NCBI RefSeq assembly: GCF_000730285.1
Contig: NZ_CP007174.1
Coordinates: 1,116,001-1,180,000 of the forward strand
Reading direction: 5' to 3'
DNA: 64,000 nt
Source: Candidatus Nitrososphaera evergladensis SR1
GTDB lineage: Archaea; Thermoproteota; Nitrososphaeria; Nitrososphaerales; Nitrososphaeraceae
Shown here: one piece after another, positions 1 through 64,000 of the stretch
How the letters are laid out: every line of letters starts with the position of its first letter
Numbering within the stretch: position 1 is the stretch's first letter
Position numbers and translations under genes: made by a program
The notes under the pieces: model-generated
Seen by the model: only the letters and a program-made list of their open reading frames with translations
The model's database searches: none
Told to the model about the DNA's origin: nothing

Positions 1-16
1 CTTCTTTGCTTTATTG

Positions 17-367
17 TCAGCCAATTATCCTCACACCTTTTCCGTCCGGGTATTTCTTTATCAGGTCGTCAAGGCTTACCACCTTGCCTCCCATGTCGCC
101 GATCTTTTTGGCGGCAGACTCGGAGATTGAAAACGCGCAGACTGTCAATTTGTGGCCCAGATTGCCGGTGCCAAGCACCTTGCCAGGGACCACTATAACC
201 TCGCTTGCCTTTGTGACCTGCGCAAGCTTGCCCAGGTTGACCTCGCTCCTGTTGGACCTTGGGCCGGAAACGCGGCTTTCAAGATCCTTCCAGATAGGCG
301 CCTTGTTTTTCTTGGCCGCCTTGCGGAGGGTCCAAACAGTATTGTCGACTAGAGTGTTAGCGAACAT
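17..367 (-). CDS. rpl18e: Ribosomal protein L18e (large subunit)
   Basis: The 116-residue product has the L15e/L18e-type core: a basic N-terminal part (SRVSGPRSNRSEVNLGKL) followed by the glycine-rich turn VVPGKVLGTGNLGHKLTVCA, which in this family contacts 23S rRNA. Length is normal for archaeal L18e. It lies about 50 bp downstream of the RNA polymerase D gene on the same strand, the usual archaeal order rpoD-L18e-L13, so co-transcription is likely. Only 16 bases of the window remain beyond its stop and no L13 start is visible there. Confidence 0.9.
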   Translation of the reverse strand: MFANTLVDNTVWTLRKAAKKNKAPIWKDLESRVSGPRSNRSEVNLGKLAQVTKASEVIVVPGKVLGTGNLGHKLTVCAFSISESAAKKIGDMGGKVVSLDDLIKKYPDGKGVRIIG

Positions 368-416
368 AGTACGTCTTCTTCACGCTCCTAAATCTAGAAT
401 CCCCAAATAAACGTAC

Positions 417-1073
417 CTAGGCGCTCTTGGGTACCTTGAGCGAGCCTATGACCTGCTTGAAGTTCTTGATCTTGGACTGCAGGCGCTCCGTGGATTCTTT
501 CAGTATCTCTTCTGCCGTAAGGGCGCCGTTTGTTTCGATAATGAGCACTATTTCGCTTTCGTCCTTGCCGTCCTTGACTACTGCTGCTGACGTGGGCTGC
601 CACTTGGCGTGCTGCTTGCCTACGCCAAGGCGTGCGTACGCTTCAAACTTTAGTTTCTGGCTTGGGGCGAGCACGACTATTGGGATGTCCTTGCTCACCG
701 GCTTGACCATCTCGTCTTCTGAAACCATCTCGCCGGAAGTGACGACCTTGGTCTTGTCGGTGGCCTCTGCGTCAAGCACCAGGAGAACCCTGCACTTTGA
801 GCAACCAAGCGTGCTTCCGCAGTCGCACTCGTGGGGCATCACGAACCTGCCGGGGTCCGTCCTGAGCGGTATGAGGCCGAGGCGGTGGGCCACTGCCTCG
901 TCGTGCATGACTGACGAGTTTTCAAGGATTACGACATCATCGATTGCAAGCGTCGGGACCTCGCTTATGGCAAGGCGCCTGAGCGCGTTGACGTACTGCC
1001 TTGGAATATTGTTAAACTTGACAACGATCCTGTTATCTGATTTTTCAACAACTTCGACCGAAGGAGAAGCCAA
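417..1073 (-). CDS. rpoD: DNA-directed RNA polymerase subunit D
   Basis: Archaeal homologue of Rpb3/alpha, the assembly platform of RNA polymerase with subunit L. The N-terminal alpha-like motif NIPRQYVNALRRLAISEVP and the HRLGLIPLRT segment are clear. One cysteine cluster (C-x-C-x5-C-x2-C, in HECDCGSTLGCSKC) is present, but the ferredoxin-like Fe-S insertion found in some archaeal D subunits is absent. The open frame extends to 1169, but I choose the TTG at 1073 (reading (M)ASPSVEVVEKSD): a TATA-like TTTTTAAGG near 1107-1117 would start a short leader just before it, and the upstream residues do not look like the family. The result is 218 residues. Divergent from the SBDS gene. Confidence 0.92.
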   Translation of the reverse strand: MASPSVEVVEKSDNRIVVKFNNIPRQYVNALRRLAISEVPTLAIDDVVILENSSVMHDEAVAHRLGLIPLRTDPGRFVMPHECDCGSTLGCSKCRVLLVLDAEATDKTKVVTSGEMVSEDEMVKPVSKDIPIVVLAPSQKLKFEAYARLGVGKQHAKWQPTSAAVVKDGKDESEIVLIIETNGALTAEEILKESTERLQSKIKNFKQVIGSLKVPKSA

Positions 1074-1200
1074 TACTTCCGGAAGTTCCCAAAACGTCCT
1101 TAAAAATCTACCGAAACTTGCAAAAATTATCGGCTTGCAGGAAGAAGGAGTTGACACGCATAAATACATCTTGATTCAAAAAGCTGCTGTAGTAAGAGAT

Positions 1201-1890
1201 ATGACGGAGAACAAGTTCACCATAGTTCGCCTCGCAGTCGAAGGCGACAAGTTCGAGCTGCTGGTCAAGCCCGACCCTGCCCTCGAGTACAAGCTGGGCA
1301 AGAGGGCGGACATTTCAAGCGTGCTTGTTTCCGACGAAGTCTACTCTGACGCAAACAAGGGCTCCCGCGCTTCAAGCGAGAAGCTCATGAAGCACTTCAA
1401 GACCACCGATTCTGCAGAGGTGGCCCGGCAGATACTTGCCCGCGGGGAATTGAACCTCACCACCGACCAGCGCCGCAAGATGGTCGAGGAAAAGCGCAAG
1501 CAGATTGTGGCATACATCAACCGGAGTTTCGTAGATCCAAAATCGCACCTGCCGCACCCGATAACCAGGATAGAGGCCGCCATGGAGCAGGCAAGGGTGA
1601 GCATCGACCCGCACAAAAAGGCAGAGGACCAGGCCAAGGACGTGGTAGATGCCCTTCGTGCGATATTGCCATTAAAATCAGAGACTCTGAAGCTGATAGT
1701 GAGGGTGCCTCCGCAGTACGCGGGCCAGTCCTACAGCGTGATAAAGCCGGCCGGCGACCTAAAGAGCGAGGAGTGGCAGGCAGACGGCTCTCTGAGAGTG
1801 GTGATAGAGATGAACGCCGGCATGCGCGGGAACTTTATCGACCGGCTCGGCTCCGTGACCAAGGGAACGGCAGAAGTGAAAGAGGCATAA
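1201..1890 (+). CDS. sdo1: SBDS-family ribosome maturation protein
   Basis: A 229-residue SBDS/Sdo1 homologue. Eukaryotic relatives help release the anti-association factor from the 60S subunit; the archaeal protein is presumed to act in late large-subunit maturation. The N-terminal domain (KFTIVRLAVEGDKFELLVKP), the central helical domain (VARQILARGELNLTTDQRR, a hallmark) and the C-terminal ferredoxin-like domain (IVRVPPQYAGQSYSVIK) all occur in the expected order. The open frame continues far upstream only because it is antisense to rpoD; the ATG at 1201 gives the family N-terminus and follows a TATA-like AATAAATAC-type element near 1160. In many archaea this gene directly precedes rrp4; here an ada gene on the other strand separates them. 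Confidence 0.93.
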   Translation: MTENKFTIVRLAVEGDKFELLVKPDPALEYKLGKRADISSVLVSDEVYSDANKGSRASSEKLMKHFKTTDSAEVARQILARGELNLTTDQRRKMVEEKRKQIVAYINRSFVDPKSHLPHPITRIEAAMEQARVSIDPHKKAEDQAKDVVDALRAILPLKSETLKLIVRVPPQYAGQSYSVIKPAGDLKSEEWQADGSLRVVIEMNAGMRGNFIDRLGSVTKGTAEVKEA

Positions 1891-1917
1891 TGATGGCGCC
1901 TGCTTGAACGATGTTTT

Positions 1918-3012
1918 TTATGATCCGTGCGTTTGGGCGCGCGCCTCTTTTTTCAACAGCACCCGCTTGCGTTCTACGCCCCAGCGATAACCTGACAGCG
2001 CGCCGTCGTTTCTCACCACGCGGTGGCACGGAATTGCCACCGCAAGGGCGTTGGCTGCGCACGCCTGGGCCACGGCCCTGACCGATTTTGGGGAGCCGAT
2101 GCGGTTTGCAATGTCCGTGTAACTTGCCGTAGAGCCGGCCGGGATTTCACGTAGCGCCTGCCACACGCGCTGCTGAAATGCAGTTCCGCGGATATCAAGC
2201 GGCAGGTCAAGCCCGAGCGCAGGCGCTTCGACAAAGCCGACCACTTTTGAGACGAGTTGCTCGAACTTGGCATCGCCGCCGATCAGGTTGGCTCGCGGGA
2301 ACCTGTCCTGCAGATCGCGCACCAATTCGTCGGGGTCGTCGCCCAGAAGAATGGCGCAAACACCATGCTCGCTTTGAGCGACGAGGATAGACCCAAGGGA
2401 ACACTCTCCAACGGCAAAATGTATTTCTGTACTTGCGCCGCCGGCGCGGTAGTTCGAAGGTGTCATTCCCAATACCTCGTTTGATGTCTCGTAAAATCGT
2501 CTGTTCGAGCTGTATCCTGCGTCGTAAATAGCCTCTGTTACCGTTTCACTCTGGCCGAGTTCACTCCGAATGCGTTTTGCGCGGTGTGCCAGCGCGTACT
2601 CTCTTGGGGTGAGTCCAGCAACCTTCTTGAACACGCGGTGAAAGTGATACGTGCTCATTCCCGCGTGCTTTGCCAGTTCTTTGAGGCTTGGCGCGTTCTC
2701 TGATTCTTCGATGAGTCGGCAGGCTTGTGTGACTTTGGCCGCATGCTGCTCGGTCAGCGAGGGCTGGTTGGGCTTGCAACGCTTGCATGGACGGAGGCCG
2801 GCTTTCTCGGCTTCCTCACGCGTCATATGGAAGCGGACATTCTCCGGCCGCGCCCGGCGAGCAGCGCACGAAGGACGGCAGTACACGCCGGTGGTCTTGA
2901 CCGAGTAATAGAATGTGCCGTCTGCCTCGGTATCACGGGCGACGACAGACGCCCAACGGGGATCACCTTCCGTTGCAGCCGCAAGTTGCGCATTTTTCGG
3001 TGTCATGCTCAT
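1918..3012 (-). CDS. ada: Ada-type regulator / O6-methylguanine-DNA methyltransferase
   Basis: A 364-residue three-part protein. The N-terminal Ada metal-binding domain has the four-Cys pattern (VYCRPSC ... PCKRCKPN). The middle has an AraC-type helix-turn-helix (NAPSLKELAKHAGMSTYHFH). The C-terminal alkyltransferase domain has the active-site motif IPCHRVV followed by GALSGYRWG. In bacteria this architecture senses methyl phosphotriesters and activates repair genes while removing O6-methylguanine. A TATA-like TCTTAAATTC about 35 bp before the ATG suggests its own promoter. It points against both neighbours and sits between SBDS and the exosome operon, so insertion, perhaps by transfer from bacteria, is likely. 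A second, single-domain alkyltransferase lies at 41581. Confidence 0.92.
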   Translation of the reverse strand: MSMTPKNAQLAAATEGDPRWASVVARDTEADGTFYYSVKTTGVYCRPSCAARRARPENVRFHMTREEAEKAGLRPCKRCKPNQPSLTEQHAAKVTQACRLIEESENAPSLKELAKHAGMSTYHFHRVFKKVAGLTPREYALAHRAKRIRSELGQSETVTEAIYDAGYSSNRRFYETSNEVLGMTPSNYRAGGASTEIHFAVGECSLGSILVAQSEHGVCAILLGDDPDELVRDLQDRFPRANLIGGDAKFEQLVSKVVGFVEAPALGLDLPLDIRGTAFQQRVWQALREIPAGSTASYTDIANRIGSPKSVRAVAQACAANALAVAIPCHRVVRNDGALSGYRWGVERKRVLLKKEARAQTHGS

Positions 3013-3341
3013 AACGCTCTCTGCTTACAACTATCCGCAAAATGAATTTAAGACTATTGACGGCTTTTTGCTTTCAAATCCATGGGTGCCGATGCCTGAA
3101 ATTTCCTTCGCCCCAATCACGTTCATTTTGAAAAAATCAAGATCCGTCTTTTCTCGTCGGCTTTTTGTGCCAAGCCTTCTTGAGAATTTCGCTTGTTCAA
3201 TGATGCAGGCGATAGCAGTGGCACGGCGTCAGCAGCGATGACAATATTTTTTGTGCAAAAATGTGTGCAAGTCGTATAGGAATAACGCAAATTTTATCTT
3301 GGCGAGAACCGGAACCTCTTGTGAGTTGTGCAAATGGGTTA

Positions 3342-3350
3342 TTATATAAG
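3342..3350 (+). promoter_or_regulatory. TATA box of the exosome operon
   Basis: TTATATAAG stands about 90 bp before the rrp4 ATG, in AT-rich DNA after the divergent ada promoter. Transcription would start near 3370, just before a strong Shine-Dalgarno sequence and a 14-codon open frame, so this operon, unlike many here, has a leader. Confidence 0.6.
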
Positions 3351-3385
3351 TCGGATATTATTATTGCCCACAAGGAGAAGAAATA

Positions 3386-3430
3386 ATGAAATGGAACAGT
3401 CGTTTTGTGACGGGCTTTGCCCCGTGGTGA
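3386..3430 (+). CDS. Possible 14-residue leader peptide ahead of rrp4
   Basis: An ATG at 3386 follows AGGAGAAG (3372-3379) at ideal spacing and opens a frame MKWNSRFVTGFAPW that ends in TGA at 3428-3430. The stop overlaps GGTGA, the likely ribosome-binding sequence of rrp4, whose ATG is 10 bases further on. The arrangement could couple translation of the leader to rrp4. There is no homology evidence, and a chance open frame is possible. Confidence 0.3.
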   Translation: MKWNSRFVTGFAPW

Positions 3431-3440
3431 GTTAGCGTAT

Positions 3441-4274
3441 ATGAATGACGTGCGCAGAAGATATGTTATCCCCGGCGACAAGATAGTCGAGGGCAATTAC
3501 AGGCCGATAATGAACGTTGTAAGGTCGGGAAACGCGCTGATAGCAACCCGCATTGGCATTGCAGAGGCGGGCCGCGACGGCGTCAAGGTGATACCGCTGT
3601 CAGGAGTCTACATCCCCCGCGTAAACGACCTTGTGATAGGCAAGATAGTAGACCACACCTCGCTTTCATGGGAGGTGGACATCAACTCATGCTTCTCGGC
3701 TAACCTTCCTGCATCCGACGTCTTTGGCAGGGACTTTTCGCCTGCAAGGGACGACATGACAAAGCACCTTGCGATAGGCGACATGATAACGGCCCGAGTC
3801 GCGGCCTTTGACAGGACGCGCGACCCGATGCTGACCCTGCAGGACCGCGACCTTGGCAAGATACCAAGGGGCGAGCTGCTAAAGATATCAGCGACAAGGG
3901 TCCCGCGCCTGATAGGCAAGCGGGGCTCGATGATCCAGACGATAGAGCAGGCGACGCAGACTCGCGTGCTCATCGGCCAGAACGGCATCGTGGTCGTGAC
4001 GGGAAGAAGCCCAGAAGGCATAGAGCAGGCGGTAAAGGCTATAAGGATGGTAGAAGACGAAGCCCACACGGCCAACCTGACGCAGAGGATCAAGGTCCTC
4101 CTCAACGTGCCGGACACGCCGGCAGCAGCAGAAGAGGCGCCGCCCGCAAGTAGCAACGGTGGCAGTAGTGGTGGGGGGGCTCCGATACCGCCGCCGCAGC
4201 AGGAAGCAACCCGCGCGGATTCTTCAAGTGAAACACAACAAGGAAAAGAAATGGAGGTTCCAGATGAAAAATGA
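3441..4274 (+). CDS. rrp4: Exosome RNA-binding subunit Rrp4
   Basis: Cap subunit of the archaeal RNA exosome: it binds substrate and feeds it into the Rrp41-Rrp42 ring. Of 277 residues, the N-terminal domain ([14 protein letters not shown]) is followed by an S1 domain (about 60-140) and a KH domain ([21 protein letters not shown], about 145-210). The tail from about residue 225 is a low-complexity Ala/Gly/Ser/Pro stretch and longer than usual. An in-frame TTG at 3417 would add eight residues; I prefer the ATG because GGTGA stands in front of it. Its stop overlaps the rrp41 start (ATGA), so the exosome genes are translationally coupled. Confidence 0.93.
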
Positions 4275-5011
4275 CACAGACAAGAAATTTGATAGATGAA
4301 AACGGCAAGAGGACAGACGGGCGCACGATTGACGAGCTGCGCAACGTCAAAATAGTCGTCGGCACCGTGAAAAACGCCGACGGCTCGGCTTACATTGAAT
4401 TTGGCAAGAACAAGATTGTGGCGGCAGTGTACGGGCCGCGAGAGGTGCACCCAAAGCACCTCGCGCAGCCCGACAGGTGCGTGCTGCGTTGCAGGTACCA
4501 CATGTCGCCGTTCTCGACAGACACGCGCAAAAACCCTGCGCCTTCAAGGAGGGAAGTCGAGATTTCAAAGGTGATGCGCGAGGCGCTAGAGCCGGCGTTG
4601 ATGCTTGAAGACTATCCGCGCGCTGCCATTGACGTGTTTGTTGAAGTGCTCCAGTCAGACGGCGGCTCCCGGTGCGCCGGCATCACAGCCGCGTCTGTTG
4701 CACTTGCAGACGCCGGCATCAACATGCGCGACATCGTCGCGGCGTGCGCGGCAGGCAAGGTCGACGAGAAAATAGTTCTTGACATCAACGACACCGAAGA
4801 CAAGGAAGGCGGAGCAGACATGCCAGTAGCGTACATGCCGAGGCTCGGCCAGGTGACTCTGATGCAGCTGGACGGCAAGCTGACAAAGGAACAATTCAGC
4901 GAATGCCTCGACAAGGCAATAACTGGCTGCAACATGGTCTACGAGATCCAGCGCCAGGCGCTGATGCAGAAATACTTTGGCAACGAAACGGAGGTCAAGG
5001 AAGAACAATGA
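4271..5011 (+). CDS. rrp41: Exosome catalytic subunit Rrp41
   Basis: Phosphorolytic 3'-5' exoribonuclease subunit of the RNase PH family, active in a hexameric ring with Rrp42. The 246 residues include the family start ([18 protein letters not shown]), the phosphate/RNA-binding region ([20 protein letters not shown]) and the catalytic segment ([19 protein letters not shown]) with the conserved aspartates after it ([21 protein letters not shown]). Start and stop both overlap neighbours by four bases (ATGA). Confidence 0.95.
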
Positions 5012-5832
5012 GCACATCAAAACGTTCCTCGATAATAGTGGAGCACCTGCGCAAGCAGCAGATGCTTGACATGATGGCAAAGGGCAAGAGGATTGACGGC
5101 CGCGCGTTTGACGAGCAGAGGCCGCTAGAGATAGAGACGGACGTGATAAAGAAGGCAAACGGGTCAGCCCGCGTAAAGCTGGGCAACTCTGAGGTGATAG
5201 CAGGCGTCAAGGTGGAGACTGGCGAGCCGTTTGAGGGACTTGAGAACAAGGGCGCCCTCATCGTGTCAGCCGAGGTCCTGCCGACCGCGTCGCCGCACGT
5301 GGAGCCGGGCCCTCCAGACGAGGAGGTGATAGAGCTTGCACGCGTGGTTGACAGGGGGGTGCGGGAATCCGAGATGGTCGACCTTGAAAAGCTGGTGCTT
5401 GTAGAGGGCAAGGTCGTCTACACGATATTCGTGGACTGCAGCGTGCTAAACGCCGACGGCAACCTCTTTGACGCAACGTCGTACGCGACTGTTGCAGCAA
5501 TCCTGACGGCCAAGATACCCGTCCTTGAAATGCAGGAGGGCAAGGTGGTAGACACGGGCAAGACTATTCCGATGCCCGTTACAACGGTCCCCATCTCCAT
5601 CACGCAGGTCAGAATAGGCGATGCCATACTGGTCGACCCGACTGCAGAAGAAGAGGGCGCGATGGACGCGAGGATAACCATAACGACGTCGGACGAGGGC
5701 TATTGCGCGCTGCAAAAAGGCTACACGGGCTCGTTTACGATAGAGCAGATAAAGAAGGCGGGCGAGACAGCAAGAATTAAAGGAGAGGAAGTCCGCGCCA
5801 AGATAAAGGAGATAACGAATTATGGCACGTAA
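5008..5832 (+). CDS. rrp42: Exosome subunit Rrp42
   Basis: The non-catalytic RNase PH-like partner of Rrp41, needed for ring assembly and RNA binding. The 274-residue product starts [20 protein letters not shown] and has the family segments [18 protein letters not shown] and [17 protein letters not shown]. The longer open frame from 4903 is rejected because it runs inside rrp41 in another frame; the ATG at 5008 overlaps the rrp41 stop. The 3' end overlaps the L37Ae gene by 11 bp. Confidence 0.95.
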
Positions 5833-6055
5833 AAAGAGCTCGACAGCCCTGAAGGGCCAAGGCGTCAAGTTCGGCGCCACGGTCCGCAAGCGCTATGGCA
5901 AGGTCTACCGCACGCTCCACAAAAAGCGCCGCTGCCCGTCCTGCGGGTCGCTGAGGTTTGGCAGAATCGCCTCTGGCATCTGGGAATGCCCCAAGTGCAG
6001 CTTCAAGATAGCGTCGGGCGCGTACGACATTGACCTCGAAAGCCTGCAGAGCTGA
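5822..6055 (+). CDS. rpl37ae: Ribosomal protein L37Ae (zinc ribbon)
   Basis: A 77-residue, basic large-subunit protein with a C-x2-C ... C-x2-C zinc ribbon (RCPSCGSLRFGRIASGIWEC followed by PKC). In archaea it is commonly encoded right after the exosome genes, as here. It overlaps rrp42 upstream and the Pcc1-like gene downstream, which fits one tightly packed operon. Confidence 0.94.
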   Translation: MARKKSSTALKGQGVKFGATVRKRYGKVYRTLHKKRRCPSCGSLRFGRIASGIWECPKCSFKIASGAYDIDLESLQS

Positions 6056-6278
6056 AATAAGGATCAGGGTCAAGGAGCCGTCAAAGGCAAGGCCGATTTA
6101 TTCCGCACTGGCTCCAGACCTGAAAAAACTGCAAGGAAAAAACGAAAGGCTGGGACTGACTGTCTCCGGCTCTTCTCTTGGTTTTTCAATCGAAACGGAC
6201 GACCTTGCGTCCCTGCGAGCAAACGTAAACTCGTATCTGCGTCTGGTCGACGCGGCACACCGGTGCCTAACGCTATGA
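6030..6278 (+). CDS. pcc1: Pcc1-like KEOPS subunit
   Basis: A small protein of about 82 residues that fits the Pcc1 dimerisation subunit of KEOPS, the complex that makes t6A37 in ANN-decoding tRNAs. The signs are the size, the fold pattern IRIRVKEPSKARPIYSALAPDL ... VSGSSLGFSIETDDLASLRANVNSYLRLVDAA, and the position between L37Ae and prefoldin beta, where archaea often keep pcc1. The only obvious start is a TTG at 6030 inside the L37Ae gene; the true start may be a little later at a non-ATG codon, so the first eight residues are uncertain. Confidence 0.75.
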   Translation: MTSKACRAEIRIRVKEPSKARPIYSALAPDLKKLQGKNERLGLTVSGSSLGFSIETDDLASLRANVNSYLRLVDAAHRCLTL

Positions 6279-6316
6279 TTTTATGTTGGTGTGCTTAACG
6301 TTTTTCGAATAGCAAC

Positions 6317-6718
6317 ATGAGTGAACAGGAACTTCCACCGTGGCTTAGAGAGCAAGTATCACGCTTACAACAACTGCAGCAGAACCTGCAGGCGATAATG
6401 ATGCAAAAGCAGCAGCTGGAAGTCGAGGCGGTGGAGACTGACCGCGCCCTTGAAGAGCTGAAAAAGGCAGGGCCGGAAGACGCCGTCTACAAGGCCGCCG
6501 GCTCTGTGATGGTCAAGGCAAAAAAAGACGACGTGGTAAAAGAGCTTGAGGAAAAGAAAGAGCTGTCTGCCACCCGCGTCAAGGTCCTTGAAAAGCAGGA
6601 AGGGCGCGTCAAGGACAACCTCAAGGAGGTCGAGTCCAAGATAAACGAGATGATACGCGGCGGAGGGGGTGGCCCGGGAGCCGCAGGCGCGGCAGGCCCA
6701 AAACCAAAGGCCGAATAG
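6317..6718 (+). CDS. pfdB: Prefoldin beta subunit
   Basis: Subunit of the hexameric chaperone that passes unfolded proteins to the thermosome. The 133 residues form two long heptad-rich coiled coils (about 8-55 and 75-115) around a short beta hairpin (YKAAGSVMVKAKKDDVVKEL), the usual prefoldin layout. The C-terminus carries a flexible Gly/Ala/Pro-rich tail. It closes the exosome-linked gene block, 38 bp after pcc1. Confidence 0.9.
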   Translation: MSEQELPPWLREQVSRLQQLQQNLQAIMMQKQQLEVEAVETDRALEELKKAGPEDAVYKAAGSVMVKAKKDDVVKELEEKKELSATRVKVLEKQEGRVKDNLKEVESKINEMIRGGGGGPGAAGAAGPKPKAE

Positions 6719-6763
6719 ATAAATAAAGAAAAAATATAGCCAAGAAGGGCACTCTGCATTTTT

Positions 6764-7495
6764 GTGCCGGCACGCATCGTAGTCGATGAAAGGGAGCGCC
6801 CTAGCGGCATCCCTGACATCCTGCGCAAGTCAGGAGTGGTTGTCGACTTTGCGCAGCTTGTAGTCGGCGACTATATCGTTTCTCCAGACACTGCCGTTGA
6901 GCGCAAGACCGTGCATGACCTTGTCCATTCTATATACGACGGCCGGTTGTACGTCCAGTGCGCGCAGCTTGTCAAGCACTACCAAAAACCCATCGTGATA
7001 ATCCAGGGCGACCTGACAAGGCTTGCAGAAATCCCTGACAACATTGAAGATGAGGAGAAAAAGAAAAAGATGGCCGAGCGCCTGCCGCTTGCCTTTGACG
7101 CGCTTGCCACCGTGGCGATGGAGTTTCGAATACCCGTGCTGCATGCGCCAGACGCCGAGCACGCCGCCGTCCTTTTGGGCACGCTTGCCGCAAAGGGACT
7201 GCAAAACGGGATAACGTCAGGCCCGCTCTTGAAAAAGATCCGCAAGGAAAACCCTGTTTATTTGCAGCAGCTGTACGTGCTGTCGTCGGTTCCGGGAGTA
7301 GGGGACAAGCTTGCCGCAAGGATGCTTGAAAAGTTCAAGACGCCCCAGCGCGCGCTCAACGCGTCGGCGGCGGAGCTTGCGACCATTCCGGGCTTTGGGC
7401 TTGCCCGCGCCCAGCGCCTGCGCAAGATACTCGACTCTGCGGCAAAGACAGACAGCGTGATACAAAAGACGCTCTTTGAATCTAATGAATTATAA
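6764..7495 (+). CDS. xpf: XPF/ERCC4-type structure-specific endonuclease
   Basis: A helicase-less XPF of the short archaeal type, 243 residues. The ERCC4 nuclease domain occupies about residues 1-140, with DERERPSGIPDIL, GDYIVS and the catalytic motif VERKTVHDLV. A tandem helix-hairpin-helix domain (SVPGVGDKLAARMLEKF ... TIPGFGLARAQRLRKIL) follows. Such enzymes cut 3' flaps and branched DNA and are usually stimulated by PCNA; the tail IQKTLFESNEL only loosely resembles a PCNA-binding box. The start is GTG at 6764. Confidence 0.92.
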   Translation: MPARIVVDERERPSGIPDILRKSGVVVDFAQLVVGDYIVSPDTAVERKTVHDLVHSIYDGRLYVQCAQLVKHYQKPIVIIQGDLTRLAEIPDNIEDEEKKKKMAERLPLAFDALATVAMEFRIPVLHAPDAEHAAVLLGTLAAKGLQNGITSGPLLKKIRKENPVYLQQLYVLSSVPGVGDKLAARMLEKFKTPQRALNASAAELATIPGFGLARAQRLRKILDSAAKTDSVIQKTLFESNEL

Positions 7496-7523
7496 AATCA
7501 GGGTGCAAACCAATGCCTCGCTT

Positions 7524-8297
7524 ATGACGCTAATAACCGTTGAAAGCAAGTGGCTTGCGGCCAACCTTGACAATCCAAACGTAGTTATACTTGACACTCG
7601 CGGCCAGATGCTCTACCGCTTTGGCCACATCAAAAACGCGCTTTCCCTCGGGATGGAGATGGTGGTGACAGTCGCGCCAAACGGCGCCAACCTCGTAATA
7701 GAGGGCGCGCAGGCAGAAAAGGTCTTTGGCAGTTATGGCATTGACGATTCAAAAAAAGTAGTGGTATACGGCGAGCAGGACGACCCGGCCGCTGCAAGGG
7801 TAGCCTGGAGCATAATGTACCATGGACATCCTGACGTTGCGCTTTTGGACACCGGCTTTTCAGTCTGGAAGCACCTTGGCCTGCCAGTCACCAGAGACGC
7901 GGCGCAAGCAAAGCCGGCGCAGTTCACGTCAAAGCCAAAGCCTGAGATAAGGATCGACGCCGAGGCCATCAAGGCAAAGGCCGGCGACCCATCGTTTGTA
8001 GTGGTGGACGCAAGGACTCGGCAGGAGCACATGCAGGCAAGAATACCCAATTCCGTCCTGCACGACTGGGAGCAGGGCGTGGGCGCAAACGGCTCGGCGT
8101 TTCTTTCGCCGGAAGAACTGAAAAAAGAGTTTGAAAGCAAGGGAATAACGCCGGACAAGGAGGTGGTGTGCTACTGCCACTCGGGCGTGCGGGCGTCGCA
8201 CAAGTACATGCAGTTCCGCCTTGCCGGCTATGAAAAGGTCCGGCTGTACGACGGCTCGATAATCGACTGGGCCATGCGCAGAAACCCTATCCGGTAG
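7524..8297 (+). CDS. Tandem-rhodanese sulfurtransferase
   Basis: A two-domain rhodanese of 257 residues. The N-terminal domain (VVILDTRGQMLYRFGHIKNA) lacks the active Cys; the C-terminal domain has it in VVCYCHSGVRASHKYMQF. Likely thiosulfate or 3-mercaptopyruvate sulfurtransferase; which substrate cannot be told from sequence alone. I take ATG at 7524 (MTLITVESKWLAANL), which matches the paralogue at 9693 in register; an ATG at 7485 would add 13 residues and overlap xpf. The last 11 bp overlap the convergent nob1 gene. Confidence 0.88.
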   Translation: MTLITVESKWLAANLDNPNVVILDTRGQMLYRFGHIKNALSLGMEMVVTVAPNGANLVIEGAQAEKVFGSYGIDDSKKVVVYGEQDDPAAARVAWSIMYHGHPDVALLDTGFSVWKHLGLPVTRDAAQAKPAQFTSKPKPEIRIDAEAIKAKAGDPSFVVVDARTRQEHMQARIPNSVLHDWEQGVGANGSAFLSPEELKKEFESKGITPDKEVVCYCHSGVRASHKYMQFRLAGYEKVRLYDGSIIDWAMRRNPIR

Positions 8298-8790
8298 AAA
8301 TTTTTTTGTACCTTCTTTTTAGCTTGTTGCCGCACAGCGGGCACTCTAGCTTTTCTGGTGAAAACGCCTTGCCGCATGCGCTGCAGTACGCAATATACCT
8401 CCGTGTCTCTCTGATGCCCTTGCCAGACGATGCGACCGTTTTGATTTCAAGCGTCGCGGCAACATTTGCAACCGCATAGTCGTCTGACGCCAAAGTGGCC
8501 TTGCGTTCTAGTGCAAGAGCAAGTATCGAAACGTCGGCGGCAGAAAGTTTCGCCAAGTCGCCTGTCTTTTTTGCGGCTGCGGCAACTGCGTCAATGCTTT
8601 TTCTGTCCGGGTCAAGCACCTGTAGGTTCCCTGCGTGTACGAGCGCGTCGAGGGCCGCAGCCTTGACGTGCTTTATTTCGTCAAAAACGGCGCTTGTAGT
8701 GACGCATTTTGCTCCTGACAAAAACGCAATCCCTGCGTAGAACGCGCTGGCGTCCAGTGCCAGCTCTTCTCTAGAACCCAAGTTTTGCAA
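8287..8790 (-). CDS. nob1: rRNA maturation endonuclease Nob1
   Basis: PIN-domain nuclease that trims the 3' end of 16S rRNA precursors. It has the PIN-domain acidic residues (ALDASAFYAG near the start, AADVSILALALE, ATLASDDYAV) and a C-terminal zinc ribbon (YCSACGKAF ... CPLCGNKL), the standard Nob1 arrangement in 167 residues. The start is a TTG that overlaps the end of the NAD kinase gene by about 20 bp; a second TTG three codons on is possible. It forms an operon with nadK. Confidence 0.9.
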   Translation of the reverse strand: MQNLGSREELALDASAFYAGIAFLSGAKCVTTSAVFDEIKHVKAAALDALVHAGNLQVLDPDRKSIDAVAAAAKKTGDLAKLSAADVSILALALERKATLASDDYAVANVAATLEIKTVASSGKGIRETRRYIAYCSACGKAFSPEKLECPLCGNKLKRRYKKISTG

Positions 8791-9583
8791 GCTGCCTCAT
8801 GCCCTTCTTGTTGAGGCGCAGAAAACGCACGTCGTGCGGGTACCGTGCAATCCTTACCTCCTGCCCCGCTTTTATGATGTGGTTTTCCTGCCCGTCAATA
8901 ACGAGGTGCGACTTGTGGCTGCTCTTTACCACTATCTCCTCTATTGGTATGACAAGCTGCGGCATCTTGTTCACCGGCGCAATGGGACTCAGGATAAGGC
9001 AGCTCATGCCTTCGTGCAGGACCGGCCCGCCGATTGAAAGGTTGTGACCTGTCGAGCCTGTGGGCGTCGAAATGACGATGCCGTCCATCCTGTGGCTCTT
9101 TTCGTCCCCCATCAGCTTTATCGAGATGGTGGGCGTGCGGGAAAGGTCCGCCCTTGTTATCAGTATCTCGTTGAGCGCCGGCGAAAACGCCGTCTTGCCC
9201 AAAAACGCCTGTATCCTTATCCTTGAATCGTAAAAGCCCTTGCCGTCAAGTATGTCGTTTATGGCGCTCTGCATGTTGTCCGTGTCGACTTCGGAGAGTA
9301 TGCCTCTGTGGCCTCCGACGTTTATTGAAAGCAGTGGCAAGTCGCCGGGTATCGTGCGAAACGCCTTCAGGGTTGTGCCGTCACCGCCTATTGCAAAAAC
9401 AAGGTCCGCCTTGCCTTTTACGTCGTCTGGTTCAATGGTGTCGATGCCGTTTATCCTGAGCGGGGAAATCGCATATGCCAAGATGCCCTTTGAATCAAGC
9501 ATCTTGGCTATCTTTGCAGCAGCCGCCTTGGCTTCGGCGTTTTTCCTCTTTGTTATTATGGCCACGGCGCGGACCTTTTCCAT
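8771..9583 (-). CDS. nadK: NAD kinase
   Basis: ATP- or polyphosphate-dependent NAD kinase that makes NADP. The 270 residues have the diagnostic GGDGTTLKAFR, the NE motif (ALNEILI) and the glycine-rich segment TPTGSTGHNLSIGGPVLHEG. Length is typical. Divergent from the sulfurtransferase at 9693 and followed with overlap by nob1. Confidence 0.94.
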   Translation of the reverse strand: MEKVRAVAIITKRKNAEAKAAAAKIAKMLDSKGILAYAISPLRINGIDTIEPDDVKGKADLVFAIGGDGTTLKAFRTIPGDLPLLSINVGGHRGILSEVDTDNMQSAINDILDGKGFYDSRIRIQAFLGKTAFSPALNEILITRADLSRTPTISIKLMGDEKSHRMDGIVISTPTGSTGHNLSIGGPVLHEGMSCLILSPIAPVNKMPQLVIPIEEIVVKSSHKSHLVIDGQENHIIKAGQEVRIARYPHDVRFLRLNKKGMRQLAKLGF

Positions 9584-9661
9584 CTTCTCTGCTTCTATTG
9601 CTATTCTGGCGTCTTAAAATGCGTTTTGCGCATAATCAGCATAGCTACGTACCTTCCAAAG

Positions 9662-9669
9662 ATTTTAAG
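9662..9669 (+). promoter_or_regulatory. TATA box of the second sulfurtransferase
   Basis: ATTTTAAG is centred 27 bp before the ATG at 9693, which predicts a leaderless transcript beginning at or next to the start codon. Confidence 0.6.
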
Positions 9670-9692
9670 TACGTCTGCAAGACATCTCCCCT

Positions 9693-10544
9693 ATGGCAAG
9701 TTACTCTCATCCAGAGGTTCTCACCGAGACCGACTGGGTTGCAAGCAACCTGAACAACAAGAACATCAAGATACTTGAAGTCGACTATGACCCGGAAAAC
9801 GCCTACAGGCAGGGTCACGTGCCGGGAGCCCACCTTGTTTGGTGGAAGCGCGACATCAACGACCCCGTCAGGCGCGACATCATAAGCAAGCAGCAGTTTG
9901 AAGCGTTGATGAGCAAGGTCGGCGCAACTTCTGACACGGAACTTGTGCTGTACGGCGATTTTAACAACTGGTTTGCGGCATTTGCGTTCTGGGTGTTCCA
10001 GTACTATGGCCACAAAAAGATCAAGATAATGAACGGTGGCAGGAAAAAATGGGAGCTTGAAAAGCGCGAGTACGCAAAGGACGAGCCGTCAGTCACTCCA
10101 AGCAAGTACGTCGCAAACCCTGCCGACGAGGGAGTGCGCGCCTTCATGCCCGACGTCAGGAGAGCGCTGGAAAGGGCTCAGGAAATAGTCCTTGTAGACG
10201 TCAGGTCGCCAAAAGAGTTTACAGGCGAGATAACTGCGCCGCCGGAATACCCGATGGAGCACGCCCAGCGCGGAGGGCACATCCCCGGCGCAAAGAACAT
10301 CCCGTGGGCGCAGGCGGTCAAGGACGCAGACGGCACCTTCAAGAGCGCAGAAGAGCTAAAGGCGCTGTACGAGGGCAAGGGCGTGACGCCGGACAAGGAG
10401 GTGGTGTGCTACTGCAGGATAGGCGAGCGCTCGTCCCACAGCTGGTTCGTGCTGAAATACCTGCTTGGCTACCCGTCTGTCCGCAACTACGACGGCTCGT
10501 GGACTGAATGGGGCAACATGATAGGCAATCCGATAGAGAAATAA
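9693..10544 (+). CDS. Tandem-rhodanese sulfurtransferase
   Basis: Paralogue of the protein at 7524, 283 residues. Again the N-terminal rhodanese domain (YRQGHVPGAHLVWWKRDIND) is inactive and the C-terminal domain carries the active Cys in VVCYCRIGERSSHSWF; the loop CRIGERS matches thiosulfate:cyanide sulfurtransferases better than mercaptopyruvate enzymes (CGTGVTA), by family knowledge. It has its own promoter. Two such enzymes within 2.3 kb suggest duplication. Confidence 0.9.
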   Translation: MASYSHPEVLTETDWVASNLNNKNIKILEVDYDPENAYRQGHVPGAHLVWWKRDINDPVRRDIISKQQFEALMSKVGATSDTELVLYGDFNNWFAAFAFWVFQYYGHKKIKIMNGGRKKWELEKREYAKDEPSVTPSKYVANPADEGVRAFMPDVRRALERAQEIVLVDVRSPKEFTGEITAPPEYPMEHAQRGGHIPGAKNIPWAQAVKDADGTFKSAEELKALYEGKGVTPDKEVVCYCRIGERSSHSWFVLKYLLGYPSVRNYDGSWTEWGNMIGNPIEK

Positions 10545-10576
10545 GCCCTTTCCTTCTTTCTTTTTCTTGTTAAGGC

Positions 10577-10894
10577 ATGCAGCAGATAGACCCTTCTGAC
10601 ACGGTAAAGCGAGGACGTTTTTACTTTATCTACGACAGGCCGCCGCATTTCGTGATGGAGGACAAGACCAAGAGGGGCCTTGAAGTGCGCGAGCACACCT
10701 TGGACGAAAAGTACGGGGTTGAGGCCGACCGTGGCATGATATACGACATGGACGGAATAGGTCACAAGGTCGGGATTCGCTGGTACTTTCCAAAATCGCA
10801 GCATGCGCTTGAGCAGGTCGTCGCAAAGGCGGAGGAAATGGAAAAGCGCTACCTGGCGATCCGGGAGATGACCTGCCCGGACGACGAAGATTAG
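10577..10894 (+). CDS. Conserved-looking hypothetical protein
   Basis: A 105-residue acidic, soluble protein with no signal peptide or membrane segment. It has an alternating beta-strand region (RGRFYFIYDRPPHFVMEDK) and a C-terminal helix (SQHALEQVVAKAEEMEKRYLAI), ending in an acidic tail. I do not recognise a family. It stands 32 bp after the sulfurtransferase in the same direction and may share its transcript. Confidence 0.7.
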   Translation: MQQIDPSDTVKRGRFYFIYDRPPHFVMEDKTKRGLEVREHTLDEKYGVEADRGMIYDMDGIGHKVGIRWYFPKSQHALEQVVAKAEEMEKRYLAIREMTCPDDED

Positions 10895-10960
10895 GCTATA
10901 AGAAGAAAAAACGAAATACTTTTAGACCATATAAAGGCCTAGGTACCACGAACAATCACA

Positions 10961-11971
10961 ATGTCTGCTCTGCTCAAGGATCGAGTATGGACTATGCTGT
11001 CAGAGACTGCCAAGAGGGGTGTCTACCCGCTCCATGGCAGCAAGCTTGGTATCTACAGGATTCCAGTCGAGATAACCGACAAGGCCGACATAGCCAGCAT
11101 CCAGAACGACCTGCGCCCTGCAGGCTTTACCATGCAGACCCACGCGGACAGGATCTACGTCACCTACAAGTGGACAGAGAAGGGCGTCGACCCCGTGACC
11201 GGCGAAGATCTTTCGGCAGACCTTAACATTACGGTTGAAATTGTAACGGGCGAGGTAGTTGACCTCATTTACCAGATAAGGCAGATAGAGTACTTTGGCG
11301 ACCCGTACTGGATAAAGAACTACCGCGCCACTGCAGACAAGAACGCCAAGATGGTGATTGACACTATAATCCGCAATACCAAGATAGGCGACAAGATGAT
11401 AGCCCAGTACCAAAAGGCCGAAAAGCTGACGCTAGAGCAGGCGATAAAGAAACTTGAAGAGCTCACCCCGCTTGCCAAGAACCCCAAGGCAAGAAGCGCC
11501 ACCGCGCCTCCTCCGCCAACAGCAGCTTCGGCGGCACCCAAGCCTGCGGCAACTCCTGCAATGGCCGCGCCACAGGCGCCTGCTGCAGGCGGTAGTGGCG
11601 ATACCACGGTATCGCTTGCAGGCACTGGCACCAATTATTCAAAGGTGGAAGGGCCCATCGACGTCAAGTTCAAGGAAAAGAGGCAGCAGGTCGGCAAGTT
11701 CCAGGGTATAGCCGTCTGGGGCCCACTCGACGCCCCCGGACAACTGGGAATATGGGGCACAAACGTCTGCGTCGACTTTGACATATGCGTAGCTGACGGC
11801 GCCTGCATCGAGGCCTGCCCAGTAAACGTGTACGAGTGGCTTGAAACGCCGGGGCATCCGGCTTCTGAGAAGAAGGCCTTTATGGCACGAGAAAAAGACT
11901 GCATATTCTGCCTTGCCTGCGAGAACGTGTGCCCTCCGCAGGCGATAAAGATATTCCAAAAGAGTGGCTGA
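10961..11971 (+). CDS. Zinc-ferredoxin-like protein with long N-terminal domain
   Basis: Electron carrier of 336 residues in three parts. An unrecognised N-terminal alpha/beta domain (1-175) leads through an Ala/Pro linker (about 180-215) to a ferredoxin domain. The ferredoxin part matches the archaeal Zn-containing 7Fe type: [19 protein letters not shown], then [11 protein letters not shown], then [16 protein letters not shown]. The histidines that hold Zn in the Sulfolobus-type protein do not appear in the preceding strand ([16 protein letters not shown]), so the zinc site is probably lost (family comparison from memory). TATA box CATATAAAGG at 10929-10937 predicts a leaderless mRNA. Confidence 0.85.
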
Positions 11972-12035
11972 TACTAGAAGCTTCTCCGAGTAGCTATAAA
12001 TACTAAATACAGCATAAGGAGGTCTAGTCCAAGAT

Positions 12036-14108
12036 ATGGTGATGTATGGCCCAGGTTCTTTTCTGTACGTCATCTTTCTTGTCATCACCTGGGTGACGAT
12101 GTTTTACTCCCTGAACTTTTACTACCTTGCAATCCAGTCGCGCCACAATGAAAGCCACGAAAGGCGCAAGCGCCAGGTGCCCGAGCTTCCGGCGACTCTG
12201 CTTCCAACTGTCACAATACAGCTGCCGCTGTACAACGAAAAGTACGTTGCAAGGCGCCTGATAGACGCCGTGTGCAAGATGGACTATCCAAAGAACAAGA
12301 TGCAGATACAGGTGCTTGACGACTCTGACGACGACACTGTCGACCTGATACGCTCCATCGTCGATGAATACCGCTTCAAGGGCTTTGACATAGTGCACGT
12401 CCGCAGGGGAGACAGGTCCGGCTACAAGGCCGGCGCACTCAAGGCCGGCATGAAGACTGCCAAGGGCGAGTTTATCGCGATATTTGACGCCGATTTCATC
12501 CCGCCCTCGTCGTTCCTGAAGCACCTATTGCGCTACTTTTCAGACCCCAAGATGGGCTTTGTGCAGTGCAAGTGGGGACACGTAAACGAGGACTACTCCT
12601 CCATGACGCAGGCGCAGGCAGTGTCGCTTGACCTGCACTTTCTGGTGGAGCAAAAGGCCAAGAGCCTCAGCAGGATATTTCTGAACTTTAACGGCACCGC
12701 CGGCATCTGGAGGACGTCGTGCATCAACGACGCAGGCGGCTGGCAGACGACCACGCTTGTGGAAGACATGGACCTGAGCTACCGTGCGCAGATGAAGGGC
12801 TGGAAGTGCATGTTCCTTGACGACTATGTCGTCAACGCTGAACTGCCGGTGCAGATGAACGCAGCCAAGAGGCAGCAGTTCCGGTGGGCCAAGGGCTCCA
12901 TTCAGGTCGCGCTAAAGCTCCTGACAGACGTAATCGCGCACAGAAAGGTGCCGGTAGAGTCAAAGGTCCAGTCGTTCATACACATGACCCGCCACGTCGC
13001 ACACCCGTTTTTCCTTGCGCAGTTTTTGATATTTCCGATGCTTCTTTCGATGGACTACAAGCTCTACGAGAGCAACTGGGCTCCGCTGTTCGTGCTTGCA
13101 ATGTACGCAGCCCTTGGCCCCGGAGGCTACCTGGTAGTGATAAACAAGGTGTGGAAGAAGGGCTGGAAGCACAAGGCCATGCAGTTCATGTTCCTGCACT
13201 TTTTTGGCGCCGGCATCTCTGTCAACAATTCAGTCGCGGTGTTTGACGCGCTGTTTGGCCGCAAGAGCGAGTTCCTGCGCACGCCCAAGTTTGGCATCGT
13301 CAAAAAGGGAGAAGAGTGGCGCAACAAAGAGTACGCGCTGCCGTTCACAAAGACCACCCTTCTGGAGATATTCTTTGCGCTGTACGGATGCATCTCGATA
13401 TTCGTGGCGATATTTTCAAACAACGCGCTCTTTACGCCGCTCATTGCGCTGCCTACCATAGGGTTCATCTACGTGGCGTACCTGAGCATCGCGCACTCGC
13501 AGCTTGGCAAAAGGAAAAAGAAGACAACAACAGCAACAATTGCAGCAGGACAAGCTCTTGCTCCCGTGCAAAACAGTGGCAGGACTCTGGGACAGCGCCT
13601 GCTACTGCCAAGCGTGCTTGCGTTTCTGATCCTTGGAGCCGGCGTCGCGTACTATGGCTACCACACGTCAATCTACCCACTGCAAGAAGCTTCGGGATTC
13701 CTTGCGCGGGCCCAGACCGCCCAGACCCCTCAGCAGCTGGCCGACTATGCAAGGCTTGCGCAAAAGTTCATCCCAGAAAGCGGCAATCCAGTCTGGCTCT
13801 TTCCTACATTCCGGACTGATTTTGAAATAATGCACATGCAGCTTGACAGCATGGTCGAGCGTTCCGAGATAATTTCGTCGCTGTCGACGCATGATGAGGG
13901 CTACAACGCCGCGCTCATCGACATGCATTCAACTGCGCTGGAAATGCAGGCAAGCCTGCACGAGGCAATCCCGTACATCTATGTCAGCCCGCAAAACATC
14001 GCCCTTGGCGCTGCGTGGATTGGAATCATACTGTCGGTGTTTGCGGCAATGAAGCGCGCAAGGACAAGGCACCAGAGAGCCGAGACAGCGTCGGCAGTGC
14101 AAACATGA
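12036..14108 (+). CDS. Membrane glycosyltransferase family 2 (cellulose-synthase-like)
   Basis: A processive-type GT2 enzyme of 690 residues. After one N-terminal membrane helix (about 8-30) comes the cytosolic GT-A domain with TIQLPLYNEKYVARRLIDAV, VLDDSDDDTVDLI, the DxD motif IFDADFIPP, VEDMDLSYRAQ and the processivity motif QQFRWAKGS. Several membrane helices follow (about 325-470, near 535 and near 655), with a roughly 90-residue loop before the last. It probably makes or exports a cell-surface polysaccharide; the sugar cannot be read from sequence. A clear Shine-Dalgarno AAGGAGGT (12016-12023) precedes the ATG, with a TATA-like element near 11996. Confidence 0.88.
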   Translation: MVMYGPGSFLYVIFLVITWVTMFYSLNFYYLAIQSRHNESHERRKRQVPELPATLLPTVTIQLPLYNEKYVARRLIDAVCKMDYPKNKMQIQVLDDSDDDTVDLIRSIVDEYRFKGFDIVHVRRGDRSGYKAGALKAGMKTAKGEFIAIFDADFIPPSSFLKHLLRYFSDPKMGFVQCKWGHVNEDYSSMTQAQAVSLDLHFLVEQKAKSLSRIFLNFNGTAGIWRTSCINDAGGWQTTTLVEDMDLSYRAQMKGWKCMFLDDYVVNAELPVQMNAAKRQQFRWAKGSIQVALKLLTDVIAHRKVPVESKVQSFIHMTRHVAHPFFLAQFLIFPMLLSMDYKLYESNWAPLFVLAMYAALGPGGYLVVINKVWKKGWKHKAMQFMFLHFFGAGISVNNSVAVFDALFGRKSEFLRTPKFGIVKKGEEWRNKEYALPFTKTTLLEIFFALYGCISIFVAIFSNNALFTPLIALPTIGFIYVAYLSIAHSQLGKRKKKTTTATIAAGQALAPVQNSGRTLGQRLLLPSVLAFLILGAGVAYYGYHTSIYPLQEASGFLARAQTAQTPQQLADYARLAQKFIPESGNPVWLFPTFRTDFEIMHMQLDSMVERSEIISSLSTHDEGYNAALIDMHSTALEMQASLHEAIPYIYVSPQNIALGAAWIGIILSVFAAMKRARTRHQRAETASAVQT

Positions 14109-14141
14109 GATAACTGCGAATTCTCTGGGGATATTGTTTCA

Positions 14142-14187
14142 TGCCCGGTTCATCTCTAAAAAGAGGTTTAGCGCGACAGCCTGGGCA
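14142..14187 (+). terminator. Hairpin plus T-run after the glycosyltransferase
   Basis: TGCCCGG and CCTGGGCA pair around a 30-base loop, followed by GATTTTTTAC. It lies 33 bp past the stop codon and probably ends that transcript. Confidence 0.45.
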
Positions 14188-14346
14188 GATTTTTTACGCG
14201 CGACATAAATTTACGCCATTGTCTTAATCTGGACGAGTCGGCCGCAAACTTTTGCGTGTAGTACAAAAGAATAAGGTTCATTCATCGCAATCGTAATTGC
14301 CAGTTGTACACACGTTCCTTTTAAGATATCATACCACACTTACAAC

Positions 14347-14529
14347 ATGTCAAAACCATTTCAAATTAGACCATTACCGCCTAAAAAGAATGTCATAGCG
14401 CAGTATTGCGCCGAATGCGAGGAAAAAGCTACGGCGGAAGCGTTATTTCGGGTTCGAGGCTTTGTTGTAGTTCACAGGTATTGCGACAAGTGTGCGGCAA
14501 CTGCAGAGTATGAAACTCCTCTGGCCTAG
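14347..14529 (+). CDS. Small two-CxxC protein
   Basis: A 60-residue protein with C-x2-C motifs (YCAECEEKA and YCDKCAATA) spaced like a zinc ribbon. No family is recognised; a small nucleic-acid-binding or redox role is only a guess. CCTTTTAAGATAT at about 14315-14327 is a plausible TATA box 25 bp before the ATG. A perfect terminator-like hairpin follows four bases after the stop codon, which supports this as a real single-gene transcript. Confidence 0.65.
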   Translation: MSKPFQIRPLPPKKNVIAQYCAECEEKATAEALFRVRGFVVVHRYCDKCAATAEYETPLA

Positions 14530-14532
14530 CCG

Positions 14533-14564
14533 CTTGGCAAATCCCGGCTTTTGCCAAGTTTTTT
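14533..14564 (+). terminator. Perfect 9-bp hairpin with T6 tract
   Basis: CTTGGCAAA (14533-14541) pairs exactly with TTTGCCAAG (14550-14558), followed by six T. It sits immediately after the stop codon of the small CxxC protein. Confidence 0.65.
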
Positions 14565-14646
14565 GACGGTCGTGTACAGTACAGCAACACAGAAACATTG
14601 GCGTCTCTTGAAAAACTCATTTTTATTATGGTTTAGAAGGTAATAT

Positions 14647-14885
14647 GCGACCGGTTGTGGCTGTTGTGTCATGTTTGGGACACTAACCGGTCGGTCTGAT
14701 TCCCTGCCCGTGTCATCGCCAAACCTTGGTGCGGGTAGGGGTTCTTTGTGGAAATAATCGCAGAGTACAAAAAAGATAATGGAACTGCTCATTGTTTGTC
14801 TATCGCCAAAAGTCAGAAGGAGCCGGCGGCCAATGGTTTTGCCCCGGCTCGCTTCTGACCTTGAACACGCGTGGCGCGTTTTCCC
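14647..14885 (+). ncRNA. Candidate structured non-coding RNA, about 240 nt
   Basis: A GC-rich island in AT-rich DNA with three strong hairpins in a row. Hairpin 1: GACCGGTT (14649-14656) with AACCGGTC (14685-14692), enclosing GTGTC/GACAC. Hairpin 2: CCCTGCCCG (14702-14710) with CGGGTAGGG (14732-14740), one G-U pair. Hairpin 3: GTCAGAAG plus GAGCCGG (14812-14826) with CCGGCTC plus CTTCTGAC (14844-14859), 15 pairs with one bulge. TTTATTAT at about 14621-14628 fits a TATA box 26 bp before the 5' end, and ACGCG/CGCGT followed by TTTTCCCC ends it. I see no RNase P, SRP, C/D-box or H/ACA signatures. The antisense open frame across it looks non-coding. Confidence 0.55.
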
Positions 14886-15264
14886 CAGGTTATGCATTAA
14901 TTTCATTTCAAATCTAGACTAAAACCGTTAGGTGTACATTGCACTGCAAATAACATGACAGATTTTAATTGCCGCCGCACAAATACTTTCTACTGTGGCT
15001 GATATTATTTGGTCAGATACCCACATCTGATGATGGTGTTTTTTTTCTTTTTAGGCTTGGATGCACCGCTTCATATGCTCTAGCATTTTGTCAAGTAAAC
15101 GATTTCTAATATTTTACCAAGATGTCTCGTTAATTAATATAATATCATCTTTCATGATCTATCATTATTTCTTATTATTTTTCATCAAGTTATTTGACTG
15201 TATTGTAGTTATCCTATAACTTGAAGCAATATTTAAAAGAATTTAATCCGAGAGAACTTGTGCA
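14886..15264. other. AT-rich intergenic stretch
   Basis: No gene found. It is strongly AT-rich with runs such as the T tract at about 15039-15050, and holds only the promoter of the next gene: ATATTTAAAAG near 15229 and the context GAGAACTTGTGCAATG at its start, which recurs almost unchanged at the paralogue (16500-16516). Confidence 0.5.
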
Positions 15265-15558
15265 ATGTCAAGTAATGCACGTAACGTAAAACCGAAAGTA
15301 CGCGAGAACAAAAAGTGGGGATCTATTGCAGCCGTGACCGCAATCATGGCGGCATTGGTCCTTGCGGCTGCGCCATCATTTCTTCAAAGTGCGTCAGCCA
15401 AGATAACCGAAGAGGATACCTCTTGTGAGAACAGGGGAGGCCATGAACCAGGTGGTCAGCAGCCTTCATGCGAGGGTGAGGGTCTGACGCAGAATACCGA
15501 GAACCAGAATCCTGCTGGACACGCTCCACCGGGACAAAATGACGATGACGACGACTAG
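15265..15558 (+). CDS. Small secreted or anchored protein, paralogue 1
   Basis: A 97-residue protein: a charged cytosolic start (KPKVRENKKWGS), one hydrophobic segment (IAAVTAIMAALVLAAAPSFL) ending in an Ala-x-Ala-like SASA, then a short polar exported part with two Cys (CENRGGHEPGGQQ and SCEGEG) and an Asp-rich end. It is a clear paralogue of the protein at 16514: the export segment is nearly identical and CENRGGHE, GQQ, NQNPAG and PPGQN are shared. The function is unknown. The two cysteines could form one disulfide outside the membrane. Confidence 0.75.
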   Translation: MSSNARNVKPKVRENKKWGSIAAVTAIMAALVLAAAPSFLQSASAKITEEDTSCENRGGHEPGGQQPSCEGEGLTQNTENQNPAGHAPPGQNDDDDD

Positions 15559-15585
15559 AGTGCCATCCTAGCAAAACCAACAAAA

Positions 15586-15637
15586 CGAGGTATGGTGGGC
15601 GTAGTATTGCATCGTCCATCGCACCTCGCTCCTTTTT
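15586..15637 (+). terminator. Long hairpin with T-rich tail
   Basis: CGAGGT (15586-15591) pairs with ACCTCG (15623-15628), extended inward by further imperfect pairs (ATGGTGGGCG with CGTCCATCGC), then CTCCTTTTTG. It ends the first small secreted-protein gene; the paralogue has an analogous hairpin at 16825. Confidence 0.6.
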
Positions 15638-15902
15638 GTTTTCCCTCTGAGTTTGGGTTACATCCAAGACCAAATAATTGATTTATAGTTCAGCGTTGGC
15701 GATATTCTTACTGTCGCTGCGTGATTGCATCTTGTGCTGACCCGCTGTGGGTTTCATGTTTGTGGCTGAATTGAGGCTCGCAGGTTGGCATCATCGTGAT
15801 GAGCAGCGACAGTAGATGTTCGTCGCTGGAAAAATAAAAGCGAAGGAGGTACATGCGTTAGTTATCTCACAGGATGACTTTTTCGGTTCTTTTGCGGATT
15901 TC

Positions 15903-16223
15903 TTAACCAAGCCCTAAAGTTGGTCGCACGTCAGGTCCCGGCTCCCCGCATACCTCGTCGGGGGTTAATGTTCTATTGGGTAAACCACCCTTGACACAAG
16001 TTATGGATGAAGCAGTATCGCCTTCTGAGGCTATACTTCTTGCTTCCGCCTCTTGTACTACATCAGCGCTGGCAAAGGTAGTAAGTTGCTCCTGAATAGC
16101 GCTTTGGTTTGAAAATGCGAAAAATGCTATTGACACCATTACTATCGTAATGATGAATGCTGGAACCAGTGCACGGTTGTACTTCTGTGCCACGGATTCA
16201 AAGAAAATCTTTCTTCTAATCAT
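15903..16223 (-). CDS. Small membrane-anchored protein of unknown function
   Basis: A 106-residue protein with a basic start (MIRRKIFFESVAQKYNRAL), one membrane helix (VPAFIITIVMVSIAFFAFS) and an exported tail of about 70 residues holding two Cys (ITCVKGG, EVCGEPG). A TATA-like ATATATGCATATT lies just before the ATG on this strand. Its exported tail is Glu/Ser/Thr-rich and, like its neighbours, contains two cysteines, but I see no shared sequence. It lies between the two secreted paralogues in opposite orientation. Confidence 0.6.
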   Translation of the reverse strand: MIRRKIFFESVAQKYNRALVPAFIITIVMVSIAFFAFSNQSAIQEQLTTFASADVVQEAEARSIASEGDTASSITCVKGGLPNRTLTPDEVCGEPGPDVRPTLGLG

Positions 16224-16513
16224 GCAGAAATATGCATATATTGCTTAATAAATTGGATCTGCTGCGAAAATCTAAAGTAAAAAACAATAATCAAAATAAT
16301 TCTTGTACAGGATGAATTGATTATTCAACCCATATTTTATGCAATAAGTGAGTTCTGAATATATGCTAGGCGATTGGTCTAGCGGGCAAAGTATTAGATT
16401 TCATTAACTAATAGTATTTATTATTATGTTTTGATAAATCATTTTACTGCTTTCCAATTATCTTCATAAATGACCAAATCTTTATAATCATTTGCCTTGA
16501 GGAGACTTGTGCA

Positions 16514-16792
16514 ATGACGGATAAGATTGCACGTGACAGGGAAGAGGCAAAACCAAGTGAGAACAAAAAGTGGGGTGCCATTGCAGCCGTGACAGCAATC
16601 ATGGCGGCATTGGTCCTTGCAGCTGCACCGACCTTTCTTCAAGGTGCATCCGCAGAAATAACTTCCCATTGTGAGAACAGGGGAGGACATGAAGCGCCCG
16701 GTCAGCAAGAGAATTGCCAAGGCCAAGGTCAGGATGAGAGCAACCAAAACCCCGCAGGAAAGGAGCCGCCTGGACAGAACAAAGATGACTAA
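16514..16792 (+). CDS. Small secreted or anchored protein, paralogue 2
   Basis: A 92-residue paralogue of the protein at 15265. ENKKWGAIAAVTAIMAALVL and the following AAAPTFLQGASAEI correspond nearly residue for residue; the exported part again has two Cys (HCENRGGHE, ENCQGQG) and ends NPAGKEPPGQNKDD. Upstream, CTTTATAATC (about 16480-16489) is a TATA box and the start context GAGACTTGTGCAATG nearly repeats that of the first copy. Coding and promoter sequence were therefore duplicated together; the 3' flanks differ except that both hold a hairpin. Confidence 0.75.
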   Translation: MTDKIARDREEAKPSENKKWGAIAAVTAIMAALVLAAAPTFLQGASAEITSHCENRGGHEAPGQQENCQGQGQDESNQNPAGKEPPGQNKDD

Positions 16793-16824
16793 GTAGTGTA
16801 TGTGTTGCTGAAACAACACTAGGG

Positions 16825-16877
16825 ATGAAGGCACAATATATTTTGGGCACTATTCGTTGCCTTCATTCGCCCCTTTT
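16825..16877 (+). terminator. Hairpin with T-rich tail
   Basis: ATGAAGGCA (16825-16833) pairs exactly with TGCCTTCAT (16858-16866), then TCGCCCCTTTTTG. It terminates the second small secreted-protein gene. Confidence 0.6.
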
Positions 16878-17383
16878 TGTTCTTCCATTTCTCTAAAAAA
16901 ACAAAACAGCAAGATGACAACTCGTTAATATAACAATTCTAATGAGCAAGCCCCACTGCCCGACTTGAAAAGTAACTCAGATGGACTTAGGCGATGCGAG
17001 CCAAAGTTCTTGGTCATTTGGGAGTTTTGCTCAGCGAGGCTTTAAGGCGCCGAGCTTTAAATTTTGTGCCTTATTCTCGTCGTGCTTGCAAAGGTGGGCA
17101 CCGCCAACCTTAAAGATAGTCCGACGGCATTTGCCACTAATTAAGGTTAGACACTCCAGTACTTTCCATACTTAAATTCGGAGCGCCGGAGTACTTGTCC
17201 GTTAAAATGGTCAGATACCCTAGTACTTTCATCATATGATACAGCAATAGTGATCATCATCCCACCTCAAATGCAGATAGAGCGAAATATTAACCGTTAT
17301 TCGTCACTTGTGTAATTTTATTTACCCAGAATGCAGCGAATTGTCGCTTTCGGATTTAAATAACAATTTTGAATTTCTACCTC
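16878..17383. other. Intergenic stretch without a recognisable gene
   Basis: I find no convincing coding frame. AGTACTTTC recurs in CCAGTACTTTCCAT (about 17156) and CCTAGTACTTTCATC (about 17219), and GGAGTACTTG near 17190 is similar. GGTCAGATACCC also occurs at 15011. TTTAAATAAC at about 17354-17363 is a good TATA box for the next gene, predicting a start at its ATG. Confidence 0.4.
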
Positions 17384-18019
17384 ATGACCGCAGAGGAAAG
17401 ACTGGAGAAAAAGATCCTTTCTGCGGGGTCGGCCGGTGCCAAAAAGGCCGATCTTCGCAAGGAGTTTGGCGAGATCGACGCCGCACTGGAAAGCCTCGTA
17501 AGCAAGGGGCAGGTCTTCGTGGACAAGCGTTCAAGCGCGTACTATTGCTTCCACAAGGACCATTACGTCCAGAGCCTTCTCAACACTGACCCAAGGTTCC
17601 GGTTGACGTACGACATGATAAAGTCCCTTGAAGAAACCGTGAGCGCATCAAACCGCGAGGTTTCCCGCGCGGTGGAGGCGCTTGCAAACAACATATCCAA
17701 CCTGGCGAGGCTTGTGTCTGAAAGGGCTAATGATAGGAGTGTGCCAGCATCCGCCGCGCCTGCAAGGAGCATAAGCGTCAGCGATTTCAAAAAAGAGTTT
17801 GACAGCGCGCTTGCAAGCTCGGCGTCTTCGATTGGCTGGGTAGAACTTGCCAAGGTGCGAAGCGACGTTTGCGGCAGGTGCGGAATTACCGGTGACGATT
17901 TCTACCGCCTAGTGAGCGAGCTTACCGGCCAGTACCAGGACAAGTACGAGCTTTCGACCGGCGGGGGAGAAGGCGTGATGGTGCGGGGCCTCTTGCACGG
18001 CTTTGTGAGGTGCATCTAG
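17384..18019 (+). CDS. Unknown protein with N-terminal winged-helix-like part, partner of the ATPase
   Basis: A 211-residue soluble protein. The first 60 residues (TAEERLEKKILSAGSAGAKK ... LESLVSKGQVFVDKRSSAYY) look like a winged helix. A coiled-coil segment follows (about 80-120, EETVSASNREVSRAVEALAN), then an unrecognised C-terminal domain with C-x2-C (VCGRCGITGDDFYRLVSELT). The ATG at 17384 sits 26 bp after a TATA box; the TTG at 17369 is less likely. The ATPase gene begins six bases after its stop, so the two proteins probably work together, for example as DNA-binding adaptor and motor. Confidence 0.7.
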   Translation: MTAEERLEKKILSAGSAGAKKADLRKEFGEIDAALESLVSKGQVFVDKRSSAYYCFHKDHYVQSLLNTDPRFRLTYDMIKSLEETVSASNREVSRAVEALANNISNLARLVSERANDRSVPASAAPARSISVSDFKKEFDSALASSASSIGWVELAKVRSDVCGRCGITGDDFYRLVSELTGQYQDKYELSTGGGEGVMVRGLLHGFVRCI

Positions 18020-18025
18020 CGGGAC

Positions 18026-19654
18026 ATGTATCCTTACCGGCTGGACAAAAACCCGTATCCAAGCAGCCCGACTCCTACTTTGATTGACGCCAAGATCCTT
18101 GGAGGCAAGCGCCACAAGGAGGCCAAGGCGGCGGTCCTTTCATGCTTTTCAGACCTGCATGGCAAGGTCGTCGAAGGCAAGGCCACCGACAAGGACTTTC
18201 GCCTGCTCACGATAATCCAGGACGTAGGCTCTGGCAAGACGCACCTTGCGCTCCACATAAAGGGGCTAAAGGAAGTCGAGGACAGCACGGTGATATCGTA
18301 CGTCGACCTGACGCAGATATCTCCGCGCAACATGCACAGCCTCTACTCTGCGATGCTTGGTGGTTTCACAGACGAATACATTACACATATGCGCAGGGCA
18401 GTGGTGAAATACCTGCTTGCCAAGGCCGAGCAGTCGTCGACTGCGCGCAAGATATTCAACTATGGGTTCATGGACTCTATCACCGGCAGGCGCCTGTCGG
18501 ACAAGGCGGAGTTGCTGCTAAGCAACGAGCTTGTACCCAACTATTCCGCGCTTTCAGCGACACTTGGAAAAGAGTTTTCGCCCATCGAAGTCGCGATACT
18601 GAAATTGGTGGTGGAGGGCAAGTTCAGGGCGGACGCGGCAAACGTCTCTACCCTTGAAGACATTATCGCAAGCCTTGCCGCCCTTGCGTCGCTGAACCTG
18701 CGTTTCCTTGGGCGCGTGACTGTGTTCCAGCTGGACGAGTTTGACGCCGACAGGGAGACGACAGAGTTTGTCAAGGCGGTGATAAACGCGCACGTGCCGG
18801 CGGCAGCTCTCATGCTGATATTCACGCCGTCATCGTACGACGACATCAGCAAGGCAAACGCGTCCGTGTTTGACAGGCTGGAGAAAGCCAACTACAAGGT
18901 CGACCTTGCAGGCTCGAACACGTACGAAGAGATCCTTGACATCATCATGGAGTACATACGCTTCCACGACGCAAGCAAGTGCTTTACCGAAGACGAAGAG
19001 CGCGACCTTGCTGCAAAGGTCAAGGTGATCTATGACGAGTTTCCGGACTTCCGCAACGTGCGCTCGATGCTGAACATCATGTACCACGCCACGGAAAACG
19101 CCGGCAAGCGCGAGGCATCGATAATAGACGAGCAGGCAATCGACGAGACGATAAAGAACGTCTACCCCGGCCTGCGCATACGCGGGAGCGTCATGGACGT
19201 GCCGATTTCCGATTTCATCAAGATCCGCAGGAGCACAAACGATGTTTCCGTGCTTGAATCAGGAGTAAAGGACGCCGTGCGCAACCTAGTGAACTATGCG
19301 CACGAAGTAGGCGCTGTGGCAAAGCCGCAAAAGAGCAACGGGAGCGGAGTCGACGTCATGTTCTCCGACCCGTACGGCACAAAGGTGGCAATAACAGTCG
19401 TGATAAACCGCGACCATGCCAAGAGCTTTGAGCAGATATCAAACACGCTGAAAACTACGGGCTTTGTGGACAAGCTTGTCATACTGACAAACGCCAACAC
19501 CACCGCCGGCACGAACGGGAACGCCGTAGTCACGATGGACCGCTGCAAGATGATAGACCTCATCTACTTTAGCAACAAATACAAGAACAACGAGATGATG
19601 GAAGACGACTCGCAGCGCGCCCTGATGCTGGCCAAGTCCATACGCATCTGCTAA
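18026..19654 (+). CDS. P-loop ATPase of ORC/AAA+ type, function unknown
   Basis: A 542-residue ATPase. The Walker A is IIQDVGSGKTHLALH (about residues 66-80), unusual in having an Asp-Val before GSGKT. The Walker B is TVFQLDEFDADRE (about 231), and LMLIFTPSSYDD a little later fits a sensor-1 strand. The region after 320 is helical, and the C-terminal 130 residues (VDVMFSDPYGTKVAITVVIN ... KLVILTNANT) resemble a restriction-endonuclease-like or receiver-like alpha/beta fold. It is co-transcribed with the winged-helix-like partner. Chromosome-partition, replication or defence roles are all possible and the sequence does not decide. It ends 138 bp before the casposon target duplication. Confidence 0.75.
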   Translation: MYPYRLDKNPYPSSPTPTLIDAKILGGKRHKEAKAAVLSCFSDLHGKVVEGKATDKDFRLLTIIQDVGSGKTHLALHIKGLKEVEDSTVISYVDLTQISPRNMHSLYSAMLGGFTDEYITHMRRAVVKYLLAKAEQSSTARKIFNYGFMDSITGRRLSDKAELLLSNELVPNYSALSATLGKEFSPIEVAILKLVVEGKFRADAANVSTLEDIIASLAALASLNLRFLGRVTVFQLDEFDADRETTEFVKAVINAHVPAAALMLIFTPSSYDDISKANASVFDRLEKANYKVDLAGSNTYEEILDIIMEYIRFHDASKCFTEDEERDLAAKVKVIYDEFPDFRNVRSMLNIMYHATENAGKREASIIDEQAIDETIKNVYPGLRIRGSVMDVPISDFIKIRRSTNDVSVLESGVKDAVRNLVNYAHEVGAVAKPQKSNGSGVDVMFSDPYGTKVAITVVINRDHAKSFEQISNTLKTTGFVDKLVILTNANTTAGTNGNAVVTMDRCKMIDLIYFSNKYKNNEMMEDDSQRALMLAKSIRIC

Positions 19655-19792
19655 GCTTTTCTGCTTTTTTAAAAAAAGCGCCCTGCGTGTGGCGCCAAGC
19701 TCTTGTTTTTGTAGGTTCTAAATTCTTTCAAATCTATTCGTCATCAGGAGATAGGGAAAAAGAGTGATTGATCGTCGGATCCAAACGAGTTC

Positions 19793-19805
19793 AGCGACAA
19801 AGAGT
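19793..19805 (+). repeat. Left target-site duplication of the casposon
   Basis: AGCGACAAAGAGT, followed by AAAA, recurs at 31142-31154 directly outside the right terminal repeat. The shared direct repeat is 17 bp if the following A tract is counted, which is ambiguous because the terminal repeat also begins with A. Published casposons make duplications of about 14-15 bp. Confidence 0.85.
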
Positions 19806-19848
19806 AAAAACACTCTCCCCCCTTTTTACGAGGGAATTTGTGCCGCTT
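19806..19848 (+). repeat. Left terminal inverted repeat of the casposon
   Basis: 43 bp starting AAAAACACTCTCCCCCC and ending GAATTTGTGCCGCTT. It is the exact reverse complement of 31099-31141. The outer A/C-rich part and the inner TTTGTGCCGCTT part are the likely Cas1 recognition sequence. Confidence 0.93.
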
Positions 19849-19865
19849 GACTAGGTATTGTCTTA

Positions 19866-19919
19866 CGTTATGATTTGTTGGAAAGTGCTTAAAGCTCAGT
19901 CATAACGCACGTCATAACG
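19866..19919 (+). promoter_or_regulatory. cas1 promoter with three TCATAACG operator-like copies
   Basis: TGCTTAAAG at about 19887-19895 is a TATA box. TCATAACG occurs inverted at 19866-19873 and twice in direct orientation at 19900-19907 and 19912-19919, the direct pair lying between the TATA box and the cas1 start, where a bound protein would block transcription. One TCATAACG is also kept at 30481-30488 in a cas1 5' remnant, which suggests the site belongs to the ancestral cas1 leader. Confidence 0.5.
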
Positions 19920-19925
19920 AAAGTA

Positions 19926-20996
19926 TTGACGCTCAAGGGCAGAAAGAACCATTACAACATCAAGATGCTCAAAGGCTATGGAGCATCTATTTCACTCAAG
20001 GACAAGAAGGTATGCTTGAAGGGAGGTAGGGATGCATTTACTGGCAAGCAAGACATTGAAGAGTGGTTTGTCAGCCAAATCCCTTACGAGAAAATTGTCT
20101 TGGCTGGCAGAGGTTACGTTTCTACCGATGCTATTCAGCTTTTGACACAGCACAACGTGAATGTCATCTTGCTTGATTCTTATGGAAACTTGATTACGAA
20201 CATGACACGAGTAATGGTCAGTGAAACGGCTACACGGTACAGGATGGGGCAGTACGACACTTTTCGAAGTCCTGGCAAGGTACTGTACCTGCAAAAGAAG
20301 AATCTTACCGCAAAACTCCAGAGTCAGATTGATTTTCTGCAGTCACTTCAGAAGTCAGAACTGACAGACTGCATCAATGGACTGAAGAAGTACAAATCAA
20401 GAATCGAAAAGCAAAGGGACAAGCGCGACCTGCTGAGAATTGAAGCCGGCGCCGGACAACTTTACTTCCGCTATTACACTGGCTTGTTTGATTCTAAGTT
20501 TGGTTTTGATTCAAGAAATGGAGGAGGAATAAAGACAGGCAACAGATACGCGTCAGACGTTATTAATGCCCTTTTGAACTATGGCTATTCTGTTCTTGCT
20601 GCAGAGATTGCCAAGTTCGTGCATGGCTGCGGGCTTGACCCTTACTATGGCTTTTTTCACAAAGCAGACACTTCATTTCAAGCTCTTATCTATGACCTGA
20701 TTGAGCCTTTTAGATGGCTGGTCGAGTATGCAGTTTACAAATTAGCTGTAGAAGCGCCACAGCATGGGAGAGCCATTAGAAAAGACGAGTACGCTTGGAC
20801 AAGAGAGAGTAGAATAATTCTTGACGATGCTCTCATCAGACGATTCTTGGAACTCTTGGAGCGCAAGTTACAGAGCGAGAGGCCATACAGATTCAGACAT
20901 GGATTAAAGAGAAGAGATGGCTTATCCCTGTGCCAGGAAATTACCATTACAAAAATCAACGTCCAACAACTTGCGGATTATTGCGTGGCTAACTAG
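19926..20996 (+). CDS. cas1: Cas1 integrase (casposase)
   Basis: A 356-residue Cas1-family endonuclease/integrase, which inserts the casposon by ligating 3' ends into the target. The N-terminal beta domain begins (M)TLKGRKNHYNIKMLKGYGAS. The catalytic helical domain has the three expected metal ligands: E173 in IEAGAGQLYF, H245 in YGFFHKADTSF, and D257/E260 in ALIYDLIEPFR. The C-terminus ends without the extra HTH domain seen in some casposases. The start is a TTG; no in-frame ATG lies upstream. Being next to a terminal repeat and having no CRISPR array nearby argue for a casposase rather than a CRISPR adaptation protein. Confidence 0.93.
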   Translation: MTLKGRKNHYNIKMLKGYGASISLKDKKVCLKGGRDAFTGKQDIEEWFVSQIPYEKIVLAGRGYVSTDAIQLLTQHNVNVILLDSYGNLITNMTRVMVSETATRYRMGQYDTFRSPGKVLYLQKKNLTAKLQSQIDFLQSLQKSELTDCINGLKKYKSRIEKQRDKRDLLRIEAGAGQLYFRYYTGLFDSKFGFDSRNGGGIKTGNRYASDVINALLNYGYSVLAAEIAKFVHGCGLDPYYGFFHKADTSFQALIYDLIEPFRWLVEYAVYKLAVEAPQHGRAIRKDEYAWTRESRIILDDALIRRFLELLERKLQSERPYRFRHGLKRRDGLSLCQEITITKINVQQLADYCVAN

Positions 20997-21223
20997 TCGT
21001 GGAATTAGAAAGTAGTTCAAAATCAGTTGGCCTCCATGATGTATCCGGGATATAGACAGAGCGGTGAAAAACGCCCCACAATTCGCCTGTGTTAGTGAAG
21101 GTTGATAAGGACTAAAGGTTTGAAAGGTAGTTTTCTGGCCGATAGGCGCGATAGTCGAGTATCGAGCCGTGACTGAAAGCAAGGTACGTTTAACTATAAG
21201 ATTTCTTCATGCACTGTATCTGT
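20997..21223. other. Intergenic stretch after cas1 with a CRISPR-repeat-like sequence
   Basis: No gene. A 26-bp sequence at 21101-21126 (GTTGATAAGGACTAAAGG followed by TTTGAAAG) resembles archaeal CRISPR repeats, which often end GAAAG or GAAAC, but only one copy exists. CGATA/TATCG around GTCGAG (about 21147-21163) forms a small hairpin. GTTTAACTA at 21188-21196 is the likely TATA box of the HEPN gene. Confidence 0.35.
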
Positions 21224-22171
21224 ATGCTGTGGTACGATTTTCTCACCCAAGCAAAGAAGGACATGTATAGAGCGCGCCTCTTACATCTGGAAGCAGATTA
21301 CGGATTCGCTGCCTATTCCTGTCAGCAAGGACTGGAGAAGTATCTGAAAGCCTACCTCTTGAAACACAAAGCAATTGAAAAAGCTAGGGACATAAGCCAT
21401 GCAGACATGACCAAATTATTCTACATCATCGACAAGAAGGTAAAAGCTTTCTTGGATAAACACAGGACTACCCCGATTGTTTCTGATGTTATATTACAGG
21501 ACGCCAAGAAGAAGCTGAATGATCTGCTAGAAGCACTCCAACCTAATCAGAAGGTCAACGAAGAAGATAGACTAATGACCAAAACTCAACTCTGGAAATA
21601 TTCTCTACAACAACCGGTTGACCAATCATACGAGTCGCGATTTAGAATCAAAAAAGAACTCTTGAAGGAGAGCCTTGGACCCGTTGGTCTCGGATTCAAA
21701 AAGAATTTTGAAAATGCGATCATACATGACCTAGCTAGGATTCCTACTGAATATAAGAGAATCACTGCGCAAAGGTACACATCCGAGAGTAGTCATTTTA
21801 GCAAATCCCTGATTCAATTAATCGAGGGGAAGTTACCGGAATTTAGTGCAGAGGAGTCTAATCGATGTATGATTGCCTTCATGGAATACATGGAAGCCGG
21901 ATTGAAAAAGGGCGGCTATTACAAAACAGCAGATGTCTGGCTGGAAAGGAAGATGATCTACTTGCTAGTGTATCCGTACGACTTTTACACATCAATCACG
22001 AAAACCTACCCTCATGAAGATATTGGTCGCTATCCTACTCCCATTGGCGAAAAGAGCTCTTTGGACCTTTATCCTCTGTACGCAGAAAATCTATCAAGTC
22101 TTATTAGCGAGGTTGAGAGTGATTGTGCTAAGATTGAAAACGCGATCTATGGCAAATGGGACAAGGCTTGA
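21224..22171 (+). CDS. HEPN-domain protein (casposon cargo)
   Basis: A 315-residue protein. Its first 110 residues match a HEPN domain: WYDFLTQAKKDMYRARLL, then YGFAAYSCQQGLEKYLKAYL, then SHADMTKLFYIIDKK. HEPN proteins are often RNases in toxin-antitoxin and defence systems; the usual R-x4-6-H catalytic motif is not clear here (only RDISH), so activity is uncertain. The remaining 200 residues are helical and unrecognised. No nucleotidyltransferase partner gene lies beside it. I chose ATG 21224 over 21209 because the TATA box at 21188-21196 predicts a start near 21218. It may act with the NACHT protein downstream. Confidence 0.7.
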   Translation: MLWYDFLTQAKKDMYRARLLHLEADYGFAAYSCQQGLEKYLKAYLLKHKAIEKARDISHADMTKLFYIIDKKVKAFLDKHRTTPIVSDVILQDAKKKLNDLLEALQPNQKVNEEDRLMTKTQLWKYSLQQPVDQSYESRFRIKKELLKESLGPVGLGFKKNFENAIIHDLARIPTEYKRITAQRYTSESSHFSKSLIQLIEGKLPEFSAEESNRCMIAFMEYMEAGLKKGGYYKTADVWLERKMIYLLVYPYDFYTSITKTYPHEDIGRYPTPIGEKSSLDLYPLYAENLSSLISEVESDCAKIENAIYGKWDKA

Positions 22172-22229
22172 ATCCATCCAAAGGAAGTATCTTATATGAA
22201 GAATGCAACTCTGTTGAAGCGAATTACAG

Positions 22230-22457
22230 CTAGATCGGTAATTTTGTTTCGGTCTTATTGTTCCAGAGGATTTCTTCCACTTTAAGCATGTTTCTAATAT
22301 CACTGGCGAATCCTGGTCCAAAGCTTGCGTTATGATTACTGGCAGGCATGATGACAAACGGAACGTCTGTTTTCTTGACAATGCCACTCCAGTACCTCAT
22401 CTCATTCAGCCTCTTACGATCAGTCTTGCTGAGGTGCTTTTCATCAATGACAGGTCT
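22230..22457 (-). pseudogene. Remnant of a protein-coding gene
   Basis: A 75-codon open stretch on the minus strand reads as plausible protein (VIDEKHLSKTDRKRLNEMRY, then DVPFVIMPASNHNASFGPGF, then RNMLKVEEILWNNKTETKLP), but there is no upstream start and a stop precedes it. The only start inside, an ATG before RYWSGIV, would give about 54 residues. It is most likely the 3' end of a lost gene between two cargo genes. The family is not recognised. Confidence 0.4.
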
Positions 22458-22663
22458 TTAGCTGTGTAAAAAAGTTCATTGTGATATAATTTCACATGTC
22501 TTATTTTACTTTCTAAATATTTCCTGAATTGACAGGGTTAGAGCATTGAAAGTAAGTTCTGATAGAACCTCGCTCTTTTCCTCTCTAAGTCGTGTCTTCT
22601 GTCATACACATAAGCTTCGTTAAAAGGTAATCCTTATTTTAAGGCATACTAGTCGAAACATAA

Positions 22664-25600
22664 TTGGCTGAAGAAGTAGCGCGTATCGCTAGCCCTCTAT
22701 CTACCTCTAATTGGGGAGGAACTTTCGAACATCTAGTTGCCAGTGTGTATTTAGTTGAACTGCTGCTTGGTGATATGCCCTACGGACTGAAAGAGGGAAC
22801 AATAGAAAAAGTGCAATTTCAGACAGCTTGGACGGGTGATTCTCTTGATGACCTTGCCATCTATACTAGGGAACCATCAATGAAGTTAGTTCTCCAGATA
22901 AAGAACAATCTTGAATTTTCACCTGGCGATAAGACATTCATCAAGGTTCTCAAGTCTTGTTGGAGTACTTTTAAGAAAGATACTTTCGATCCAAAAAAAG
23001 AATGGTATGGTATCGGGCTTGGAATCTACCAAAAAAATATAGATTCTCATTTGCAGCAGCTCCTCAACTGGGCGCGAGATTCTGGTGATAGCCAAGAATT
23101 CTTTCAGAAGGTAAAGGCTTTTGATTCACAAGGAAAGAAAAGATTTGTTAAGATCTTTGAAGAGGGTCTAAAGAAAGCGTCTGGTCTCGATGTCATTGAC
23201 GATAGCGAATTATTTGACTTCTTGAAGAATCTAGTGGTTCTATACTATGATGTTAAACCAGAAGGAAAAGATCGAACATGGTCGATCAATTACCTAAGAC
23301 AAATAGTGAAAGATGGCACTCCCCAAGAATCGATCTTACTCTTCAATCATCTTGTTCAAACTGCAGCCAAATATTCGGCGAGTGCGGGTACGCTTACTCT
23401 AGAAAGCCTTAGACAAGAAATTCCATACGGGATAATACAAACAGACCATAAGGCAGTTTTTGATACTGTAAGTTATCGGAAGCGATTACTGGAATATCTT
23501 CGCTTTGTGGAGGGATTCAGGGATTACACCCATGAACTAGATAAGAAACCATTGAAAGATTACTATTTGCAGAATAGGGCGGTTGTGCAAGATGTCCGTA
23601 AATGGGAGGAAGAGAGTTCAGTTGAAGATGGTGGTAATAATTGGCGCATCGATAAGTTTCTTGAAAGTGGTGACTGGTATTTGCTTGTCGGTGCGGAGTT
23701 CGGCATTGGAAAAACTTCAATGATGCGTATGGCGGCATCTAAGCTAGCGACCGCATTCCTCAAGAAAAAGGAAGGCTTCATACCAGTATTAGCTTTTTTC
23801 AAAGATAAATTAAGGAATGTTTACTATAAAGAGAATCTTGACTATGTTATTTCTACTATCGTCGCACCAAGACAATTCTCTAACAAGACCCACATCCTGC
23901 TTATTCTTGACGGTTTAGATGAATATGGCGAAGATATTGAGGACTTGTTGCTCCGCTTAGATTCTATGCACCAGTCCTATCCACTGATGAAAGTCATAAT
24001 TACCACTAGGATGAACGCTGGCTACCCGCGGTTATTAGAGGTAGATAAATTTGTAAGATTATTACCGTTTTCAAAAGAAGAAGTAGACTCATTTTTTGAT
24101 AGGTATGGTGTTTCCCTGTCATATGGAGACCTGAGTGATTTTGGATTAAGAGATGAGGAGAAAGCGAAGCCTCTCTTCTGTTGGATGATGGCTGTAATCT
24201 CTTCCCGCACATCTACAGAAATAAGAATGAATAAAACATTGACTGCCAACACCCGTCGTGCCCTAATCTATCAGGAATTCATCCATTCTCTTCTACGGGG
24301 AAAATATCGCGAGGAAGCCAAGAGATCAATAGATGGTTTCCACGCGTTGTATGTACAGGAGAAGAAAATACTTCGCAAGATAGCAGCGTTGAAACAGATG
24401 ACAAAGGGAGAGTTAACGGAGGTCGGTTTGAAACAAGATCTCGCAAAGTTTGGTTTGGTTAATTGGTCACAGGATATTGAACCAATTCTTACATCATATT
24501 TCACCTTAAGAACAGATGGCTTGTATAAGATGGTCGATTTCATACATGAAAGCTTCAAGGAATACCTGGTGGCAGAATACTATATCGAAAGCATTCTTGA
24601 AGGACATTACGAACGATTGTATGTTGACATGCCAAGCAAAGAGACTCTTAGTTATCTCGAAGGATTAGTTGAATTATTGAGGAACGACTCCGTTCGAGAC
24701 CAGATGGGAGAGATTGCAGATATGTTCCTAAAATCCCTTAGTCACGGAACTCCCCCTAACATAATTACATATTCTTCGTTTTGCAACGTATTGGACTCTT
24801 TGAATATTATGGCTTCCAAATGCTTTGAAGATAGGGATTTAGTAATTGGGGAAAAAGGTGCGATACAAAGCGAGTTGTGGTCTGTCACAGATGGAGGTTC
24901 ATATGTTGGCAAGTCTATGAAGGATTACGAATCACTGTGGCTTCATAGATGGATAGCGGCCTATATCTTAAACAGACTTTGCAATTTGCCAGAGAAAGAA
25001 GAGCTTGAGCGTTTGGTGAAGTTTACATCTCATCAGATGCCAAACAACATCAAAGAATTCAAGGATGCAAAACTATCAAGGATTAATTTTGAAAATGCCA
25101 ATTTTTCTAAAAGCAATTTTGAGAACGCTATATTCTACGGTGCACATTTAACAGGTTGTAACTTTAGCCATTCCAACCTTAGAAGCACTCGCTTCTTCGG
25201 AGCGACAATGGTTGGGACGTCATTGGACCATAGTGATTGCGAGAAAGGTAATATGACTGATGCTAATCTAACGGGGGCAAATCTTAGCTACGCAAATCTT
25301 AGAGGAGCCAAACTATCAAACGCTATTCTTGATTCAGTTAACTTTGGATCGCTTTTAGTGATTGAGGATGGAAAGGTAAAGGCTGCAGAGAATAATGGAG
25401 TGGTCAACTTACAAGATGCAACTCTGAATGGCGTAAAGATAAGAGCTACGGTCATAAGCAATATTGAGTTAAAAGGCACCAATCTCTCACAATGTGACCT
25501 TAGGAGTTCGGATATAGTTCGCGTTAGGTTAACGGAGGTCAATCTTTTCAAAAGTAATCTTCAAAATTGTAAGATAGTTTGGTGTACTTTTTCAGGTCCG

Positions 25601-26014
25601 AATACAGACTTATCCTACTCAAATCTTTCAACAAGCATTATAATCGAGAGTAATCTGTCAGGGTGTAATCTCAAGAATGCAGTTCTTCTAGGCGCACATC
25701 TTGATAAGGTTGATCTTACTGATGCGGACCTTAGAGGTGCAGACCTTAGAGGCACCTACTTAGGAAGGCTAAAAATCGGCAGTGTAACGGTTGATGAAAA
25801 TACCAAAACAGAGGGAGTAATTTTGCATTCTGCAGATTATTTTAAGAGATTTGACAAAGATATTAGGGAGCTAATTGAAAAGCAAAATAAACAGATTCGA
25901 TTTGATAAGCGAGATAGGCTAAAATCGATAAATATCATACCTAGAAGGACTAGCTCTTTCACAGCAGAAGAGATGTTCTCAGAAGTCAATGAATTTAAAT
26001 ACATTGATTTTTAG
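22664..26014 (+). CDS. Nuclease-NACHT-pentapeptide STAND protein (predicted immune NTPase)
   Basis: A 1116-residue cargo protein. Residues 1-170 look like a PD-(D/E)XK nuclease of the Mrr/Cap4 type: E22 in GGTFEHLVA, D62/D63 in LDDLAIYT and the Q-x-K motif 78-80 in LVLQIKNN. Residues about 335-640 are a NACHT/STAND NTPase with Walker A GAEFGIGKTSMM (343-354), Walker B HILLILDGLDEYGED (410-424) and IITTRMNAGYPRL. From about 790 to 1060 run pentapeptide repeats (NFENANFSKSNFENAIFYGA, ANLTGANLSYANLRGAKLS). Known relatives detect phage components and trigger the fused effector; here the repeats could be the sensor. The TTG start lies about 26 bp after TTATTTTAAGG. Confidence 0.85.
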   Translation: MAEEVARIASPLSTSNWGGTFEHLVASVYLVELLLGDMPYGLKEGTIEKVQFQTAWTGDSLDDLAIYTREPSMKLVLQIKNNLEFSPGDKTFIKVLKSCWSTFKKDTFDPKKEWYGIGLGIYQKNIDSHLQQLLNWARDSGDSQEFFQKVKAFDSQGKKRFVKIFEEGLKKASGLDVIDDSELFDFLKNLVVLYYDVKPEGKDRTWSINYLRQIVKDGTPQESILLFNHLVQTAAKYSASAGTLTLESLRQEIPYGIIQTDHKAVFDTVSYRKRLLEYLRFVEGFRDYTHELDKKPLKDYYLQNRAVVQDVRKWEEESSVEDGGNNWRIDKFLESGDWYLLVGAEFGIGKTSMMRMAASKLATAFLKKKEGFIPVLAFFKDKLRNVYYKENLDYVISTIVAPRQFSNKTHILLILDGLDEYGEDIEDLLLRLDSMHQSYPLMKVIITTRMNAGYPRLLEVDKFVRLLPFSKEEVDSFFDRYGVSLSYGDLSDFGLRDEEKAKPLFCWMMAVISSRTSTEIRMNKTLTANTRRALIYQEFIHSLLRGKYREEAKRSIDGFHALYVQEKKILRKIAALKQMTKGELTEVGLKQDLAKFGLVNWSQDIEPILTSYFTLRTDGLYKMVDFIHESFKEYLVAEYYIESILEGHYERLYVDMPSKETLSYLEGLVELLRNDSVRDQMGEIADMFLKSLSHGTPPNIITYSSFCNVLDSLNIMASKCFEDRDLVIGEKGAIQSELWSVTDGGSYVGKSMKDYESLWLHRWIAAYILNRLCNLPEKEELERLVKFTSHQMPNNIKEFKDAKLSRINFENANFSKSNFENAIFYGAHLTGCNFSHSNLRSTRFFGATMVGTSLDHSDCEKGNMTDANLTGANLSYANLRGAKLSNAILDSVNFGSLLVIEDGKVKAAENNGVVNLQDATLNGVKIRATVISNIELKGTNLSQCDLRSSDIVRVRLTEVNLFKSNLQNCKIVWCTFSGPNTDLSYSNLSTSIIIESNLSGCNLKNAVLLGAHLDKVDLTDADLRGADLRGTYLGRLKIGSVTVDENTKTEGVILHSADYFKRFDKDIRELIEKQNKQIRFDKRDRLKSINIIPRRTSSFTAEEMFSEVNEFKYIDF

Positions 26015-26101
26015 AAAGCAGAATGAAACCGCCTACTTTATTTCATCGTCCAGCTCTCAGGGGGCGTCTAAACTATTTACGCAATACAAAGACCATGTTT
26101 A

Positions 26102-27943
26102 TCAAATCTGCTCCCTCGTAAAGACACTTAGAGAAAGGGGCGAAGATTCATTGAATTGGTCCTCGTTCAGAGAGTTTATTTTTCCAAGCCAGAACCTTTT
26201 GCGGTCTCCATCAAAATCGACCTTTCTGATTTCTTCTTTAAAGACACCTATCTGCGCTATCTTGCCCTGTCTTATTGCAGAACGTAGGTTAGTGACCCGC
26301 TCGACCTTGAGCTTCATGTACACACCTTCTCCAGACTGGTAAATGTCATAGTTATCCAGAGTCTTTCCTTTCTCTGAGCCTATGCCACGCTCTTTCCAGT
26401 TTCCATTCCATCTGTTTATCCCGTTTTGAATGCAAAAGACATCTTGAGCATAGTCTTTTAGTGCAAATTTACCTAGCGCCTTGGAACCTTTGCCTAGGTC
26501 TCTGGTGACGGATATCCCGTCAGTCGCTATGAATGCCACGTCCTTTTCGATTCCATTGTTTCTTATGTATCGGTAAATCTGAGCTCGTGTGCTGCCTGTA
26601 ATGTGCGAAGCAATAACAGGATTGAAGAAGGTTCCCATTACTCTCTTTTTCTCTAATTGCATAGTTTCTGCCGTCTTGCCATAAATCGAGTTTAGCATTT
26701 CCTTGAATGGGATATGAAGAGGATCATTTCTTTCCTTTAGCTCTGTCTTTTTGGCATAGTATTCGCGGACGAATTCATCGTACGGGTGATAGTTAGGATC
26801 GTTTGGAACAAACTGCCACGAGTCTAATATCTCATACCACTCTTTTCTTTCACAAGCTTTCAATTCCTCTATGCTCACATAAGTGACAAACTTGCCCGTT
26901 GGATAAACGAGATTTGCATTGGCCTTAAACGGAAAAGGGCCGAGATACTTCCAATCAGGAACATTCGCAACCACCTTGAAAAAGCCCATCGTCGCGCCAC
27001 TTTCAATGGCATTTCCTTGCATCCATTGGCCGTCTGTCAAGTCATGCAGCTTGGCAATCTTGTCAGGATACGCCGAGTTGATGTCATAATTTCTTGCTTC
27101 GCCGATAACGCCTCTTTTTGTCTGTTCAAACCTCCCGCCTACAAATGCTCTGTAAGCCAATACTTGAGTATGTAATGGCACCTCGGCAAACCTAGGAAAT
27201 GCTATTCCGCGGAATATCATTGCCCTAGATGCAAGATATGCCGATGACAGGAGTCTTTTTGGATAGAAGCCAGCGGCTTGGTAGTAGAGCTCAAGCCACT
27301 TTTCTCCAAGTGCTTTTGTCATAATGCAATCATTGATGCAGTACTCACGCAGAAGGCGGATGTGGCGCCGGCGAAATCTTGCAGAAAATTCGCCTCTTGC
27401 AGACTTTAGTCCTTTAAAGTGCTCAGGCATCGGTCCTATGTTTCTCTCGTAGGCTTGCTGCAGGCTAGTTTTGAAAAACTGAGCAATGTCATAAAACGAT
27501 ACTGATTTGTGTCCTTTGGTTATGGTCAAGCATTTTTTTGGGATGTATTTTATGCGAAAGTCTCCGTGCTGAAAAGCAAGCTCTCTTGTGTGGAGGTATC
27601 TTTCAAGCTCTTTGCCAAGCAGCTTTAAAATGACAATGGCATCAAACTTTAGGTTATAGAATACGTTGACAGCATTCTGGTACTTTTTGTGAAAGAGAAA
27701 ATCTAGTACAGTGTCTGCGGATACGTCTTTGTCTAGGTATCTGCCGTCCGAGTCTGCAATTAAAAATATGTCTCCCTGATACGTCTCTGTGTCTAATCCA
27801 TAGACCGGCCTTATTCCCGCATCCGTTGCCTTTCTGTGCTGTGCCACTGTCGTATCGATCTTGGACAAATCTTTGTAATCTGTCATTGGTATAGACAACG
27901 ATGAGAGTAATGATGGTGGTGTCATGGCGAAGGATTTTGCCAA
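26102..27943 (-). CDS. polB: Casposon family B DNA polymerase
   Basis: A 613-residue PolB of the compact type found in casposons and related to protein-primed polymerases. The 3'-5' exonuclease domain starts with VYGLDTETYQGD and continues to FYNLKFDAIVIL and REYCINDCIMTKAL. The polymerase motifs are A NYDINSAYPDKI, B FKEMLNSIYGKTAE and C FIATDGISV. Motif C keeps the second Asp of the usual DTD, the catalytic one, but has Ala for the first. It presumably copies the element. It is the last gene of a four-gene minus-strand operon, and its start overlaps the upstream coiled-coil gene by 22 bp. Confidence 0.92.
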   Translation of the reverse strand: MAKSFAMTPPSLLSSLSIPMTDYKDLSKIDTTVAQHRKATDAGIRPVYGLDTETYQGDIFLIADSDGRYLDKDVSADTVLDFLFHKKYQNAVNVFYNLKFDAIVILKLLGKELERYLHTRELAFQHGDFRIKYIPKKCLTITKGHKSVSFYDIAQFFKTSLQQAYERNIGPMPEHFKGLKSARGEFSARFRRRHIRLLREYCINDCIMTKALGEKWLELYYQAAGFYPKRLLSSAYLASRAMIFRGIAFPRFAEVPLHTQVLAYRAFVGGRFEQTKRGVIGEARNYDINSAYPDKIAKLHDLTDGQWMQGNAIESGATMGFFKVVANVPDWKYLGPFPFKANANLVYPTGKFVTYVSIEELKACERKEWYEILDSWQFVPNDPNYHPYDEFVREYYAKKTELKERNDPLHIPFKEMLNSIYGKTAETMQLEKKRVMGTFFNPVIASHITGSTRAQIYRYIRNNGIEKDVAFIATDGISVTRDLGKGSKALGKFALKDYAQDVFCIQNGINRWNGNWKERGIGSEKGKTLDNYDIYQSGEGVYMKLKVERVTNLRSAIRQGKIAQIGVFKEEIRKVDFDGDRKRFWLGKINSLNEDQFNESSPLSLSVFTREQI

Positions 27944-28314
27944 ATGACATCCGGAATCTCCCCTTTTCTTCCACGCCTGCGCTCAAAGAATAACTTGAAT
28001 ACTTCGCCATATGGGAGCTCATGAGGAGTACCGCGAATATTGCTATGGATAAGGCGAACGTAGCGATGAACTCCCTTCATCCATTGTGAACGCTCCGCAT
28101 TTGCCTCTTGTCTTTTTTGCAGACGACTTTCTTTACTCTCTTGCTCTTTGCGTTTTTGACTCCGCTGCGATACTGCGCTTATTCTTGTCTCAACGCGTGA
28201 CAATTCCTCTTTCAGTTCATTCCTCAATTTCCTCACAGTTGATGTATTTCGAAATATTTCTAAGGCATCAAGTTGTGCTTGTATCTTTTTCCTTTGCTCC
28301 GCCAGTGTTGTCAT
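27922..28314 (-). CDS. Small coiled-coil protein upstream of polB
   Basis: A 130-residue, highly charged protein. Residues 1-75 form a long heptad helix (EQRKKIQAQLDALEIFRNTS, LKEELSRVETRISAVSQRSQ) and residues 80-125 a basic tail (VHRYVRLIHSNIRGTPHELP, RRRGRKGEIPDVIWQNPSP). It overlaps polB by 22 bp, which suggests coupled synthesis and a role with the polymerase, such as DNA binding or replication initiation; this is inference from position. Confidence 0.7.
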   Translation of the reverse strand: MTTLAEQRKKIQAQLDALEIFRNTSTVRKLRNELKEELSRVETRISAVSQRSQKRKEQESKESRLQKRQEANAERSQWMKGVHRYVRLIHSNIRGTPHELPYGEVFKLFFERRRGRKGEIPDVIWQNPSP

Positions 28315-28369
28315 TTTTTTCTTTTCTACCTCTGAAAAAGAAAGTATTGGAAAGATTGGGAGCGGCCGG

Positions 28370-28765
28370 TCAATAGACCAGCCTGAATCTTCGTATCATC
28401 CTGTCGTTTCTGCTTTTGTCTAACCATGTTAGTATCTTGACAGTCTTGCCAATCTTTATCCGGCCACTGTCCAATCCCCTCGACCATTGATTGATCAGGC
28501 TAACATTGGCAGAGCCGTTTGACCTTAATGGCAGGATGGCGTCAATCCATATGCCATTGTCTTTGTATGAGACATCAGTGCACTGGCTATACTCCGTGGC
28601 GTAGATCTGCCTGGTTTGAGGCTTGACTTCGAGTACATTGGGACTGTCTTTGTCCATGCTGTCGAATCTCCCTAGGCGGATGAATTTCCTTTTCCGTGTT
28701 TCTGGAGTAGCCGAAAGGCTTTTGTCGGGGGTGGTGGAAGAAATATTGGATACCGTTTCTTCCAT
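28370..28765 (-). CDS. Unknown casposon protein
   Basis: A 131-residue protein with a disordered Ser/Thr-rich start (EETVSNISSTTPDKSLS) and a beta-rich core (KFIRLGRFDSMDKDSPNVLE, NGIWIDAILPLRSNGSANVS). The C-terminal part KIGKTVKILTWLDKSRNDRM is basic, and the core could be an OB-like nucleic-acid-binding fold, but no motif proves it. It lies in the polB operon, four bases after the next upstream gene. Confidence 0.6.
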   Translation of the reverse strand: MEETVSNISSTTPDKSLSATPETRKRKFIRLGRFDSMDKDSPNVLEVKPQTRQIYATEYSQCTDVSYKDNGIWIDAILPLRSNGSANVSLINQWSRGLDSGRIKIGKTVKILTWLDKSRNDRMIRRFRLVY

Positions 28766-28769
28766 TTTT

Positions 28770-29021
28770 TTATTCGCCCTCCTGTACTGGCGTCAGCTTG
28801 AGGAACTGCTCTGTGCCCATCTGCACCAGTTTGACGTTTACGTATCTCGCGTTTTTTCCGCAGTTTGCAAGAGCACCTTTTGGCAATGCAACCAACTTTG
28901 AAAAATTCTGGTTGCAGATTTTTCTATTTCCAAAGTCGATGGTTATTTGTTCGCCACCGACTTTTTCTTTTGTACTTCCTTTCACGTTATTTCTTACGTA
29001 ATTCACAACATACGTCTCCAA
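28770..29021 (-). CDS. Unknown small casposon protein, first gene of the polB operon
   Basis: An 83-residue protein with alternating strands (QITIDFGNRKICNQNFSKLV, YVNVKLVQMGTEQFLKLTPV). The pattern again resembles a small beta-barrel, and it may pair with the next gene product. Its promoter (TATA-like CTATAAACA on this strand, near 29030) overlaps the palindrome region shared with the divergent winged-helix gene. Confidence 0.6.
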   Translation of the reverse strand: METYVVNYVRNNVKGSTKEKVGGEQITIDFGNRKICNQNFSKLVALPKGALANCGKNARYVNVKLVQMGTEQFLKLTPVQEGE

Positions 29022-29040
29022 ACCCTAATGTTTATAGCGG

Positions 29041-29075
29041 TACGCAAAGTACCCTAGGGTACACAAAGTAGCGTA
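29041..29075. promoter_or_regulatory. Palindromic operator between the divergent casposon operons
   Basis: GTACCCTAGGGTAC (29049-29062) is a perfect 14-bp palindrome, flanked by TACGCAAA on the left and ACAAAGTAGCGTA on the right, which are themselves near-inverted. It lies between the polB operon (start 29021) and the winged-helix gene (start 29080), where one bound dimer could control both. The winged-helix protein is the natural candidate as its own regulator. Confidence 0.6.
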
Positions 29076-29079
29076 CTGA

Positions 29080-29682
29080 GTGATGGAACTAAATGATTAT
29101 TATTGTAGAAGGATGTTGGCGAGCCTTGAAAAGAGGGGAAAGCTTGGATCTAATGAATTCAAAAGAGTGATGACTGCCGGCCCCAATCCAATAATGTCTG
29201 AACGGCCTTTTAGAGAGAGGCTGCGCCTCCTCGTGGAAGCAGGTCTCGTGACTCGTTTACCTGATAAGGAAGACAGCGGGAAAGTGTGGTATACTCTGGA
29301 ACCGGGCATTCTGGACAATGAGCGTGCATTATTCAACGAAATTCAGGAACGACTTGAGGAGATGGATAGACAATATGCCCAAATGGAAAAGAATATCTCT
29401 GCAATAAGCACAGTCGATAAGGCATATCAACTGTCCTTGGCAATGAGGGAGCTAGCGAGCATCGAGTACCGTCTATGGATTCTCAAAGTAATATTTCGCA
29501 GAAATAAGAGACCTAAGGTTCTTTCCAAGAAGATAGAAGAACTGAAAGGAAAATTGTTTCATCTGACTCACATTGGAAATGCGGATAAGTGGACAGTCCA
29601 AGTTATCTTGGGAGTCCTAGAAAGGCTGGAGGCTGAGCTGCATCGAGAGTTAGTTGCATCTCAAGAAGAGATGACATCATAA
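29080..29682 (+). CDS. Winged-helix DNA-binding protein of the casposon
   Basis: A 200-residue protein with an N-terminal winged helix (CRRMLASLEKRGKLGSNEFK, FRERLRLLVEAGLVTRLPDK, VWYTLEPG) and a long helical coiled-coil C-terminal half (about 85-195). Probably the regulator of the divergent polB operon and of itself through the palindrome in front. The start is GTG 29080 or ATG 29083. Casposons of several families carry HTH genes, but their roles are unknown. Confidence 0.75.
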   Translation: MMELNDYYCRRMLASLEKRGKLGSNEFKRVMTAGPNPIMSERPFRERLRLLVEAGLVTRLPDKEDSGKVWYTLEPGILDNERALFNEIQERLEEMDRQYAQMEKNISAISTVDKAYQLSLAMRELASIEYRLWILKVIFRRNKRPKVLSKKIEELKGKLFHLTHIGNADKWTVQVILGVLERLEAELHRELVASQEEMTS

Positions 29683-29708
29683 TCCGTGTTTATTACCGTG
29701 TAGACAGT

Positions 29709-29734
29709 TGTTTACAGCTGTAAACAGGCGTAAA
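29709..29734 (+). promoter_or_regulatory. 18-bp palindromic operator of the ribbon-helix-helix gene
   Basis: TGTTTACAGCTGTAAACA (29709-29726) is a perfect 18-bp palindrome. A further half-site GTAAAC follows at 29730-29735 (GGCGTAAACATG), spaced like tandem ribbon-helix-helix operators. It lies directly in front of the GTG start at 29738, so autorepression is likely. Confidence 0.6.
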
Positions 29735-29737
29735 CAT

Positions 29738-29953
29738 GTGACAAAAACAATAACTGCTAGAATACCCGACGAAGTCCACTCGGAGGTACTAAATAGATGC
29801 AATCGAGCGGGCGTAAACATCAACTACTTCCTTAATCGCGCACTTGAGCTCGTAATTACAGGAAGTTCGCAATTTGAATTTGGCGATGAAGAGGTTGAAG
29901 ACGATGAAGGTCATCAACAAAGAACATTACAAAAATCCCTCGTAATTAATTGA
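29738..29953 (+). CDS. Ribbon-helix-helix (CopG/Arc-like) DNA-binding protein
   Basis: A 71-residue protein: an N-terminal beta strand (TKTITARIPDEVHSEVLNRC), then two helices (NINYFLNRALELVITG) and an acidic tail (FGDEEVEDDEGHQQ). This is the classic RHH layout. The GTG at 29738 starts it exactly at the strand; the longer frame from 29708 runs through the palindromic operator and is unlikely. It is probably a plasmid-type copy or operon repressor. Confidence 0.75.
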   Translation: MTKTITARIPDEVHSEVLNRCNRAGVNINYFLNRALELVITGSSQFEFGDEEVEDDEGHQQRTLQKSLVIN

Positions 29954-30094
29954 GGAACTAGGAGCGTTTTCTATCCTTAGGAACCGTAACCGCTGCACTT
30001 GAAAATGTATGAATAGTAAATTGCGAGTCAGTGGACTATGCCCTAAGATACGAGACAGCGATAGAATACAACGTGAAAAGGTGTATGAAACAGA

Positions 30095-30370
30095 TTGCTG
30101 ACACGGAAGCTTAGACAAAACAGTATCAAAAGTATCGAAGGCATGATAGATAAGATGGAAGAACTAAATCACAAGCATGTAGAAGACGAAATGGCAAAAG
30201 GAAGGAACCCCGATGAAAGTATTGTTATGCAGGTTAACGAAATGTATCGTCTTCTCTTAAGAGGGTGGCTGCGATCAGAGAAAGAACTCTTGGAAGTTGA
30301 GGAAAGAATCCGAGAACTGGAAAAGAAGTCTAGAAAGCAAAATACAACAAGAAAGAAGCGCAAGAAATAA
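30095..30370 (+). CDS. Small basic coiled-coil protein, unknown
   Basis: Up to 91 residues, mostly one long charged helix (KSIEGMIDKMEELNHKHVED, LLEVEERIRELEKKSRKQNT) ending in a Lys/Arg-rich tail. Starts are TTG 30095 or ATG 30143, and I cannot choose between them. No family recognised. It follows the RHH gene in the same direction inside the casposon. Confidence 0.45.
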   Translation: MLTRKLRQNSIKSIEGMIDKMEELNHKHVEDEMAKGRNPDESIVMQVNEMYRLLLRGWLRSEKELLEVEERIRELEKKSRKQNTTRKKRKK

Positions 30371-30480
30371 TCAGCGAGTCCGGTCTGTTTACTCGCCTTG
30401 TTACTGCAATGATTCTTCTGGCCTTTTGTCCATGTTCAGACAACGATTGATGTTATGGTCTAAAGATACTGTTCAACAAA

Positions 30481-30550
30481 TCATAACGTACGACAATACT
30501 TAGTCACGCGGCACAAATCCACGCTCAAAAAGGCGGAAGGAAACATCTTA
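30481..30550 (+). pseudogene. Remnant A of a cas1 5' region
   Basis: It begins TCATAACGTACGACAATAC, close to the operator part of the intact cas1 leader (TCATAACGCACGTCATAAC). It continues with GCGGCACAAA, the inner motif of the terminal repeat in its right-end orientation, then ACGCTCAAAAAGGCGGAAGG, which aligns with the cas1 start (ACGCTCAAGGGCAGAAAG) with a 2-base insertion. The reading frame is broken. It stands just before the DUF3237-like gene. Confidence 0.5.
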
Positions 30551-30566
30551 TCGACGGAATGACAGG

Positions 30567-31010
30567 TTAGGCTTTGTATCCTTTTACGCGAACTTCTCCA
30601 GTTGCCAAGTTTACCGTCCCGACTCCCCATACAACTATAGAATTTACCCAAGCGTGCGCCGAGTAGTTAGACTTCAACGTCACATTCTCCCGCAAATGGA
30701 CGATGCCCTTAGCGTCGATAGTTCCTATTCCGTCGGCGAACATTGATACCTTCCCCCCATCAGCCATATCGAATTGTCCATGAATGTGAAGCTCTGATAG
30801 ACCATCAGCACGAATGTTGAGATAATCCACTCCGTGCCATGAGCCTTTGAACCTGGGGCCATCGACAGTACCTTCAAGCGATACATCGAACCGCGCACCC
30901 TCGGGAGGCGGAGCGGCCTTTCCTGTGGTTATTGCCTGCAAGTTTGCACCATACTCAACAACGCCTGTGATGTGCAATGCAACCTCATAGACGAGTTCCG
31001 ATGATTCCAT
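30567..31010 (-). CDS. DUF3237-like protein
   Basis: A beta-rich protein of 147 residues from ATG 31010 (a TTG at 31052 would add 14). The sequence fits the DUF3237 beta-barrel family: LVYEVALHITGVVEYGANLQ, GPRFKGSWHGVDYLNIRADG, MFADGIGTIDAKGIVHL. Members are uncharacterised, with possible small-molecule binding. It is the last gene before the right terminal repeat and lies between that repeat and cas1 remnant A, so it may have been captured in an earlier insertion round. Confidence 0.7.
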   Translation of the reverse strand: MESSELVYEVALHITGVVEYGANLQAITTGKAAPPPEGARFDVSLEGTVDGPRFKGSWHGVDYLNIRADGLSELHIHGQFDMADGGKVSMFADGIGTIDAKGIVHLRENVTLKSNYSAHAWVNSIVVWGVGTVNLATGEVRVKGYKA

Positions 31011-31098
31011 TTGCTTAGATATCGGCTTCTTGTCTATAACTTTGTGCCCCAAGCCCGTCGTTACTTCTGGTATGCGTACTGTTGTACATCATTACAAA

Positions 31099-31141
31099 AA
31101 GCGGCACAAATTCCCTCGTAAAAAGGGGGGAGAGTGTTTTT
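31099..31141 (-). repeat. Right terminal inverted repeat of the casposon
   Basis: 43 bp, the exact reverse complement of 19806-19848, reading AAGCGGCACAAATTCCCTCG at its inner end and GGAGAGTGTTTTT at its outer end. Perfect identity over this length indicates that the element is young or kept functional. Confidence 0.93.
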
Positions 31142-31154
31142 AGCGACAAAGAGT
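31142..31154 (+). repeat. Right target-site duplication of the casposon
   Basis: AGCGACAAAGAGT, followed by AAAA, the same as at 19793. A related AGCGGAAAAAGAGTA stands at about 31249-31263 and may be a decayed copy of the same target. Confidence 0.85.
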
Positions 31155-31197
31155 AAAAGGGAACGCACCCTTCCACGCTCACTTTTGTGCCGCTTTT
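31155..31197 (+). repeat. Decayed second left terminal repeat, abutting the casposon
   Basis: Directly after the right target duplication the sequence runs AAAAGGGAACGCACCC, then TTCCACGCTCACTTTTGTGC, then CGCTTTT. It lines up with the left terminal repeat: AAAA at the start, ACG in the middle, and TTTGTGCCGCTT at the same distance. This looks like the left end of an older casposon into whose border the intact element inserted. Confidence 0.55.
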
Positions 31198-31329
31198 GCA
31201 GCCTATTTGACGCGAAAAAGCGCTTCTTTTTTGTAGCTCGCAACGCTAGCTAGCGGAAAAAGAGTAGGAAGGAAGTGGATAAAGGGAATCTCCTCTTTGA
31301 GCACAAAAATCTGTACTGTCTTGTAACCT

Positions 31330-31410
31330 GTAAAGCTCGGTAGCTGGTAAGGATGGCCAGCTCAAGAATGACCTTGAAAGGAAAGAAGAACCACAACAAT
31401 ACCTGAACAT
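31330..31410 (+). pseudogene. Remnant B of a cas1 5' end
   Basis: ATG at 31368 reads MTLKGKKNHNNT and then stops (31404-31406), against TLKGRKNHYNIK in the intact Cas1. Upstream, TAAAGCTCGGT matches TAAAGCTCAGT of the intact cas1 leader. The coding similarity ends after about a dozen residues. It stands 40 bp before the secreted-protein gene at 31446. Confidence 0.6.
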
Positions 31411-31445
31411 CATGATAGAATCGTCTTCCTTTAATTTGATTAATC

Positions 31446-32333
31446 ATGATGACCTTGATAACCCAAGTGCAAAAATTGTTTGCTCGCATAATGCGGCAGC
31501 CCATAATGACCCTATTCCTTTTCGTGGCGCTATTGTTGTTATTGTTACTGAAGCCAGCGTCAATCTTTGCTCAAGGAAAAATAGATGTTACATCATCTCC
31601 AGCATATTTTGGAAACTTGCCGTCAGCTCTCGCTGCAAGCGATAATAACAATAGTGCATCTGCCGATAACACTTGGTATATCGGCAAAGGAACCAAGCCA
31701 GATACTTATGTCAAGTATGCAATCAACAATCTTGGAACTAACAACAACCAGACATTCATTATGACTATATACTTCAAAGATTACAATGTAACTGGAAAGT
31801 ATTGGATAGCACCTGTGTATATTTTTGATGCTCCTAACAAGGAAAATAATATTGATGCAGGTAGATTTCCCCATCTCGTAAACGGGACATTTCTATTAAA
31901 TGATGAGACAATGAGAGTAATACAAGGCTCAGACATTCCTCAGCAATTAGCTCAATACAAAGACGCTTATGGATATTCATTGGACTGGCTGAGTGATTTT
32001 GCCACGAAATCTTCTCCAAGGTCTTTATCGCAGCCTTCTTGGGGCAAAGCAGCAAGTTTGGGCGGCATCGAGATTTGGCTAAAAAGTACGGAGACTCTGA
32101 CGGTGCCGGCAGGTACATTCAATACGACCGTGATAACTTGGCATAAGGGTGCTGCTGCTTCCGACAGCAAGATATGGGTAAACAAGGATTTCCCATATCC
32201 AATAAAAGCAAGAGTCTACTCTGAAGTGATTCATCCGCCTGCGCCTATTTGGTTTGAATTTGAGCTTTTGGAGTATGGCAAAGGCAGCCTGTTGAACCGC
32301 TGGCAATCGTCGGATTATTTAACCCTTAACTAG
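31446..32333 (+). CDS. Secreted protein of unknown function
   Basis: A 295-residue protein with a long signal segment (IMTLFLFVALLLLLLLKPAS, cleavage likely near IFAQG) and a beta-rich exported domain with many N-x-S/T sites (TNNNQTF, YNVTGKY, LVNGTFLL, FNTTVITW). The C-terminal half (IEIWLKSTETLTVPAGTFNT, VNKDFPYPIKARVYSE) recalls domains in which a side-chain-rich strand precedes a conserved 'PAGTF..TVITW' turn, seen in archaeal surface proteins. The function is unknown. It follows cas1 remnant B in the same direction. Confidence 0.75.
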   Translation: MMTLITQVQKLFARIMRQPIMTLFLFVALLLLLLLKPASIFAQGKIDVTSSPAYFGNLPSALAASDNNNSASADNTWYIGKGTKPDTYVKYAINNLGTNNNQTFIMTIYFKDYNVTGKYWIAPVYIFDAPNKENNIDAGRFPHLVNGTFLLNDETMRVIQGSDIPQQLAQYKDAYGYSLDWLSDFATKSSPRSLSQPSWGKAASLGGIEIWLKSTETLTVPAGTFNTTVITWHKGAAASDSKIWVNKDFPYPIKARVYSEVIHPPAPIWFEFELLEYGKGSLLNRWQSSDYLTLN

Positions 32334-32420
32334 CGCAGTCTCTAGTACATAATCACTACCGTGGGAGAAGACCCGTTTATACGTGGAGACCCAAAATAGT
32401 TTCTCATCTTTGGCCTTGTC

Positions 32421-32635
32421 ATGACAGTGCTTGCCATAGTGTTCGTCATTTTCTACGTCTTGCCAAATTTGCATATTCCATTAATTATTCTCATACTTAA
32501 CGGGTACATCACAAATTGGAACAATATTCTGGCTTACTGGTAGACTTCTCGTGCATACTCTTGCCGCTAATGCAGGCAGAGATGATTTCAGGTCAGACAA
32601 TGACGATAAATGAAGCTGTCATGAAATTCGCTTAG
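32421..32635 (+). pseudogene. Broken gene for a small membrane protein
   Basis: From ATG 32421 a strongly hydrophobic frame (MTVLAIVFVIFYVLPNLHIP, LIILILNGYITNWNNILAYW) stops at 32541. In the next frame the sequence continues as plausible protein (VDFSCILLPLMQAEMISGQT, MTINEAVMKFA) to a stop at 32633. Before the ATG, reading GEDPFIRGDPK also runs into a stop at 32397. One frameshift and one stop therefore suggest a decayed gene with two membrane helices. Confidence 0.45.
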
Positions 32636-32639
32636 GGTG

Positions 32640-32735
32640 GACCGAAAAGCTAAAGCTTGGGAATTATTAGCACCGCTATGACGGTAGCTGGCCAAAAGAA
32701 CCATTACAACGTCAAGGCGCTACTCCTGGTATTAT
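32640..32735 (+). pseudogene. Remnant C of a cas1 5' end
   Basis: AAAGAACCATTACAAC (32695-32710) is a 16-base exact match to cas1 (19943-19958), followed by GTCAAG against ATCAAG. It reads QKNHYNVKALL, against RKNHYNIKMLK. Upstream, CGGTAGCTGG is shared with remnant B. No start codon or further Cas1 sequence follows. The secreted-protein gene at 32775 ends 40 bp later on the other strand. Confidence 0.65.
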
Positions 32736-32774
32736 CGCTGCACTGCACATGATCTAACTCTGAGATTCTCTCTA

Positions 32775-33350
32775 TTATGTACAGACACCACAACATGCGC
32801 AATCGTAGGCTAATATCTTGCCGCTAAATGCATCGACATAATATAGATAAAAATACCTAGGTGCAGGGGCCTCATACTTTTCCTTGTCCGTTTTATCTGT
32901 GACAACCCATATGTACTTGTCGCTTGTGTCATTTTTTGATATAAAAAATGCATGGTCGCCATAGTTGCCTATGAAGGGCCGTGTATCAGTCCAATTAACC
33001 GCGAGTGTTGCAGGATTGGCTATGTAGATTACGTACTGCGAAACTGTATCGTTAGCCCAAGGAATTGTACCATTATACTTCCAGTACTGAAATTGAATTG
33101 TACGGATGATACTATCCTTGCCGATGCCCGGCAAATGGGAATTAGCTATGATTTGTGCAGCTGTTTGGTTTGAGATTGTCGTCATCATCGTGCGTAAAGA
33201 CTGGACAGACGACTGCTGTTTTGTACTGATGATGGCTTTACCGTTAGTAGTATATGTGGTGTTGCCAAAGGTAGGCACAGCAAGCGCTACAGTAGATGGT
33301 GTCAGTAAAAATACAATTCCGACAACAACGACAATGCTCTTCAGCATCAT
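32775..33350 (-). CDS. Secreted protein of unknown function
   Basis: A 191-residue protein with a typical signal peptide (MMLKSIVVVVGIVFLLTPST, cleavage near ALAVP). The exported part has several N-x-S/T sites and a C-terminal PepSY-like ending (FYLYYVDAFSGKILAYDCAC), finishing CACCGVCT with four Cys, perhaps a metal or disulfide site. No family is recognised with confidence. It is convergent with remnant C. Confidence 0.7.
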   Translation of the reverse strand: MMLKSIVVVVGIVFLLTPSTVALAVPTFGNTTYTTNGKAIISTKQQSSVQSLRTMMTTISNQTAAQIIANSHLPGIGKDSIIRTIQFQYWKYNGTIPWANDTVSQYVIYIANPATLAVNWTDTRPFIGNYGDHAFFISKNDTSDKYIWVVTDKTDKEKYEAPAPRYFYLYYVDAFSGKILAYDCACCGVCT

Positions 33351-33399
33351 CGCCTAACAGTACGAGCAAGTGGCGTTAAAGTATTGAGCAGAAATTCTA

Positions 33400-33510
33400 G
33401 GTAAGCATGGCAAGTAATCCCTCACCATAAGGGAAGTCAGGATACTCTTTTGGCAAAGTCGACCTGAAGGGGAAGAAGAACAATTACAATGTAAAACTTC
33501 TGAAATGTAT
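33400..33510 (+). pseudogene. Remnant D of a cas1 5' end
   Basis: From 33458 the frame reads VDLKGKKNNYNVKLLKCIAA, matching TLKGRKNHYNIKMLKGYGA of Cas1 over 16 residues; the similarity ends where the convergent membrane-protein gene begins (its stop at 33517). No start codon is present. The flank TTAAAGTATTGA (33378-33389) recalls GAAAGTATTGA at the intact cas1 start. Confidence 0.6.
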
Positions 33511-33516
33511 TGCTGC

Positions 33517-33831
33517 CTATTCCTTGGCATTGTCATTTTCTTTGGGAATCTTTTTTAGCGTCAAAAATGACCTTTCCTCCATTCCAAGCACAAGCAAAAA
33601 AGAACCCAAACTTCCCAGTGCTACTACGGCAACAAAATAGCCCGAAGCGTTCTGCAACGCCATGTCGCAAGTTCCGGGCGGTCCTTCGTTAGGCGCAAAA
33701 TCCCTATGAGAATAAACTTGGCTAGGGGAACAGCCATGGGCGACCATCTGCCATACCGGAAATGGGATGCCTATCACTCCTACTATGATGGCTATTCCTG
33801 CGGCTACCTTTTGCGGATGCATTGCAGACAA
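33517..33831 (-). CDS. Small two-helix membrane protein
   Basis: A 104-residue protein with membrane helices at about 8-30 (VAAGIAIIVGVIGIPFPVWQ) and 62-83 (ASGYFVAVVALGSLGSFLLV). The loop between holds two Cys (HGCSPSQVY, GTCDMALQN) and N-x-S. A basic tail (LKKIPKENDNAKE) is likely cytosolic. No family recognised. It lies next to cas1 remnant D. Confidence 0.6.
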   Translation of the reverse strand: MSAMHPQKVAAGIAIIVGVIGIPFPVWQMVAHGCSPSQVYSHRDFAPNEGPPGTCDMALQNASGYFVAVVALGSLGSFLLVLGMEERSFLTLKKIPKENDNAKE

Positions 33832-33964
33832 AGTAAATGTAGCCTAGGCAAACAGATAAGAAAATCGTCAGCTTTTGCCAAGTGCAAAAATCCTGTACAC
33901 TTCTTCTTTATAGCGTCCTTGGACGCCTGTCTTATTTATCGGGCATGGCTTCTTTAACGCTTGA

Positions 33965-35362
33965 GTGAGAAGTAAAGATCAGAAAGTAGGTAGATTGCAA
34001 AGAGATTTCAGTTTTACAAGGCAGTCGACCTACAAGCACCGTAATAATAATCATGATTTCTACTACTTGAAAAATGCTGTCACATACTCTGGCCTTATTC
34101 GTTCTATTGTATTCCTAGTCACAACAGGCAATATTGTTATCATGCTAATACTATCAAGTCCACCTGCCTTTGCTGGCAGCGTTACTCAGGAAAACCTGCC
34201 GCCAGATTATGCTAGATGGCGAGAGACCAATCCAACTCTTGCAATGAATGTAACGCATTTTGCTTCACAAAATTATACGATGATTTCGCTGCGCCTATAT
34301 GACAATCGTACGAACCAGAACATCCCTTTCTCAACCTTTCTTCTTGATTTGACGGATGCACGAGAAGGAACGGCTATCAACAGCAGTCGCGGCACTTTTT
34401 CTCCTCCCGCTTCGCTCTTGAAGGATTTCTTCCAAGCAGAGAAAGGCGAGTTAACGCTAAAAATAATTTATGATCCGGTGCTCTCCGGCCCTCAAATAGC
34501 CGGCAATAGGGAGCCTTTTCTGAACGCATGGAAGGCCGATCCGGGAGGATACATCATAGTCAGAACACCCTCGATAAGTCCCACTGGCTCGTACATTTTA
34601 CATGTAACAATATTTGGAGCCTTTGCACCATCTGCTATATTTTCAGACGAAGATACGCCTACAGCGATTCTCTCTTTTAACGGAGATGATGTAAGAAACA
34701 AGACTGTAGTTGTTACCAATCATGGCTTGAATGCTGCGCCTGCACCTCCCGCGACAGACAAAAGCAGCAAGACTGCCAATGACTCTCAAAAACAAGGCGA
34801 AACGTCAGTAATCGCAGTAACAAAGGGCGCCATTATTCCATCTTCAAACATTTCATTGTCAAAAGGTCAGACAACTGTACAGGTGCCATTGATACTGACT
34901 TACAAGCCCAGCGTCAACGGCAGCAGCAACAATTCTGGCCTCATTCCCTTCGTAACGGTGGAGGGAGTGGGTGCATGTGATAGCGGCAACTTTATCCCTG
35001 CATCAATTGCAAACAAGATGACATCTGAGCAGAGAGTGGCGATCCTGATGGAAAAGAGCGCACAGATAGATGCAGGAAATCTCACTCCGCCCACAAACAT
35101 GGATCATGGCACCTTTCTTAGATGCCAGTTTCTCGAAGCTCAAGGTATACGTATAGACGCGTCATTTGCCCCTGAAAAGGTCACATTAAAGCCCGGCCAA
35201 TCAGCAACCCTCCTTCTTTCCATATCGTTGCCAAAGGATTGGCCTTCTGACTATGTCAACCGCGAGGTTCCAGTATCAGTGATGTTGTCAGACGCGGACA
35301 ATCCTCGCAGGACAGACCTTTACATCGATAGAATTACGGTCTATCTCAATCCGTTAGGATGA
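33965..35362 (+). CDS. Large secreted beta-rich protein of unknown function
   Basis: A product of up to 465 residues. A hydrophobic signal segment (IVFLVTTGNIVIMLILSSPP, then AFAGS) begins at about residue 47, so the true start may lie downstream of GTG 33965, but no better start is evident. The exported part is rich in N-x-S/T sites and has Ig-like features: YTMISLRLYDNRTNQNIPFS at the start and FAPEKVTLKPGQSATLLLSI near the end, typical of NEW3/COG1470-like domains. A surface-layer or cell-envelope role is likely; nothing more specific can be said. Confidence 0.7.
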   Translation: MRSKDQKVGRLQRDFSFTRQSTYKHRNNNHDFYYLKNAVTYSGLIRSIVFLVTTGNIVIMLILSSPPAFAGSVTQENLPPDYARWRETNPTLAMNVTHFASQNYTMISLRLYDNRTNQNIPFSTFLLDLTDAREGTAINSSRGTFSPPASLLKDFFQAEKGELTLKIIYDPVLSGPQIAGNREPFLNAWKADPGGYIIVRTPSISPTGSYILHVTIFGAFAPSAIFSDEDTPTAILSFNGDDVRNKTVVVTNHGLNAAPAPPATDKSSKTANDSQKQGETSVIAVTKGAIIPSSNISLSKGQTTVQVPLILTYKPSVNGSSNNSGLIPFVTVEGVGACDSGNFIPASIANKMTSEQRVAILMEKSAQIDAGNLTPPTNMDHGTFLRCQFLEAQGIRIDASFAPEKVTLKPGQSATLLLSISLPKDWPSDYVNREVPVSVMLSDADNPRRTDLYIDRITVYLNPLG

Positions 35363-35471
35363 CCTGAAATATAAGTGAGGATCATCGTCCAATGACGTAA
35401 AAACTGAAAATAATTTGGCCGTTTATCGCCATAACAAAGCTCTTATTTTATGCCTGCAAAGGTACTGCGCT

Positions 35472-35933
35472 GTGCCCAAGCGCAACTTTAGCACTCTTGA
35501 CGAGTTCAAGGCCAACCTGCACAAGGAAGGGGCTACGCTCGTCGAGTTCTCTGGAGGCAAAGTGCCCTGCATACTGGTAAGTCCCAAGAAATACGAAGAG
35601 ATGCTGGGCAAGGTCTATGGCAGGCGCGTGTCTGCTGATACTCTATTGGACATCTTTTACGACGGGCGCGACGTGTTTGTAGATGTCAACATCAAATTTA
35701 GAGATACGGACTTTGAAGGAAATTTCCTCCTGTATGCAAACGACATGCTAGAGTGGTTTGAGGCGCTTGCGGAAAGCGGAATGATGGCGATGGGCCCAAG
35801 CGAGACTACGTACACAAACTCGCAGAATATCTTCATGATCCAGCTTCCAAAAAAGGACGCGGCAGAAAAGGCGCTTGAAATCATAAAGACAAACGCCAAG
35901 AACCGCGTGGTAAGGGGAATGCAGGATGGCTAG
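35472..35933 (+). CDS. Unknown protein, first of a two-gene operon
   Basis: A 153-residue soluble protein (NFSTLDEFKANLHKEGATLV, EFSGGKVPCILVSPKKYEEM) with alternating alpha/beta pattern and no known motif. I place the start at GTG 35472, 26 bp after TTATTTTATG, instead of the TTG at 35415 whose first residues are unlike the rest. The stop overlaps the next gene by eight bases. Confidence 0.65.
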   Translation: MPKRNFSTLDEFKANLHKEGATLVEFSGGKVPCILVSPKKYEEMLGKVYGRRVSADTLLDIFYDGRDVFVDVNIKFRDTDFEGNFLLYANDMLEWFEALAESGMMAMGPSETTYTNSQNIFMIQLPKKDAAEKALEIIKTNAKNRVVRGMQDG

Positions 35934-36108
35934 AGAAGAAGAAAAAAAGAAGAAAAAGAAAGAAGTCGAAGAATTCGCAGAGGAAGACGACGACCACTTT
36001 AAACTGTACGGCAAGCGCGCATGGGAAGTGGAGTACGGCGAAAAGTGCCCGACGTGCGGCAAGCGCATCGACGAGTTTGGGTTCTGCGCGTGCGGAAGCG
36101 CCGGCTAG
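35926..36108 (+). CDS. Small zinc-ribbon-like protein
   Basis: A 60-residue protein with a Lys/Glu-rich start (REEEKKKKKKEVEEFAEEDD) and a C-terminal C-x2-C ... C-x-C motif (EKCPTCGKRIDEFGFCACG). It overlaps and probably works with the preceding unknown protein. The function is not known. Confidence 0.65.
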   Translation: MAREEEKKKKKKEVEEFAEEDDDHFKLYGKRAWEVEYGEKCPTCGKRIDEFGFCACGSAG

Positions 36109-36174
36109 TTATGGAACTCTTTTGCCATACGCGTAAACGACGTAAACTAGCGTGCTTTTTTGGAGTAAAAATGG

Positions 36175-36249
36175 TGCGACGGCCGGGATTTGAACCCGGG
36201 TTACCAGATTGGCAATCTGATGTCCTAGACCAAACTGGACGACCGTCGC
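36175..36249 (-). tRNA. tRNA-Gly (anticodon GCC)
   Basis: The minus strand reads GCGACGG ... CCGTCGC as acceptor stem, an anticodon arm CAGAT-TGCCA-ATCTG with anticodon GCC, and a T arm with GGTTCAAATCC. Discriminator A is followed by an encoded CCA (36172-36174). No intron. It lies between the small zinc-ribbon gene and the heme-gene cluster. Confidence 0.95.
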
Positions 36250-36301
36250 ACGCTATAACTTTCGTTAAGTCTAGGTAATTTAAACATGTCCTTGCTTTTC
36301 A

Positions 36302-36922
36302 TCACGTGAGCAGCACTAGCGTGGAATACCCGCGGCTTTCAGCGACATAATCGTCCTGCATTTCTTCCACTACTACGGTAAGCGACAGGACATCGCCGCG
36401 CTGGCAGTTCTTTGCGTCGATGATGATATAGTCGTCAAGGATATCGGCGCCCTTTCTGCTTTCCTGGCTCAGCGAAAAGCCGACCTGCGCGCTGGCACTG
36501 AGGAGCAATAGCTCGTCTTTTTGGTAGTTGCCTATCCTGACAAGCCTGCCGGGCCTTGGCACCGCCTTGACGTTTATCCTCACGTCGCCAACAGGGTGCG
36601 TCGCGTACCTGCTTTTTCCAAGCACAAGCGCCTCAAAACCAAAGGGGTAGCCGGCGGTGTTTTCGGCCATCTTGTTGACGCCGTCGTTCATGATGATGTC
36701 TACTTTTTTTATCGTGGTCCCAAAGCGGTTTATCCAGTCGTTTGTGGTCTTGACGATATTTTCAATGACGCCCTTGCGCCTTGCAGTTTCTTGCTCGCCA
36801 AGCTGGTACCTGTCTACCCAGTCCTTGTAGTCCCTGCTGATGTCGATTATGAACTCGGTGCAGGTGTTCTGGTAATCTTCGATGTTGGTGGCACGCTCTG
36901 ACCCCGCGTCGGCTGCAAACAT
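36302..36922 (-). CDS. Unknown soluble protein after hemB
   Basis: A 206-residue protein with a helical N-terminal half (CTEFIIDISRDYKDWVDRYQ, IENIVKTTNDWINRFGTTIK) and a beta-rich C-terminal half (RLVRIGNYQKDELLLLSASA, DVLSLTVVVEEMQDDYVAES). No signal peptide and no motif recognised. It follows hemB by 46 bp on the same strand and may be part of that operon. Confidence 0.65.
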   Translation of the reverse strand: MFAADAGSERATNIEDYQNTCTEFIIDISRDYKDWVDRYQLGEQETARRKGVIENIVKTTNDWINRFGTTIKKVDIIMNDGVNKMAENTAGYPFGFEALVLGKSRYATHPVGDVRINVKAVPRPGRLVRIGNYQKDELLLLSASAQVGFSLSQESRKGADILDDYIIIDAKNCQRGDVLSLTVVVEEMQDDYVAESRGYSTLVLLT

Positions 36923-36968
36923 CTCTCTCTCTATATGTTTTGGCGGCAGGCTGGAATAAAAGTGTCTA

Positions 36969-37982
36969 CTATTCTGACAAGAGTTTTGCCATCTTTTTGG
37001 CCTGGTACGTTATTATCATGTCGGCGCCGGCCCTCTTTATTCCTGTCAAGAATTCTGTCATCACCGCGTTTTCGTCTATCCATCCTTCCATCGCAGCTGC
37101 CTTTATGAGCGCGTACTCGCCTGACACGCTGTATGCGCATATCGGCAGGCTTGTCGCCTCACTTGCCTGGTAGATCAGGTCAAGGTTCGGTATGGCTGGC
37201 TTTATTATGATCGCATCCACGCCTTCTGAAATGTCCTGCTCGATTTCCCGCATCGACTCGCGTGGGTTGGTAAAGGGCATCTGGTACGTCTTGCGGTCGC
37301 CAAACTCGGGAGCCGAGTGAGCCGCATCACGAAACGGCGCAAAGAGTGGCGACGCCTGCTTTGACGAATAGCTCATTATCGCCGTGTCTGAAAACCCTGC
37401 GTCGTCAAGGGCGCTGCGTATTGCGCGCACCTGCCCGTCCATCATTGCAGAAGGCGCGACAATGTCGGCGCCGGCCCTTGCCTGGCTCACGGCCACCCTG
37501 CCAAGCGTGCTTGCGCTTGAATCGTTGTCTATCTTGCCACCGTCTATTACGATGCCGCAGTGGCCGTGCGACGTGTACTGGCAAAGGCAGACGTCTGTAA
37601 TCACTGCTATCTTGTCGCCAAAGTGCTTGCGCACCTGCTCGACTGATTTCTGGACGATGCCCTTGTCTGCAAACGCCTGCGAGCCCTTGTCGTCCTTTTC
37701 TGCCGGCAGGCCAAAGAGGATTATCGCCCTGACGCCAAGGTCGGACAGCTCCTCCACTTCTTTTGACAGGCTTGACAGCGGCAGGCGCTTGATGTCCGGC
37801 ATCGAGCCAATGTCCTGCGGCTTTTTCAGGCCTTCTTCGACGAAAATTGGCGCTATAAGGTCCTTGACTGAAAGGTGGGTTTCCTGGAACAAGTCGCGGA
37901 TTGCCGGCGTCTTTCTGAGGCGCCTGAGCCTGACGTCCGGAAAGCCGCTGTTATTGTTGCTGCTGTTTTTTCTCGTCTTCAT
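36969..37982 (-). CDS. hemB: Delta-aminolevulinic acid dehydratase
   Basis: Porphobilinogen synthase: joins two 5-aminolevulinate molecules on the way to siroheme and heme. The 337 residues include the Cys-type metal site DVCLCQYTSHGHCGIV, the Schiff-base lysine regions IMSYSSKQASPLFAPFR and AIIIKPA, and AYSVSGEYALIKAAA. The start overlaps the end of hemA by 32 bp. The order dehydrogenase-hemA-hemB is one operon read leftward. Confidence 0.95.
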   Translation of the reverse strand: MKTRKNSSNNNSGFPDVRLRRLRKTPAIRDLFQETHLSVKDLIAPIFVEEGLKKPQDIGSMPDIKRLPLSSLSKEVEELSDLGVRAIILFGLPAEKDDKGSQAFADKGIVQKSVEQVRKHFGDKIAVITDVCLCQYTSHGHCGIVIDGGKIDNDSSASTLGRVAVSQARAGADIVAPSAMMDGQVRAIRSALDDAGFSDTAIMSYSSKQASPLFAPFRDAAHSAPEFGDRKTYQMPFTNPRESMREIEQDISEGVDAIIIKPAIPNLDLIYQASEATSLPICAYSVSGEYALIKAAAMEGWIDENAVMTEFLTGIKRAGADMIITYQAKKMAKLLSE

Positions 37983-39297
37983 ACTTGAACATCTTGGCTA
38001 CTATTTTCATCAGCTCTTCGCTTTCCATGTCGCCTTCCTCTATCTCCTTGCGCAAATAGTTCATCGGCGTCGAGAGTATGCCCTCGACTATTGCGTACGA
38101 CAGCTGCTCGATGACCTTGGCGTCATTGTCGTCAGAACCGGCCTTTTTGCCAAGCATAGAAAGCGCTTTTTTCAGCTCGCGCTCGCGTATTGCGTCGACG
38201 CTCTTGAAAACCGACACTACCACCGGCTCGGCCTTCATGCGCTTCATCATGCCATCGACTGACTTCATCTCACCTTCGATCATTTTCTCGGCGGCGTGCG
38301 CCTCCTTCATGCGGGAGCGCATGTTCTTCTCCACAAGCTCGGCTATCTGGTCCATGTTTATCAGCTTCACGCCGTGGATGGTCGCTACCTTTTCGTCGAC
38401 CGTCCTTGGGTTTGACAGGTCAAATATCATCACGGCGTCCTTACGGCCCTTTACCGCTTCCTGCAGCCTCTCGTACGTGATGAGAAAGTACGGGGCAGTC
38501 GACGCCACGAATATCAGGTCAAGCTGGCCAAGCATGTTGAGAGCGGTGTCAAACGGCACGGGCTTGCCGGCAACCGTCTCTGAAAACGACCTTGCCCGCT
38601 CGTACGTCCTGCTTGTGACCATAAAGTCGACTCCGCTGTTTTTCAATACCTTTGCCACAAGGCTTGCCGCCTCGCCGGAGCCTATCAGCATCACCCTTTT
38701 TGTCTTCAAGTCGTCAAAGTACTCGTCGGCAAGGTTCACGGCGACTGACGCAATCGAGACGTTGCCCTTGTTGATGCCGGTTGCCGTCCTCACCCTGCTT
38801 CCCACCTTGAGCGCCCTGTCAAATATCGCCGCAAGGTTTGCGTTTGCATAGCGGTTTGCGCGTGAATATTCAAATGCGCGCCTGACCTGCCCCAGGATCT
38901 GGTTTTCGCCCACCACGAGCGAGTCAAGGCCGGAGGCCAGCTTCATCAGGTGGAGCACCGCTTCCTTGCCGGTGCTGACCTCCACGCTTGCAAGGTCTTT
39001 TTTCTCAAGGCCGGCTGCCTCTGCCCACTGTCCCATGACCTTGGCCTCGTCGGCATTCTTTGCCGCCACAAACACCTCGACGCGGTTGCAAGTCTGCAGT
39101 ATAACGCACTCGTCGACGCCTGCCTTGTCCACAAACGCCCTGTGCGCGGCCTCGACGTCTTTGAACGTGAATTTCTCCAAAAGGTGTATCGGCGCGTTCT
39201 TGTACGTGACGCGTGCGTTGACAACCTGAACAGGCAGCGCAAAGTGGGAAGAGTCGTGCGTCTTTATTGCCGCTGTCATTTGCTCTTTTTCACCCAC
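37951..39297 (-). CDS. hemA: Glutamyl-tRNA reductase
   Basis: First step of C5 tetrapyrrole synthesis: reduces glutamyl-tRNA to glutamate-1-semialdehyde. The catalytic motif ILQTCNRVEVF with the nucleophilic Cys, LDSLVVGENQILGQVRRAFE and the NADPH-binding VMLIGSGEAASLVAKVL are present in 448 residues. The C-terminal helical dimerisation part ends in KYEDEKKQQQQ. It overlaps both neighbouring genes. The 2,1-aminomutase gene (hemL) is not in this window. Confidence 0.95.
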   Translation of the reverse strand: MGEKEQMTAAIKTHDSSHFALPVQVVNARVTYKNAPIHLLEKFTFKDVEAAHRAFVDKAGVDECVILQTCNRVEVFVAAKNADEAKVMGQWAEAAGLEKKDLASVEVSTGKEAVLHLMKLASGLDSLVVGENQILGQVRRAFEYSRANRYANANLAAIFDRALKVGSRVRTATGINKGNVSIASVAVNLADEYFDDLKTKRVMLIGSGEAASLVAKVLKNSGVDFMVTSRTYERARSFSETVAGKPVPFDTALNMLGQLDLIFVASTAPYFLITYERLQEAVKGRKDAVMIFDLSNPRTVDEKVATIHGVKLINMDQIAELVEKNMRSRMKEAHAAEKMIEGEMKSVDGMMKRMKAEPVVVSVFKSVDAIRERELKKALSMLGKKAGSDDNDAKVIEQLSYAIVEGILSTPMNYLRKEIEEGDMESEELMKIVAKMFKYEDEKKQQQQ

Positions 39298-39944
39298 TCT
39301 TGCAATAGCTCAAGCGTCGCGCTTTTAGCACCCTCCATCTTGTCTTCCTTAATAAGGTTCTGGATGCGCCGATCATAAAGAATCGAATAGAGGAATTCCT
39401 TTCTCTGCTCCACGGTTTTCAGCTTAGGCTTTGCCGCATTCCTTGCAAACTCTTGCAATCTGGCGTTTTCAATGTCTGACTTTTTTATGACGCGCCTCAG
39501 TATGCGCTCGGCGCGTATGCGCACCTGCCTTGCCATTATGGGGCTCTTGCCAGAAGTAGAAATGGCGACCTGCATCACGCCTTCGATGTTGATGACGGAA
39601 GCGTAAGAGAAATCGCTGTACGGCGGGTCATCGACCGAATACACAAACGCGCCCTTTTCCCGCCCTTTCTGGCACAGCTTGCGGTTCAGCTCCCTGTCGT
39701 CGGTGGATGCAAGCACCAAAAACGGGCTGTCATAGCCGTCAAGAATGCTTGCGTCCTTCAGCGTTGCCTTGACCGTTTCGATCTTGCCTGCCTTTTCCTG
39801 GTCGCGCAGGTATTTGTTAAATCGGTTGCTGATCACAGTTATCCTGCAGCCCTGTCCCAAAAGCGCGTTGACCTTTCTGACTCCCTCTGTGCCTCCGCCT
39901 ATCACTATGGCGTGCTTGTCCTTGAGGTTCAGGTCAACTATCAA
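39276..39944 (-). CDS. Precorrin-2 dehydrogenase / siroheme synthase-like protein
   Basis: A 222-residue Met8/CysG-N-type protein that oxidises precorrin-2 with NAD and may insert iron. Seen: MIVDLNLKDKHAIVIGGGTE with the Rossmann glycines, LVLASTDDRELNRKLCQKGR, the FVYSVDDPPYSDFSYASVIN segment and AISTSGKSPIMARQVR. First gene of the operon with hemA and hemB. Confidence 0.9.
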   Translation of the reverse strand: MIVDLNLKDKHAIVIGGGTEGVRKVNALLGQGCRITVISNRFNKYLRDQEKAGKIETVKATLKDASILDGYDSPFLVLASTDDRELNRKLCQKGREKGAFVYSVDDPPYSDFSYASVINIEGVMQVAISTSGKSPIMARQVRIRAERILRRVIKKSDIENARLQEFARNAAKPKLKTVEQRKEFLYSILYDRRIQNLIKEDKMEGAKSATLELLQEWVKKSK

Positions 39945-40027
39945 GCAAATAACACCGTAAAGCCGTACCGGTGGATTTGACCTCTTCTTTATTTAATCCT
40001 TCTTCAATTTCAATTACTACTACTATA

Positions 40028-40660
40028 CTAGTGACCTGCCTTCTTCAGATAGTTGGCATCCACCGTGACGGGTATCTGGTAAGGCGAGTCTAAAAGCACG
40101 ACTGTTGCTTCCTGCTTTTCATAGTCGACGCGGGTTATCTTGGCCTTCATGCCCTTGAACGGGCCGGCGATGACCTCTACCGTGTCGTCGATGCTAAGCT
40201 CCGTGACAGTAGGCTTCTTTACGAGGTAGCCTTCAATGTCTTTGAACGGCAGGTCGCCCCGGATCTGGCCGCGCACGTGCCTGATGCCTGCAAGGCCCTC
40301 ATATGCAACGTTTGCGTCCGGCGCTTCGACAATGATGTAGCCTTTAAAGCTGTCAAGCACCATGACAGAGCGTATGCCTATCTTTTTGGCCGTGACCTTG
40401 GTATAGAGCATGTCTGCGACCATGCGCTCCTGCCCTCCTGTGGTGCGTATGGCAAAGAACCTGCTGTCGCTTGCCGGCTTGTCGCTCTGTGGCGCTGCGG
40501 CGGCAGCTGCTGTAGAAGCCGGCTTTTCTTCCTTCGCGCCTGCCCCTTTGCCCTGCTGCTGTCGTTGAGCCTCTGTATCTTCTAAATTTTGATTATTATC
40601 TTCATTATCAAAAGAGATCTCGTCTAGATCCTCCCCTTGGTCCTCTCTCGGATCGCTCAT
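40028..40660 (-). CDS. spt5: Transcription elongation factor Spt5
   Basis: NusG/Spt5 homologue that clamps RNA polymerase and raises processivity. An acidic, Gln/Ala-rich N-terminal extension (about 1-60, unusual in length) precedes the NGN domain (RFFAIRTTGGQERMVADMLY, SFKGYIIVEAPDANVAYEGL) and the KOW domain (DTVEVIAGPFKGMKAKITRV). The ATG at 40660 is preferred to the TTG at 40687; TTTATAAATTTA stands just upstream. The usual neighbours secE and L11 are not here. Confidence 0.93.
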   Translation of the reverse strand: MSDPREDQGEDLDEISFDNEDNNQNLEDTEAQRQQQGKGAGAKEEKPASTAAAAAAPQSDKPASDSRFFAIRTTGGQERMVADMLYTKVTAKKIGIRSVMVLDSFKGYIIVEAPDANVAYEGLAGIRHVRGQIRGDLPFKDIEGYLVKKPTVTELSIDDTVEVIAGPFKGMKAKITRVDYEKQEATVVLLDSPYQIPVTVDANYLKKAGH

Positions 40661-40730
40661 AAGCCATAAAGCGAAAAGTCGATACAATTTATAAATTTAC
40701 TTAAATTATCCATACAACCACTGGTTTGCA

Positions 40731-41552
40731 TTGAGAGATTTCATACTTGTTGCCTCAAGCCAGGATCTTGCCGGAGTGACCATGTCTGACTATCTAAGAT
40801 CCAAGCAGGGATTTGCGCCGGACGGCCTGCACGACAGAAAAGAGGGGCAGTCGTTTTCTTCGCCTGCGCACAGCAGTGCCAAGCTGTACGTGGCAAACGA
40901 ATCCCTGCTGACTCTGGAGACGCTTGACACGACGTATCCTGATGCAAGGGCATTTGTGTTCCTCTCAAAGCACAGGTCGGACAGCGGCATACCGACGCTT
41001 ACCTGCCACTGTACGGGCAACTTTGCGGACGCGCCTTTCGGCGGCAACCCAAAAGAGATGGCAGTTGCCCTGCCGAGCCTGCAAAAGGCGTACCTAAAGG
41101 CGATAACGAATGCTCAAGTGCCCGGCTATGACGTGATTATCGAGGCAACGCACCACGGGCCAACGTCGCTGAAAAAGCCCGTGCTTTTTGTGGAGCTTGG
41201 GTCGTCAGAAAAGCAGTGGGCCGACAGGGGTGCCGCAAAGGCGATGTGCGACTCTCTTCTTGCCGTGCTTGCAAACGGGATCAAGCCGTGCGAAAAGGTG
41301 GCAGTCGCAATCGGGGGCACCCACTATCCAACAAAATTCAACAAGCTGTTGCTAGAGTCCGAGTTTGGGCTTGCGGCCGTTGCGTCCAAGCACGCGCTGG
41401 ATGCAATCGACGAAGCAATGCTTGCGCAGATGATCGAAAAAAGTGTCGAGAAGGTGACGCACATTGTGCTTGACGCAAAGGGCCTTGGGAGCCACAAGGA
41501 CCGCATAATGCGGCTGGCTGAAAACACCGGCCTTGCAGTCCTAAAAGTTTGA
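40731..41552 (+). CDS. dtdA: D-aminoacyl-tRNA deacylase (archaeal GEK1/DtdA type)
   Basis: Removes D-amino acids from mis-charged tRNA. The 273-residue protein has the family motifs CHCTGNF, GGNPKEMAVALP, DVIIEATHHGPTSLKKPVLF, ELGSSEKQW and VAIGGTHYPTKFN. The TTG start at 40731 gives the expected strand (M)RDFILVASSQDLAG. Divergent from spt5. Confidence 0.92.
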   Translation: MRDFILVASSQDLAGVTMSDYLRSKQGFAPDGLHDRKEGQSFSSPAHSSAKLYVANESLLTLETLDTTYPDARAFVFLSKHRSDSGIPTLTCHCTGNFADAPFGGNPKEMAVALPSLQKAYLKAITNAQVPGYDVIIEATHHGPTSLKKPVLFVELGSSEKQWADRGAAKAMCDSLLAVLANGIKPCEKVAVAIGGTHYPTKFNKLLLESEFGLAAVASKHALDAIDEAMLAQMIEKSVEKVTHIVLDAKGLGSHKDRIMRLAENTGLAVLKV

Positions 41553-41580
41553 AATACGTGCATTGGCATATTCTAGTCGC

Positions 41581-41913
41581 ATGAAAACTGGTCGTCGGCT
41601 TGACGCAAAGGACGTTTACGACCTCTTGAGGACCGTGCCGGAAGGGCAGGTCACGACGTACGGGGATCTTGCAAAGGCGCTTGGGTTTCCAAGGGCGGCA
41701 AGGGCAATCGGCAGGATAATGAATGCAAACCCTGACCCGATAGTGGTCCCGTGCCACCGGGTAGTGGCGTCAGACGGGGGCATAGGAGGCTATGGGTTTG
41801 GCATAAAGATGAAGAAGGAAATCCTGACAAAGGAAGGGTTGCTTTTTGACGGCGACATGATTGTGGATTTTGAAAAGAAAAGAGCAGTGCTAAAATTAAA
41901 AAGGAAAAAGTAG
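41581..41913 (+). CDS. ogt: Methylated-DNA-protein cysteine methyltransferase
   Basis: A single-domain O6-alkylguanine alkyltransferase of 110 residues. It has the DNA-binding helix segment GQVTTYGDLAKALGFPRAAR, the asparagine hinge MNANPDPI and the active site VVPCHRVVASDGGIGGYGFG with Cys. It lacks the N-terminal RNase-H-like domain, so it is the short form. ATG 41581 is chosen over 41563. Together with the Ada protein at 1918 the window encodes two alkyltransferases. Confidence 0.9.
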   Translation: MKTGRRLDAKDVYDLLRTVPEGQVTTYGDLAKALGFPRAARAIGRIMNANPDPIVVPCHRVVASDGGIGGYGFGIKMKKEILTKEGLLFDGDMIVDFEKKRAVLKLKRKK

Positions 41914-41922
41914 AGAGCCCGT

Positions 41923-42372
41923 CTAGCGGGTCTTGGCTTCCTTTACGAGGTCGCGCAGGTGCGCAAGCGACCTGACGTGACCGCCGTTTACCTGCTTGTA
42001 GAGGTTCCAGTAGATCTCGTTTGTGATGTCCTTGCGCTCCTTCATGACGCGAAGGTGGTAGCGCATCGACCTGACGCGCACGACGTACACTTCTTTTTTG
42101 CCTATCCTTGCGGTCTTTTTGCCCTTTTTGGAACCCTGGCCCTTGCCGTGCATCTTTTTCCAGACAGAGCGCTTTTCTTCCGCCCTGCCCCTTGAAGTGC
42201 CCTTTGGCTTGACGGTCCATATGGCGCCGCTCTTGACCAGCGAGCGGATGTTGTCGCGGGTGATAGAATCGGCGACGTCTTCAAGCTTGTCCGGCTCAAA
42301 GCGCACGCGGTTTACGCCCACGCCGAGAATCCTTGCGACAAGCTCGCGTTTTTTGCGGATGTTGACGACCAT
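41923..42372 (-). CDS. rpl19e: Ribosomal protein L19e
   Basis: A 149-residue basic protein with the L19e pattern: MVVNIRKKRELVARILGVGV, IRSLVKSGAIWTVKPKGTSR, and the arginine/lysine-rich bridge before VYVVRVRSMRYHLRVMKERK. It begins three bases after the L32e stop. In archaea L32e-L19e are neighbours in the spc-like ribosomal cluster; here the pair stands alone. Confidence 0.95.
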   Translation of the reverse strand: MVVNIRKKRELVARILGVGVNRVRFEPDKLEDVADSITRDNIRSLVKSGAIWTVKPKGTSRGRAEEKRSVWKKMHGKGQGSKKGKKTARIGKKEVYVVRVRSMRYHLRVMKERKDITNEIYWNLYKQVNGGHVRSLAHLRDLVKEAKTR

Positions 42373-42375
42373 TTT

Positions 42376-42810
42376 CTACTGCTTCTCCTCCCCTGTTTCT
42401 ACTGCTTCTCCTTCCTCTTTCTTTGGAGCAAGCTTGCCTGCGTTTAGGATCTTAAAGCCTGCCTTTGCCGCCTGCTCGATTATCTCTTTGCGCTTGCGGG
42501 TTCCGACAGTGTGTGCGAGCCTGACAGCGTCCTTTTTGGCATCAAGACCGGAAAGGTCTGCGACGTTGTAGACGATGTTATCGGTGTAGCCTGACGGGTG
42601 AAGGCCTCTTGCAGCCTTGGGGCCGCGGTAGCCGACCTTGACCAGGGCCGGGTATCCGCCCTTTTGCTTTCTCATCTTGTTGTCCTTGCCCTTTGGTTTG
42701 CGCCAGTTTTCTGCAAGCCTGTCGTACCTCCAGCTCTCCTGCCGGACGAACTTGGGGCGCTTGCTGGCGACCTTTTTCCTTGCGGCAAGTAACTCTCCGT
42801 TAATCACCAT
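42376..42810 (-). CDS. rpl32e: Ribosomal protein L32e
   Basis: A 144-residue protein with the L32e core: FVRQESWRYDRLAENWRKPK, NKMRKQKGGYPALVKVGYRG, AARGLHPSGYTDNIVYNVAD and AVRLAHTVGTRKRKEIIEQA. It ends in an acidic extension (KKEEGEAVETGEEKQ). First gene of the L32e-L19e pair. Confidence 0.95.
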   Translation of the reverse strand: MVINGELLAARKKVASKRPKFVRQESWRYDRLAENWRKPKGKDNKMRKQKGGYPALVKVGYRGPKAARGLHPSGYTDNIVYNVADLSGLDAKKDAVRLAHTVGTRKRKEIIEQAAKAGFKILNAGKLAPKKEEGEAVETGEEKQ

Positions 42811-42890
42811 AGCGATACGCAGGCATGAATACCTGTTTTAAATAAATACGTTTTGCCTGTACATTTTGATCCTGCAATTATTCTTACACA

Positions 42891-43211
42891 CTACTTGAAC
42901 GTAAATAGCGTCAGGGTATAGCACCTGCCGTAGTACGAGTAGTCGGTAGATAGCGACCTTGACCTGCCGTCGTCCTTCTCTTGCGCCCCTGCAAACAGGC
43001 CCCTGACGTCGTCAGCCTCGCCGGGTTCAAGCTTGCGGGAATAGTCCCACATTGTACTCCCTCCTTTTCTTGCCATGTCGAGGCTGGCCTTTTCCACCGC
43101 CTTTAATGCCTCTGAAAGGGCCGGTATGCGAAGCACCGTTTCGTGTTCCAAGTCTTTTGCTGCAGGCGTTCCTTGGCAAGCTCTGACTTCAAGCCACATG
43201 TCTTCCTGCAT
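42891..43211 (-). CDS. Small hypothetical protein
   Basis: A 106-residue soluble protein (MWLEVRACQGTPAAKDLEHE, IPALSEALKAVEKASLDMAR). It has a helix and several strands, and no recognised motif. It stands alone, divergent from the phosphatase gene, with about 90 bp between them that could hold both promoters. Confidence 0.6.
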   Translation of the reverse strand: MQEDMWLEVRACQGTPAAKDLEHETVLRIPALSEALKAVEKASLDMARKGGSTMWDYSRKLEPGEADDVRGLFAGAQEKDDGRSRSLSTDYSYYGRCYTLTLFTFK

Positions 43212-43301
43212 ATGTATATGCAGTCCGCAGCGTCAATGCGCATTATAGCCGTTTCCGCGCAGGAGGGATAATTATTAGCAAGTTTTACACCATAGTACCT
43301 G

Positions 43302-44237
43302 TTGTCGCAGATTGTGCGCCTTTCTGCCACCGCCGGGCCATCCGAGTTTTCGCAGGTGCTAGAGCAAGGCATCTCTGCGTTGAAGGAAGAGCAAAAACGC
43401 GGCGCAATCGCAGGCGGGACAGTCACGGGCGGGCTTGTCGAGATTAAAGACTACGATCAACTTGTCGTATTAAGCGACCTGCATGGCGACTCTCAGGCGC
43501 TCTTTCAGATACTTGATGCGGTAAATTATGAAAAGTTCCTGTCAGGCCCTGAAAACAAGATGGTCTTTCTTGGCGACTATGTGGACAGGGGAAGCGACTC
43601 GATAGGCGTGCTGTACGCCATATGCTACCTAAAGCACGCACACCCTGATTCTGTGATCTTGATGCGTGGAAACCACGAAGCGCCATCCGAGTTTCCGTTC
43701 CCGTCCCACGATCTGCCTTATGACATAGAAGACAGGTTTGGCGCAGGCGCAAAGGCAATCTATGGCAGGATTCTTGCGCTCTTTGGGCTCCTAACCCTTG
43801 CCACCGTAGTGCAGGGCAGGCTCTTGCTGGTGCACGGCGGCCTGCCGACCGATGCCCTGGGAGACTGGAGGCAGGCAATAGCAACCGCGCAGAAAAGCCA
43901 CCTGAAAAACAGGGTGATGGAAGAACTGCTGTGGAACGATCCTCGCCCGCTTGGAGAAGAGTGGGAGCCTTCGTGGAGGGGAATAGGCAGGCACTTTGGG
44001 AGTGCAGTCACCAAGCGGTGGCTTGCAGATACAAACACCAAGGTCGTAGTCCGCGGCCACGAGCCGTGTCACGGCTACAGGATAGACCACCACAGCATGA
44101 TGCTGACCCTTTTTTCGTGCAGGCAAGCGTATCCCGGCTTTGGCGCGGCGTATATTTCGGCAGGCAAGAACGATCTTGACTCTGTTAATGACGCAGATGA
44201 TCTGGCAAAATTCGTGAAAAAGCTGCCGCAATCATGA
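43302..44237 (+). CDS. PPP-family serine/threonine protein phosphatase
   Basis: A 311-residue metallophosphatase with all PPP signature motifs: LSDLHGDSQ (GDxHG), FLGDYVDRGSDSIGVL (GDxVDRG), LMRGNHEAPSEFPF (GNHE), LLVHGGLPTD (HGG) and VVRGHEPCHGYR (RGHE). The order and spacing resemble eukaryotic PP1/PP2A catalytic subunits. The substrate is unknown. TTG start at 43302. The end overlaps the convergent RNase Z gene by six bases. Confidence 0.92.
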   Translation: MSQIVRLSATAGPSEFSQVLEQGISALKEEQKRGAIAGGTVTGGLVEIKDYDQLVVLSDLHGDSQALFQILDAVNYEKFLSGPENKMVFLGDYVDRGSDSIGVLYAICYLKHAHPDSVILMRGNHEAPSEFPFPSHDLPYDIEDRFGAGAKAIYGRILALFGLLTLATVVQGRLLLVHGGLPTDALGDWRQAIATAQKSHLKNRVMEELLWNDPRPLGEEWEPSWRGIGRHFGSAVTKRWLADTNTKVVVRGHEPCHGYRIDHHSMMLTLFSCRQAYPGFGAAYISAGKNDLDSVNDADDLAKFVKKLPQS

Positions 44238-45158
44238 CGAAAGATACGGGATGTCGACTTGCTTTAGGTCTTCGGCAGCTTCAACGTCTGCGTGGATCGC
44301 AGACGCTTCCTTTACCAATGCAGACGTTTCGTCGTAGCGGGCGCTAAAGTGTGTAAGAAACAGCTTTTTTGCGCCAGCCTGCCTGGCGACAGTTGCTGCT
44401 TCTGTGGCAGTCGAGTGCGAGGTCTCAAGCGCCTTTGCAAGCTTGTCGTGGGTGTACGTCGACTCGAACACCAGCACGTCGCACCCTGAAAAAAATTTTG
44501 TCAATTTGTCAGTCGGCCTTGTGTCGCCGGATATGCCTATCTTTCTGCCCGGCCTTGGAGGGCCGAGTACGTCGGCCGACCTGACCGTCTTGCCGTTGTA
44601 CTCAATGTCCTGCCCGTGCTGCAGCTTGCTGTACAGCTCGCCTTCCGGTATGCCCATCTTTTTCACGAGCTCCACGTTAAAGGCTCCCGGCCTGTCAGAC
44701 TCGTCCAGCCTGTACGAAAGGGCCGGTACAGAGTGCCTGGCCTCGCAGCACGTTATCCTGTAGTCGCTTTCCTGTACGACGACGCCTTCGCCTTCGATAG
44801 TGTGGATTGCGACCTCAAAGGTCAGGCCAAAGTTGATTATCCTCATGTTCTCAAGCAGGAATTCCTTCAGGCGCGGCTGGCCGTAGATGTCAAGCCTCTT
44901 TTCGCGCCCCTGAAGAGACATTGTCTGCAAGAGCCCAAGCAGGCCAACGCAGTGGTCTGCGTGCATGTGAGTGACAAACACCTTCATCTTGCGGTTCATG
45001 CCAAGGCCGGCCTTGATGAAGTTGCGCTGCATGCCCTCGCCGGCGTCAAACAGCAATAGCTCGCCGTCGCGCATTATGGCGATGGATGAAAGCCCCCGCT
45101 CCGGAGTTGGCGCGGCTGATGAAGTGCCAAGGAAAACCATCTGCATGTTTGCTGCCAT
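44232..45158 (-). CDS. rnz: Ribonuclease Z (tRNA 3' endonuclease)
   Basis: Removes the 3' trailer from tRNA precursors. A 308-residue metallo-beta-lactamase fold with LGTSSAAPTPERGLSSIAI, the Zn motif VTHMHADHCVGLLGLLQTM, SGDTRPTDKL with the Asp ligand, and LTHFSARYDE near the end. Several Met codons near the start (45158, 45146, 45140) leave the first residues uncertain. Downstream of prs on the same strand. Confidence 0.94.
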   Translation of the reverse strand: MAANMQMVFLGTSSAAPTPERGLSSIAIMRDGELLLFDAGEGMQRNFIKAGLGMNRKMKVFVTHMHADHCVGLLGLLQTMSLQGREKRLDIYGQPRLKEFLLENMRIINFGLTFEVAIHTIEGEGVVVQESDYRITCCEARHSVPALSYRLDESDRPGAFNVELVKKMGIPEGELYSKLQHGQDIEYNGKTVRSADVLGPPRPGRKIGISGDTRPTDKLTKFFSGCDVLVFESTYTHDKLAKALETSHSTATEAATVARQAGAKKLFLTHFSARYDETSALVKEASAIHADVEAAEDLKQVDIPYLSS

Positions 45159-45207
45159 GTTGTCGTGCTACTATGATACGGTGCACACAGGGCCTGATTT
45201 AACCTTG

Positions 45208-46101
45208 TCACAAAAGAAGGGCTTTCCGCACGGCCTCTGCAAGCGCCTTGCTCAGGTCGACTTTGGCGTGCCTGCCCGGTATGGAGTTGGTGGCGATTAT
45301 CTCCTGGACGCCTGCCGCCGCTATCTTTGAGGCAGCGTCGCCTATCAGCAGCGCGTGCGCGCACATGGCGTATATCTTGCCTGCGCCGTTTTTGCGCAGC
45401 ACCTCCGCCGCCTTGACGATGCTTCCCCCGCTGCTTATCATGTCGTCAATAAGTATCGCATCGCGGCCTGAAACGTCCATATCTATCCTTTGCTCCACCG
45501 TGACTTCGCCCGTGGTCCTGTCGCGGGATTTTTTCAGGGCGGTCATGTCTGTTTTTAGCAGCCTTGCAAATTGCTGCGCCCTTGGAATGCCCCCTGTGTC
45601 CGGCGACACCACGAGCGCGTCTTTGAGCTTTAGGCTTGCCGCATGGGCCGCCAGAAGTGGCATCGAAGAAACGTTGGTGATGCTTGAAAAGAAGGCAAGG
45701 GCTGCTTCACTATGGATGTCGACGGTAACTACTGACTTGGCTCCAGCAGCCGCAAGCAGCTTTGCGACCAGCGCCACGCTCACTGACTCGCCTTCCAAAA
45801 AAGCCCTGTCCTGCCTTGCATAGGCAAGGTACGGTATCACGGCGCATACCTCGGCGCCATCATCGGCGCACTTTTTTATCATCATCATGGCCTGCAGAAG
45901 GTGGGTGTCGGTGGGCGGGTAGGCCGACTGCACGACGGCGCATTTTTTGCCAATGCTTGCTGTAAGCCTGATCTTGCTCTCGCCGTCGGAAAAAACACGC
46001 AGTTCCGCCGATACGAGCTTGGCGCCAAGGTGTTTTGCAATGCCGGCGGCAAGCTCGGGCGAGGAGGGACCTGCAACTATGGAGGAAATGTCGGCCGCCA
46101 A
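45208..46101 (-). CDS. prs: Ribose-phosphate pyrophosphokinase
   Basis: Makes PRPP from ribose-5-phosphate and ATP. The 297 residues include the ATP/metal part FSDGESKIRLTASIGKKCAV, VIPYLAYARQDRAFLEGESV, the VTVDIHSEAAL segment and the PRPP-binding loop AILIDDMISSGGSIVKAAEV. Its start lies about 110 bp from the divergent secreted-protein gene. Confidence 0.94.
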   Translation of the reverse strand: MAADISSIVAGPSSPELAAGIAKHLGAKLVSAELRVFSDGESKIRLTASIGKKCAVVQSAYPPTDTHLLQAMMMIKKCADDGAEVCAVIPYLAYARQDRAFLEGESVSVALVAKLLAAAGAKSVVTVDIHSEAALAFFSSITNVSSMPLLAAHAASLKLKDALVVSPDTGGIPRAQQFARLLKTDMTALKKSRDRTTGEVTVEQRIDMDVSGRDAILIDDMISSGGSIVKAAEVLRKNGAGKIYAMCAHALLIGDAASKIAAAGVQEIIATNSIPGRHAKVDLSKALAEAVRKALLL

Positions 46102-46209
46102 GTACGCCAGCTGTTGGCTTGCACGTCTTTTAATATCTATTGTTATTATTGTTGTTGCCAGTCCGTATTTTCAGATTTAAATATCCTGAAATCACGATCC
46201 GGCTTGTAG

Positions 46210-47529
46210 GTGTACATGCGCGGCCTGCTTGCGATCCCTGCAATCGTTGCTATGCTATTACTGGTTATTGCAATGCAGTATGCCGCGGCGGCCGAAGAAG
46301 GGAACTTTACCTTCCACAACGAAACCAAGTACGTGGACGAGAGCAAGATATTGCACATCTATGGCGAAATAAAGAACGAATCGACGACTACCGCCATGAA
46401 GAACATCTTGATAACAGCGTCATTCTATGATGCAACCGGCGCGCTCCTTTCGCAGTCCCAGCAGGCGCCAAAACTGCGCGTGATAAACCCCGGAAGCGTT
46501 GCGCCATTTGACATGGTCTTCCTTGACACTGCAAACGCAGGCAAGGTCGCCAGTTATTCCCTTTCAGCCAGGGGCCAGCCGACAGAGACAAAGCCCGCAA
46601 GCCTGACCATAACATCGTCAAATTCGCGCCTTGACGTGCTTGGGCTGTACTACATCAACGTGGGTATTCGAAACGACGGCAACCAGACCGTGACAAACCC
46701 GATAGCGATAGCGACCCTGTACGACAGCGCCGGCAAGGTGGTGGCGATAGGCGAGGCCCCCGCGGAGAGCGAGAGCAGGGTAGTCGAGGACATGGCGCCC
46801 GGCGACAGGGGCGGCTCCGGCATAGTCGTGTCTGAGCGCCTGCAGACCTACAAGGCCGCAAGCTATGCGCTTGTAGCCGATTCTGACCAGTACGTCTCTG
46901 ACGTTGCCAAGTACAAGGCTGCCGGCCCCGGGGCAAACTCTGGCACTCCTGCAAACGGCACGCAGAGCGGCTGCCTGATAGCGACTGCCGCATTTGAAAG
47001 CGAGCTTGCGCCGCAGGTACAGGAACTTCGCAATTTCCGCGACGGCCTTGCGCTCAAGACCATGGCAGGCGCAAGTTTCATGAACGTCTTTAACGGCTGG
47101 TACTACTCTTTCAGCCCCCATGTTGCAGACTATGAGCGGGAGCAGGACTGGCTCAAGAGCACAGTTCGAACGTCTGTATATCCATTGCTTGGAATACTTG
47201 ACCTTAGCACGTCCGTCTTTCACGCGCTTTCGTTCAACAACGAAGCCGCCATAGTCGGCGCCGGCCTGACTGCGAGCTCGCTCATCGGCCTGCTGTACTT
47301 TGCGCCGCTGTCTGCAGTCCTCGCAATCGCCGGCAGGAAAAAGCGCTGGGACATGAAGTACGCAAAATACGCGCTTGTCATCGCATGGGCGGCTAGCCTT
47401 GCCGCAGTTGCCGCAGGCGAAGCGGCAGCCTCAACCGAAGTCCTGATGTTTGGCACCGCGCTCTTGGTGCTGTCTGCGATAAGCACGGTCGTCCTTGCGG
47501 TAGTGCGAGTAGCTAGATTCAGATTGTAA
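46210..47529 (+). CDS. Secreted protein with CFI-box C-terminal membrane domain
   Basis: A 439-residue protein with a signal peptide (LLAIPAIVAMLLLVIAMQYA). Two FxLYD-like beta domains follow (about 30-130 and 135-235; KYVDESKILHIYGEIKNEST, RLDVLGLYYINVGIRNDGNQ). At about 258 comes the CFI-box GCLIATAAFESELAPQVQEL, then membrane helices near 345, 395 and 415. CFI-box proteins are common archaeal envelope proteins of unknown role. GTG 46210 lies 26-30 bp after TTTAAATATCC; ATG 46216 is the alternative. Confidence 0.8.
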   Translation: MYMRGLLAIPAIVAMLLLVIAMQYAAAAEEGNFTFHNETKYVDESKILHIYGEIKNESTTTAMKNILITASFYDATGALLSQSQQAPKLRVINPGSVAPFDMVFLDTANAGKVASYSLSARGQPTETKPASLTITSSNSRLDVLGLYYINVGIRNDGNQTVTNPIAIATLYDSAGKVVAIGEAPAESESRVVEDMAPGDRGGSGIVVSERLQTYKAASYALVADSDQYVSDVAKYKAAGPGANSGTPANGTQSGCLIATAAFESELAPQVQELRNFRDGLALKTMAGASFMNVFNGWYYSFSPHVADYEREQDWLKSTVRTSVYPLLGILDLSTSVFHALSFNNEAAIVGAGLTASSLIGLLYFAPLSAVLAIAGRKKRWDMKYAKYALVIAWAASLAAVAAGEAAASTEVLMFGTALLVLSAISTVVLAVVRVARFRL

Positions 47530-48085
47530 ACCGCTCTATGATGCCCGTGTTCAGTATTTCCTGCACCCGCTCCACAAACCTGTCCATGTCTATTCCATGG
47601 TACTTGCCCGTTGCGCCTTCGAGTTTTTTTCTGGCGCGCCGAAGTATCGACATGCAGATCTCTCGCTCGTCCTTTTCGTCGTGCACGAACGCCGCCGCGA
47701 CGAGTATCACGCCGTTTAGGAGGTCGCGCTCCTGCCCTGACGGGGTCTCTTTCCAGACGGCCTCCAGCGCCTCGTGCGTCCCCCAGTACTTTTCGTCGTT
47801 GAAAAGCTCTATCGCCCTCTTTATTGCCTCGCCTTTTTCCACATGCCTTTCTACGATGTGCTCGTAGCTGGCAAGGGGCGAGATTTTCTCAAGCCTGCCT
47901 ACGAGGCCGCTTATGTCCACGCCGTCTGGGATGCTCGTGTCAAACTCGATGTATTTTTTTGACACGCGGGAGTCGCGGACTATTGCTTTTTCGTCGTCTG
48001 CCAGCTCGCGCGCCCTTGCAAGGAGCACTGCGGCGTCTTTGGGCGTGTACGCGCTGTTTTTGAGGTGAACAAAGTACCTTTGCAA
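47519..48085 (-). CDS. DUF309-domain protein
   Basis: A 188-residue protein with an N-terminal alpha/beta region and a C-terminal DUF309 four-helix part (AIELFNDEKYWGTHEALEAV, WKETPSGQERDLLNGVILVA). The family motif is the acidic/His pair in 'GTHEALE' and is of unknown function. TTG start at 48085; it is divergent from the multicopper oxidase across a palindrome-rich region. Its 3' end overlaps the convergent CFI-box gene by 11 bp. Confidence 0.8.
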   Translation of the reverse strand: MQRYFVHLKNSAYTPKDAAVLLARARELADDEKAIVRDSRVSKKYIEFDTSIPDGVDISGLVGRLEKISPLASYEHIVERHVEKGEAIKRAIELFNDEKYWGTHEALEAVWKETPSGQERDLLNGVILVAAAFVHDEKDEREICMSILRRARKKLEGATGKYHGIDMDRFVERVQEILNTGIIERFTI

Positions 48086-48086
48086 T

Positions 48087-48184
48087 GTGTATACACTGCA
48101 TTTGGCAAATGCAAAGATAAACTTCGCGAAGTAGTATAGTCTAATAATGTTAGATTAGGCTAACATTTATTATCAAGGCTAACT
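48087..48184 (+). promoter_or_regulatory. Palindrome-rich regulatory region upstream of the multicopper oxidase
   Basis: Within 100 bp lie GTGTATACAC (48087-48096), TGCATTT-GGC-AAATGCA (48097-48113), ACTTCGCGAAGT (48121-48132) and AATGTTAG-6-CTAACATT (48146-48153 with 48160-48167); a further GGCTAAC half-site follows at 48178-48184. Such density suggests binding sites for one or more dimeric regulators, possibly metal-responsive given the genes downstream. Confidence 0.55.
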
Positions 48185-48204
48185 TAATTTAACGTGTATC
48201 ACGC

Positions 48205-49239
48205 TTGTTGTCATTAAATAATAGCAAATTATTGTTGATAGTAGTTGTAGCAGCAGCCGTAGCGGGCACTGCGATTGCCTTTTCGTCACTTGGCTTTGGC
48301 GCAAACGCGCAGGTGACGGACAAGCAGGTAACGGGCCACAGCCTTACCTCCTACACCACGACAGGCGATGTGATTGACCCAGAACACGACAACATGCCTC
48401 TGAAAAACGCTGTGGTCGACCCTGACAAGTACCTGCGCCAGTTCAATTACGGGCACGTATCAAAGCTGCCTGACGGGACTACTCTTCGAGAGTTTACCAT
48501 GGTGGCAGACGACAAGCGAGTGATGGAAGTGTCGCCGGGCGTCTTTTTCAACGTGTGGACGTTCAATGGCACCGTTCCCGGTCCTACGATCCGCGCCACT
48601 GAAGGAGACCTTGTGCGCATCCACTTTATCAACAACGGCACCCGCCCGCACACGATGCACTTCCACGGCATCCATGCCGCCGAAATGGACGGAGTGTTTG
48701 AAAAGGTGGCGCCCGGAGGCCAGTACACGTACGAGTTTACCGCCGAGCCCTTTGGCGTGCACCTGTACCACTGCCACATCCAGCCTCTTGAGGAGCACAT
48801 CTCCCACGGCCTGTACGGCGTCTACATAGTCGATCCAAAAGAACCAAGGCCGCCAGCCGATGAAATGGTTATGATGATGAACGGATACGACACCGACTTT
48901 GACGGCGAGAACAATTTCTACACAGTAAACGGCATCCCGTTCTACTACATGCACCATCCGATACAGATTGAAAAGGACAGGCTGGTGCGCGTGTATCTAG
49001 TGAACATACTGGAATTTGACCAGATAAACAATTTCCACCTGCACGGAAACCTGTTCCACCTGTACCGCACTGGCACAAGCCTTACTCCTGACGAGTACAC
49101 GGACATGGTGACTATGAGCCAGGGCGAGCGCGCGATACTAGAGTTCACATACAAGTACCCTGGACAGTACATGTTCCACGCCCACAAGACAGAGTTTGCG
49201 GAGAAGGGCTGGCAAGGGGTATTTCTGGTAAAGGAGTGA
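48205..49239 (+). CDS. Two-domain multicopper oxidase, exported
   Basis: A 344-residue protein with a signal segment (KLLLIVVVAAAVAGTAIAFS). Cupredoxin domain 1 has MHFHGIHAAE and LYHCHIQPLEEH; domain 2 has FHLHGNLFHLYR and YMFHAHKTEFAEKGWQG. These supply type 1 and trinuclear copper ligands in the order of two-domain laccase-like oxidases. Such proteins are abundant in ammonia-oxidising archaea and may serve copper handling or electron transfer. The ZIP transporter gene starts 13 bp later, so an operon is likely. TTG start. Confidence 0.88.
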   Translation: MLSLNNSKLLLIVVVAAAVAGTAIAFSSLGFGANAQVTDKQVTGHSLTSYTTTGDVIDPEHDNMPLKNAVVDPDKYLRQFNYGHVSKLPDGTTLREFTMVADDKRVMEVSPGVFFNVWTFNGTVPGPTIRATEGDLVRIHFINNGTRPHTMHFHGIHAAEMDGVFEKVAPGGQYTYEFTAEPFGVHLYHCHIQPLEEHISHGLYGVYIVDPKEPRPPADEMVMMMNGYDTDFDGENNFYTVNGIPFYYMHHPIQIEKDRLVRVYLVNILEFDQINNFHLHGNLFHLYRTGTSLTPDEYTDMVTMSQGERAILEFTYKYPGQYMFHAHKTEFAEKGWQGVFLVKE

Positions 49240-49252
49240 GCATGCGGCACAA

Positions 49253-50467
49253 ATGACTACTACAATCACGAATGCAAAACTTGCCGCAAGCGCCCTGATA
49301 CCGATTGTGATACTTGCGGGGATGATCGCGTTTTTGCTGTGGCCCGGAAACACGGTGCTCAACTTTGGCGCGCCGCTTCCAGACGTCACCGTCGAGCGCA
49401 TAGAGTTTGCAAGCAAGCTGATAATCGCGCACGTGCGAAACACAGGGCCGCAGGCAGCCGAGATAGCGCAGGTGGACGTAAACGACAGGATAGTGCCAGC
49501 CGCAGTCGAGCCTTCCAAGGACCTAGCGCGCTTTGGAGAGGCCAGAGTCGTCATACCGTTTGAATGGGTGGAAGGCAAGCCCTACGAGGTCGGCGTGACG
49601 ACATCAGACGGCGTGCGCTTTGCCAAGGCTGTCCCGGCCGCAATTCTGACCCCTGCGCCGGACGCAGGGCAGGCATCGCTCCTTGCGCTCCTTGGCACCT
49701 ACGTCGGGATAATTCCGGTGATGATAGGCCTCCTGTGGCTCCCGTTCCTCAAGAGGCTGTCTGCCGGCAAGTACTTGTTCTTTCTCAGCTTTACCGCCGG
49801 CCTGCTCTTGTTCCTTGGCATCGACGCGCTAGTGGAGGCAAACGAGCTTGCCACAAAAAGCGTGGCAGGGGCGTTTCACGGACAGGCGCTCATTGCAACT
49901 GTGACAGTGGTGTCGTTTGTAGCCCTGCTGTACGCGTCTGAAAAACTGGTGGAAAGAGGCAAGACAACAACAACAACGACGACAACGACAACAAAGGCGC
50001 GTACGATAACAGGCTCAATCGCCGTCGCACTGATGATATCTGTAGGGATAGGACTGCACAACATGGGAGAAGGCCTTGCCATAGGCGGCTCGATGGTGGC
50101 CGGCGAAGTAGCGCTGGGCGCCTTTCTCATCGTGGGCTTTACGATACACAACACCACCGAGGGCCTTGCAATCGTGGCGCCGCTTGCAAGGGAAAGGCCG
50201 AAGGTGGCGCAGCTTGCCGCGCTCGGGTTCATTGCCGGCGCGCCGGCGATCTTGGGCGCCTGGGTTGGAGGCTTTGTCTCCTCACCGGTTGCATCGGTGG
50301 TGTTTCTTGCAGTCGGCGCCGGCGCAGTGTTTCAGGTGGTCTATGCGATATTCAAGTACACGGGGCGGCAAGAGAGCGCCGGCGGCAGCAAGTTCCTGAG
50401 CGGGCCGGTGGCGGCAGGCATAGCGATAGGCATGTTGGTCATGTACCTGACATCACTTCTGGTATGA
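49253..50467 (+). CDS. ZIP-family metal transporter with extracytoplasmic N-terminal domain
   Basis: A 404-residue protein. One N-terminal membrane helix and a beta domain of about 110 residues (TVERIEFASKLIIAHVRNTG) precede an eight-helix ZIP transporter, with the metal site in IGLHNMGEGLAIGGS and FTIHNTTEGLAIVAPLA. A Thr-rich linker (ACA/ACG repeats at about 49966-49995) splits helix groups 3 and 4, where ZIPs usually have a His-rich loop. Expected to import divalent metal. In this lineage ZIP and multicopper oxidase genes are often neighbours. Confidence 0.87.
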   Translation: MTTTITNAKLAASALIPIVILAGMIAFLLWPGNTVLNFGAPLPDVTVERIEFASKLIIAHVRNTGPQAAEIAQVDVNDRIVPAAVEPSKDLARFGEARVVIPFEWVEGKPYEVGVTTSDGVRFAKAVPAAILTPAPDAGQASLLALLGTYVGIIPVMIGLLWLPFLKRLSAGKYLFFLSFTAGLLLFLGIDALVEANELATKSVAGAFHGQALIATVTVVSFVALLYASEKLVERGKTTTTTTTTTTKARTITGSIAVALMISVGIGLHNMGEGLAIGGSMVAGEVALGAFLIVGFTIHNTTEGLAIVAPLARERPKVAQLAALGFIAGAPAILGAWVGGFVSSPVASVVFLAVGAGAVFQVVYAIFKYTGRQESAGGSKFLSGPVAAGIAIGMLVMYLTSLLV

Positions 50468-50518
50468 TGAAAGGCAAAAATATCCAGCGGGCCTTTCCAT
50501 CTAGGCGGGTATAATATA

Positions 50519-50692
50519 ATGACGATGAAGACGCTTATGATAGACGAGCAGACATACAAGCGCCTTGCGTCCATCAGGAGCGAGATGTCCCACGCAAAAA
50601 AGCGCGACGTCGACTTTGGCGAGACGATAAACGAGCTGATAAACGTCTACCATGACCACCTTGCCTTTTCTGGTGAAAACGCTGGCGGCTAA
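50519..50692 (+). CDS. Small ribbon-helix-helix/antitoxin-like protein
   Basis: A 57-codon gene: MTMKTLMIDEQTYKRLASIR, then SEMSHAKKRDVDFGETINEL, then INVYHDHLAFSGENAGG. A beta strand followed by two helices fits the VapB/RHH-type archaeal antitoxins (the 'TLMIDEQTYKRLASI ... DVDFGETINELI' pattern). TATAATATA directly precedes the ATG. No toxin gene is adjacent. Confidence 0.6.
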   Translation: MTMKTLMIDEQTYKRLASIRSEMSHAKKRDVDFGETINELINVYHDHLAFSGENAGG

Positions 50693-50740
50693 AGAAAGGA
50701 GAGAGGGCTTTAAATTGCCGGAGCGCTCACCACCCTGTAT

Positions 50741-51802
50741 ATGCGCCTGATGGCATGGGCCGCGCTGGCGACCCTGCTCGTGCTTTCTACCATTGCATAT
50801 CCTGTTGTAGCAAATGCAAATGCGGCAAGTGACGATAATAATAACACAATCGAGCTAAAGAATTCCAATTATTCTTTTGTGGATGCGCAGGGCATGACAA
50901 ACGTGGTTGGGATCGTCAACAACCACGGCGTAGCGCCGATAAGCGTCACTATGGCACTCAACGTCTCTGACAGCTCAGGGCGCGCCTCGACCCTCCATGA
51001 AAACCTGTACGGAAAGGTGATATATCATGGAGAGGGCGCCCCGTTCAAGTTCAGGCTTGGAGAAGGCGTCAAAGCAGTGGGCAAGCCGTACGTCGCTGAT
51101 GTCAAGCAGGTCGACCAGCCATTCTATGATACATTGGTGCTCAACTACACCAACATGGCAGTGGGGGACGAGCGCGTCCTTACCGGCACGATGAAGAACA
51201 CCGGCAACACCGAACTTCGAAATGTCGTGGTGTACGCGTCAGTCCATGATGAAAACATGACCGACCTGGATTCCGTCAGGAGCAACGTCGTGCCTCTGCT
51301 AAGGCCCGGCGAACAAGCCGTGTTTACGGCGTCGCCGGATCCAGCCGTCAAGGCAAAGGTGTATTACTATAGCTGCGCCGGCTTTGACATCAACGCCCCG
51401 ATATCTACCCTGCCCACGGGCGACGGAGGTTTTATCGCGTACGACTTTGCTTCCATTGCCAAGGTGGGCAGCATGAGGTACGACAATGCGACTGACAGCA
51501 TCGCGTTTGACATCACGCACTATAACCCAAAGGGCGGGTCGGCAAGCATAAAGATCCCACAACTGACGCAGAACCAGACCGTTGCGGTGATGATGGACGG
51601 CAAGCCCTACGACGGTGCCACCGTCAAGGCTGACGGCAAGACCGTGTACATCGACTTTTTCGTGCCGCCTGGCACCCACGCAGTGCAGATCCAGGGCGTG
51701 CGCAACATGCCCGAGTTTCCGTTTGCGGTTCTCGGCCTTGCGACTCTTGTAGCAGCGGTTATAGCGGCATCAAGGCTCAAGGCAGCATTTAAAATCTCCT
51801 GA
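50741..51802 (+). CDS. Exported protein with PEFG-like C-terminal anchor
   Basis: A 353-residue protein with a signal peptide (AALATLLVLSTIAYPVVANA) and two FxLYD-like beta domains (KNSNYSFVDAQGMTNVVGIV, VLNYTNMAVGDERVLTGTMK). A C-terminal sorting-type tail MPEFPFAVLGLATLVAAVIA is followed by basic residues. PEFG-type tails are found on surface proteins of ammonia-oxidising archaea. Many N-x-S/T sites. The function is unknown. Confidence 0.78.
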   Translation: MRLMAWAALATLLVLSTIAYPVVANANAASDDNNNTIELKNSNYSFVDAQGMTNVVGIVNNHGVAPISVTMALNVSDSSGRASTLHENLYGKVIYHGEGAPFKFRLGEGVKAVGKPYVADVKQVDQPFYDTLVLNYTNMAVGDERVLTGTMKNTGNTELRNVVVYASVHDENMTDLDSVRSNVVPLLRPGEQAVFTASPDPAVKAKVYYYSCAGFDINAPISTLPTGDGGFIAYDFASIAKVGSMRYDNATDSIAFDITHYNPKGGSASIKIPQLTQNQTVAVMMDGKPYDGATVKADGKTVYIDFFVPPGTHAVQIQGVRNMPEFPFAVLGLATLVAAVIAASRLKAAFKIS

Positions 51803-51818
51803 CCTTTTCCTCTGGGCT

Positions 51819-52067
51819 GTGCAGCATATCTTTAAGGTGACAAAGTCCGTGGGAGAAGCTACAGCAAATCTGGAGCTGTACGATGGCAATAGCCTCGCAC
51901 TTCTTGAATCCGAGTCGTTTTCCGACCTGTACACCCTGAATTTCCACCTTCAGACGCTTGCGACAAAGTACAAGACTGCGGGTGGGCTTCTCATCGTGCA
52001 CGACAAAGCCAAGAACAGCGTAGAATTGTCTTTGGCAAAGGACGAAAACTCGCTTTTTGTGAGCTAG
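51819..52067 (+). CDS. Small hypothetical protein
   Basis: An 82-residue soluble alpha/beta protein (HIFKVTKSVGEATANLELYD, TAGGLLIVHDKAKNSVELSL) with a GTG start 17 bp after the previous stop. No motif is recognised. Its last bases overlap the convergent zinc-ribbon gene. Confidence 0.6.
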   Translation: MQHIFKVTKSVGEATANLELYDGNSLALLESESFSDLYTLNFHLQTLATKYKTAGGLLIVHDKAKNSVELSLAKDENSLFVS

Positions 52068-52303
52068 CCTCTGTTGCTCTTGTTTTCCTTGTAGTTGCGG
52101 ATGGCAATTGCCACCTTGCTGGTGGTGTGGCAGAGCGGGCATTCAGCCCAGCTGTGGCCTCCAAAGTACTGCCATTCGTGGCCGCACCGGCCGTACGTGC
52201 ACTTTAGCCACTTGCCCTTGGGCACTTTGGGCCACTTGTCCTGCATGGGCTTTCTTGCCCTGCGGGCCGCCCTTGGAAACCTCTTGCCGCCAAATGCTGG
52301 CAA
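52064..52303 (-). CDS. Zinc-ribbon protein of unknown function
   Basis: C-x4-C ... C-x2-C in KCTYGRCGHEWQYFGGHSWA and ECPLCHTTSK, typical of a small zinc ribbon. I favour a start at TTG 52303 (79 residues, PAFGGKRFPRAARRARKPMQ), about 16 bp after the start predicted from CTTTAAATT near 52345; ATG 52246 (60 residues) is the alternative. The open frame runs to 52453, but its first part does not look coding. Confidence 0.65.
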   Translation of the reverse strand: MPAFGGKRFPRAARRARKPMQDKWPKVPKGKWLKCTYGRCGHEWQYFGGHSWAECPLCHTTSKVAIAIRNYKENKSNRG

Positions 52304-52418
52304 TATTATTACTCTCTGCCGTACAGCCAGCCTCTCTGGCAATTTAAAGACAGCTAAAGTACACACACACACAAGTCCTGGAATAAAAAAAGAAAAGGAA
52401 GGATTTTTTCGGTGCTTT

Positions 52419-52982
52419 TTACGGTATCGACCTGCCGTACAGCTTGCCTTCAAGCGCGAGCTTGTACATCTCTGCTACATACGGGTTCTTGGCCGGCGTT
52501 TCCTGCTGCAGCTCGACGAGCCTCGCGTACACCCTTACCACGTACGCAAGGGCGCCCATGAATGCCACTACGACACCCATGTTGAACATCCAGTGGTTCG
52601 GGACGGAGAAGATTTCCTCGACCATCCAAAAGTGCCACATCTCGTTTACGCCGACTGTGAACATGGTCGCCAGATAGCCAATGATGGTTATCTTTAGGCC
52701 TGTGTTCATCGAGTTGTTTGGACCTCTGAGGACAGGGACCCTTCTGTCATACATTGCGACGAGCCCCCAGCCAACGGGCAGGGCGATAAAGTGGCTGTAC
52801 AGCCACTAGTGGGCCGGCGTGAATGCAGAATCGCGGATGGACGTCTGGTGCAGCGAACCATCTACGTAGTTGTCTATCTCCACGGACAGTGCTATCTGAG
52901 CCAGCACTATGACCATGATGTAGATCTTTTTCAGCCGCTGTACCTCTACTTCTTTCGGTATGAGTGATGGTATGAGAGCCAT
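52419..52982 (-). pseudogene. amoC: amoC copy interrupted by an in-frame TAG
   Basis: Ammonia monooxygenase subunit C, a multi-helix membrane protein. The N-terminal part (LIPKEVEVQRLKKIYIMVIV, NYVDGSLHQTSIRDSAFTPA) and the C-terminal part (WLYSHFIALPVGWG, YDRRVPVLRGPNNSMNTGLK, NEMWHFWMVEEIFSVPNHWM) are in the same frame, separated by one TAG at 52806-52808, codon 59 from ATG 52982. The family has Trp there (HWWLYSH), so TGG to TAG is a single change. Otherwise the 187-codon gene looks intact. Soil ammonia oxidisers carry several amoC copies, so this one may be dispensable, read through, or a sequencing error. No amoA, amoB or amoX is in the window. Confidence 0.88.
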
Positions 52983-53194
52983 GGCGTACCCTGAATAATG
53001 TGACATTCTTATGAATGTATCCAATATTGAATATTATCATATAATTATACTAGTATCTGCTATGTTATCACCGTGTATCCATATAGTGGCATATAGAAAA
53101 AATAACTATTAGATCATAACAGTGAATATTTATGTTAATATGTAGATTCTACAAGATAACGATAGTATCTTGACTACATATGCAAGTAATGTAT

Positions 53195-53230
53195 TCGAAA
53201 GCAAACGCACTTTCGACAAGTCTTATATAG
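53195..53230 (+). promoter_or_regulatory. nirK promoter with upstream inverted repeat
   Basis: TCGAAAG (53195-53201) and CTTTCGA (53210-53216) form an inverted repeat just upstream of the TATA box CTTATATAG (53222-53230), which stands 26-28 bp before the nirK ATG. Position upstream of TATA fits an activator site. Confidence 0.5.
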
Positions 53231-53253
53231 ATCACGTTGATTATCGGTAGGCA

Positions 53254-54432
53254 ATGAACAAGGCAATCATTGCAGGGTTGGCTGCCGGTGTTCTGGTAGT
53301 GGGTTTAATTTTCAGTCCACTTTTCAATGGATTCCCACTTTCAGCGGCACAGGCTGCTCCGACTGGTGTCACTAGACACTATACCTTGATCGCAAACGAG
53401 AAAGTCGTTCAGGTGGCCCCTGACGACGCTCTGCATCCGGGCGGAATAATGTACAACGCAATGGTCTTCAACGGCACTATCCCCGGTCCAGTCATGGCGT
53501 CAAACGTGGGCGACACCGTGGAAATCACCTTGAAGAATGAAGGCAAGCAGATCCACAGCATCGACTTCCACGCGGCCATTGGCCCAAGTCAGGTGCTCTC
53601 TGGCAACGTTGCTCCGGGAGAATCCAAGACTTGGACGTTCAACACACCAAACTCTGGCGCATTCCTGTACCACTGTGGTGCTGACGGCCTCAACGGCGTA
53701 TGGGAGCACATTGCAAACGGCATGTACGGCGGATTCGTAGTGCACCCGACAAATGAGGCTCCAGCAAAGGAGTTCTATGTGGTATTCGGTGAAATCTACA
53801 ACAGCGCAGACGGCGGTCTGTTCGTTGGTGCAAACAAGACAGGCTCATTTGACATTACCAAGTTTGCAACAGAGCAGCCTGACCTCATCCTGACCAACGG
53901 CATGGCGCACAAGTACGCTCCAGCTGTCGGCCAAGCAGTCAAGCTTACTCTGAATGCCAACGCCACGCTCTTTAAGGTCAAGCCTGGCGAACTCACAAGA
54001 TGGTACATCGTGGCTCCAGGACCAAACGAGGGAGTTTCGTTCCACTTCATCTCCGGCCAGATTGACGTAAAGGACGGATCGTTCAAGGGCAGGGGTATGA
54101 CGCAGGAAAGGAATGAAGAAACTTGGTGGGTGCCGGTAGGCTCTGCTTCAGTGATCGAGTCTACGTTCCCTGAAGAAGGCATCTATGTGGGCGTCGACCA
54201 CAACATGGCTCACGTCGTAAGGGGCGGAGCGTTTGTAGTCCAGGCCACAAACAACTCTACCGCAGATGACGTGCCACCAGAAGCGTGGGTTCCATCAAAG
54301 GCATGGCTGACTGAACACCCAACGATGGGAGGTTCCATGACGGGCGGCTCCGCGATGGAGGGCTCTTCTGGCAACGCCACATCGAGCGGTGGTAACGCCA
54401 CATCATCTGGCGGCAACACCACCTCGGGTTAA
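53254..54432 (+). CDS. nirK: Copper-containing nitrite reductase NirK
   Basis: Reduces nitrite to NO in the archaeal ammonia-oxidation metabolism; located outside the membrane. The 392-residue precursor has a signal peptide (IIAGLAAGVLVVGLIFSPLF). Cupredoxin domain 1 has the type 2 ligand region SIDFHAAIGP and the type 1 site LYHCGADGLNGVWEHIANGM; domain 2 supplies SFHFISGQ and VGVDHNMAHVV. From about residue 355 a Ser/Gly/Asn/Thr repeat tail (NATSSGGNATSSGGNTTSG) follows, unusual and likely glycosylated. It is probably a strong, leaderless gene. Confidence 0.93.
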   Translation: MNKAIIAGLAAGVLVVGLIFSPLFNGFPLSAAQAAPTGVTRHYTLIANEKVVQVAPDDALHPGGIMYNAMVFNGTIPGPVMASNVGDTVEITLKNEGKQIHSIDFHAAIGPSQVLSGNVAPGESKTWTFNTPNSGAFLYHCGADGLNGVWEHIANGMYGGFVVHPTNEAPAKEFYVVFGEIYNSADGGLFVGANKTGSFDITKFATEQPDLILTNGMAHKYAPAVGQAVKLTLNANATLFKVKPGELTRWYIVAPGPNEGVSFHFISGQIDVKDGSFKGRGMTQERNEETWWVPVGSASVIESTFPEEGIYVGVDHNMAHVVRGGAFVVQATNNSTADDVPPEAWVPSKAWLTEHPTMGGSMTGGSAMEGSSGNATSSGGNATSSGGNTTSG

Positions 54433-54447
54433 GAGTCCCTGTAGAGC

Positions 54448-54497
54448 AATGATGATGGAAGGCGAAAAGCCTCCATCATTACTTTCTCTTTTCTTTT
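54448..54497 (+). terminator. Hairpin terminator after nirK
   Basis: ATGATGGAAGGC pairs with GCCTCCATCAT around GAAAA, with one bulged A, followed by T-rich ACTTTCTCTTTTCTTTTTC. It lies about 20 bp past the nirK stop. Confidence 0.7.
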
Positions 54498-54548
54498 TCT
54501 ATAAAAACCACAAAGCTTTTCTATCGATTCCTTCGATTCTAGCAACTG

Positions 54549-54842
54549 ATGGCCAAGCGCCAGTTTACCATTGACACCGGCAAGGAACAGATACCTGTAG
54601 AAGGGCACGTGCACCGGAACGTCGCCGTCAAGTACCTGATGAAGAGGCGCAGGTCGGTCCTCATGACCAAGAACCCTGAAAAGGTCGAGAAGTTGTTTGC
54701 AGACCTGCCGACCACAATAAAGATAATCGGCAAGCAGGTGACAAAGGAGTACAAGGTAAACTGGCAGCGCGAAGGCACCGAGGACACGTACGCGGGGTCG
54801 CGCTTTGTGTTCACGATGGATGAAGTTGGCATTCCCGGCTAG
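54549..54842 (+). CDS. Small conserved-looking hypothetical protein
   Basis: A 97-residue basic protein (AKRQFTIDTGKEQIPVEGHV, NPEKVEKLFADLPTTIKIIG) with alternating strands and helices. No motif is recognised. CTATAAAAACC at about 54499-54509 is a good TATA box. It stands alone. Confidence 0.65.
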   Translation: MAKRQFTIDTGKEQIPVEGHVHRNVAVKYLMKRRRSVLMTKNPEKVEKLFADLPTTIKIIGKQVTKEYKVNWQREGTEDTYAGSRFVFTMDEVGIPG

Positions 54843-54961
54843 ACATTTTCGTAAGCTAGGGACTTTCTCAATGGCGCGGCATTTGACGAAAGTTATTTTT
54901 TGTTGCGCCGGTGCCGTTCAGGATGAGATATTGCATTATTATTAGTGTAATTAATTAGTCC

Positions 54962-55126
54962 TTGTCGACAAATAACAACCTGTACGAGATGAAGCATGCC
55001 CTCTGTCCCTCATGTGCTTTTGACTTTGTGCTTGCGGATTTGAACCGGATTGACAATGATACGTTTGAATGTCCAAGTTGCCATCGTCTGAGCAACGTCA
55101 AGGATCTTTTCGTTTTTGAACGTTAG
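54962..55126 (+). CDS. Small zinc-ribbon protein
   Basis: A 54-codon frame from TTG 54962 (45 codons from ATG 54989). C-x2-C pairs occur in ALCPSCAFDFVLADLNRIDN and TFECPSCHRLSNVKDLFVFE, a compact zinc ribbon. An AT-rich stretch (ATTATTATTAG near 54930) is 26-30 bp upstream of the TTG. It could be a transcription- or RNA-related accessory protein; the function is unknown. Confidence 0.6.
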   Translation: MSTNNNLYEMKHALCPSCAFDFVLADLNRIDNDTFECPSCHRLSNVKDLFVFER

Positions 55127-55424
55127 TGCGACATACATACTGTACGATTTTTTCCAGTCAGAGATCATTATATCGACGTTCATTGTTTTTGTGGGCACGC
55201 CAGTTTGAGAGAAAGCATAAAAATGTTTTTGCACATAATCTTGTCAAGGTAGATTTGCCTCGGATTTCGTAGTTAAGAAAAGAAGAAGAGGAAGATCAAA
55301 ACAACCGGATGCTGCGATATTCTCCGGCGAGGAAGAGATCGCCGAAATAAAAAAAGAAAAGGACAATGATGGTTTCAGGCTCGTAAGACGCAGAGACGGG
55401 CTGGAATGGCTGCTTACCAATAAT

Positions 55425-55865
55425 GTGCATGGAGAGCCCCGGCCCTTTTCGTTCTCTGTGCGCAAATTGGCAAGAACAAATCGGCATGGCAAAAGCGATG
55501 ACAATGTATCATTGAAAGACGAAGTATTTGTTGTACGTGAACAGCTGTTCAAGCACAACAATAACTTTTACATGCTGGCTGGCCATCCTGCAGGCAAGCA
55601 CTGGGATGAACACATCCATGGTGCAACAAGATACATCAGCAGGCTGGATGATTTTGATGATTATAGCAGTACCGACCTTTCACAGATCGACTACCAGCAC
55701 CGCGATCTGCGAGACAAGATAAAGAGGCTGCGTGGTACGGCGGTGGGTGAGGCATCCGGCTTGGGAATAGAAGAGAAAGGCCATCATGTGCGGCTGGATG
55801 ACGAACTGGCGGACGTGGGGCTATTTATCGCTGCGATTTCCTACTTGATGTACGCGTCCGCTTGA
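55425..55865 (+). CDS. Unknown protein, 5' end possibly disrupted
   Basis: From GTG 55425 a 146-residue soluble protein with a helical C-terminal part (SQIDYQHRDLRDKIKRLRGT, DDELADVGLFIAAISYLMYA). The same frame stays open to 55251 with protein-like sequence (RRRGRSKQPDAAIFSGEEEI, DNDGFRLVRRRDGLEWLLTN) but has no ATG, GTG or TTG there. A TATA box (GCATAAAAATG, near 55215) predicts a start near 55250, where TTG 55255 is in another frame and stops after five codons. Either a one-base frameshift broke the start, or translation begins at GTG 55425. Confidence 0.55.
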   Translation: MHGEPRPFSFSVRKLARTNRHGKSDDNVSLKDEVFVVREQLFKHNNNFYMLAGHPAGKHWDEHIHGATRYISRLDDFDDYSSTDLSQIDYQHRDLRDKIKRLRGTAVGEASGLGIEEKGHHVRLDDELADVGLFIAAISYLMYASA

Positions 55866-56001
55866 GTCACCCAGTTCAAGAGCCGCTTATGTACATTTTT
55901 GTGTCACGCGGATATATGCGGCGGCATTTTTATTTTACTATTGCAGATATTTGCAAACCGCAAGTAACTCTATTAAGCAAAAAAGTCCATAGAGGTTCTT
56001 G

Positions 56002-57513
56002 ATGGTTGAGCCGAACCGCGTCGGCGCATTTCCATTTCGCAAGGCGGACGCGGGAGAGCGAAAAACCAATTTTTCGGAGGTTCAGCAACCCTATTCAGAA
56101 GAGGAGGTCATGCAAGAGGCGGAACGCTGCCTTCTGTGCGGCACTCCCGTGTGCATTGACGCATGTCCTGTCCTTTTGGACGTCAGGGGCATGAACGAGG
56201 CCGCCGCAAGGGGCGACTTTAAGACGGCCTACGAGCGGATCAGGGAAACAAATCCCTTGCTGGGTGTGACTGCCCGGTGCTGCCCTCAGCTACAAGGATT
56301 GTGCGAAGACGCCTGCGTGCTAAAGTGGTCGGGACAGCCAATCGGGATAGGCCTAATTCAAAGATATGTCGCCGACTGGGAAAGAAAGCACCGCCGACAA
56401 CAGCAACAATTGCCATCGCCGTCCGTGTCCATCGAGCCGGATACCGGGAAAAAAGTGGCAGTCATAGGTGCAGGTCCTGCCGGCCTCGCAGGCTCGGAAC
56501 TTCTCCGGAGGTACGGCCACAAAGTCACGGTATACGAAGCGTCTGCCATGCCCGGCGGAACGGCGTGGTACGGGGTTCCGGATTATCATCTTCCAAAAGA
56601 TGTCCTGCTTGACGAAATCGAAAAGATCAAGGCCATGGGAGTAGACATCCGCACCGGCGTTACCGTGGGAAAGGACGCTACTCTTGCCCAGCTTTTAGAC
56701 GAGAACGATGCGGTTTTGATTACCACTGGCTGCAAGGATGCTCGGGACCTTGATACCCCCGGGAGTGACCTGAAGGGAGTGTTGTCAGGGTATGACTTTC
56801 TTGAAAGCGTCTTTTCAGACGGCGTGGGCAACTATTTGAAGAATCCCAAGTACGACCTCGGCACCGAAATAATCGTGATAGGGGGTGGAGATACGTCTCT
56901 TGATTGCGCCAGGACCGCGTTGAGGCTTACAAAAGGAAGGGGAAACGTCACCGTGCTGTGCAGGCAGCCCGAGACCGAACTGCACACCGACCCTATAATG
57001 CTTGAAGAGGCAAAGGAAGAGGGGGTGAAATTCAGGTTTCTCGTACAGGCCCGGTCTTTTGAAGGCGACAGCAACGGCCATGTCACTGCGGCTCTAATAG
57101 ACAGTTTGCGCGCAGGCGCACCCGGTGGCCAGTCCGGAAAGCAAAAGCTAGAGCCTATACCCGATAAAGAGTTCAAGATGCCTTGCTCAACCGTGCTGGT
57201 GGCAATCGGAAGAGGACCAAACTCCTTTCTGCAAAAAAAGGCAGGGATAGAAATGGGCAAGCGCAATGCGATCGCAGTAGGCGACGATCACAAGACATCT
57301 GTGGAAAGAGTCTTTGCCGCAGGGGACGTTACCAGCGGCGAAACCCTGATCGTAAAAGCCATGGAAAAAGGGCGCGACGGAGCGCAGAGGGTCCATGAAT
57401 ACCTGATGCATATGGAAGCCAACCACATGTCATTTTACGAAAAATACTACAAGGAAAGGTCGTACGACAGGATGCTTGCCGGCAAAGAGGATAAAGTGAT
57501 GCCTCCTGATTGA
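56002..57513 (+). CDS. GltD-like NADPH-dependent Fe-S flavin oxidoreductase
   Basis: A 503-residue protein of the glutamate-synthase small-subunit / NfnB family. The N-terminal Fe-S domain has CLLCGTPVCIDACPVLLD and CCPQLQGLCEDACVLKW. FAD and NADPH Rossmann motifs are VAVIGAGPAGLAGSELLRRY and IIVIGGGDTSLDCARTALRL, and GDVTSGETLIVKAMEKGRDG closes the FAD site. It passes electrons between NADPH and a partner; no gltB-like partner is next to it, so glutamate synthesis is not proven. TTG 55999 is an alternative start one codon upstream. Confidence 0.88.
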   Translation: MVEPNRVGAFPFRKADAGERKTNFSEVQQPYSEEEVMQEAERCLLCGTPVCIDACPVLLDVRGMNEAAARGDFKTAYERIRETNPLLGVTARCCPQLQGLCEDACVLKWSGQPIGIGLIQRYVADWERKHRRQQQQLPSPSVSIEPDTGKKVAVIGAGPAGLAGSELLRRYGHKVTVYEASAMPGGTAWYGVPDYHLPKDVLLDEIEKIKAMGVDIRTGVTVGKDATLAQLLDENDAVLITTGCKDARDLDTPGSDLKGVLSGYDFLESVFSDGVGNYLKNPKYDLGTEIIVIGGGDTSLDCARTALRLTKGRGNVTVLCRQPETELHTDPIMLEEAKEEGVKFRFLVQARSFEGDSNGHVTAALIDSLRAGAPGGQSGKQKLEPIPDKEFKMPCSTVLVAIGRGPNSFLQKKAGIEMGKRNAIAVGDDHKTSVERVFAAGDVTSGETLIVKAMEKGRDGAQRVHEYLMHMEANHMSFYEKYYKERSYDRMLAGKEDKVMPPD

Positions 57514-57573
57514 GAAAAGATGGATGCTTATCTTTATAAATTCGATTTGAATTGCGTTCATTGTTTGCCTCGC

Positions 57574-57972
57574 GTGAGCAGCAAAAATAACGCCCTTGTT
57601 TTTGGCATAATCGGGGCCGTCGCAATAGCGCTTGTCGTGGTGTACACTGTCCCGCTAAAGCTCCCCGGAGAAAAGCCAAAGACGTTCCGCGTAAATGCAG
57701 ACAACTTTTTCAAGATTAAAGTGGGCGAGAAAGCGCCGTTTGTTGGCGTTGCCAGAGACGGAGTTGAGCCTTACCGGTATGCGTGGAACTTTGGCGACGG
57801 CGGGACTTCGCAGCTGCAGAACACCACACACGTTTACACAAAAGAGGGAAGCTACAAGGTTACGCTGGCTGTGACAGACGCCGCCGGGACGGTGACTAGC
57901 ATATCAAACACGGTTACCGTCTATCCACCGGACGCCAACTTTACCCGGCAGGATCGCCTGCTTGACTATTGA
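57574..57972 (+). CDS. Membrane-anchored PKD-domain protein
   Basis: A 132-residue protein with one N-terminal membrane helix (NNALVFGIIGAVAIALVVVY) and an external PKD domain whose hallmark is RYAWNFGDGGTSQLQNTTHV followed by YTKEGSYKVTLAVTDAAG. Such domains mediate surface contacts. The TATA box CTTTATAAAT (57533-57542) argues for GTG 57574 (or TTG 57565) instead of ATG 57520, which lies upstream of it. Confidence 0.75.
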   Translation: MSSKNNALVFGIIGAVAIALVVVYTVPLKLPGEKPKTFRVNADNFFKIKVGEKAPFVGVARDGVEPYRYAWNFGDGGTSQLQNTTHVYTKEGSYKVTLAVTDAAGTVTSISNTVTVYPPDANFTRQDRLLDY

Positions 57973-58026
57973 TGATGACAACCGACCGCAAAGAATTATA
58001 CGGGCACGGCTGAAAACAGCGCTGTA

Positions 58027-58956
58027 TTGAACAGCGTCAACTTTGTCGTGCTCGGCAACCCTGCAATAGCAGGCGAGCTTGGCAAAAAGGGCACGTCTAC
58101 CGACATTACGATATATGACCGCAAGACTGCGGACATTGTCTACACTTGGACCGTTCCAGTCACATTTCCTGACAAGATCCAGCCGCTCATGCAGGCGGTA
58201 AACATTGCAGAGTACGCGATACTGAACGTGTCAAAACTTGACAGGTTCCTTGGCGAGCAGGTGCTTGCACTTGACTATTCGGGCATAAAGGACGGCTTTG
58301 TGCTGCATTCGTACGAGGTCGACCGTGAAAAACTAAAGGCGCTGCTGAAAGGCACGTCGCTTGCAAACTACCAGTTCGTAGACGGCGTCGACCAGCTGAA
58401 ACAGGAAATGGCAAAACTCGTTCCAAAAGGGCAGGAAGGGCCGGTGATGATACCCGTCGACCACGCGTTTGACGTCAAGGGCGTCGGGACGGTGGTCCTT
58501 GGGGTGGTGAGGCAGGGAAGCATCAAGGCGTACGACGAGCTGACGCTCCAGCCCTCCGGCAAGGGCGTGCTTGTAAAATCGATACAGATGCACGACGACC
58601 CTGTGGAAAGTTCGTCAAGCCCTGCGCGGGTGGGCCTTGCGGTAAAGGGGCCTTCTGCAGGCGACATCTCGCGGGGCGACGTGATATGCGCTTCCGGGAC
58701 AGTCAGAGTGGCTTCCGGGCCCGTGACTGCAAAATTCCAGAAAAGCCCCTTTTTCAAGGGCGATCTTGCCGACAACCAGATGTACATGCTGTCTGCAGGG
58801 ATGCAGATTAGGCCGGTGAAGGTCAAGCTGTCTGCTGGCGAGATTCTGGAGATAACGCCGGAAAAGCCGATGGTGTACCTGCCGGGGCAGGCGTGCGTGC
58901 TCTTAAAGCCTGACAGCCAGACCACGAGGATAATAGGCAAGGGCATTTTTCAGTAA
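58027..58956 (+). CDS. EF1A/SelB-like protein with degenerate GTPase domain
   Basis: A 309-residue protein. The first 120 residues resemble the G domain of translational GTPases by strand order (NSVNFVVLGNPAIAGELGKK), but the P-loop GxxxxGK[ST] and NKxD motifs are not there. Residues about 145-225 match EF-Tu domain 2 (VMIPVDHAFDVKGVGTVVLG, VVRQGSIKAYDELTLQPSGK) and the rest domain 3 (VTAKFQKSPFFKGDLADNQM). It is probably a paralogue of aSelB or EF1A that no longer hydrolyses GTP. TTG start, leaderless (TATA-like AATTATACG near 57998). Confidence 0.75.
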   Translation: MNSVNFVVLGNPAIAGELGKKGTSTDITIYDRKTADIVYTWTVPVTFPDKIQPLMQAVNIAEYAILNVSKLDRFLGEQVLALDYSGIKDGFVLHSYEVDREKLKALLKGTSLANYQFVDGVDQLKQEMAKLVPKGQEGPVMIPVDHAFDVKGVGTVVLGVVRQGSIKAYDELTLQPSGKGVLVKSIQMHDDPVESSSSPARVGLAVKGPSAGDISRGDVICASGTVRVASGPVTAKFQKSPFFKGDLADNQMYMLSAGMQIRPVKVKLSAGEILEITPEKPMVYLPGQACVLLKPDSQTTRIIGKGIFQ

Positions 58957-59022
58957 GAAAACGCTTATCGACAGGCGCGCCGCATTACTGCCATCCGCAG
59001 GGTACATTCCGAAAAAAAGGGC

Positions 59023-59562
59023 GTGCGAGTCTTTGCAATAGCCGAGAGTTTCAGAAAGGCTGCAAAAAGCTCCGTCCTTGCAGGCGTGGTCATGCGCCGC
59101 GACCTTGTCATAGACGGCATGGCGTTTGGCAGGGCAACCGTCGGCGGAGACGACGCCACTGGCGCGATTGTTTCAATGTACGCGTCGCTTGGACGCGACG
59201 ATGTCAACTGCATCCTGCTTGACGGCCTTGTCATAAGCATGTACAACATCATTGACGGCGAGCAAGTCATGCAAGGCACCGGCCTGCCGGTGATTGCGAT
59301 AACGTTTGAGGATTCAAAAGGGCTTGAAGGGGCGATCAGGCACCATTTCCAGCAAGGGTGGGAAGAAAAGGTGGAAAAATATCGCAGGCTTGGGGTGCGG
59401 GAGCGGGTGACGCTCAAGACCGGCAAGGCGCTGTATACAAGATGCTGGGGCATTACGCAAAAACGCGCCACTGCGGTGCTGAATGCCTTTACCTTGCAGG
59501 GGGCGCTGCCAGAGCCCATCAAGGTCGCCAAGATATCTGCGCGCTCGGCCCTCTCCTTATAA
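59023..59562 (+). CDS. DUF99-family protein (UPF0215)
   Basis: A 179-residue protein with the DUF99 pattern: VRVFAIAESFRKAAKSSVLA, VSMYASLGRDDVNCILLDGL, GLPVIAITFEDSKGLEGAIR. The family includes deoxyuridine-specific endonucleases (endonuclease dU type), but activity here is not shown. GTG 59023 is the first canonical start. The frame stays open upstream with sequence resembling the family N-terminus (ITAIRRVHSEKKG) but offers no ATG/GTG/TTG, so a non-canonical start is possible. Confidence 0.75.
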   Translation: MRVFAIAESFRKAAKSSVLAGVVMRRDLVIDGMAFGRATVGGDDATGAIVSMYASLGRDDVNCILLDGLVISMYNIIDGEQVMQGTGLPVIAITFEDSKGLEGAIRHHFQQGWEEKVEKYRRLGVRERVTLKTGKALYTRCWGITQKRATAVLNAFTLQGALPEPIKVAKISARSALSL

Positions 59563-59615
59563 TAAAGGAAATAGGCGCTGCAAACTCTTTAATTATATTT
59601 TTTACGATAGTACAC

Positions 59616-60065
59616 GTGGAGAGCACGCCCTGCAAGTCAGGCTGGACTGACATGATCAACGAGTCGGTCCACACGAGCGACGATCAAGACATCGGCGATG
59701 TCGAGGCCGTAAGCCGGCATTTTATTGTGGTCAAGCGCGGGTTTGTGCACGTGCACCGCTATTACATCCCTATCTCCAAGGTCGAAGGGTGGGACGGAGA
59801 CGTCCTGTGGCTCCGGATAAGCGAGGACCACGTAAAGAGGAGCTACGAGCGAAACGTATACCCTGACCCGTACAGGTACTATGTCAAGGACCATCCGTAC
59901 TATGAGGCTGGTTACTCTCCATTTCTGACAATCCCAAGAAAATACGAGCCTCCAATCTACTCTGGCGCAACAGCGCCTACAAAATTCATCTACAAATGCG
60001 ACATCTGCGACAAAGAGTTTCCAACAGCCGACGACTTTGAACAGCACGTCAAGATGGCGCACTAG
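59616..60065 (+). CDS. Protein with PRC/DUF2171-like core and C2H2 zinc finger
   Basis: 149 residues from GTG 59616 (ATG 59652 is the alternative). The core (SRHFIVVKRGFVHVHRYYIP, ISKVEGWDGDVLWLRISEDH) resembles PRC-barrel-like DUF2171 domains. The C-terminus is a C2H2 finger KCDICDKEFPTADDFEQHVK. TTATATTTTTTACG about 25 bp upstream is a TATA box. Role unknown; nucleic-acid binding is likely from the finger. Confidence 0.75.
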   Translation: MESTPCKSGWTDMINESVHTSDDQDIGDVEAVSRHFIVVKRGFVHVHRYYIPISKVEGWDGDVLWLRISEDHVKRSYERNVYPDPYRYYVKDHPYYEAGYSPFLTIPRKYEPPIYSGATAPTKFIYKCDICDKEFPTADDFEQHVKMAH

Positions 60066-60143
60066 TGTGCCGACCGCGTGAACTGCTCTGCACGTACACC
60101 TTTACCTATAAATTAGAACTGCCGAGAATAATACCGGCCGGTT

Positions 60144-60233
60144 GGTGGGGTGGCAGAGCGGCCATGCGTTCGCCTGCAGCATCGTGCAAATGCAGCCAGC
60201 GAATCTATAGGGGTTCGAATCCCCTCCCCACCT
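60144..60233 (+). tRNA. tRNA-Cys (anticodon GCA) with an 18-nt intron
   Basis: Acceptor GGTGGGG (60144-60150) pairs with CCCCACC (60226-60232), discriminator T (a Cys identity base). D arm GCA/TGC; anticodon stem TTCGC/GCGAA; T arm AGGGG-TTCGAAT-CCCCT. The anticodon loop CTGCAG-A is split after position 37 by an intron at 60180-60197. CTGCA with TGCAG across the junction can form a bulge-helix-bulge for splicing. CCA is not encoded. Confidence 0.93.
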
Positions 60234-60277
60234 CTTTAGCACAAGAGTCAAATTGGTTTGCCGATCCCCCTCTCTTG

Positions 60278-60727
60278 TTGCGCAGGTTTTCGCACGCCTT
60301 TGCAGTTGACGGCGTCCCAATTGACAGGGTGTGGGCCTTTTACACAGACATCGGCCATCTTGAAGTTATCACGCCTCCTGAAATGGGCCTAAAAGTGGTA
60401 AAGTGCACCACCGGCAGGCAGCTTGCAGAAGGGACGGAAGTGTGGCTTGAAGGAAACTTGGTGCTAAAAAGCAGGTGGCACTCTAGGATAACACGCATGA
60501 AGCCCTATGTGTACGTTGACGAGATGCTTGAGGGCCGGTTCCGGGTGTGGAAGCACACGCATTCGTTTGAGCCGGTTGGTGACAAAATAACAACAAAAGT
60601 CATTGACGAGATAGACTTTGAACTGCACTATGGCCCACTTGGCAAGATGCTTGAAGGCTACGTTGAAAAGCGGCTGGCAAAAATATTTGCACACCGAAAG
60701 GACGCGACGATTAAAGCGCTCAGATGA
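60278..60727 (+). CDS. SRPBCC (START-like) ligand-binding protein
   Basis: A product of about 149 residues of the polyketide-cyclase/START-like family: HAFAVDGVPIDRVWAFYTDI, VITPPEMGLKVVKCTTGRQL, VDEMLEGRFRVWKHTHSFEP and a long C-terminal helix (YGPLGKMLEGYVEKRLAKIF). It binds a hydrophobic ligand that cannot be named. The frame extends through the tRNA-Cys gene, so the start must be after it; TTG 60278 or 60275 fits. The 3' end overlaps the convergent egsA gene by eight bases. Confidence 0.8.
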   Translation: MRRFSHAFAVDGVPIDRVWAFYTDIGHLEVITPPEMGLKVVKCTTGRQLAEGTEVWLEGNLVLKSRWHSRITRMKPYVYVDEMLEGRFRVWKHTHSFEPVGDKITTKVIDEIDFELHYGPLGKMLEGYVEKRLAKIFAHRKDATIKALR

Positions 60728-61790
60728 CCTTTGTAGCCGCAGCAAGCTCGCGGGCCTTTTTCTTGTCCATCTTTACCTTGCTCAGGATTGTATAGCGGTC
60801 TGGCCGGAGCGACTGCGCCTTGACAAGGGCCTGCACCACGTTGTCCTCCGTCAGGCCTATCTGCTTTGCCTTCGTGGGCGCGCCCATGTCTTCAAGCGTG
60901 TGCCTGACGTTTTCCCAGTCAAGGCCGTGGAGCCTTGCCATCATTATCGTGCCAATCCCGACGCGCTCGCCGTGCAGGCCGCATTCTGCCCCTCCCGCAA
61001 CGTATTCCAGCGCGTGGCTAAACAGGTGCTCCGCTCCAGAGCAGGGCCGGCTGCTTCCTGCGATGCAGGCCGCCACTCCTGCGCTGATAAGAGCTTCAAC
61101 GACAGTCCTGATGCCAAGCCGCTCGTTCTTTTTCAGTTTTTCCGACTCTTCAAGTATTATCTGGGCGCTCATGTAGGCAAGGTTTGCAGCATAAGTTCCA
61201 AAGTACTCGCCCTTTTCGTCCCTTGCCAGCTCCCAGTCCTTGACCGCCGTTATCTTGGCGACCAGGTCGCCGCAGCCACCGGCCAAAAGGCGCGGGGGCG
61301 CCTGCGACAAAAGGTGTGTGTCGGCAAGGACGCCGATTGGCGTGTTGGCCTTTATCGAGTGGGGCTTGTCGATGCCCCTTACAGAGACGAACGGGCTTGA
61401 TATGCCGTCGTGGGACGCCGAGGTCGGCACGCTCAGAAACGGCTTTGACAGCCTGTATGCAGTCATTTTTGCAACGTCGACCGACCGCCCGCCTCCAAAC
61501 CCTATGACGAAATCGGGCCTGTCGTCCTTTATCTTGTCGTGCAGCCTGTTGACGGTGTCCATGGAAGCGTCTGACACCACGTGCCACTTTGTCCTTAGCA
61601 TGGCGTCTTCCAGCGAAGAATTGCACGACACGCCTGCGCGCTCTTTGACCACCCTGCCGGTGATGACTGCGACGCTCCTTGCAGAGACATCAAGCGACCT
61701 GACAAACGGGCCGACCTCTGCTATGACGCGGTCGCCTATCAGTATCTTCCTTGGCAGTTCCATGAGGTGGGAAGGGGGGGACGCTACCAT
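60720..61790 (-). CDS. egsA: sn-Glycerol-1-phosphate dehydrogenase
   Basis: Makes sn-glycerol-1-phosphate, the backbone of archaeal membrane lipids, from dihydroxyacetone phosphate and NAD(P)H. The 356 residues include the nucleotide-binding VIGFGGGRSVDVAKMTAYRL, VPTSASHDGISSPFVSVRG with Asp/His ligands, and the Zn-site segment SGAEHLFSHALEY with a later HGERVGIGTIMMARLHG. It is 12 bp downstream of the TRAM gene on the same strand. Confidence 0.94.
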   Translation of the reverse strand: MVASPPSHLMELPRKILIGDRVIAEVGPFVRSLDVSARSVAVITGRVVKERAGVSCNSSLEDAMLRTKWHVVSDASMDTVNRLHDKIKDDRPDFVIGFGGGRSVDVAKMTAYRLSKPFLSVPTSASHDGISSPFVSVRGIDKPHSIKANTPIGVLADTHLLSQAPPRLLAGGCGDLVAKITAVKDWELARDEKGEYFGTYAANLAYMSAQIILEESEKLKKNERLGIRTVVEALISAGVAACIAGSSRPCSGAEHLFSHALEYVAGGAECGLHGERVGIGTIMMARLHGLDWENVRHTLEDMGAPTKAKQIGLTEDNVVQALVKAQSLRPDRYTILSKVKMDKKKARELAAATKVI

Positions 61791-61802
61791 GTGCCTGTGC
61801 CC

Positions 61803-62123
61803 TCACTCGTCGCTGTCGGCCGAGGCCTCGGCGTCCGGGGAAAGCGACTCGATGCTACTGTCATCATCAGTGGCAACCTCTGCAGTCGCAAAACCGCTTC
61901 CCACCTTGGTTATCCTTATCCTTACTGAATCTCCAGCCTTGGTGCCGGCCACAAACACCACCAGTCCCTGGATTTTCGCAACCCCGCTGTCGCCCCTCCT
62001 GCTCATGGATTCTATCGTCACGTCGTATTCCTGGCCGGCGCTCACAGGCGCAAGCCTGAACGGCCGAGGGCCGCCAAAGCGCCTTGGACCCCGGGAGCCA
62101 GAAGAACTGCCTTTCTCTTCCAA
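61803..62123 (-). CDS. TRAM-domain RNA-binding protein
   Basis: A 106-residue protein with a disordered Gly/Arg/Pro start (GSSSGSRGPRRFGGPRPFRL), a TRAM beta-barrel (VSAGQEYDVTIESMSRRGDS, GVAKIQGLVVFVAGTKAGDS) and an acidic tail (SIESLSPDAEASADSDE). Small archaeal TRAM proteins bind RNA, with reported roles as RNA chaperones. TTG start. Divergent from FttA. Confidence 0.9.
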   Translation of the reverse strand: MEEKGSSSGSRGPRRFGGPRPFRLAPVSAGQEYDVTIESMSRRGDSGVAKIQGLVVFVAGTKAGDSVRIRITKVGSGFATAEVATDDDSSIESLSPDAEASADSDE

Positions 62124-62308
62124 ATGTATGTGCCTCTCTTTTTCTCTCTAGCCACTAGAGTATGACGGGTTGATATTTCAACCTTGGCCAAATATTTAAT
62201 ATGGGCTGTACACACTATGAGCAGTACAGAGACGTACGCATACATTCTGCCGGCATCTTTTTGATGACCGCGCATGATGAACACTAGTGAGTGTGTGAGA
62301 TTGCATTA

Positions 62309-64000
62309 ATGCAGCGTAGGCCACAAAGCGAACCAGGCAGCCAAAACATAATGGCAGTGATACTGCAGAGTCTGCCGCAAGAGGCCGCGCTCACAAAAAT
62401 AGAGTACGAAGGCCCAAAAATTGCGCTCTACTCAAGGAACCCGGCCTATCTGATGCAGAATAGCCAGGTCGTCTCCAACATGGTCAACACCATAAAAAAG
62501 CGCATCGTGGTGCGCACCGACGAGTCGATCCGCAAGCCGCAGGCCCAGTCTGCAGAGATAATATCAAAATCTATACCCGCGGAGGTGGGAGTTGCTGGGA
62601 CGTTTTTTGACCCCGTGCTTGGCGAGGCTGTGGTGTTTGCAAAAAAGCCCTGGATGCTGGCGCAGACCGGCGAGGATTTTGACAACATCGACCTTGCAGA
62701 AAAGACCGGCTGGCGCGTCAGGATTAGAAAGGCACCGCGCAGCATGGCCGCGATTGAAAACATGTACCGGCTGATGGGCGAGACGGTCGCCGAGCGCACG
62801 CGCTTTTACAGAGAGGTGGGCGACAAGATATTTCGCGACAAGCTGATTGGCGAAGCGGAGGCAAGCCTGATGACTCTTGGCGGCTTTGCCGAAGTCGGCA
62901 GGTCGTGCATGCTGCTTGCGACGCAGGAGAGCAAGATCCTGCTTGACTGCGGCATTAACGAGTCTGCACGCGACTCGCTTTCCGCCCTTCCAAGGTTTGA
63001 CATCGCCGGAATCGGCATGGACGAGATCGACGCGGTGGTGCTCAGCCACGCCCACATGGACCACGCCGGCTTTGTCCCTGCGCTCTTCAAGTACGGCTAT
63101 GACGGGCCGGTGTACTGCACCGAGCCGACAATGCTCCTGATGGAGATTCTGCAGCAGGACTATGTCAAGAGGTCCAAAAACCCATTGTACCTGGAAAGGG
63201 ACATCGAGCGCGCCCTCGTGCACACGATACCCCTCACGCACGGCATCGTTACTGACATCTCGCCTGATGTCAAACTCGTATTGTCAAACTCGGGCCACAT
63301 GCTAGGCTCCGTCTCGGCGCACCTCCACATCGGAAACGGCGACCACAACCTAGTGTACACCGGCGACATGAAGTTCGGCAAGACGCTTGCGCTTGACAAC
63401 GCCTACTGGAACTTTCCCCGCGTCGAGACGATGATAATCGAGAGCACGTACGGGGGCAAGGAGGATATCCTGTGCCCACGCGAAGAGGCCGAGGCAAACC
63501 TTGCCCGCATGATAACGTCTGCCGCACACGCCGGCGGGCGGGTGTTGATACCGGTCCCGGCGGCAGGAATTGCGCAAGAGCTATTGCTTACGCTGGATCT
63601 TTTGAGCAAGGCCAGCAAGATAACAAACGTGCCTGTGCTGGTTGAAAAGATAATCTCTGACGCCACTGCCATCTACGAGGCGTATCCCGAGTTTCTGTCA
63701 CGCGATCTTAGGCCGCGCATAAGCGAGTCGGAGGAGAGCCCTTTTGGCTCGCAGTTTTCGACTGTCGAGTCGTTTGAGACAAAGCAGGGCGAGCCGGCGG
63801 TGATACTTGCGCCGTCGTCAATGCTTACCGGAGGCCCGGCGGCGGGCTACCTGAAGCAGATCGCCTCTGACCCGACGAGCAAGGTGATAATGGTGTCGTA
63901 CCAGGCGCCGGACACGCCCGGCAGGCTGCTATTGGACGGCAGCCGCCAAATAACCGTAGAAGGCGAGGCGCTAAGCGTGCGCTGCCAGATAGACCGCATC
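62309..64000 (+). CDS. fttA: aCPSF1/FttA ribonuclease and termination factor, 5' part
   Basis: The frame from ATG 62309 stays open to the window edge: 564 codons, 3' end missing. The N-terminal KH region (about 1-150; SQNIMAVILQSLPQEAALTK) is followed by a metallo-beta-lactamase domain with DAVVLSHAHMDHAGFVPALF, HMLGSVSAHLHIG and VYTGDMKFG, then the beta-CASP insertion (IESTYGGKEDILCPREEAEA, GGRVLIPVPAAGIAQELLL). Archaeal aCPSF1 cleaves nascent RNA at U-rich sites and terminates transcription. Confidence 0.94.
   Translation, partial: MQRRPQSEPGSQNIMAVILQSLPQEAALTKIEYEGPKIALYSRNPAYLMQNSQVVSNMVNTIKKRIVVRTDESIRKPQAQSAEIISKSIPAEVGVAGTFFDPVLGEAVVFAKKPWMLAQTGEDFDNIDLAEKTGWRVRIRKAPRSMAAIENMYRLMGETVAERTRFYREVGDKIFRDKLIGEAEASLMTLGGFAEVGRSCMLLATQESKILLDCGINESARDSLSALPRFDIAGIGMDEIDAVVLSHAHMDHAGFVPALFKYGYDGPVYCTEPTMLLMEILQQDYVKRSKNPLYLERDIERALVHTIPLTHGIVTDISPDVKLVLSNSGHMLGSVSAHLHIGNGDHNLVYTGDMKFGKTLALDNAYWNFPRVETMIIESTYGGKEDILCPREEAEANLARMITSAAHAGGRVLIPVPAAGIAQELLLTLDLLSKASKITNVPVLVEKIISDATAIYEAYPEFLSRDLRPRISESEESPFGSQFSTVESFETKQGEPAVILAPSSMLTGGPAAGYLKQIASDPTSKVIMVSYQAPDTPGRLLLDGSRQITVEGEALSVRCQIDRI

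What the first reader, a model, noticed from the sequence alone, without database searches (positions are those of the whole stretch)
30481..33510. Four cas1 5'-end remnants, each beside a different gene
Seen: remnant A (30481-30550, with TCATAACG and ACGCTCAA), B (31368, MTLKGKKNHNNT then stop), C (32695-32710, 16-base exact match to cas1), D (33458, VDLKGKKNNYNVKLLK). All lie on the plus strand, each covers only the first 12-20 codons, and each is next to a distinct gene (30567, 31446, 32775, 33517). Repeated loss down to the same short 5' piece is hard to explain by random decay. It suggests serial casposon insertion and deletion at one site, or that the cas1 5' end is a recombination or insertion point that leaves gene-sized cassettes.
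Basis: partly seen in the sequence, partly recalled or inferred. Interest (0 to 1): 0.8.

Follow-up and report, generated by a model that had tools for sequence, protein, structure and literature searches.

The report
Casposon stumps stacked at one site
The short pieces of the cas1 gene are the ends of old casposons (transposons that use the CRISPR enzyme Cas1 to insert) that entered one attachment site one after another and then lost most of their bodies, leaving stumps beside passenger genes; the same pattern recurs in this genome and in several genera of ammonia-oxidising archaea.

Summary
B, C and D are real cas1 5' pieces. A model built from cas1 5' ends elsewhere finds C (E=1.4e-10), D (4.8e-7) and B (4.8e-5) in the window. 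A is not a plus-strand cas1 piece. It is the long inverted repeat at the right end of the intact casposon, and it carries a faint inverted cas1 5' copy. The casposon, probably the published NitEve-C1, sits at a site resembling the 3' end of the ef-2 gene. It has 44-bp identical terminal repeats and a 17-bp direct repeat on both sides. B-D lie in a 4.2-kb tail of older elements behind it. At the same locus G015, a congener, has one small cassette, and three other congeners have the two flanking genes about 38 bp apart. About ten more cas1 5' pieces lie elsewhere in this genome, several with casposon ends upstream. In Nitrosopumilaceae, Nitrosarchaeum and Nitrosotalea, elements at ef-2 or similar sites are cut to an end, at most one passenger gene and 15-73 cas1 codons. 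Best reading: serial insertion at one site, then loss of each body. Some units also look like mobile gene cassettes. I found no published description.

The parts
19760..19809 (+). leader plus att site resembling the ef-2 3' end; left target duplication AGCGACAAAGAGTAAAA at 19793-19809
   Evidence: sequence; same leader in G015 with a different element behind it; ef-2 3' ends carry the same motif in relatives
19805..19886 (+). left terminal inverted repeat of the intact casposon; outer 44 bp identical to 31142-31099, inner part matches A
   Evidence: blastn, alignment
19926..20996 (+). full-length cas1 (casposase)
   Evidence: PF01867, 4.7e-46
26102..27943 (-). family B DNA polymerase of the casposon
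   Evidence: PF03175, 1.7e-18
30363..30552 (-). 'Remnant A': inner right long inverted repeat of the casposon, with a degenerate inverted cas1 5' copy at 30426-30404
30549..30566 (+). degenerate att relic (TTATCGACGGAATGACAG) just outside A
   Evidence: sequence; by eye
30567..31052 (-). DUF3237 gene between inner and outer right ends
   Evidence: PF11578, 1.9e-7
31099..31142 (-). outer right terminal inverted repeat, 44/44 identical to the left tip
   Evidence: blastn
31142..31158 (+). right copy of the target duplication AGCGACAAAGAGTAAAA
31153..31201 (+). tip of the next element (type I terminal repeat)
   Evidence: cmsearch R1 34.3 bits, E=1.8e-9 (this copy was among the model's seeds)
31252..31268 (+). 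att-like relic AGCGGAAAAAGAGTAGG
   Evidence: sequence; by eye
31278..31407 (+). Stump B: type II casposon end with the first ~12 codons of cas1
   Evidence: HMM without window sequences E=1.7e-8; R2 E=4.8e-5
31446..32333 (+). passenger gene, 295 aa; its domain is common in Nitrososphaeraceae
32645..32722 (+). Stump C: sub-terminal region plus ~15 codons of cas1
   Evidence: R2 E=1.4e-10
32775..33350 (-). passenger gene, 191 aa, no Pfam family
33439..33506 (+). Stump D: ~16 codons of cas1 and a little upstream sequence
   Evidence: R2 E=4.8e-7; type II HMM E=7e-4
33517..33831 (-). passenger gene, 104 aa
33965..35362 (+). passenger gene, 465 aa, no Pfam family
35382..36234 (+). distal flank where homology with G015 resumes: end of the array

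Best explanation
The region is a tandem array of casposons at one att site. Each new casposon or casposon-like element inserts at the same att, next to the leader, leaving a target duplication and pushing older elements outward. Older elements then lose most of their body from early in cas1 onward. What remains of each is the att-side end (terminal repeat, sub-terminal DNA and the first ~10-70 codons of cas1, the first or second gene from that end), often beside one passenger gene. B, C and D are three such stumps. A is the long inverted repeat of the still intact casposon at its other end. Shown: the repeats, target duplications, independent significance of B-D, the locus comparison with congeners, and recurrence in other genera. 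Inferred: insertion by Cas1, the order of events, and why deletions stop where they do (probably an anchored left side next to an essential target gene, or a retained passenger gene).
For: (1) Tips 19805-19848 and 31142-31099 are identical, with a 17-bp direct repeat outside both. (2) B, C and D match models of casposon ends that exclude them, including upstream non-coding DNA for B and C. (3) The same att in G015 carries one ~600-bp cassette. In G014, G012 and G007 the two flanking genes are ~38 bp apart. (4) At ef-2 the G015 order is ef-2, end, ABM gene. In this genome 2.4 kb of other genes lies between ef-2 and the ABM cassette, leaving the old end relic stranded inside. (5) Nitrosarchaeum: ef-2, casposon, target duplication, end with 31 cas1 codons. 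Nitrosotalea devanaterra: ef-2, casposon, target duplication, end 99% identical to the first, passenger gene, 73 cas1 codons. (6) In Nitrosopumilaceae (G118, G124, G105) and G084 stumps of 15-56 codons lie beside ef-2 or other att-like sites; in G084 codons 1-25 are joined to 316-354. (7) Every stump with a clear end runs 73 codons or less of about 356.
Against: Clear right ends of the B-D units were not found, so their bodies are inferred. Target copies between B, C and D are too decayed to be sure of. Some att copies at the ef-2 array are inverted, which simple tandem insertion does not predict. The apparent end of homology near codon 15 in the most decayed copies is partly an effect of local alignment to the best-conserved block. 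Casposase activity was not tested.
Confidence: 0.75

Rival explanations
1. The units are mobile non-autonomous casposons (gene cassettes): they keep the terminal regions the casposase and polymerase need, including the cas1 start where it falls inside the end, carry one or two unrelated genes, and are moved in trans by a casposon elsewhere in the cell. Not exclusive of the best explanation.
For: A 2.35-kb element at genome 465173-467523 has both terminal repeats, att-like sequence on both sides, a nitronate monooxygenase and a hydrolase, and no cas1 inside. A leader-repeat-gene cassette (76% nt over 546 bp) lies at non-orthologous att sites in this genome (2156.3k) and G015 (65.7k), with dS 0.40 and dN 0.18. 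In G014 the inverted repeat covers -89 to +83 of cas1 at both ends (94%). About 12 single ends are scattered over the genome.
Against: Most units, B-D included, show only one recognisable end. The Nitrosopumilaceae stumps have no target duplication after the cas1 piece, which suggests deletion rather than a mobile right end. No movement was observed.
Confidence: 0.4
2. Ordinary decay of several old casposons that happened to share a neighbourhood; the short 5' pieces are what a sensitive search sees because the KNHYNVKLLKGYG block is the best conserved part of cas1.
For: The best-conserved block sets the apparent end of homology in decayed copies.
Against: An unbiased whole-Cas1 profile also finds mostly 5' fragments in the genus, about 8 within codons 1-63. 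Well-preserved stumps, most at 70-94% protein identity, stop at 15-73 codons. att and terminal repeats adjoin the pieces.
Confidence: 0.15
3. Chance: B, C and D are coincidental matches.
For: B alone is weak in coding sequence (about 10 of 12 residues).
Against: E-values of 1.4e-10, 4.8e-7 and 4.8e-5 from an independent model; no shuffled window reached the score of B, C or D.
Confidence: 0.01

Closest known systems
Family 1 casposons of Thaumarchaeota, in particular NitEve-C1 (Krupovic et al. 2019, PMC6563490)
   Different: In the main text I read, whole elements are described; I saw no mention of the chain of stumps behind it, the scattered ends, the inner right repeat A, or units without cas1.
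Tandem and decaying casposons (Methanococcoides burtonii, M. psychrophilus R15, PMC4046053; Np. adriaticus, PMC6563490)
   Same: Repeated insertion at one site and a decaying second copy next to an intact one.
   Different: Those are whole or partly decayed copies. Here the older copies are reduced to an end with the cas1 start, at many loci and in several genera.
MITEs and other internal-deletion derivatives of transposons
   Same: Ends kept, transposase gene lost or cut; the 2.35-kb element at 465k fits.
   Different: Most units here show one clear end and carry a full passenger gene.
Integron gene-cassette arrays
   Same: Works like: single genes collected in a row at one attachment site, newest nearest the fixed end.
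   Different: No integron integrase among the array proteins scanned; attC-type sites were not sought; Cas1-type ends instead.

Membership tests
Family 1 casposon (element 19805-31142) | cas1 gene not part of a CRISPR locus | tested here: met
   PF01867 4.7e-46 at 19926-20996, first gene from the left tip; the neighbouring proteins scanned include no other cas gene
Family 1 casposon (element 19805-31142) | protein-primed type family B polymerase | tested here: met
   PF03175 (organellar and viral polB) at 26102-27943; the priming mechanism itself not tested
Family 1 casposon (element 19805-31142) | terminal inverted repeats and target duplication | tested here: met
   44/44 bp repeats; AGCGACAAAGAGTAAAA at both sides
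Family 1 casposon (element 19805-31142) | Cas1 integrates the element | not testable with these tools
   Shown in vitro for another family 1 casposase (PMC6614799), not for this one
Relics of casposons (B, C, D) | casposon terminal sequence joined to a cas1 start | tested here: met
   (clear upstream DNA for B and C, short for D)
Relics of casposons (B, C, D) | opposite end and flanking target duplication | tested here: inconclusive
   No inverted end found in 31.2-35.4 kb; only degenerate att-like words
Non-autonomous casposon (465k element) | two inverted ends, att on both sides, no cas1 between | tested here: met
   R1 hits at 465173 and 467523 with att-like sequence outside each; genes listed. 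Both ends were among the R1 seeds, found first by blastn and nhmmer
Non-autonomous casposon (465k element) | moves in trans | not testable with these tools
   needs an experiment
Integron cassette array | integron tyrosine recombinase next to the array | tested here: not met
   No integrase domain among the window array proteins scanned

The most novel reading that the evidence does not exclude
Ammonia-oxidising archaea build gene-cassette arrays with a casposon integrase: single genes flanked by casposon ends are collected one behind another at ef-2-type attachment sites, newest first, as a Cas1-based counterpart of integrons and of CRISPR arrays, with the cas1 start kept as part of the end sequence.
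Probability: 0.25. Interest if true: 0.85.

Novelty: new variant of a known kind. Interest (0 to 1): 0.62.

Why it matters
Casposons are held to be the source of the CRISPR adaptation machinery, yet they have been counted as whole, rare elements. The stumps show that insertion at ef-2-type sites has been frequent, ordered and repeated, and that it brings single foreign genes into ammonia-oxidising archaea. The end models give a way to read this history in any thaumarchaeal genome. If the small units still move, CRISPR-like polarised growth would have a living transposon counterpart that could be tested.

Tried and rejected
A fifth piece near 34015, seen by eye, got no support from model R2 and was dropped. 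The idea that passenger gene 31446-32333 proves casposon origin was weakened: its domain is in 57 of 61 family genomes. Relatives of this Cas1 in viral contigs: none; in phage records only distant matches at 23-25%. A cas1-like hit at 2336421 covers codons 233-323 and has no casposon end; left aside. Mapping the 2631k and 465k arrays onto G015 and G014 gave a shared flank on one side only. Rota_VP6 on the upstream gene is below its cut-off and taken as noise.
Full report
WHAT THE WINDOW IS. The window is 1,116,001-1,180,000 of a single 2.954-Mb contig. Size, casposon and neighbours fit Ca. Nitrososphaera evergladensis SR1 and its published casposon NitEve-C1, 'inserted into an intergenic region' (PMC6563490); no accession match was made, so this name is an inference. 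The casposon runs from about 19805 to 31142. It has cas1 at 19926-20996 (PF01867), a family B polymerase at 26102-27943 (PF03175), a HEPN protein and a NACHT-pentapeptide protein. Its tips are identical over 44 bp, and AGCGACAAAGAGTAAAA stands directly repeated on both sides.

THE OBSERVATION. Four pieces were claimed. I built model R2 from eleven cas1 5' ends: three intact or nearly intact genes and eight fragments, none of them from the claimed pieces. In the window, with filters off, it finds the full gene (E=1.5e-20), C (1.4e-10), D (4.8e-7), B (4.8e-5) and one inverted piece at 30426-30404 (0.009); the next hit has E=1.2. An HMM that also leaves out the window's own cas1 gives 33.5 (C), 21.4 (D), 12.0 (B) and 9.4 bits (inverted), against a best of 8.6 in 30 dinucleotide-shuffled windows. 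B, C and D are therefore real. A is something else: 30468-30539 is the inverted copy of 19815-19886 (83%, E=5e-16), and the alignment stays collinear from 19815-19993 to 30540-30363 (score 117 against at most 54 in 1456 random segments). The inverted cas1 piece lies within it. A is thus the inner, long right repeat of the casposon, and its repeat runs into a degenerate cas1 5' copy. The inner part taken alone is only weakly significant (39 of 2000 shuffles reach its score); the independent R2 hit at the matching distance from the tip is the better evidence.

WHY AN END CARRIES A CAS1 START. In the Nitrososphaera elements cas1 starts about 90-120 bp from the tip. In the Nitrososphaera sp. L.E.AR.1 element the inverted repeat covers -89 to +83 of cas1 at both ends at 94% identity. 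A cas1 5' piece is therefore a marker of a casposon end. An HMM made only from ends outside the window (two from G014, and 465k and 179k of this genome) matches 31290-31398 around B at E=1.7e-8, most of it upstream of the start codon.

ONE SITE, MANY ARRIVALS. The site looks like the last codons of ef-2 (GAGTTCATCGACAAAGAGTAA). Exact matches to CGACAANGAGTAAAA occur four times in this genome: both sides of the casposon, and next to the 465k and 179k pieces. ef-2 itself has one mismatch. In G015 the flanks of the window locus match window 17190-19848 (90%) and 35382-36234 (85%), but between them lies one cassette with a 158-aa protein gene. In G014, G012 and G007 the two flanking genes are about 38 bp apart. 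At ef-2, G015 has the ABM-domain gene directly behind ef-2. This genome has 2.4 kb of other genes between ef-2 and the same cassette (82% over 514 bp), whose old end now lies inside the array. This fits growth at the leader side; it is inferred from two genomes.

BEYOND THE WINDOW. The 50-nt tip model R1 finds 24 matches in this genome at E up to 1 (about 16 at E<1e-3), some of which were its seeds, and matches in 13 of 18 genus members. R2 finds further cas1 5' pieces, for example at 264.7k, 777.1k and 1301.0k, and these turned out to have type II ends upstream although R2 holds only about 35 bp of upstream sequence. A profile of whole Cas1 finds in the genus about eight fragments within codons 1-63, against a few others (two 3' ends in G008, one of codons 45-75, a decayed copy, two of codons 233-323). 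In 121 genomes of the order, the R2 hits checked are either full-length genes (G020, G159, G088, G153, G141, G163, G151, G136) or short: 29, 34, 31 and 26 codons, 73 in N. devanaterra, and in G084 codons 1-25 joined to 316-354. Reference choice shifts some limits: one of the G124 pieces extends to codon 56 with another reference, and two more pieces of 15 and 26 codons were found. In Nitrosarchaeum sp. CoA_2_bin.4 and N. devanaterra an intact casposon at ef-2 is followed by a target duplication and a reduced second element with 31 and 73 cas1 codons. In Nitrosopumilaceae a passenger gene stands between tip and cas1 piece, and the neighbouring host gene often follows directly. No target duplication was found after the piece in the five loci checked, so these look like right-hand deletions.

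UNITS THAT MAY MOVE. At 465k a 2.35-kb element has both tips, att-like sequence outside each, a nitronate monooxygenase and a hydrolase, and no cas1. A leader-tip-gene unit is 76% identical over 546 bp between non-orthologous sites in this genome (2156.3k) and G015 (65.7k), with dS 0.40 and dN 0.18. Part of that similarity is the shared leader. The leaders at 2156k and 2631k are 93% identical over 74 bp while the genes behind them differ. These facts suggest that some units travel without cas1. Most units, B-D included, show only one clear end.

MECHANISM. Shown: repeated casposon ends at one site; conserved flanks; presence and absence between congeners; stumps cut within the first fifth of cas1. 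Inferred: Cas1 inserts each newcomer next to the leader (known in vitro for a family 1 casposase at an ef-2 target, PMC6614799); older copies lose their right-hand parts; the left side is held because it adjoins the target gene or a retained passenger gene. Why stumps keep 15-73 codons, and not none, is open: either part of the functional end or the minimum left by deletions that stop before the end.

NOVELTY. Tandem casposons and a decaying second copy are known (PMC4046053, PMC6563490). Searches of the held library for casposons with MITE, non-autonomous, cassette, truncated cas1 or tandem terms gave no description of stump arrays or cassette units; subscription papers and supplements were not searched. 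I class it as a new variant of a known kind.

Noticed in passing
window 21209-22171 and 22664-26014: The casposon carries a HEPN-domain protein and a 1116-aa NACHT protein with pentapeptide repeats, which look like defence cargo.
   Followed up: no
window 30552-31142: Inner and outer right ends enclose a DUF3237 gene, as if the casposon had taken an adjacent gene along by using a farther end.
   Followed up: partly
L034 6174-8524 (genome 465173-467523): 2.35-kb element with two casposon-like tips, a nitronate monooxygenase and an alpha/beta hydrolase, no cas1.
   Followed up: partly
L076 1288-4280 (genome 694.3-697.3k): Row of small genes behind ef-2 (SnoaL-like, ABM-like and others), with tips preceded by recognisable or degenerate inverted att copies; the inverted orientation is unexplained.
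   Followed up: partly
L151 ~6100-6170 and L153 ~5705-5775: The same 74-bp leader (93%) stands at two distant places with different genes behind it and a similar cas1 5' relic at the far side.
   Followed up: partly
L282 5556-5737 (G084): cas1 with an internal deletion joining codons 1-25 to 316-354 next to ef-2, followed by repeated small ORFs.
   Followed up: no
L280 ~4945 (G124): A casposon stump behind a gene that looks like a proteasome subunit, a target other than ef-2.
   Followed up: no
window 60144-60234: ARAGORN reports a tRNA of undetermined type with a four-base anticodon.
   Followed up: no

Follow-up and report, generated by a model that had tools for sequence, protein, structure and literature searches.

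The main structural AmoC of Nitrososphaera viennensis is AmoC6 (NVIE_028540; PMC10030591). In bacterial PmoC and AmoC, the Cu_C copper is bound by Asp156, His160, and His173 in the Methylococcus capsulatus numbering (PMC7584546). The amoC1 gene of N. viennensis declines under copper limitation, alongside amoA, amoB, and amoX. For Candidatus Nitrososphaera evergladensis SR1, whose genome is a PacBio/Celera contig of 2,954,373 bp from an enrichment culture, seven amoC copies that are 72–97% identical have been published (PMC4084955). An amoC pseudogene is not found in PMC4814877. Here, we describe one amoC copy of SR1 that is interrupted by an in-frame amber codon. It lies in a stretch of 64,000 nucleotides, bases 1116001–1180000 of contig NZ_CP007174.1, which is referred to as the window, and all positions are those of the window unless a genome is named.

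The nirK-linked amoC locus

The interrupted copy neighbors a divergently oriented gene that resembles copper nitrite reductase (nirK), and the flanks of this pair can be aligned with those of N. viennensis over 12.4 kb. The order of the genes is kept: MCO1-like oxidase, ZIP-like permease, secreted protein, small zinc-ribbon-like protein, amoC, and nirK. The label of the small protein is a tentative one, read from its sequence, and no Pfam or NCBIfam model matched it. In N. viennensis EN76 (G042, 2,527,938 bp), the positional ortholog of the interrupted copy is found at 45031–45591; it is intact and has TGG at codon 59. Its neighbors include NVIE_000600 (MCO1) and NVIE_000590 (permease), which were matched by description (PMC7785015). 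If the six copies of N. viennensis are numbered by position, its nirK-linked copy is very probably amoC1, and the high locus number of amoC6 fits such a numbering. The DNA identity between SR1 and N. viennensis is 87% for amoC and 85% for nirK, and the two nirK genes occupy the same place. Solved NirK chains match the SR1 nirK neighbor with E values down to 6e-35. The coordinates of the features are collected in Table 1.

Table 1. Features of the nirK-linked amoC locus of SR1 (positions in the window)
Feature	Position	Strand	Basis or remark
amoC paralog with one internal TAG, 187 codons	52419..52982	-	Translation; ortholog is the nirK-linked amoC of N. viennensis
In-frame TAG, codon 59	52806..52808	-	TGG in every other full-length copy
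In-frame ATG, codon 77, proposed restart site	52752..52754	-	Product would be without the Cu_C ligands
Codon 58, His, third Cu_C ligand (= PmoC His173)	52809..52811	-	D-x3-H-x12-H motif aligned to the solved bacterial AmoC chain 9cl6
Codon 45, His, Cu_C ligand (= PmoC His160)	52848..52850	-	Alignment and PMC7584546
Codon 41, Asp, Cu_C ligand (= PmoC Asp156)	52860..52862	-	Alignment and PMC7584546
amoC–nirK intergenic region	52983..53253	.	93% identical to N. viennensis, gapless
Probable TATA box of the interrupted amoC, TTCATAAG	53008..53015	-	25 nt 5' of the ATG; putative function, from sequence comparison
Copper nitrite reductase-like gene (nirK), divergent neighbor	53254..54432	+	TIGR02376, E=4e-44, under the curated cut-off

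The amoC–nirK intergenic region is more alike in the two species than either of the genes that flank it. Its core of 213 nt (94% identical) is the top conserved noncoding run of at least 100 nt in a 364-kb sample of the SR1 assembly. In other genera, the region had no match of appreciable length, and its predicted RNA fold was not significant. No Rfam match was obtained around the interrupted amoC, its promoter region, or the intergenic region.

An amber codon at an invariant tryptophan

Translation of the minus strand from 52982 to 52419 gave a frame that is intact apart from the TAG at codon 59, with no frameshift and no second stop. Codon 59 is TGG in all of the other full-length amoC genes of the family (42 of 42). 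It is also TGG in each of 104 further loci, drawn from other genomes as well as viral contigs; this count is slightly biased because one of the six short peptide patterns used to gather the loci contains Trp59. The scan of viral contigs yielded only amoC genes with TGG, which were 81–83% identical. These results confirm the original prediction of a single amber codon at a conserved Trp position in a full-length amoC, read in the same frame on both sides and free of other damage across its 187 codons. Judged by the codons, one G-to-A change would be the only event needed. With the TAG taken as Trp, the product matches the AmoC family (PF04896) at 50.8 bits against a cut-off of 26.7 (E=1.9e-13). 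All three Cu_C ligands (Asp41, His45, and His58) are encoded; the TAG follows immediately 3' of the His58 codon, and Trp59 thus adjoins a histidine ligand of the metal. The gene carries an inactivating lesion while its orthologs are intact, which is one of the marks of a recent pseudogene.

Past selection and the age of the stop codon

The dN/dS values of the interrupted copy against its two nearest intact copies were 0.053 and 0.034. The value was 0.03 after the stop and 0.04–0.1 before it; strong purifying selection acted in the past on both sides of the TAG. When 11 sites that were not resolved are set aside, the changes on the SR1 lineage comprise 15 synonymous and five nonsynonymous ones, the latter in four codons (39, 74, 89, and 183), and the stop itself. 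A branch that was neutral over its whole length would predict 130–150 amino acid changes, against approximately four found. Because at most about four codons changed their amino acid, neutral drift can account for less than ~8% of the branch; the upper 95% limit of the neutral fraction is 6–8%, a rough parsimony bound made without a dated tree. The same four or so changes are too few for relaxed selection after the lesion to be visible. The scarcity of nonsynonymous changes indicates that the stop is either young or an artefact.

Proposed history of the interrupted copy

The SR1 genome contains six further full-length amoC genes that are free of stops. Among them, the positional ortholog of amoC6 (929671–930231 of the genome) is intact, with a dN/dS of 0.02 and 14.8 kb of synteny shared with N. 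viennensis. We consider it likely that the interrupted copy is a dispensable, nirK-linked amoC paralog with a nonsense allele of very recent origin. In the proposed course of events, one G-to-A change would have turned the invariant Trp59 codon of this copy into TAG. Translation would then stop past His58 and leave a fragment of 58 residues that keeps the Cu_C ligands and loses the remainder of the subunit. The cell would have ceased to make the nirK-linked subunit, presumably as a neutral loss, and such a loss would be tolerated because six other full-length amoC genes, including the ortholog of amoC6, exist. Of the options first raised for this locus, the best supported is that of a very young pseudogene in a genome with several amoC copies, given the single TAG, the low dN/dS, and the six intact copies. 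The importance given to its integrity on the grounds that AmoC is a core subunit of ammonia monooxygenase is weakened, since six intact copies remain, the amoC6 ortholog among them.

The published count of seven amoC genes in SR1 (PMC4084955) probably corresponds to six working ones. If the base is real, a nirK-linked copy that was strongly selected until recently can go without loss of ammonia oxidation. The stop bears weakly on the role of extra amoC copies in soil archaea because SR1 is an enrichment and hard to test. The interrupted amoC is real as sequence and ordinary and minor as biology.

Alternative explanations

An error in the sequence or the assembly, or a mixture of bases at this site within the enrichment culture, would mean that the living population has TGG and an intact gene; we regard this as unlikely. 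The sequence was assembled from single-molecule reads of an enrichment metagenome in which ~50% of the 16S clones were Nitrososphaera, although the PacBio coverage was ~179x and an Ion Torrent assembly of ~127x served as comparison (PMC4084955). Since the culture is an enrichment, TAG could also represent a mixed or minority allele. The rest of the gene looks functional, and the scarcity of other changes suits a sequence error equally well. The error level was judged from the 364-kb sample, using the genes shared with N. viennensis: 220 of them, with 56,762 codons, were intact, and two of the 14 flagged entries are this amoC. In the reverse direction, 226 were intact and nine flagged. The assembly is not rich in errors, since most genes of the sample are intact. 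Errors on the PacBio platform are mostly indels, yet hardly any indel damage was seen in the sample. The interrupted amoC is the clearest internal stop among the ~220 credible genes, with 94% protein identity and 80% of its mismatches in the third codon position; of the remaining 12 flagged candidates, most had a weak coding signal or low third-position bias, were short, or lay at frame ends. A collapse of amoC copies is also unlikely because the nearest SR1 paralog is only 84% identical at the DNA level. A second apparent in-frame TAG, at position 3610 in an ORF that is 97% identical, was rejected once all six frames had been inspected, because the ORF is probably an antisense shadow frame.

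Readthrough of the TAG by a suppressor or near-cognate tRNA, giving full-length AmoC perhaps at a low level, is far less probable. A real amber codon read through at a useful rate, which would supply the nirK-linked AmoC in small, controlled amounts, is slightly less probable again. The frame is conserved after the stop as much as before it, and in bacteria, readthrough has been proposed for in-frame stops that are conserved and have low dN/dS (PMC7918605). However, no CUA anticodon was present in the 35 readable of 39 tRNA-like hits (four were unread), and the search for PylS returned one weak match (24 bits against a cut-off of 178) that probably stems from another class II synthetase. Within the sample, TAG serves as a normal stop, ending 72 of 202 credible genes (TGA, 70; TAA, 60), so general amber suppression would come at a cost. 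Downstream of the TAG, the RNA folded no better (z = -0.59) than shuffled sequences, and none of the relatives has TAG at codon 59. Programmed readthrough, as originally suggested, thus found no support. A "tRNA-Stop (tta)" call was rejected as an intron-containing tRNA-Lys.

The proposal that residues 1–58 and a product of 111 residues restarted at Met77 act jointly or singly is the least credible of all: the in-frame ATG is present at 52754 as predicted and the 111-residue piece retains a match to Pfam AmoC (E=4.7e-7), but Met77 is an ordinary family residue (34 of 43 copies), residues 1–58 alone score under the Pfam cut-off, no split AmoC was seen among the relatives examined, and the restart product cannot replace AmoC because Asp41, His45, and His58 are missing.

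A divergent AmoC lineage and a casposon-like block

The metal site of AmoC has been stated to be conserved in all species (PMC10030591). We observed a divergent AmoC lineage in which Asp41 is kept and both Cu_C histidines are replaced by Asn (H45N and H58N). It occurs in SR1 at 2606131–2606691 of the genome (L007, L078), in N. viennensis at 2028103–2028663 (L072, L126), and in two further genomes (L137 and L142 in G043; L140 in G023), covering three genera. The SR1 and N. viennensis members share 9.5 kb of synteny and have a dN/dS of 0.08. Because of this distribution, synteny, and constraint, the variant appears to be functional despite lacking a normal Cu_C site. Nothing on it was found in a literature search.

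Elsewhere in the window, a block of low G+C content (~19900–36250) ends near a tRNA-Gly gene (36172–36249). It encodes a Cas1 homolog (19926–20996), a B-family DNA polymerase (26102–27943), a HEPN protein, and a NACHT-pentapeptide protein of 1116 residues. The block is probably the casposon NitEve-C1 of PMC6563490.

Comparison with related amoC copies

Broken amoC copies are also present in other Nitrososphaeraceae, namely on contigs C12 and C15 of G062 (L130 and L131) and on contigs C3, C52, and C177 of G017 (L129, L132, L133, and L134). They resemble the SR1 copy as extra amoC genes hit by stops or frameshifts. In G062, one copy has single frameshifts and another has several lesions. The copies of G017 are heavily decayed, and those on C3 and C177 carry many lesions, in contrast to the one in SR1. 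Since broken copies occur at several stages of decay, the family appears to gain and lose amoC paralogs as a matter of course. One of the G017 copies (L129) has a short garbled stretch right after codon 58, the same spot as the SR1 stop.

The interrupted copy agrees in family, length, and Cu_C ligands with amoC6, which serves N. viennensis as its main structural copy, and with the SR1 gene orthologous to amoC6. That SR1 gene is intact and is not the one interrupted. The N. viennensis amoC beside nirK shares with the interrupted copy the same neighbors in the same order, the divergent nirK, and 94% protein identity. It differs in being intact, with TGG at codon 59, and in its TATA box, which is TTTATAAG instead of TTCATAAG. 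This difference of one base might make the promoter of the interrupted amoC weaker than that of its intact ortholog.
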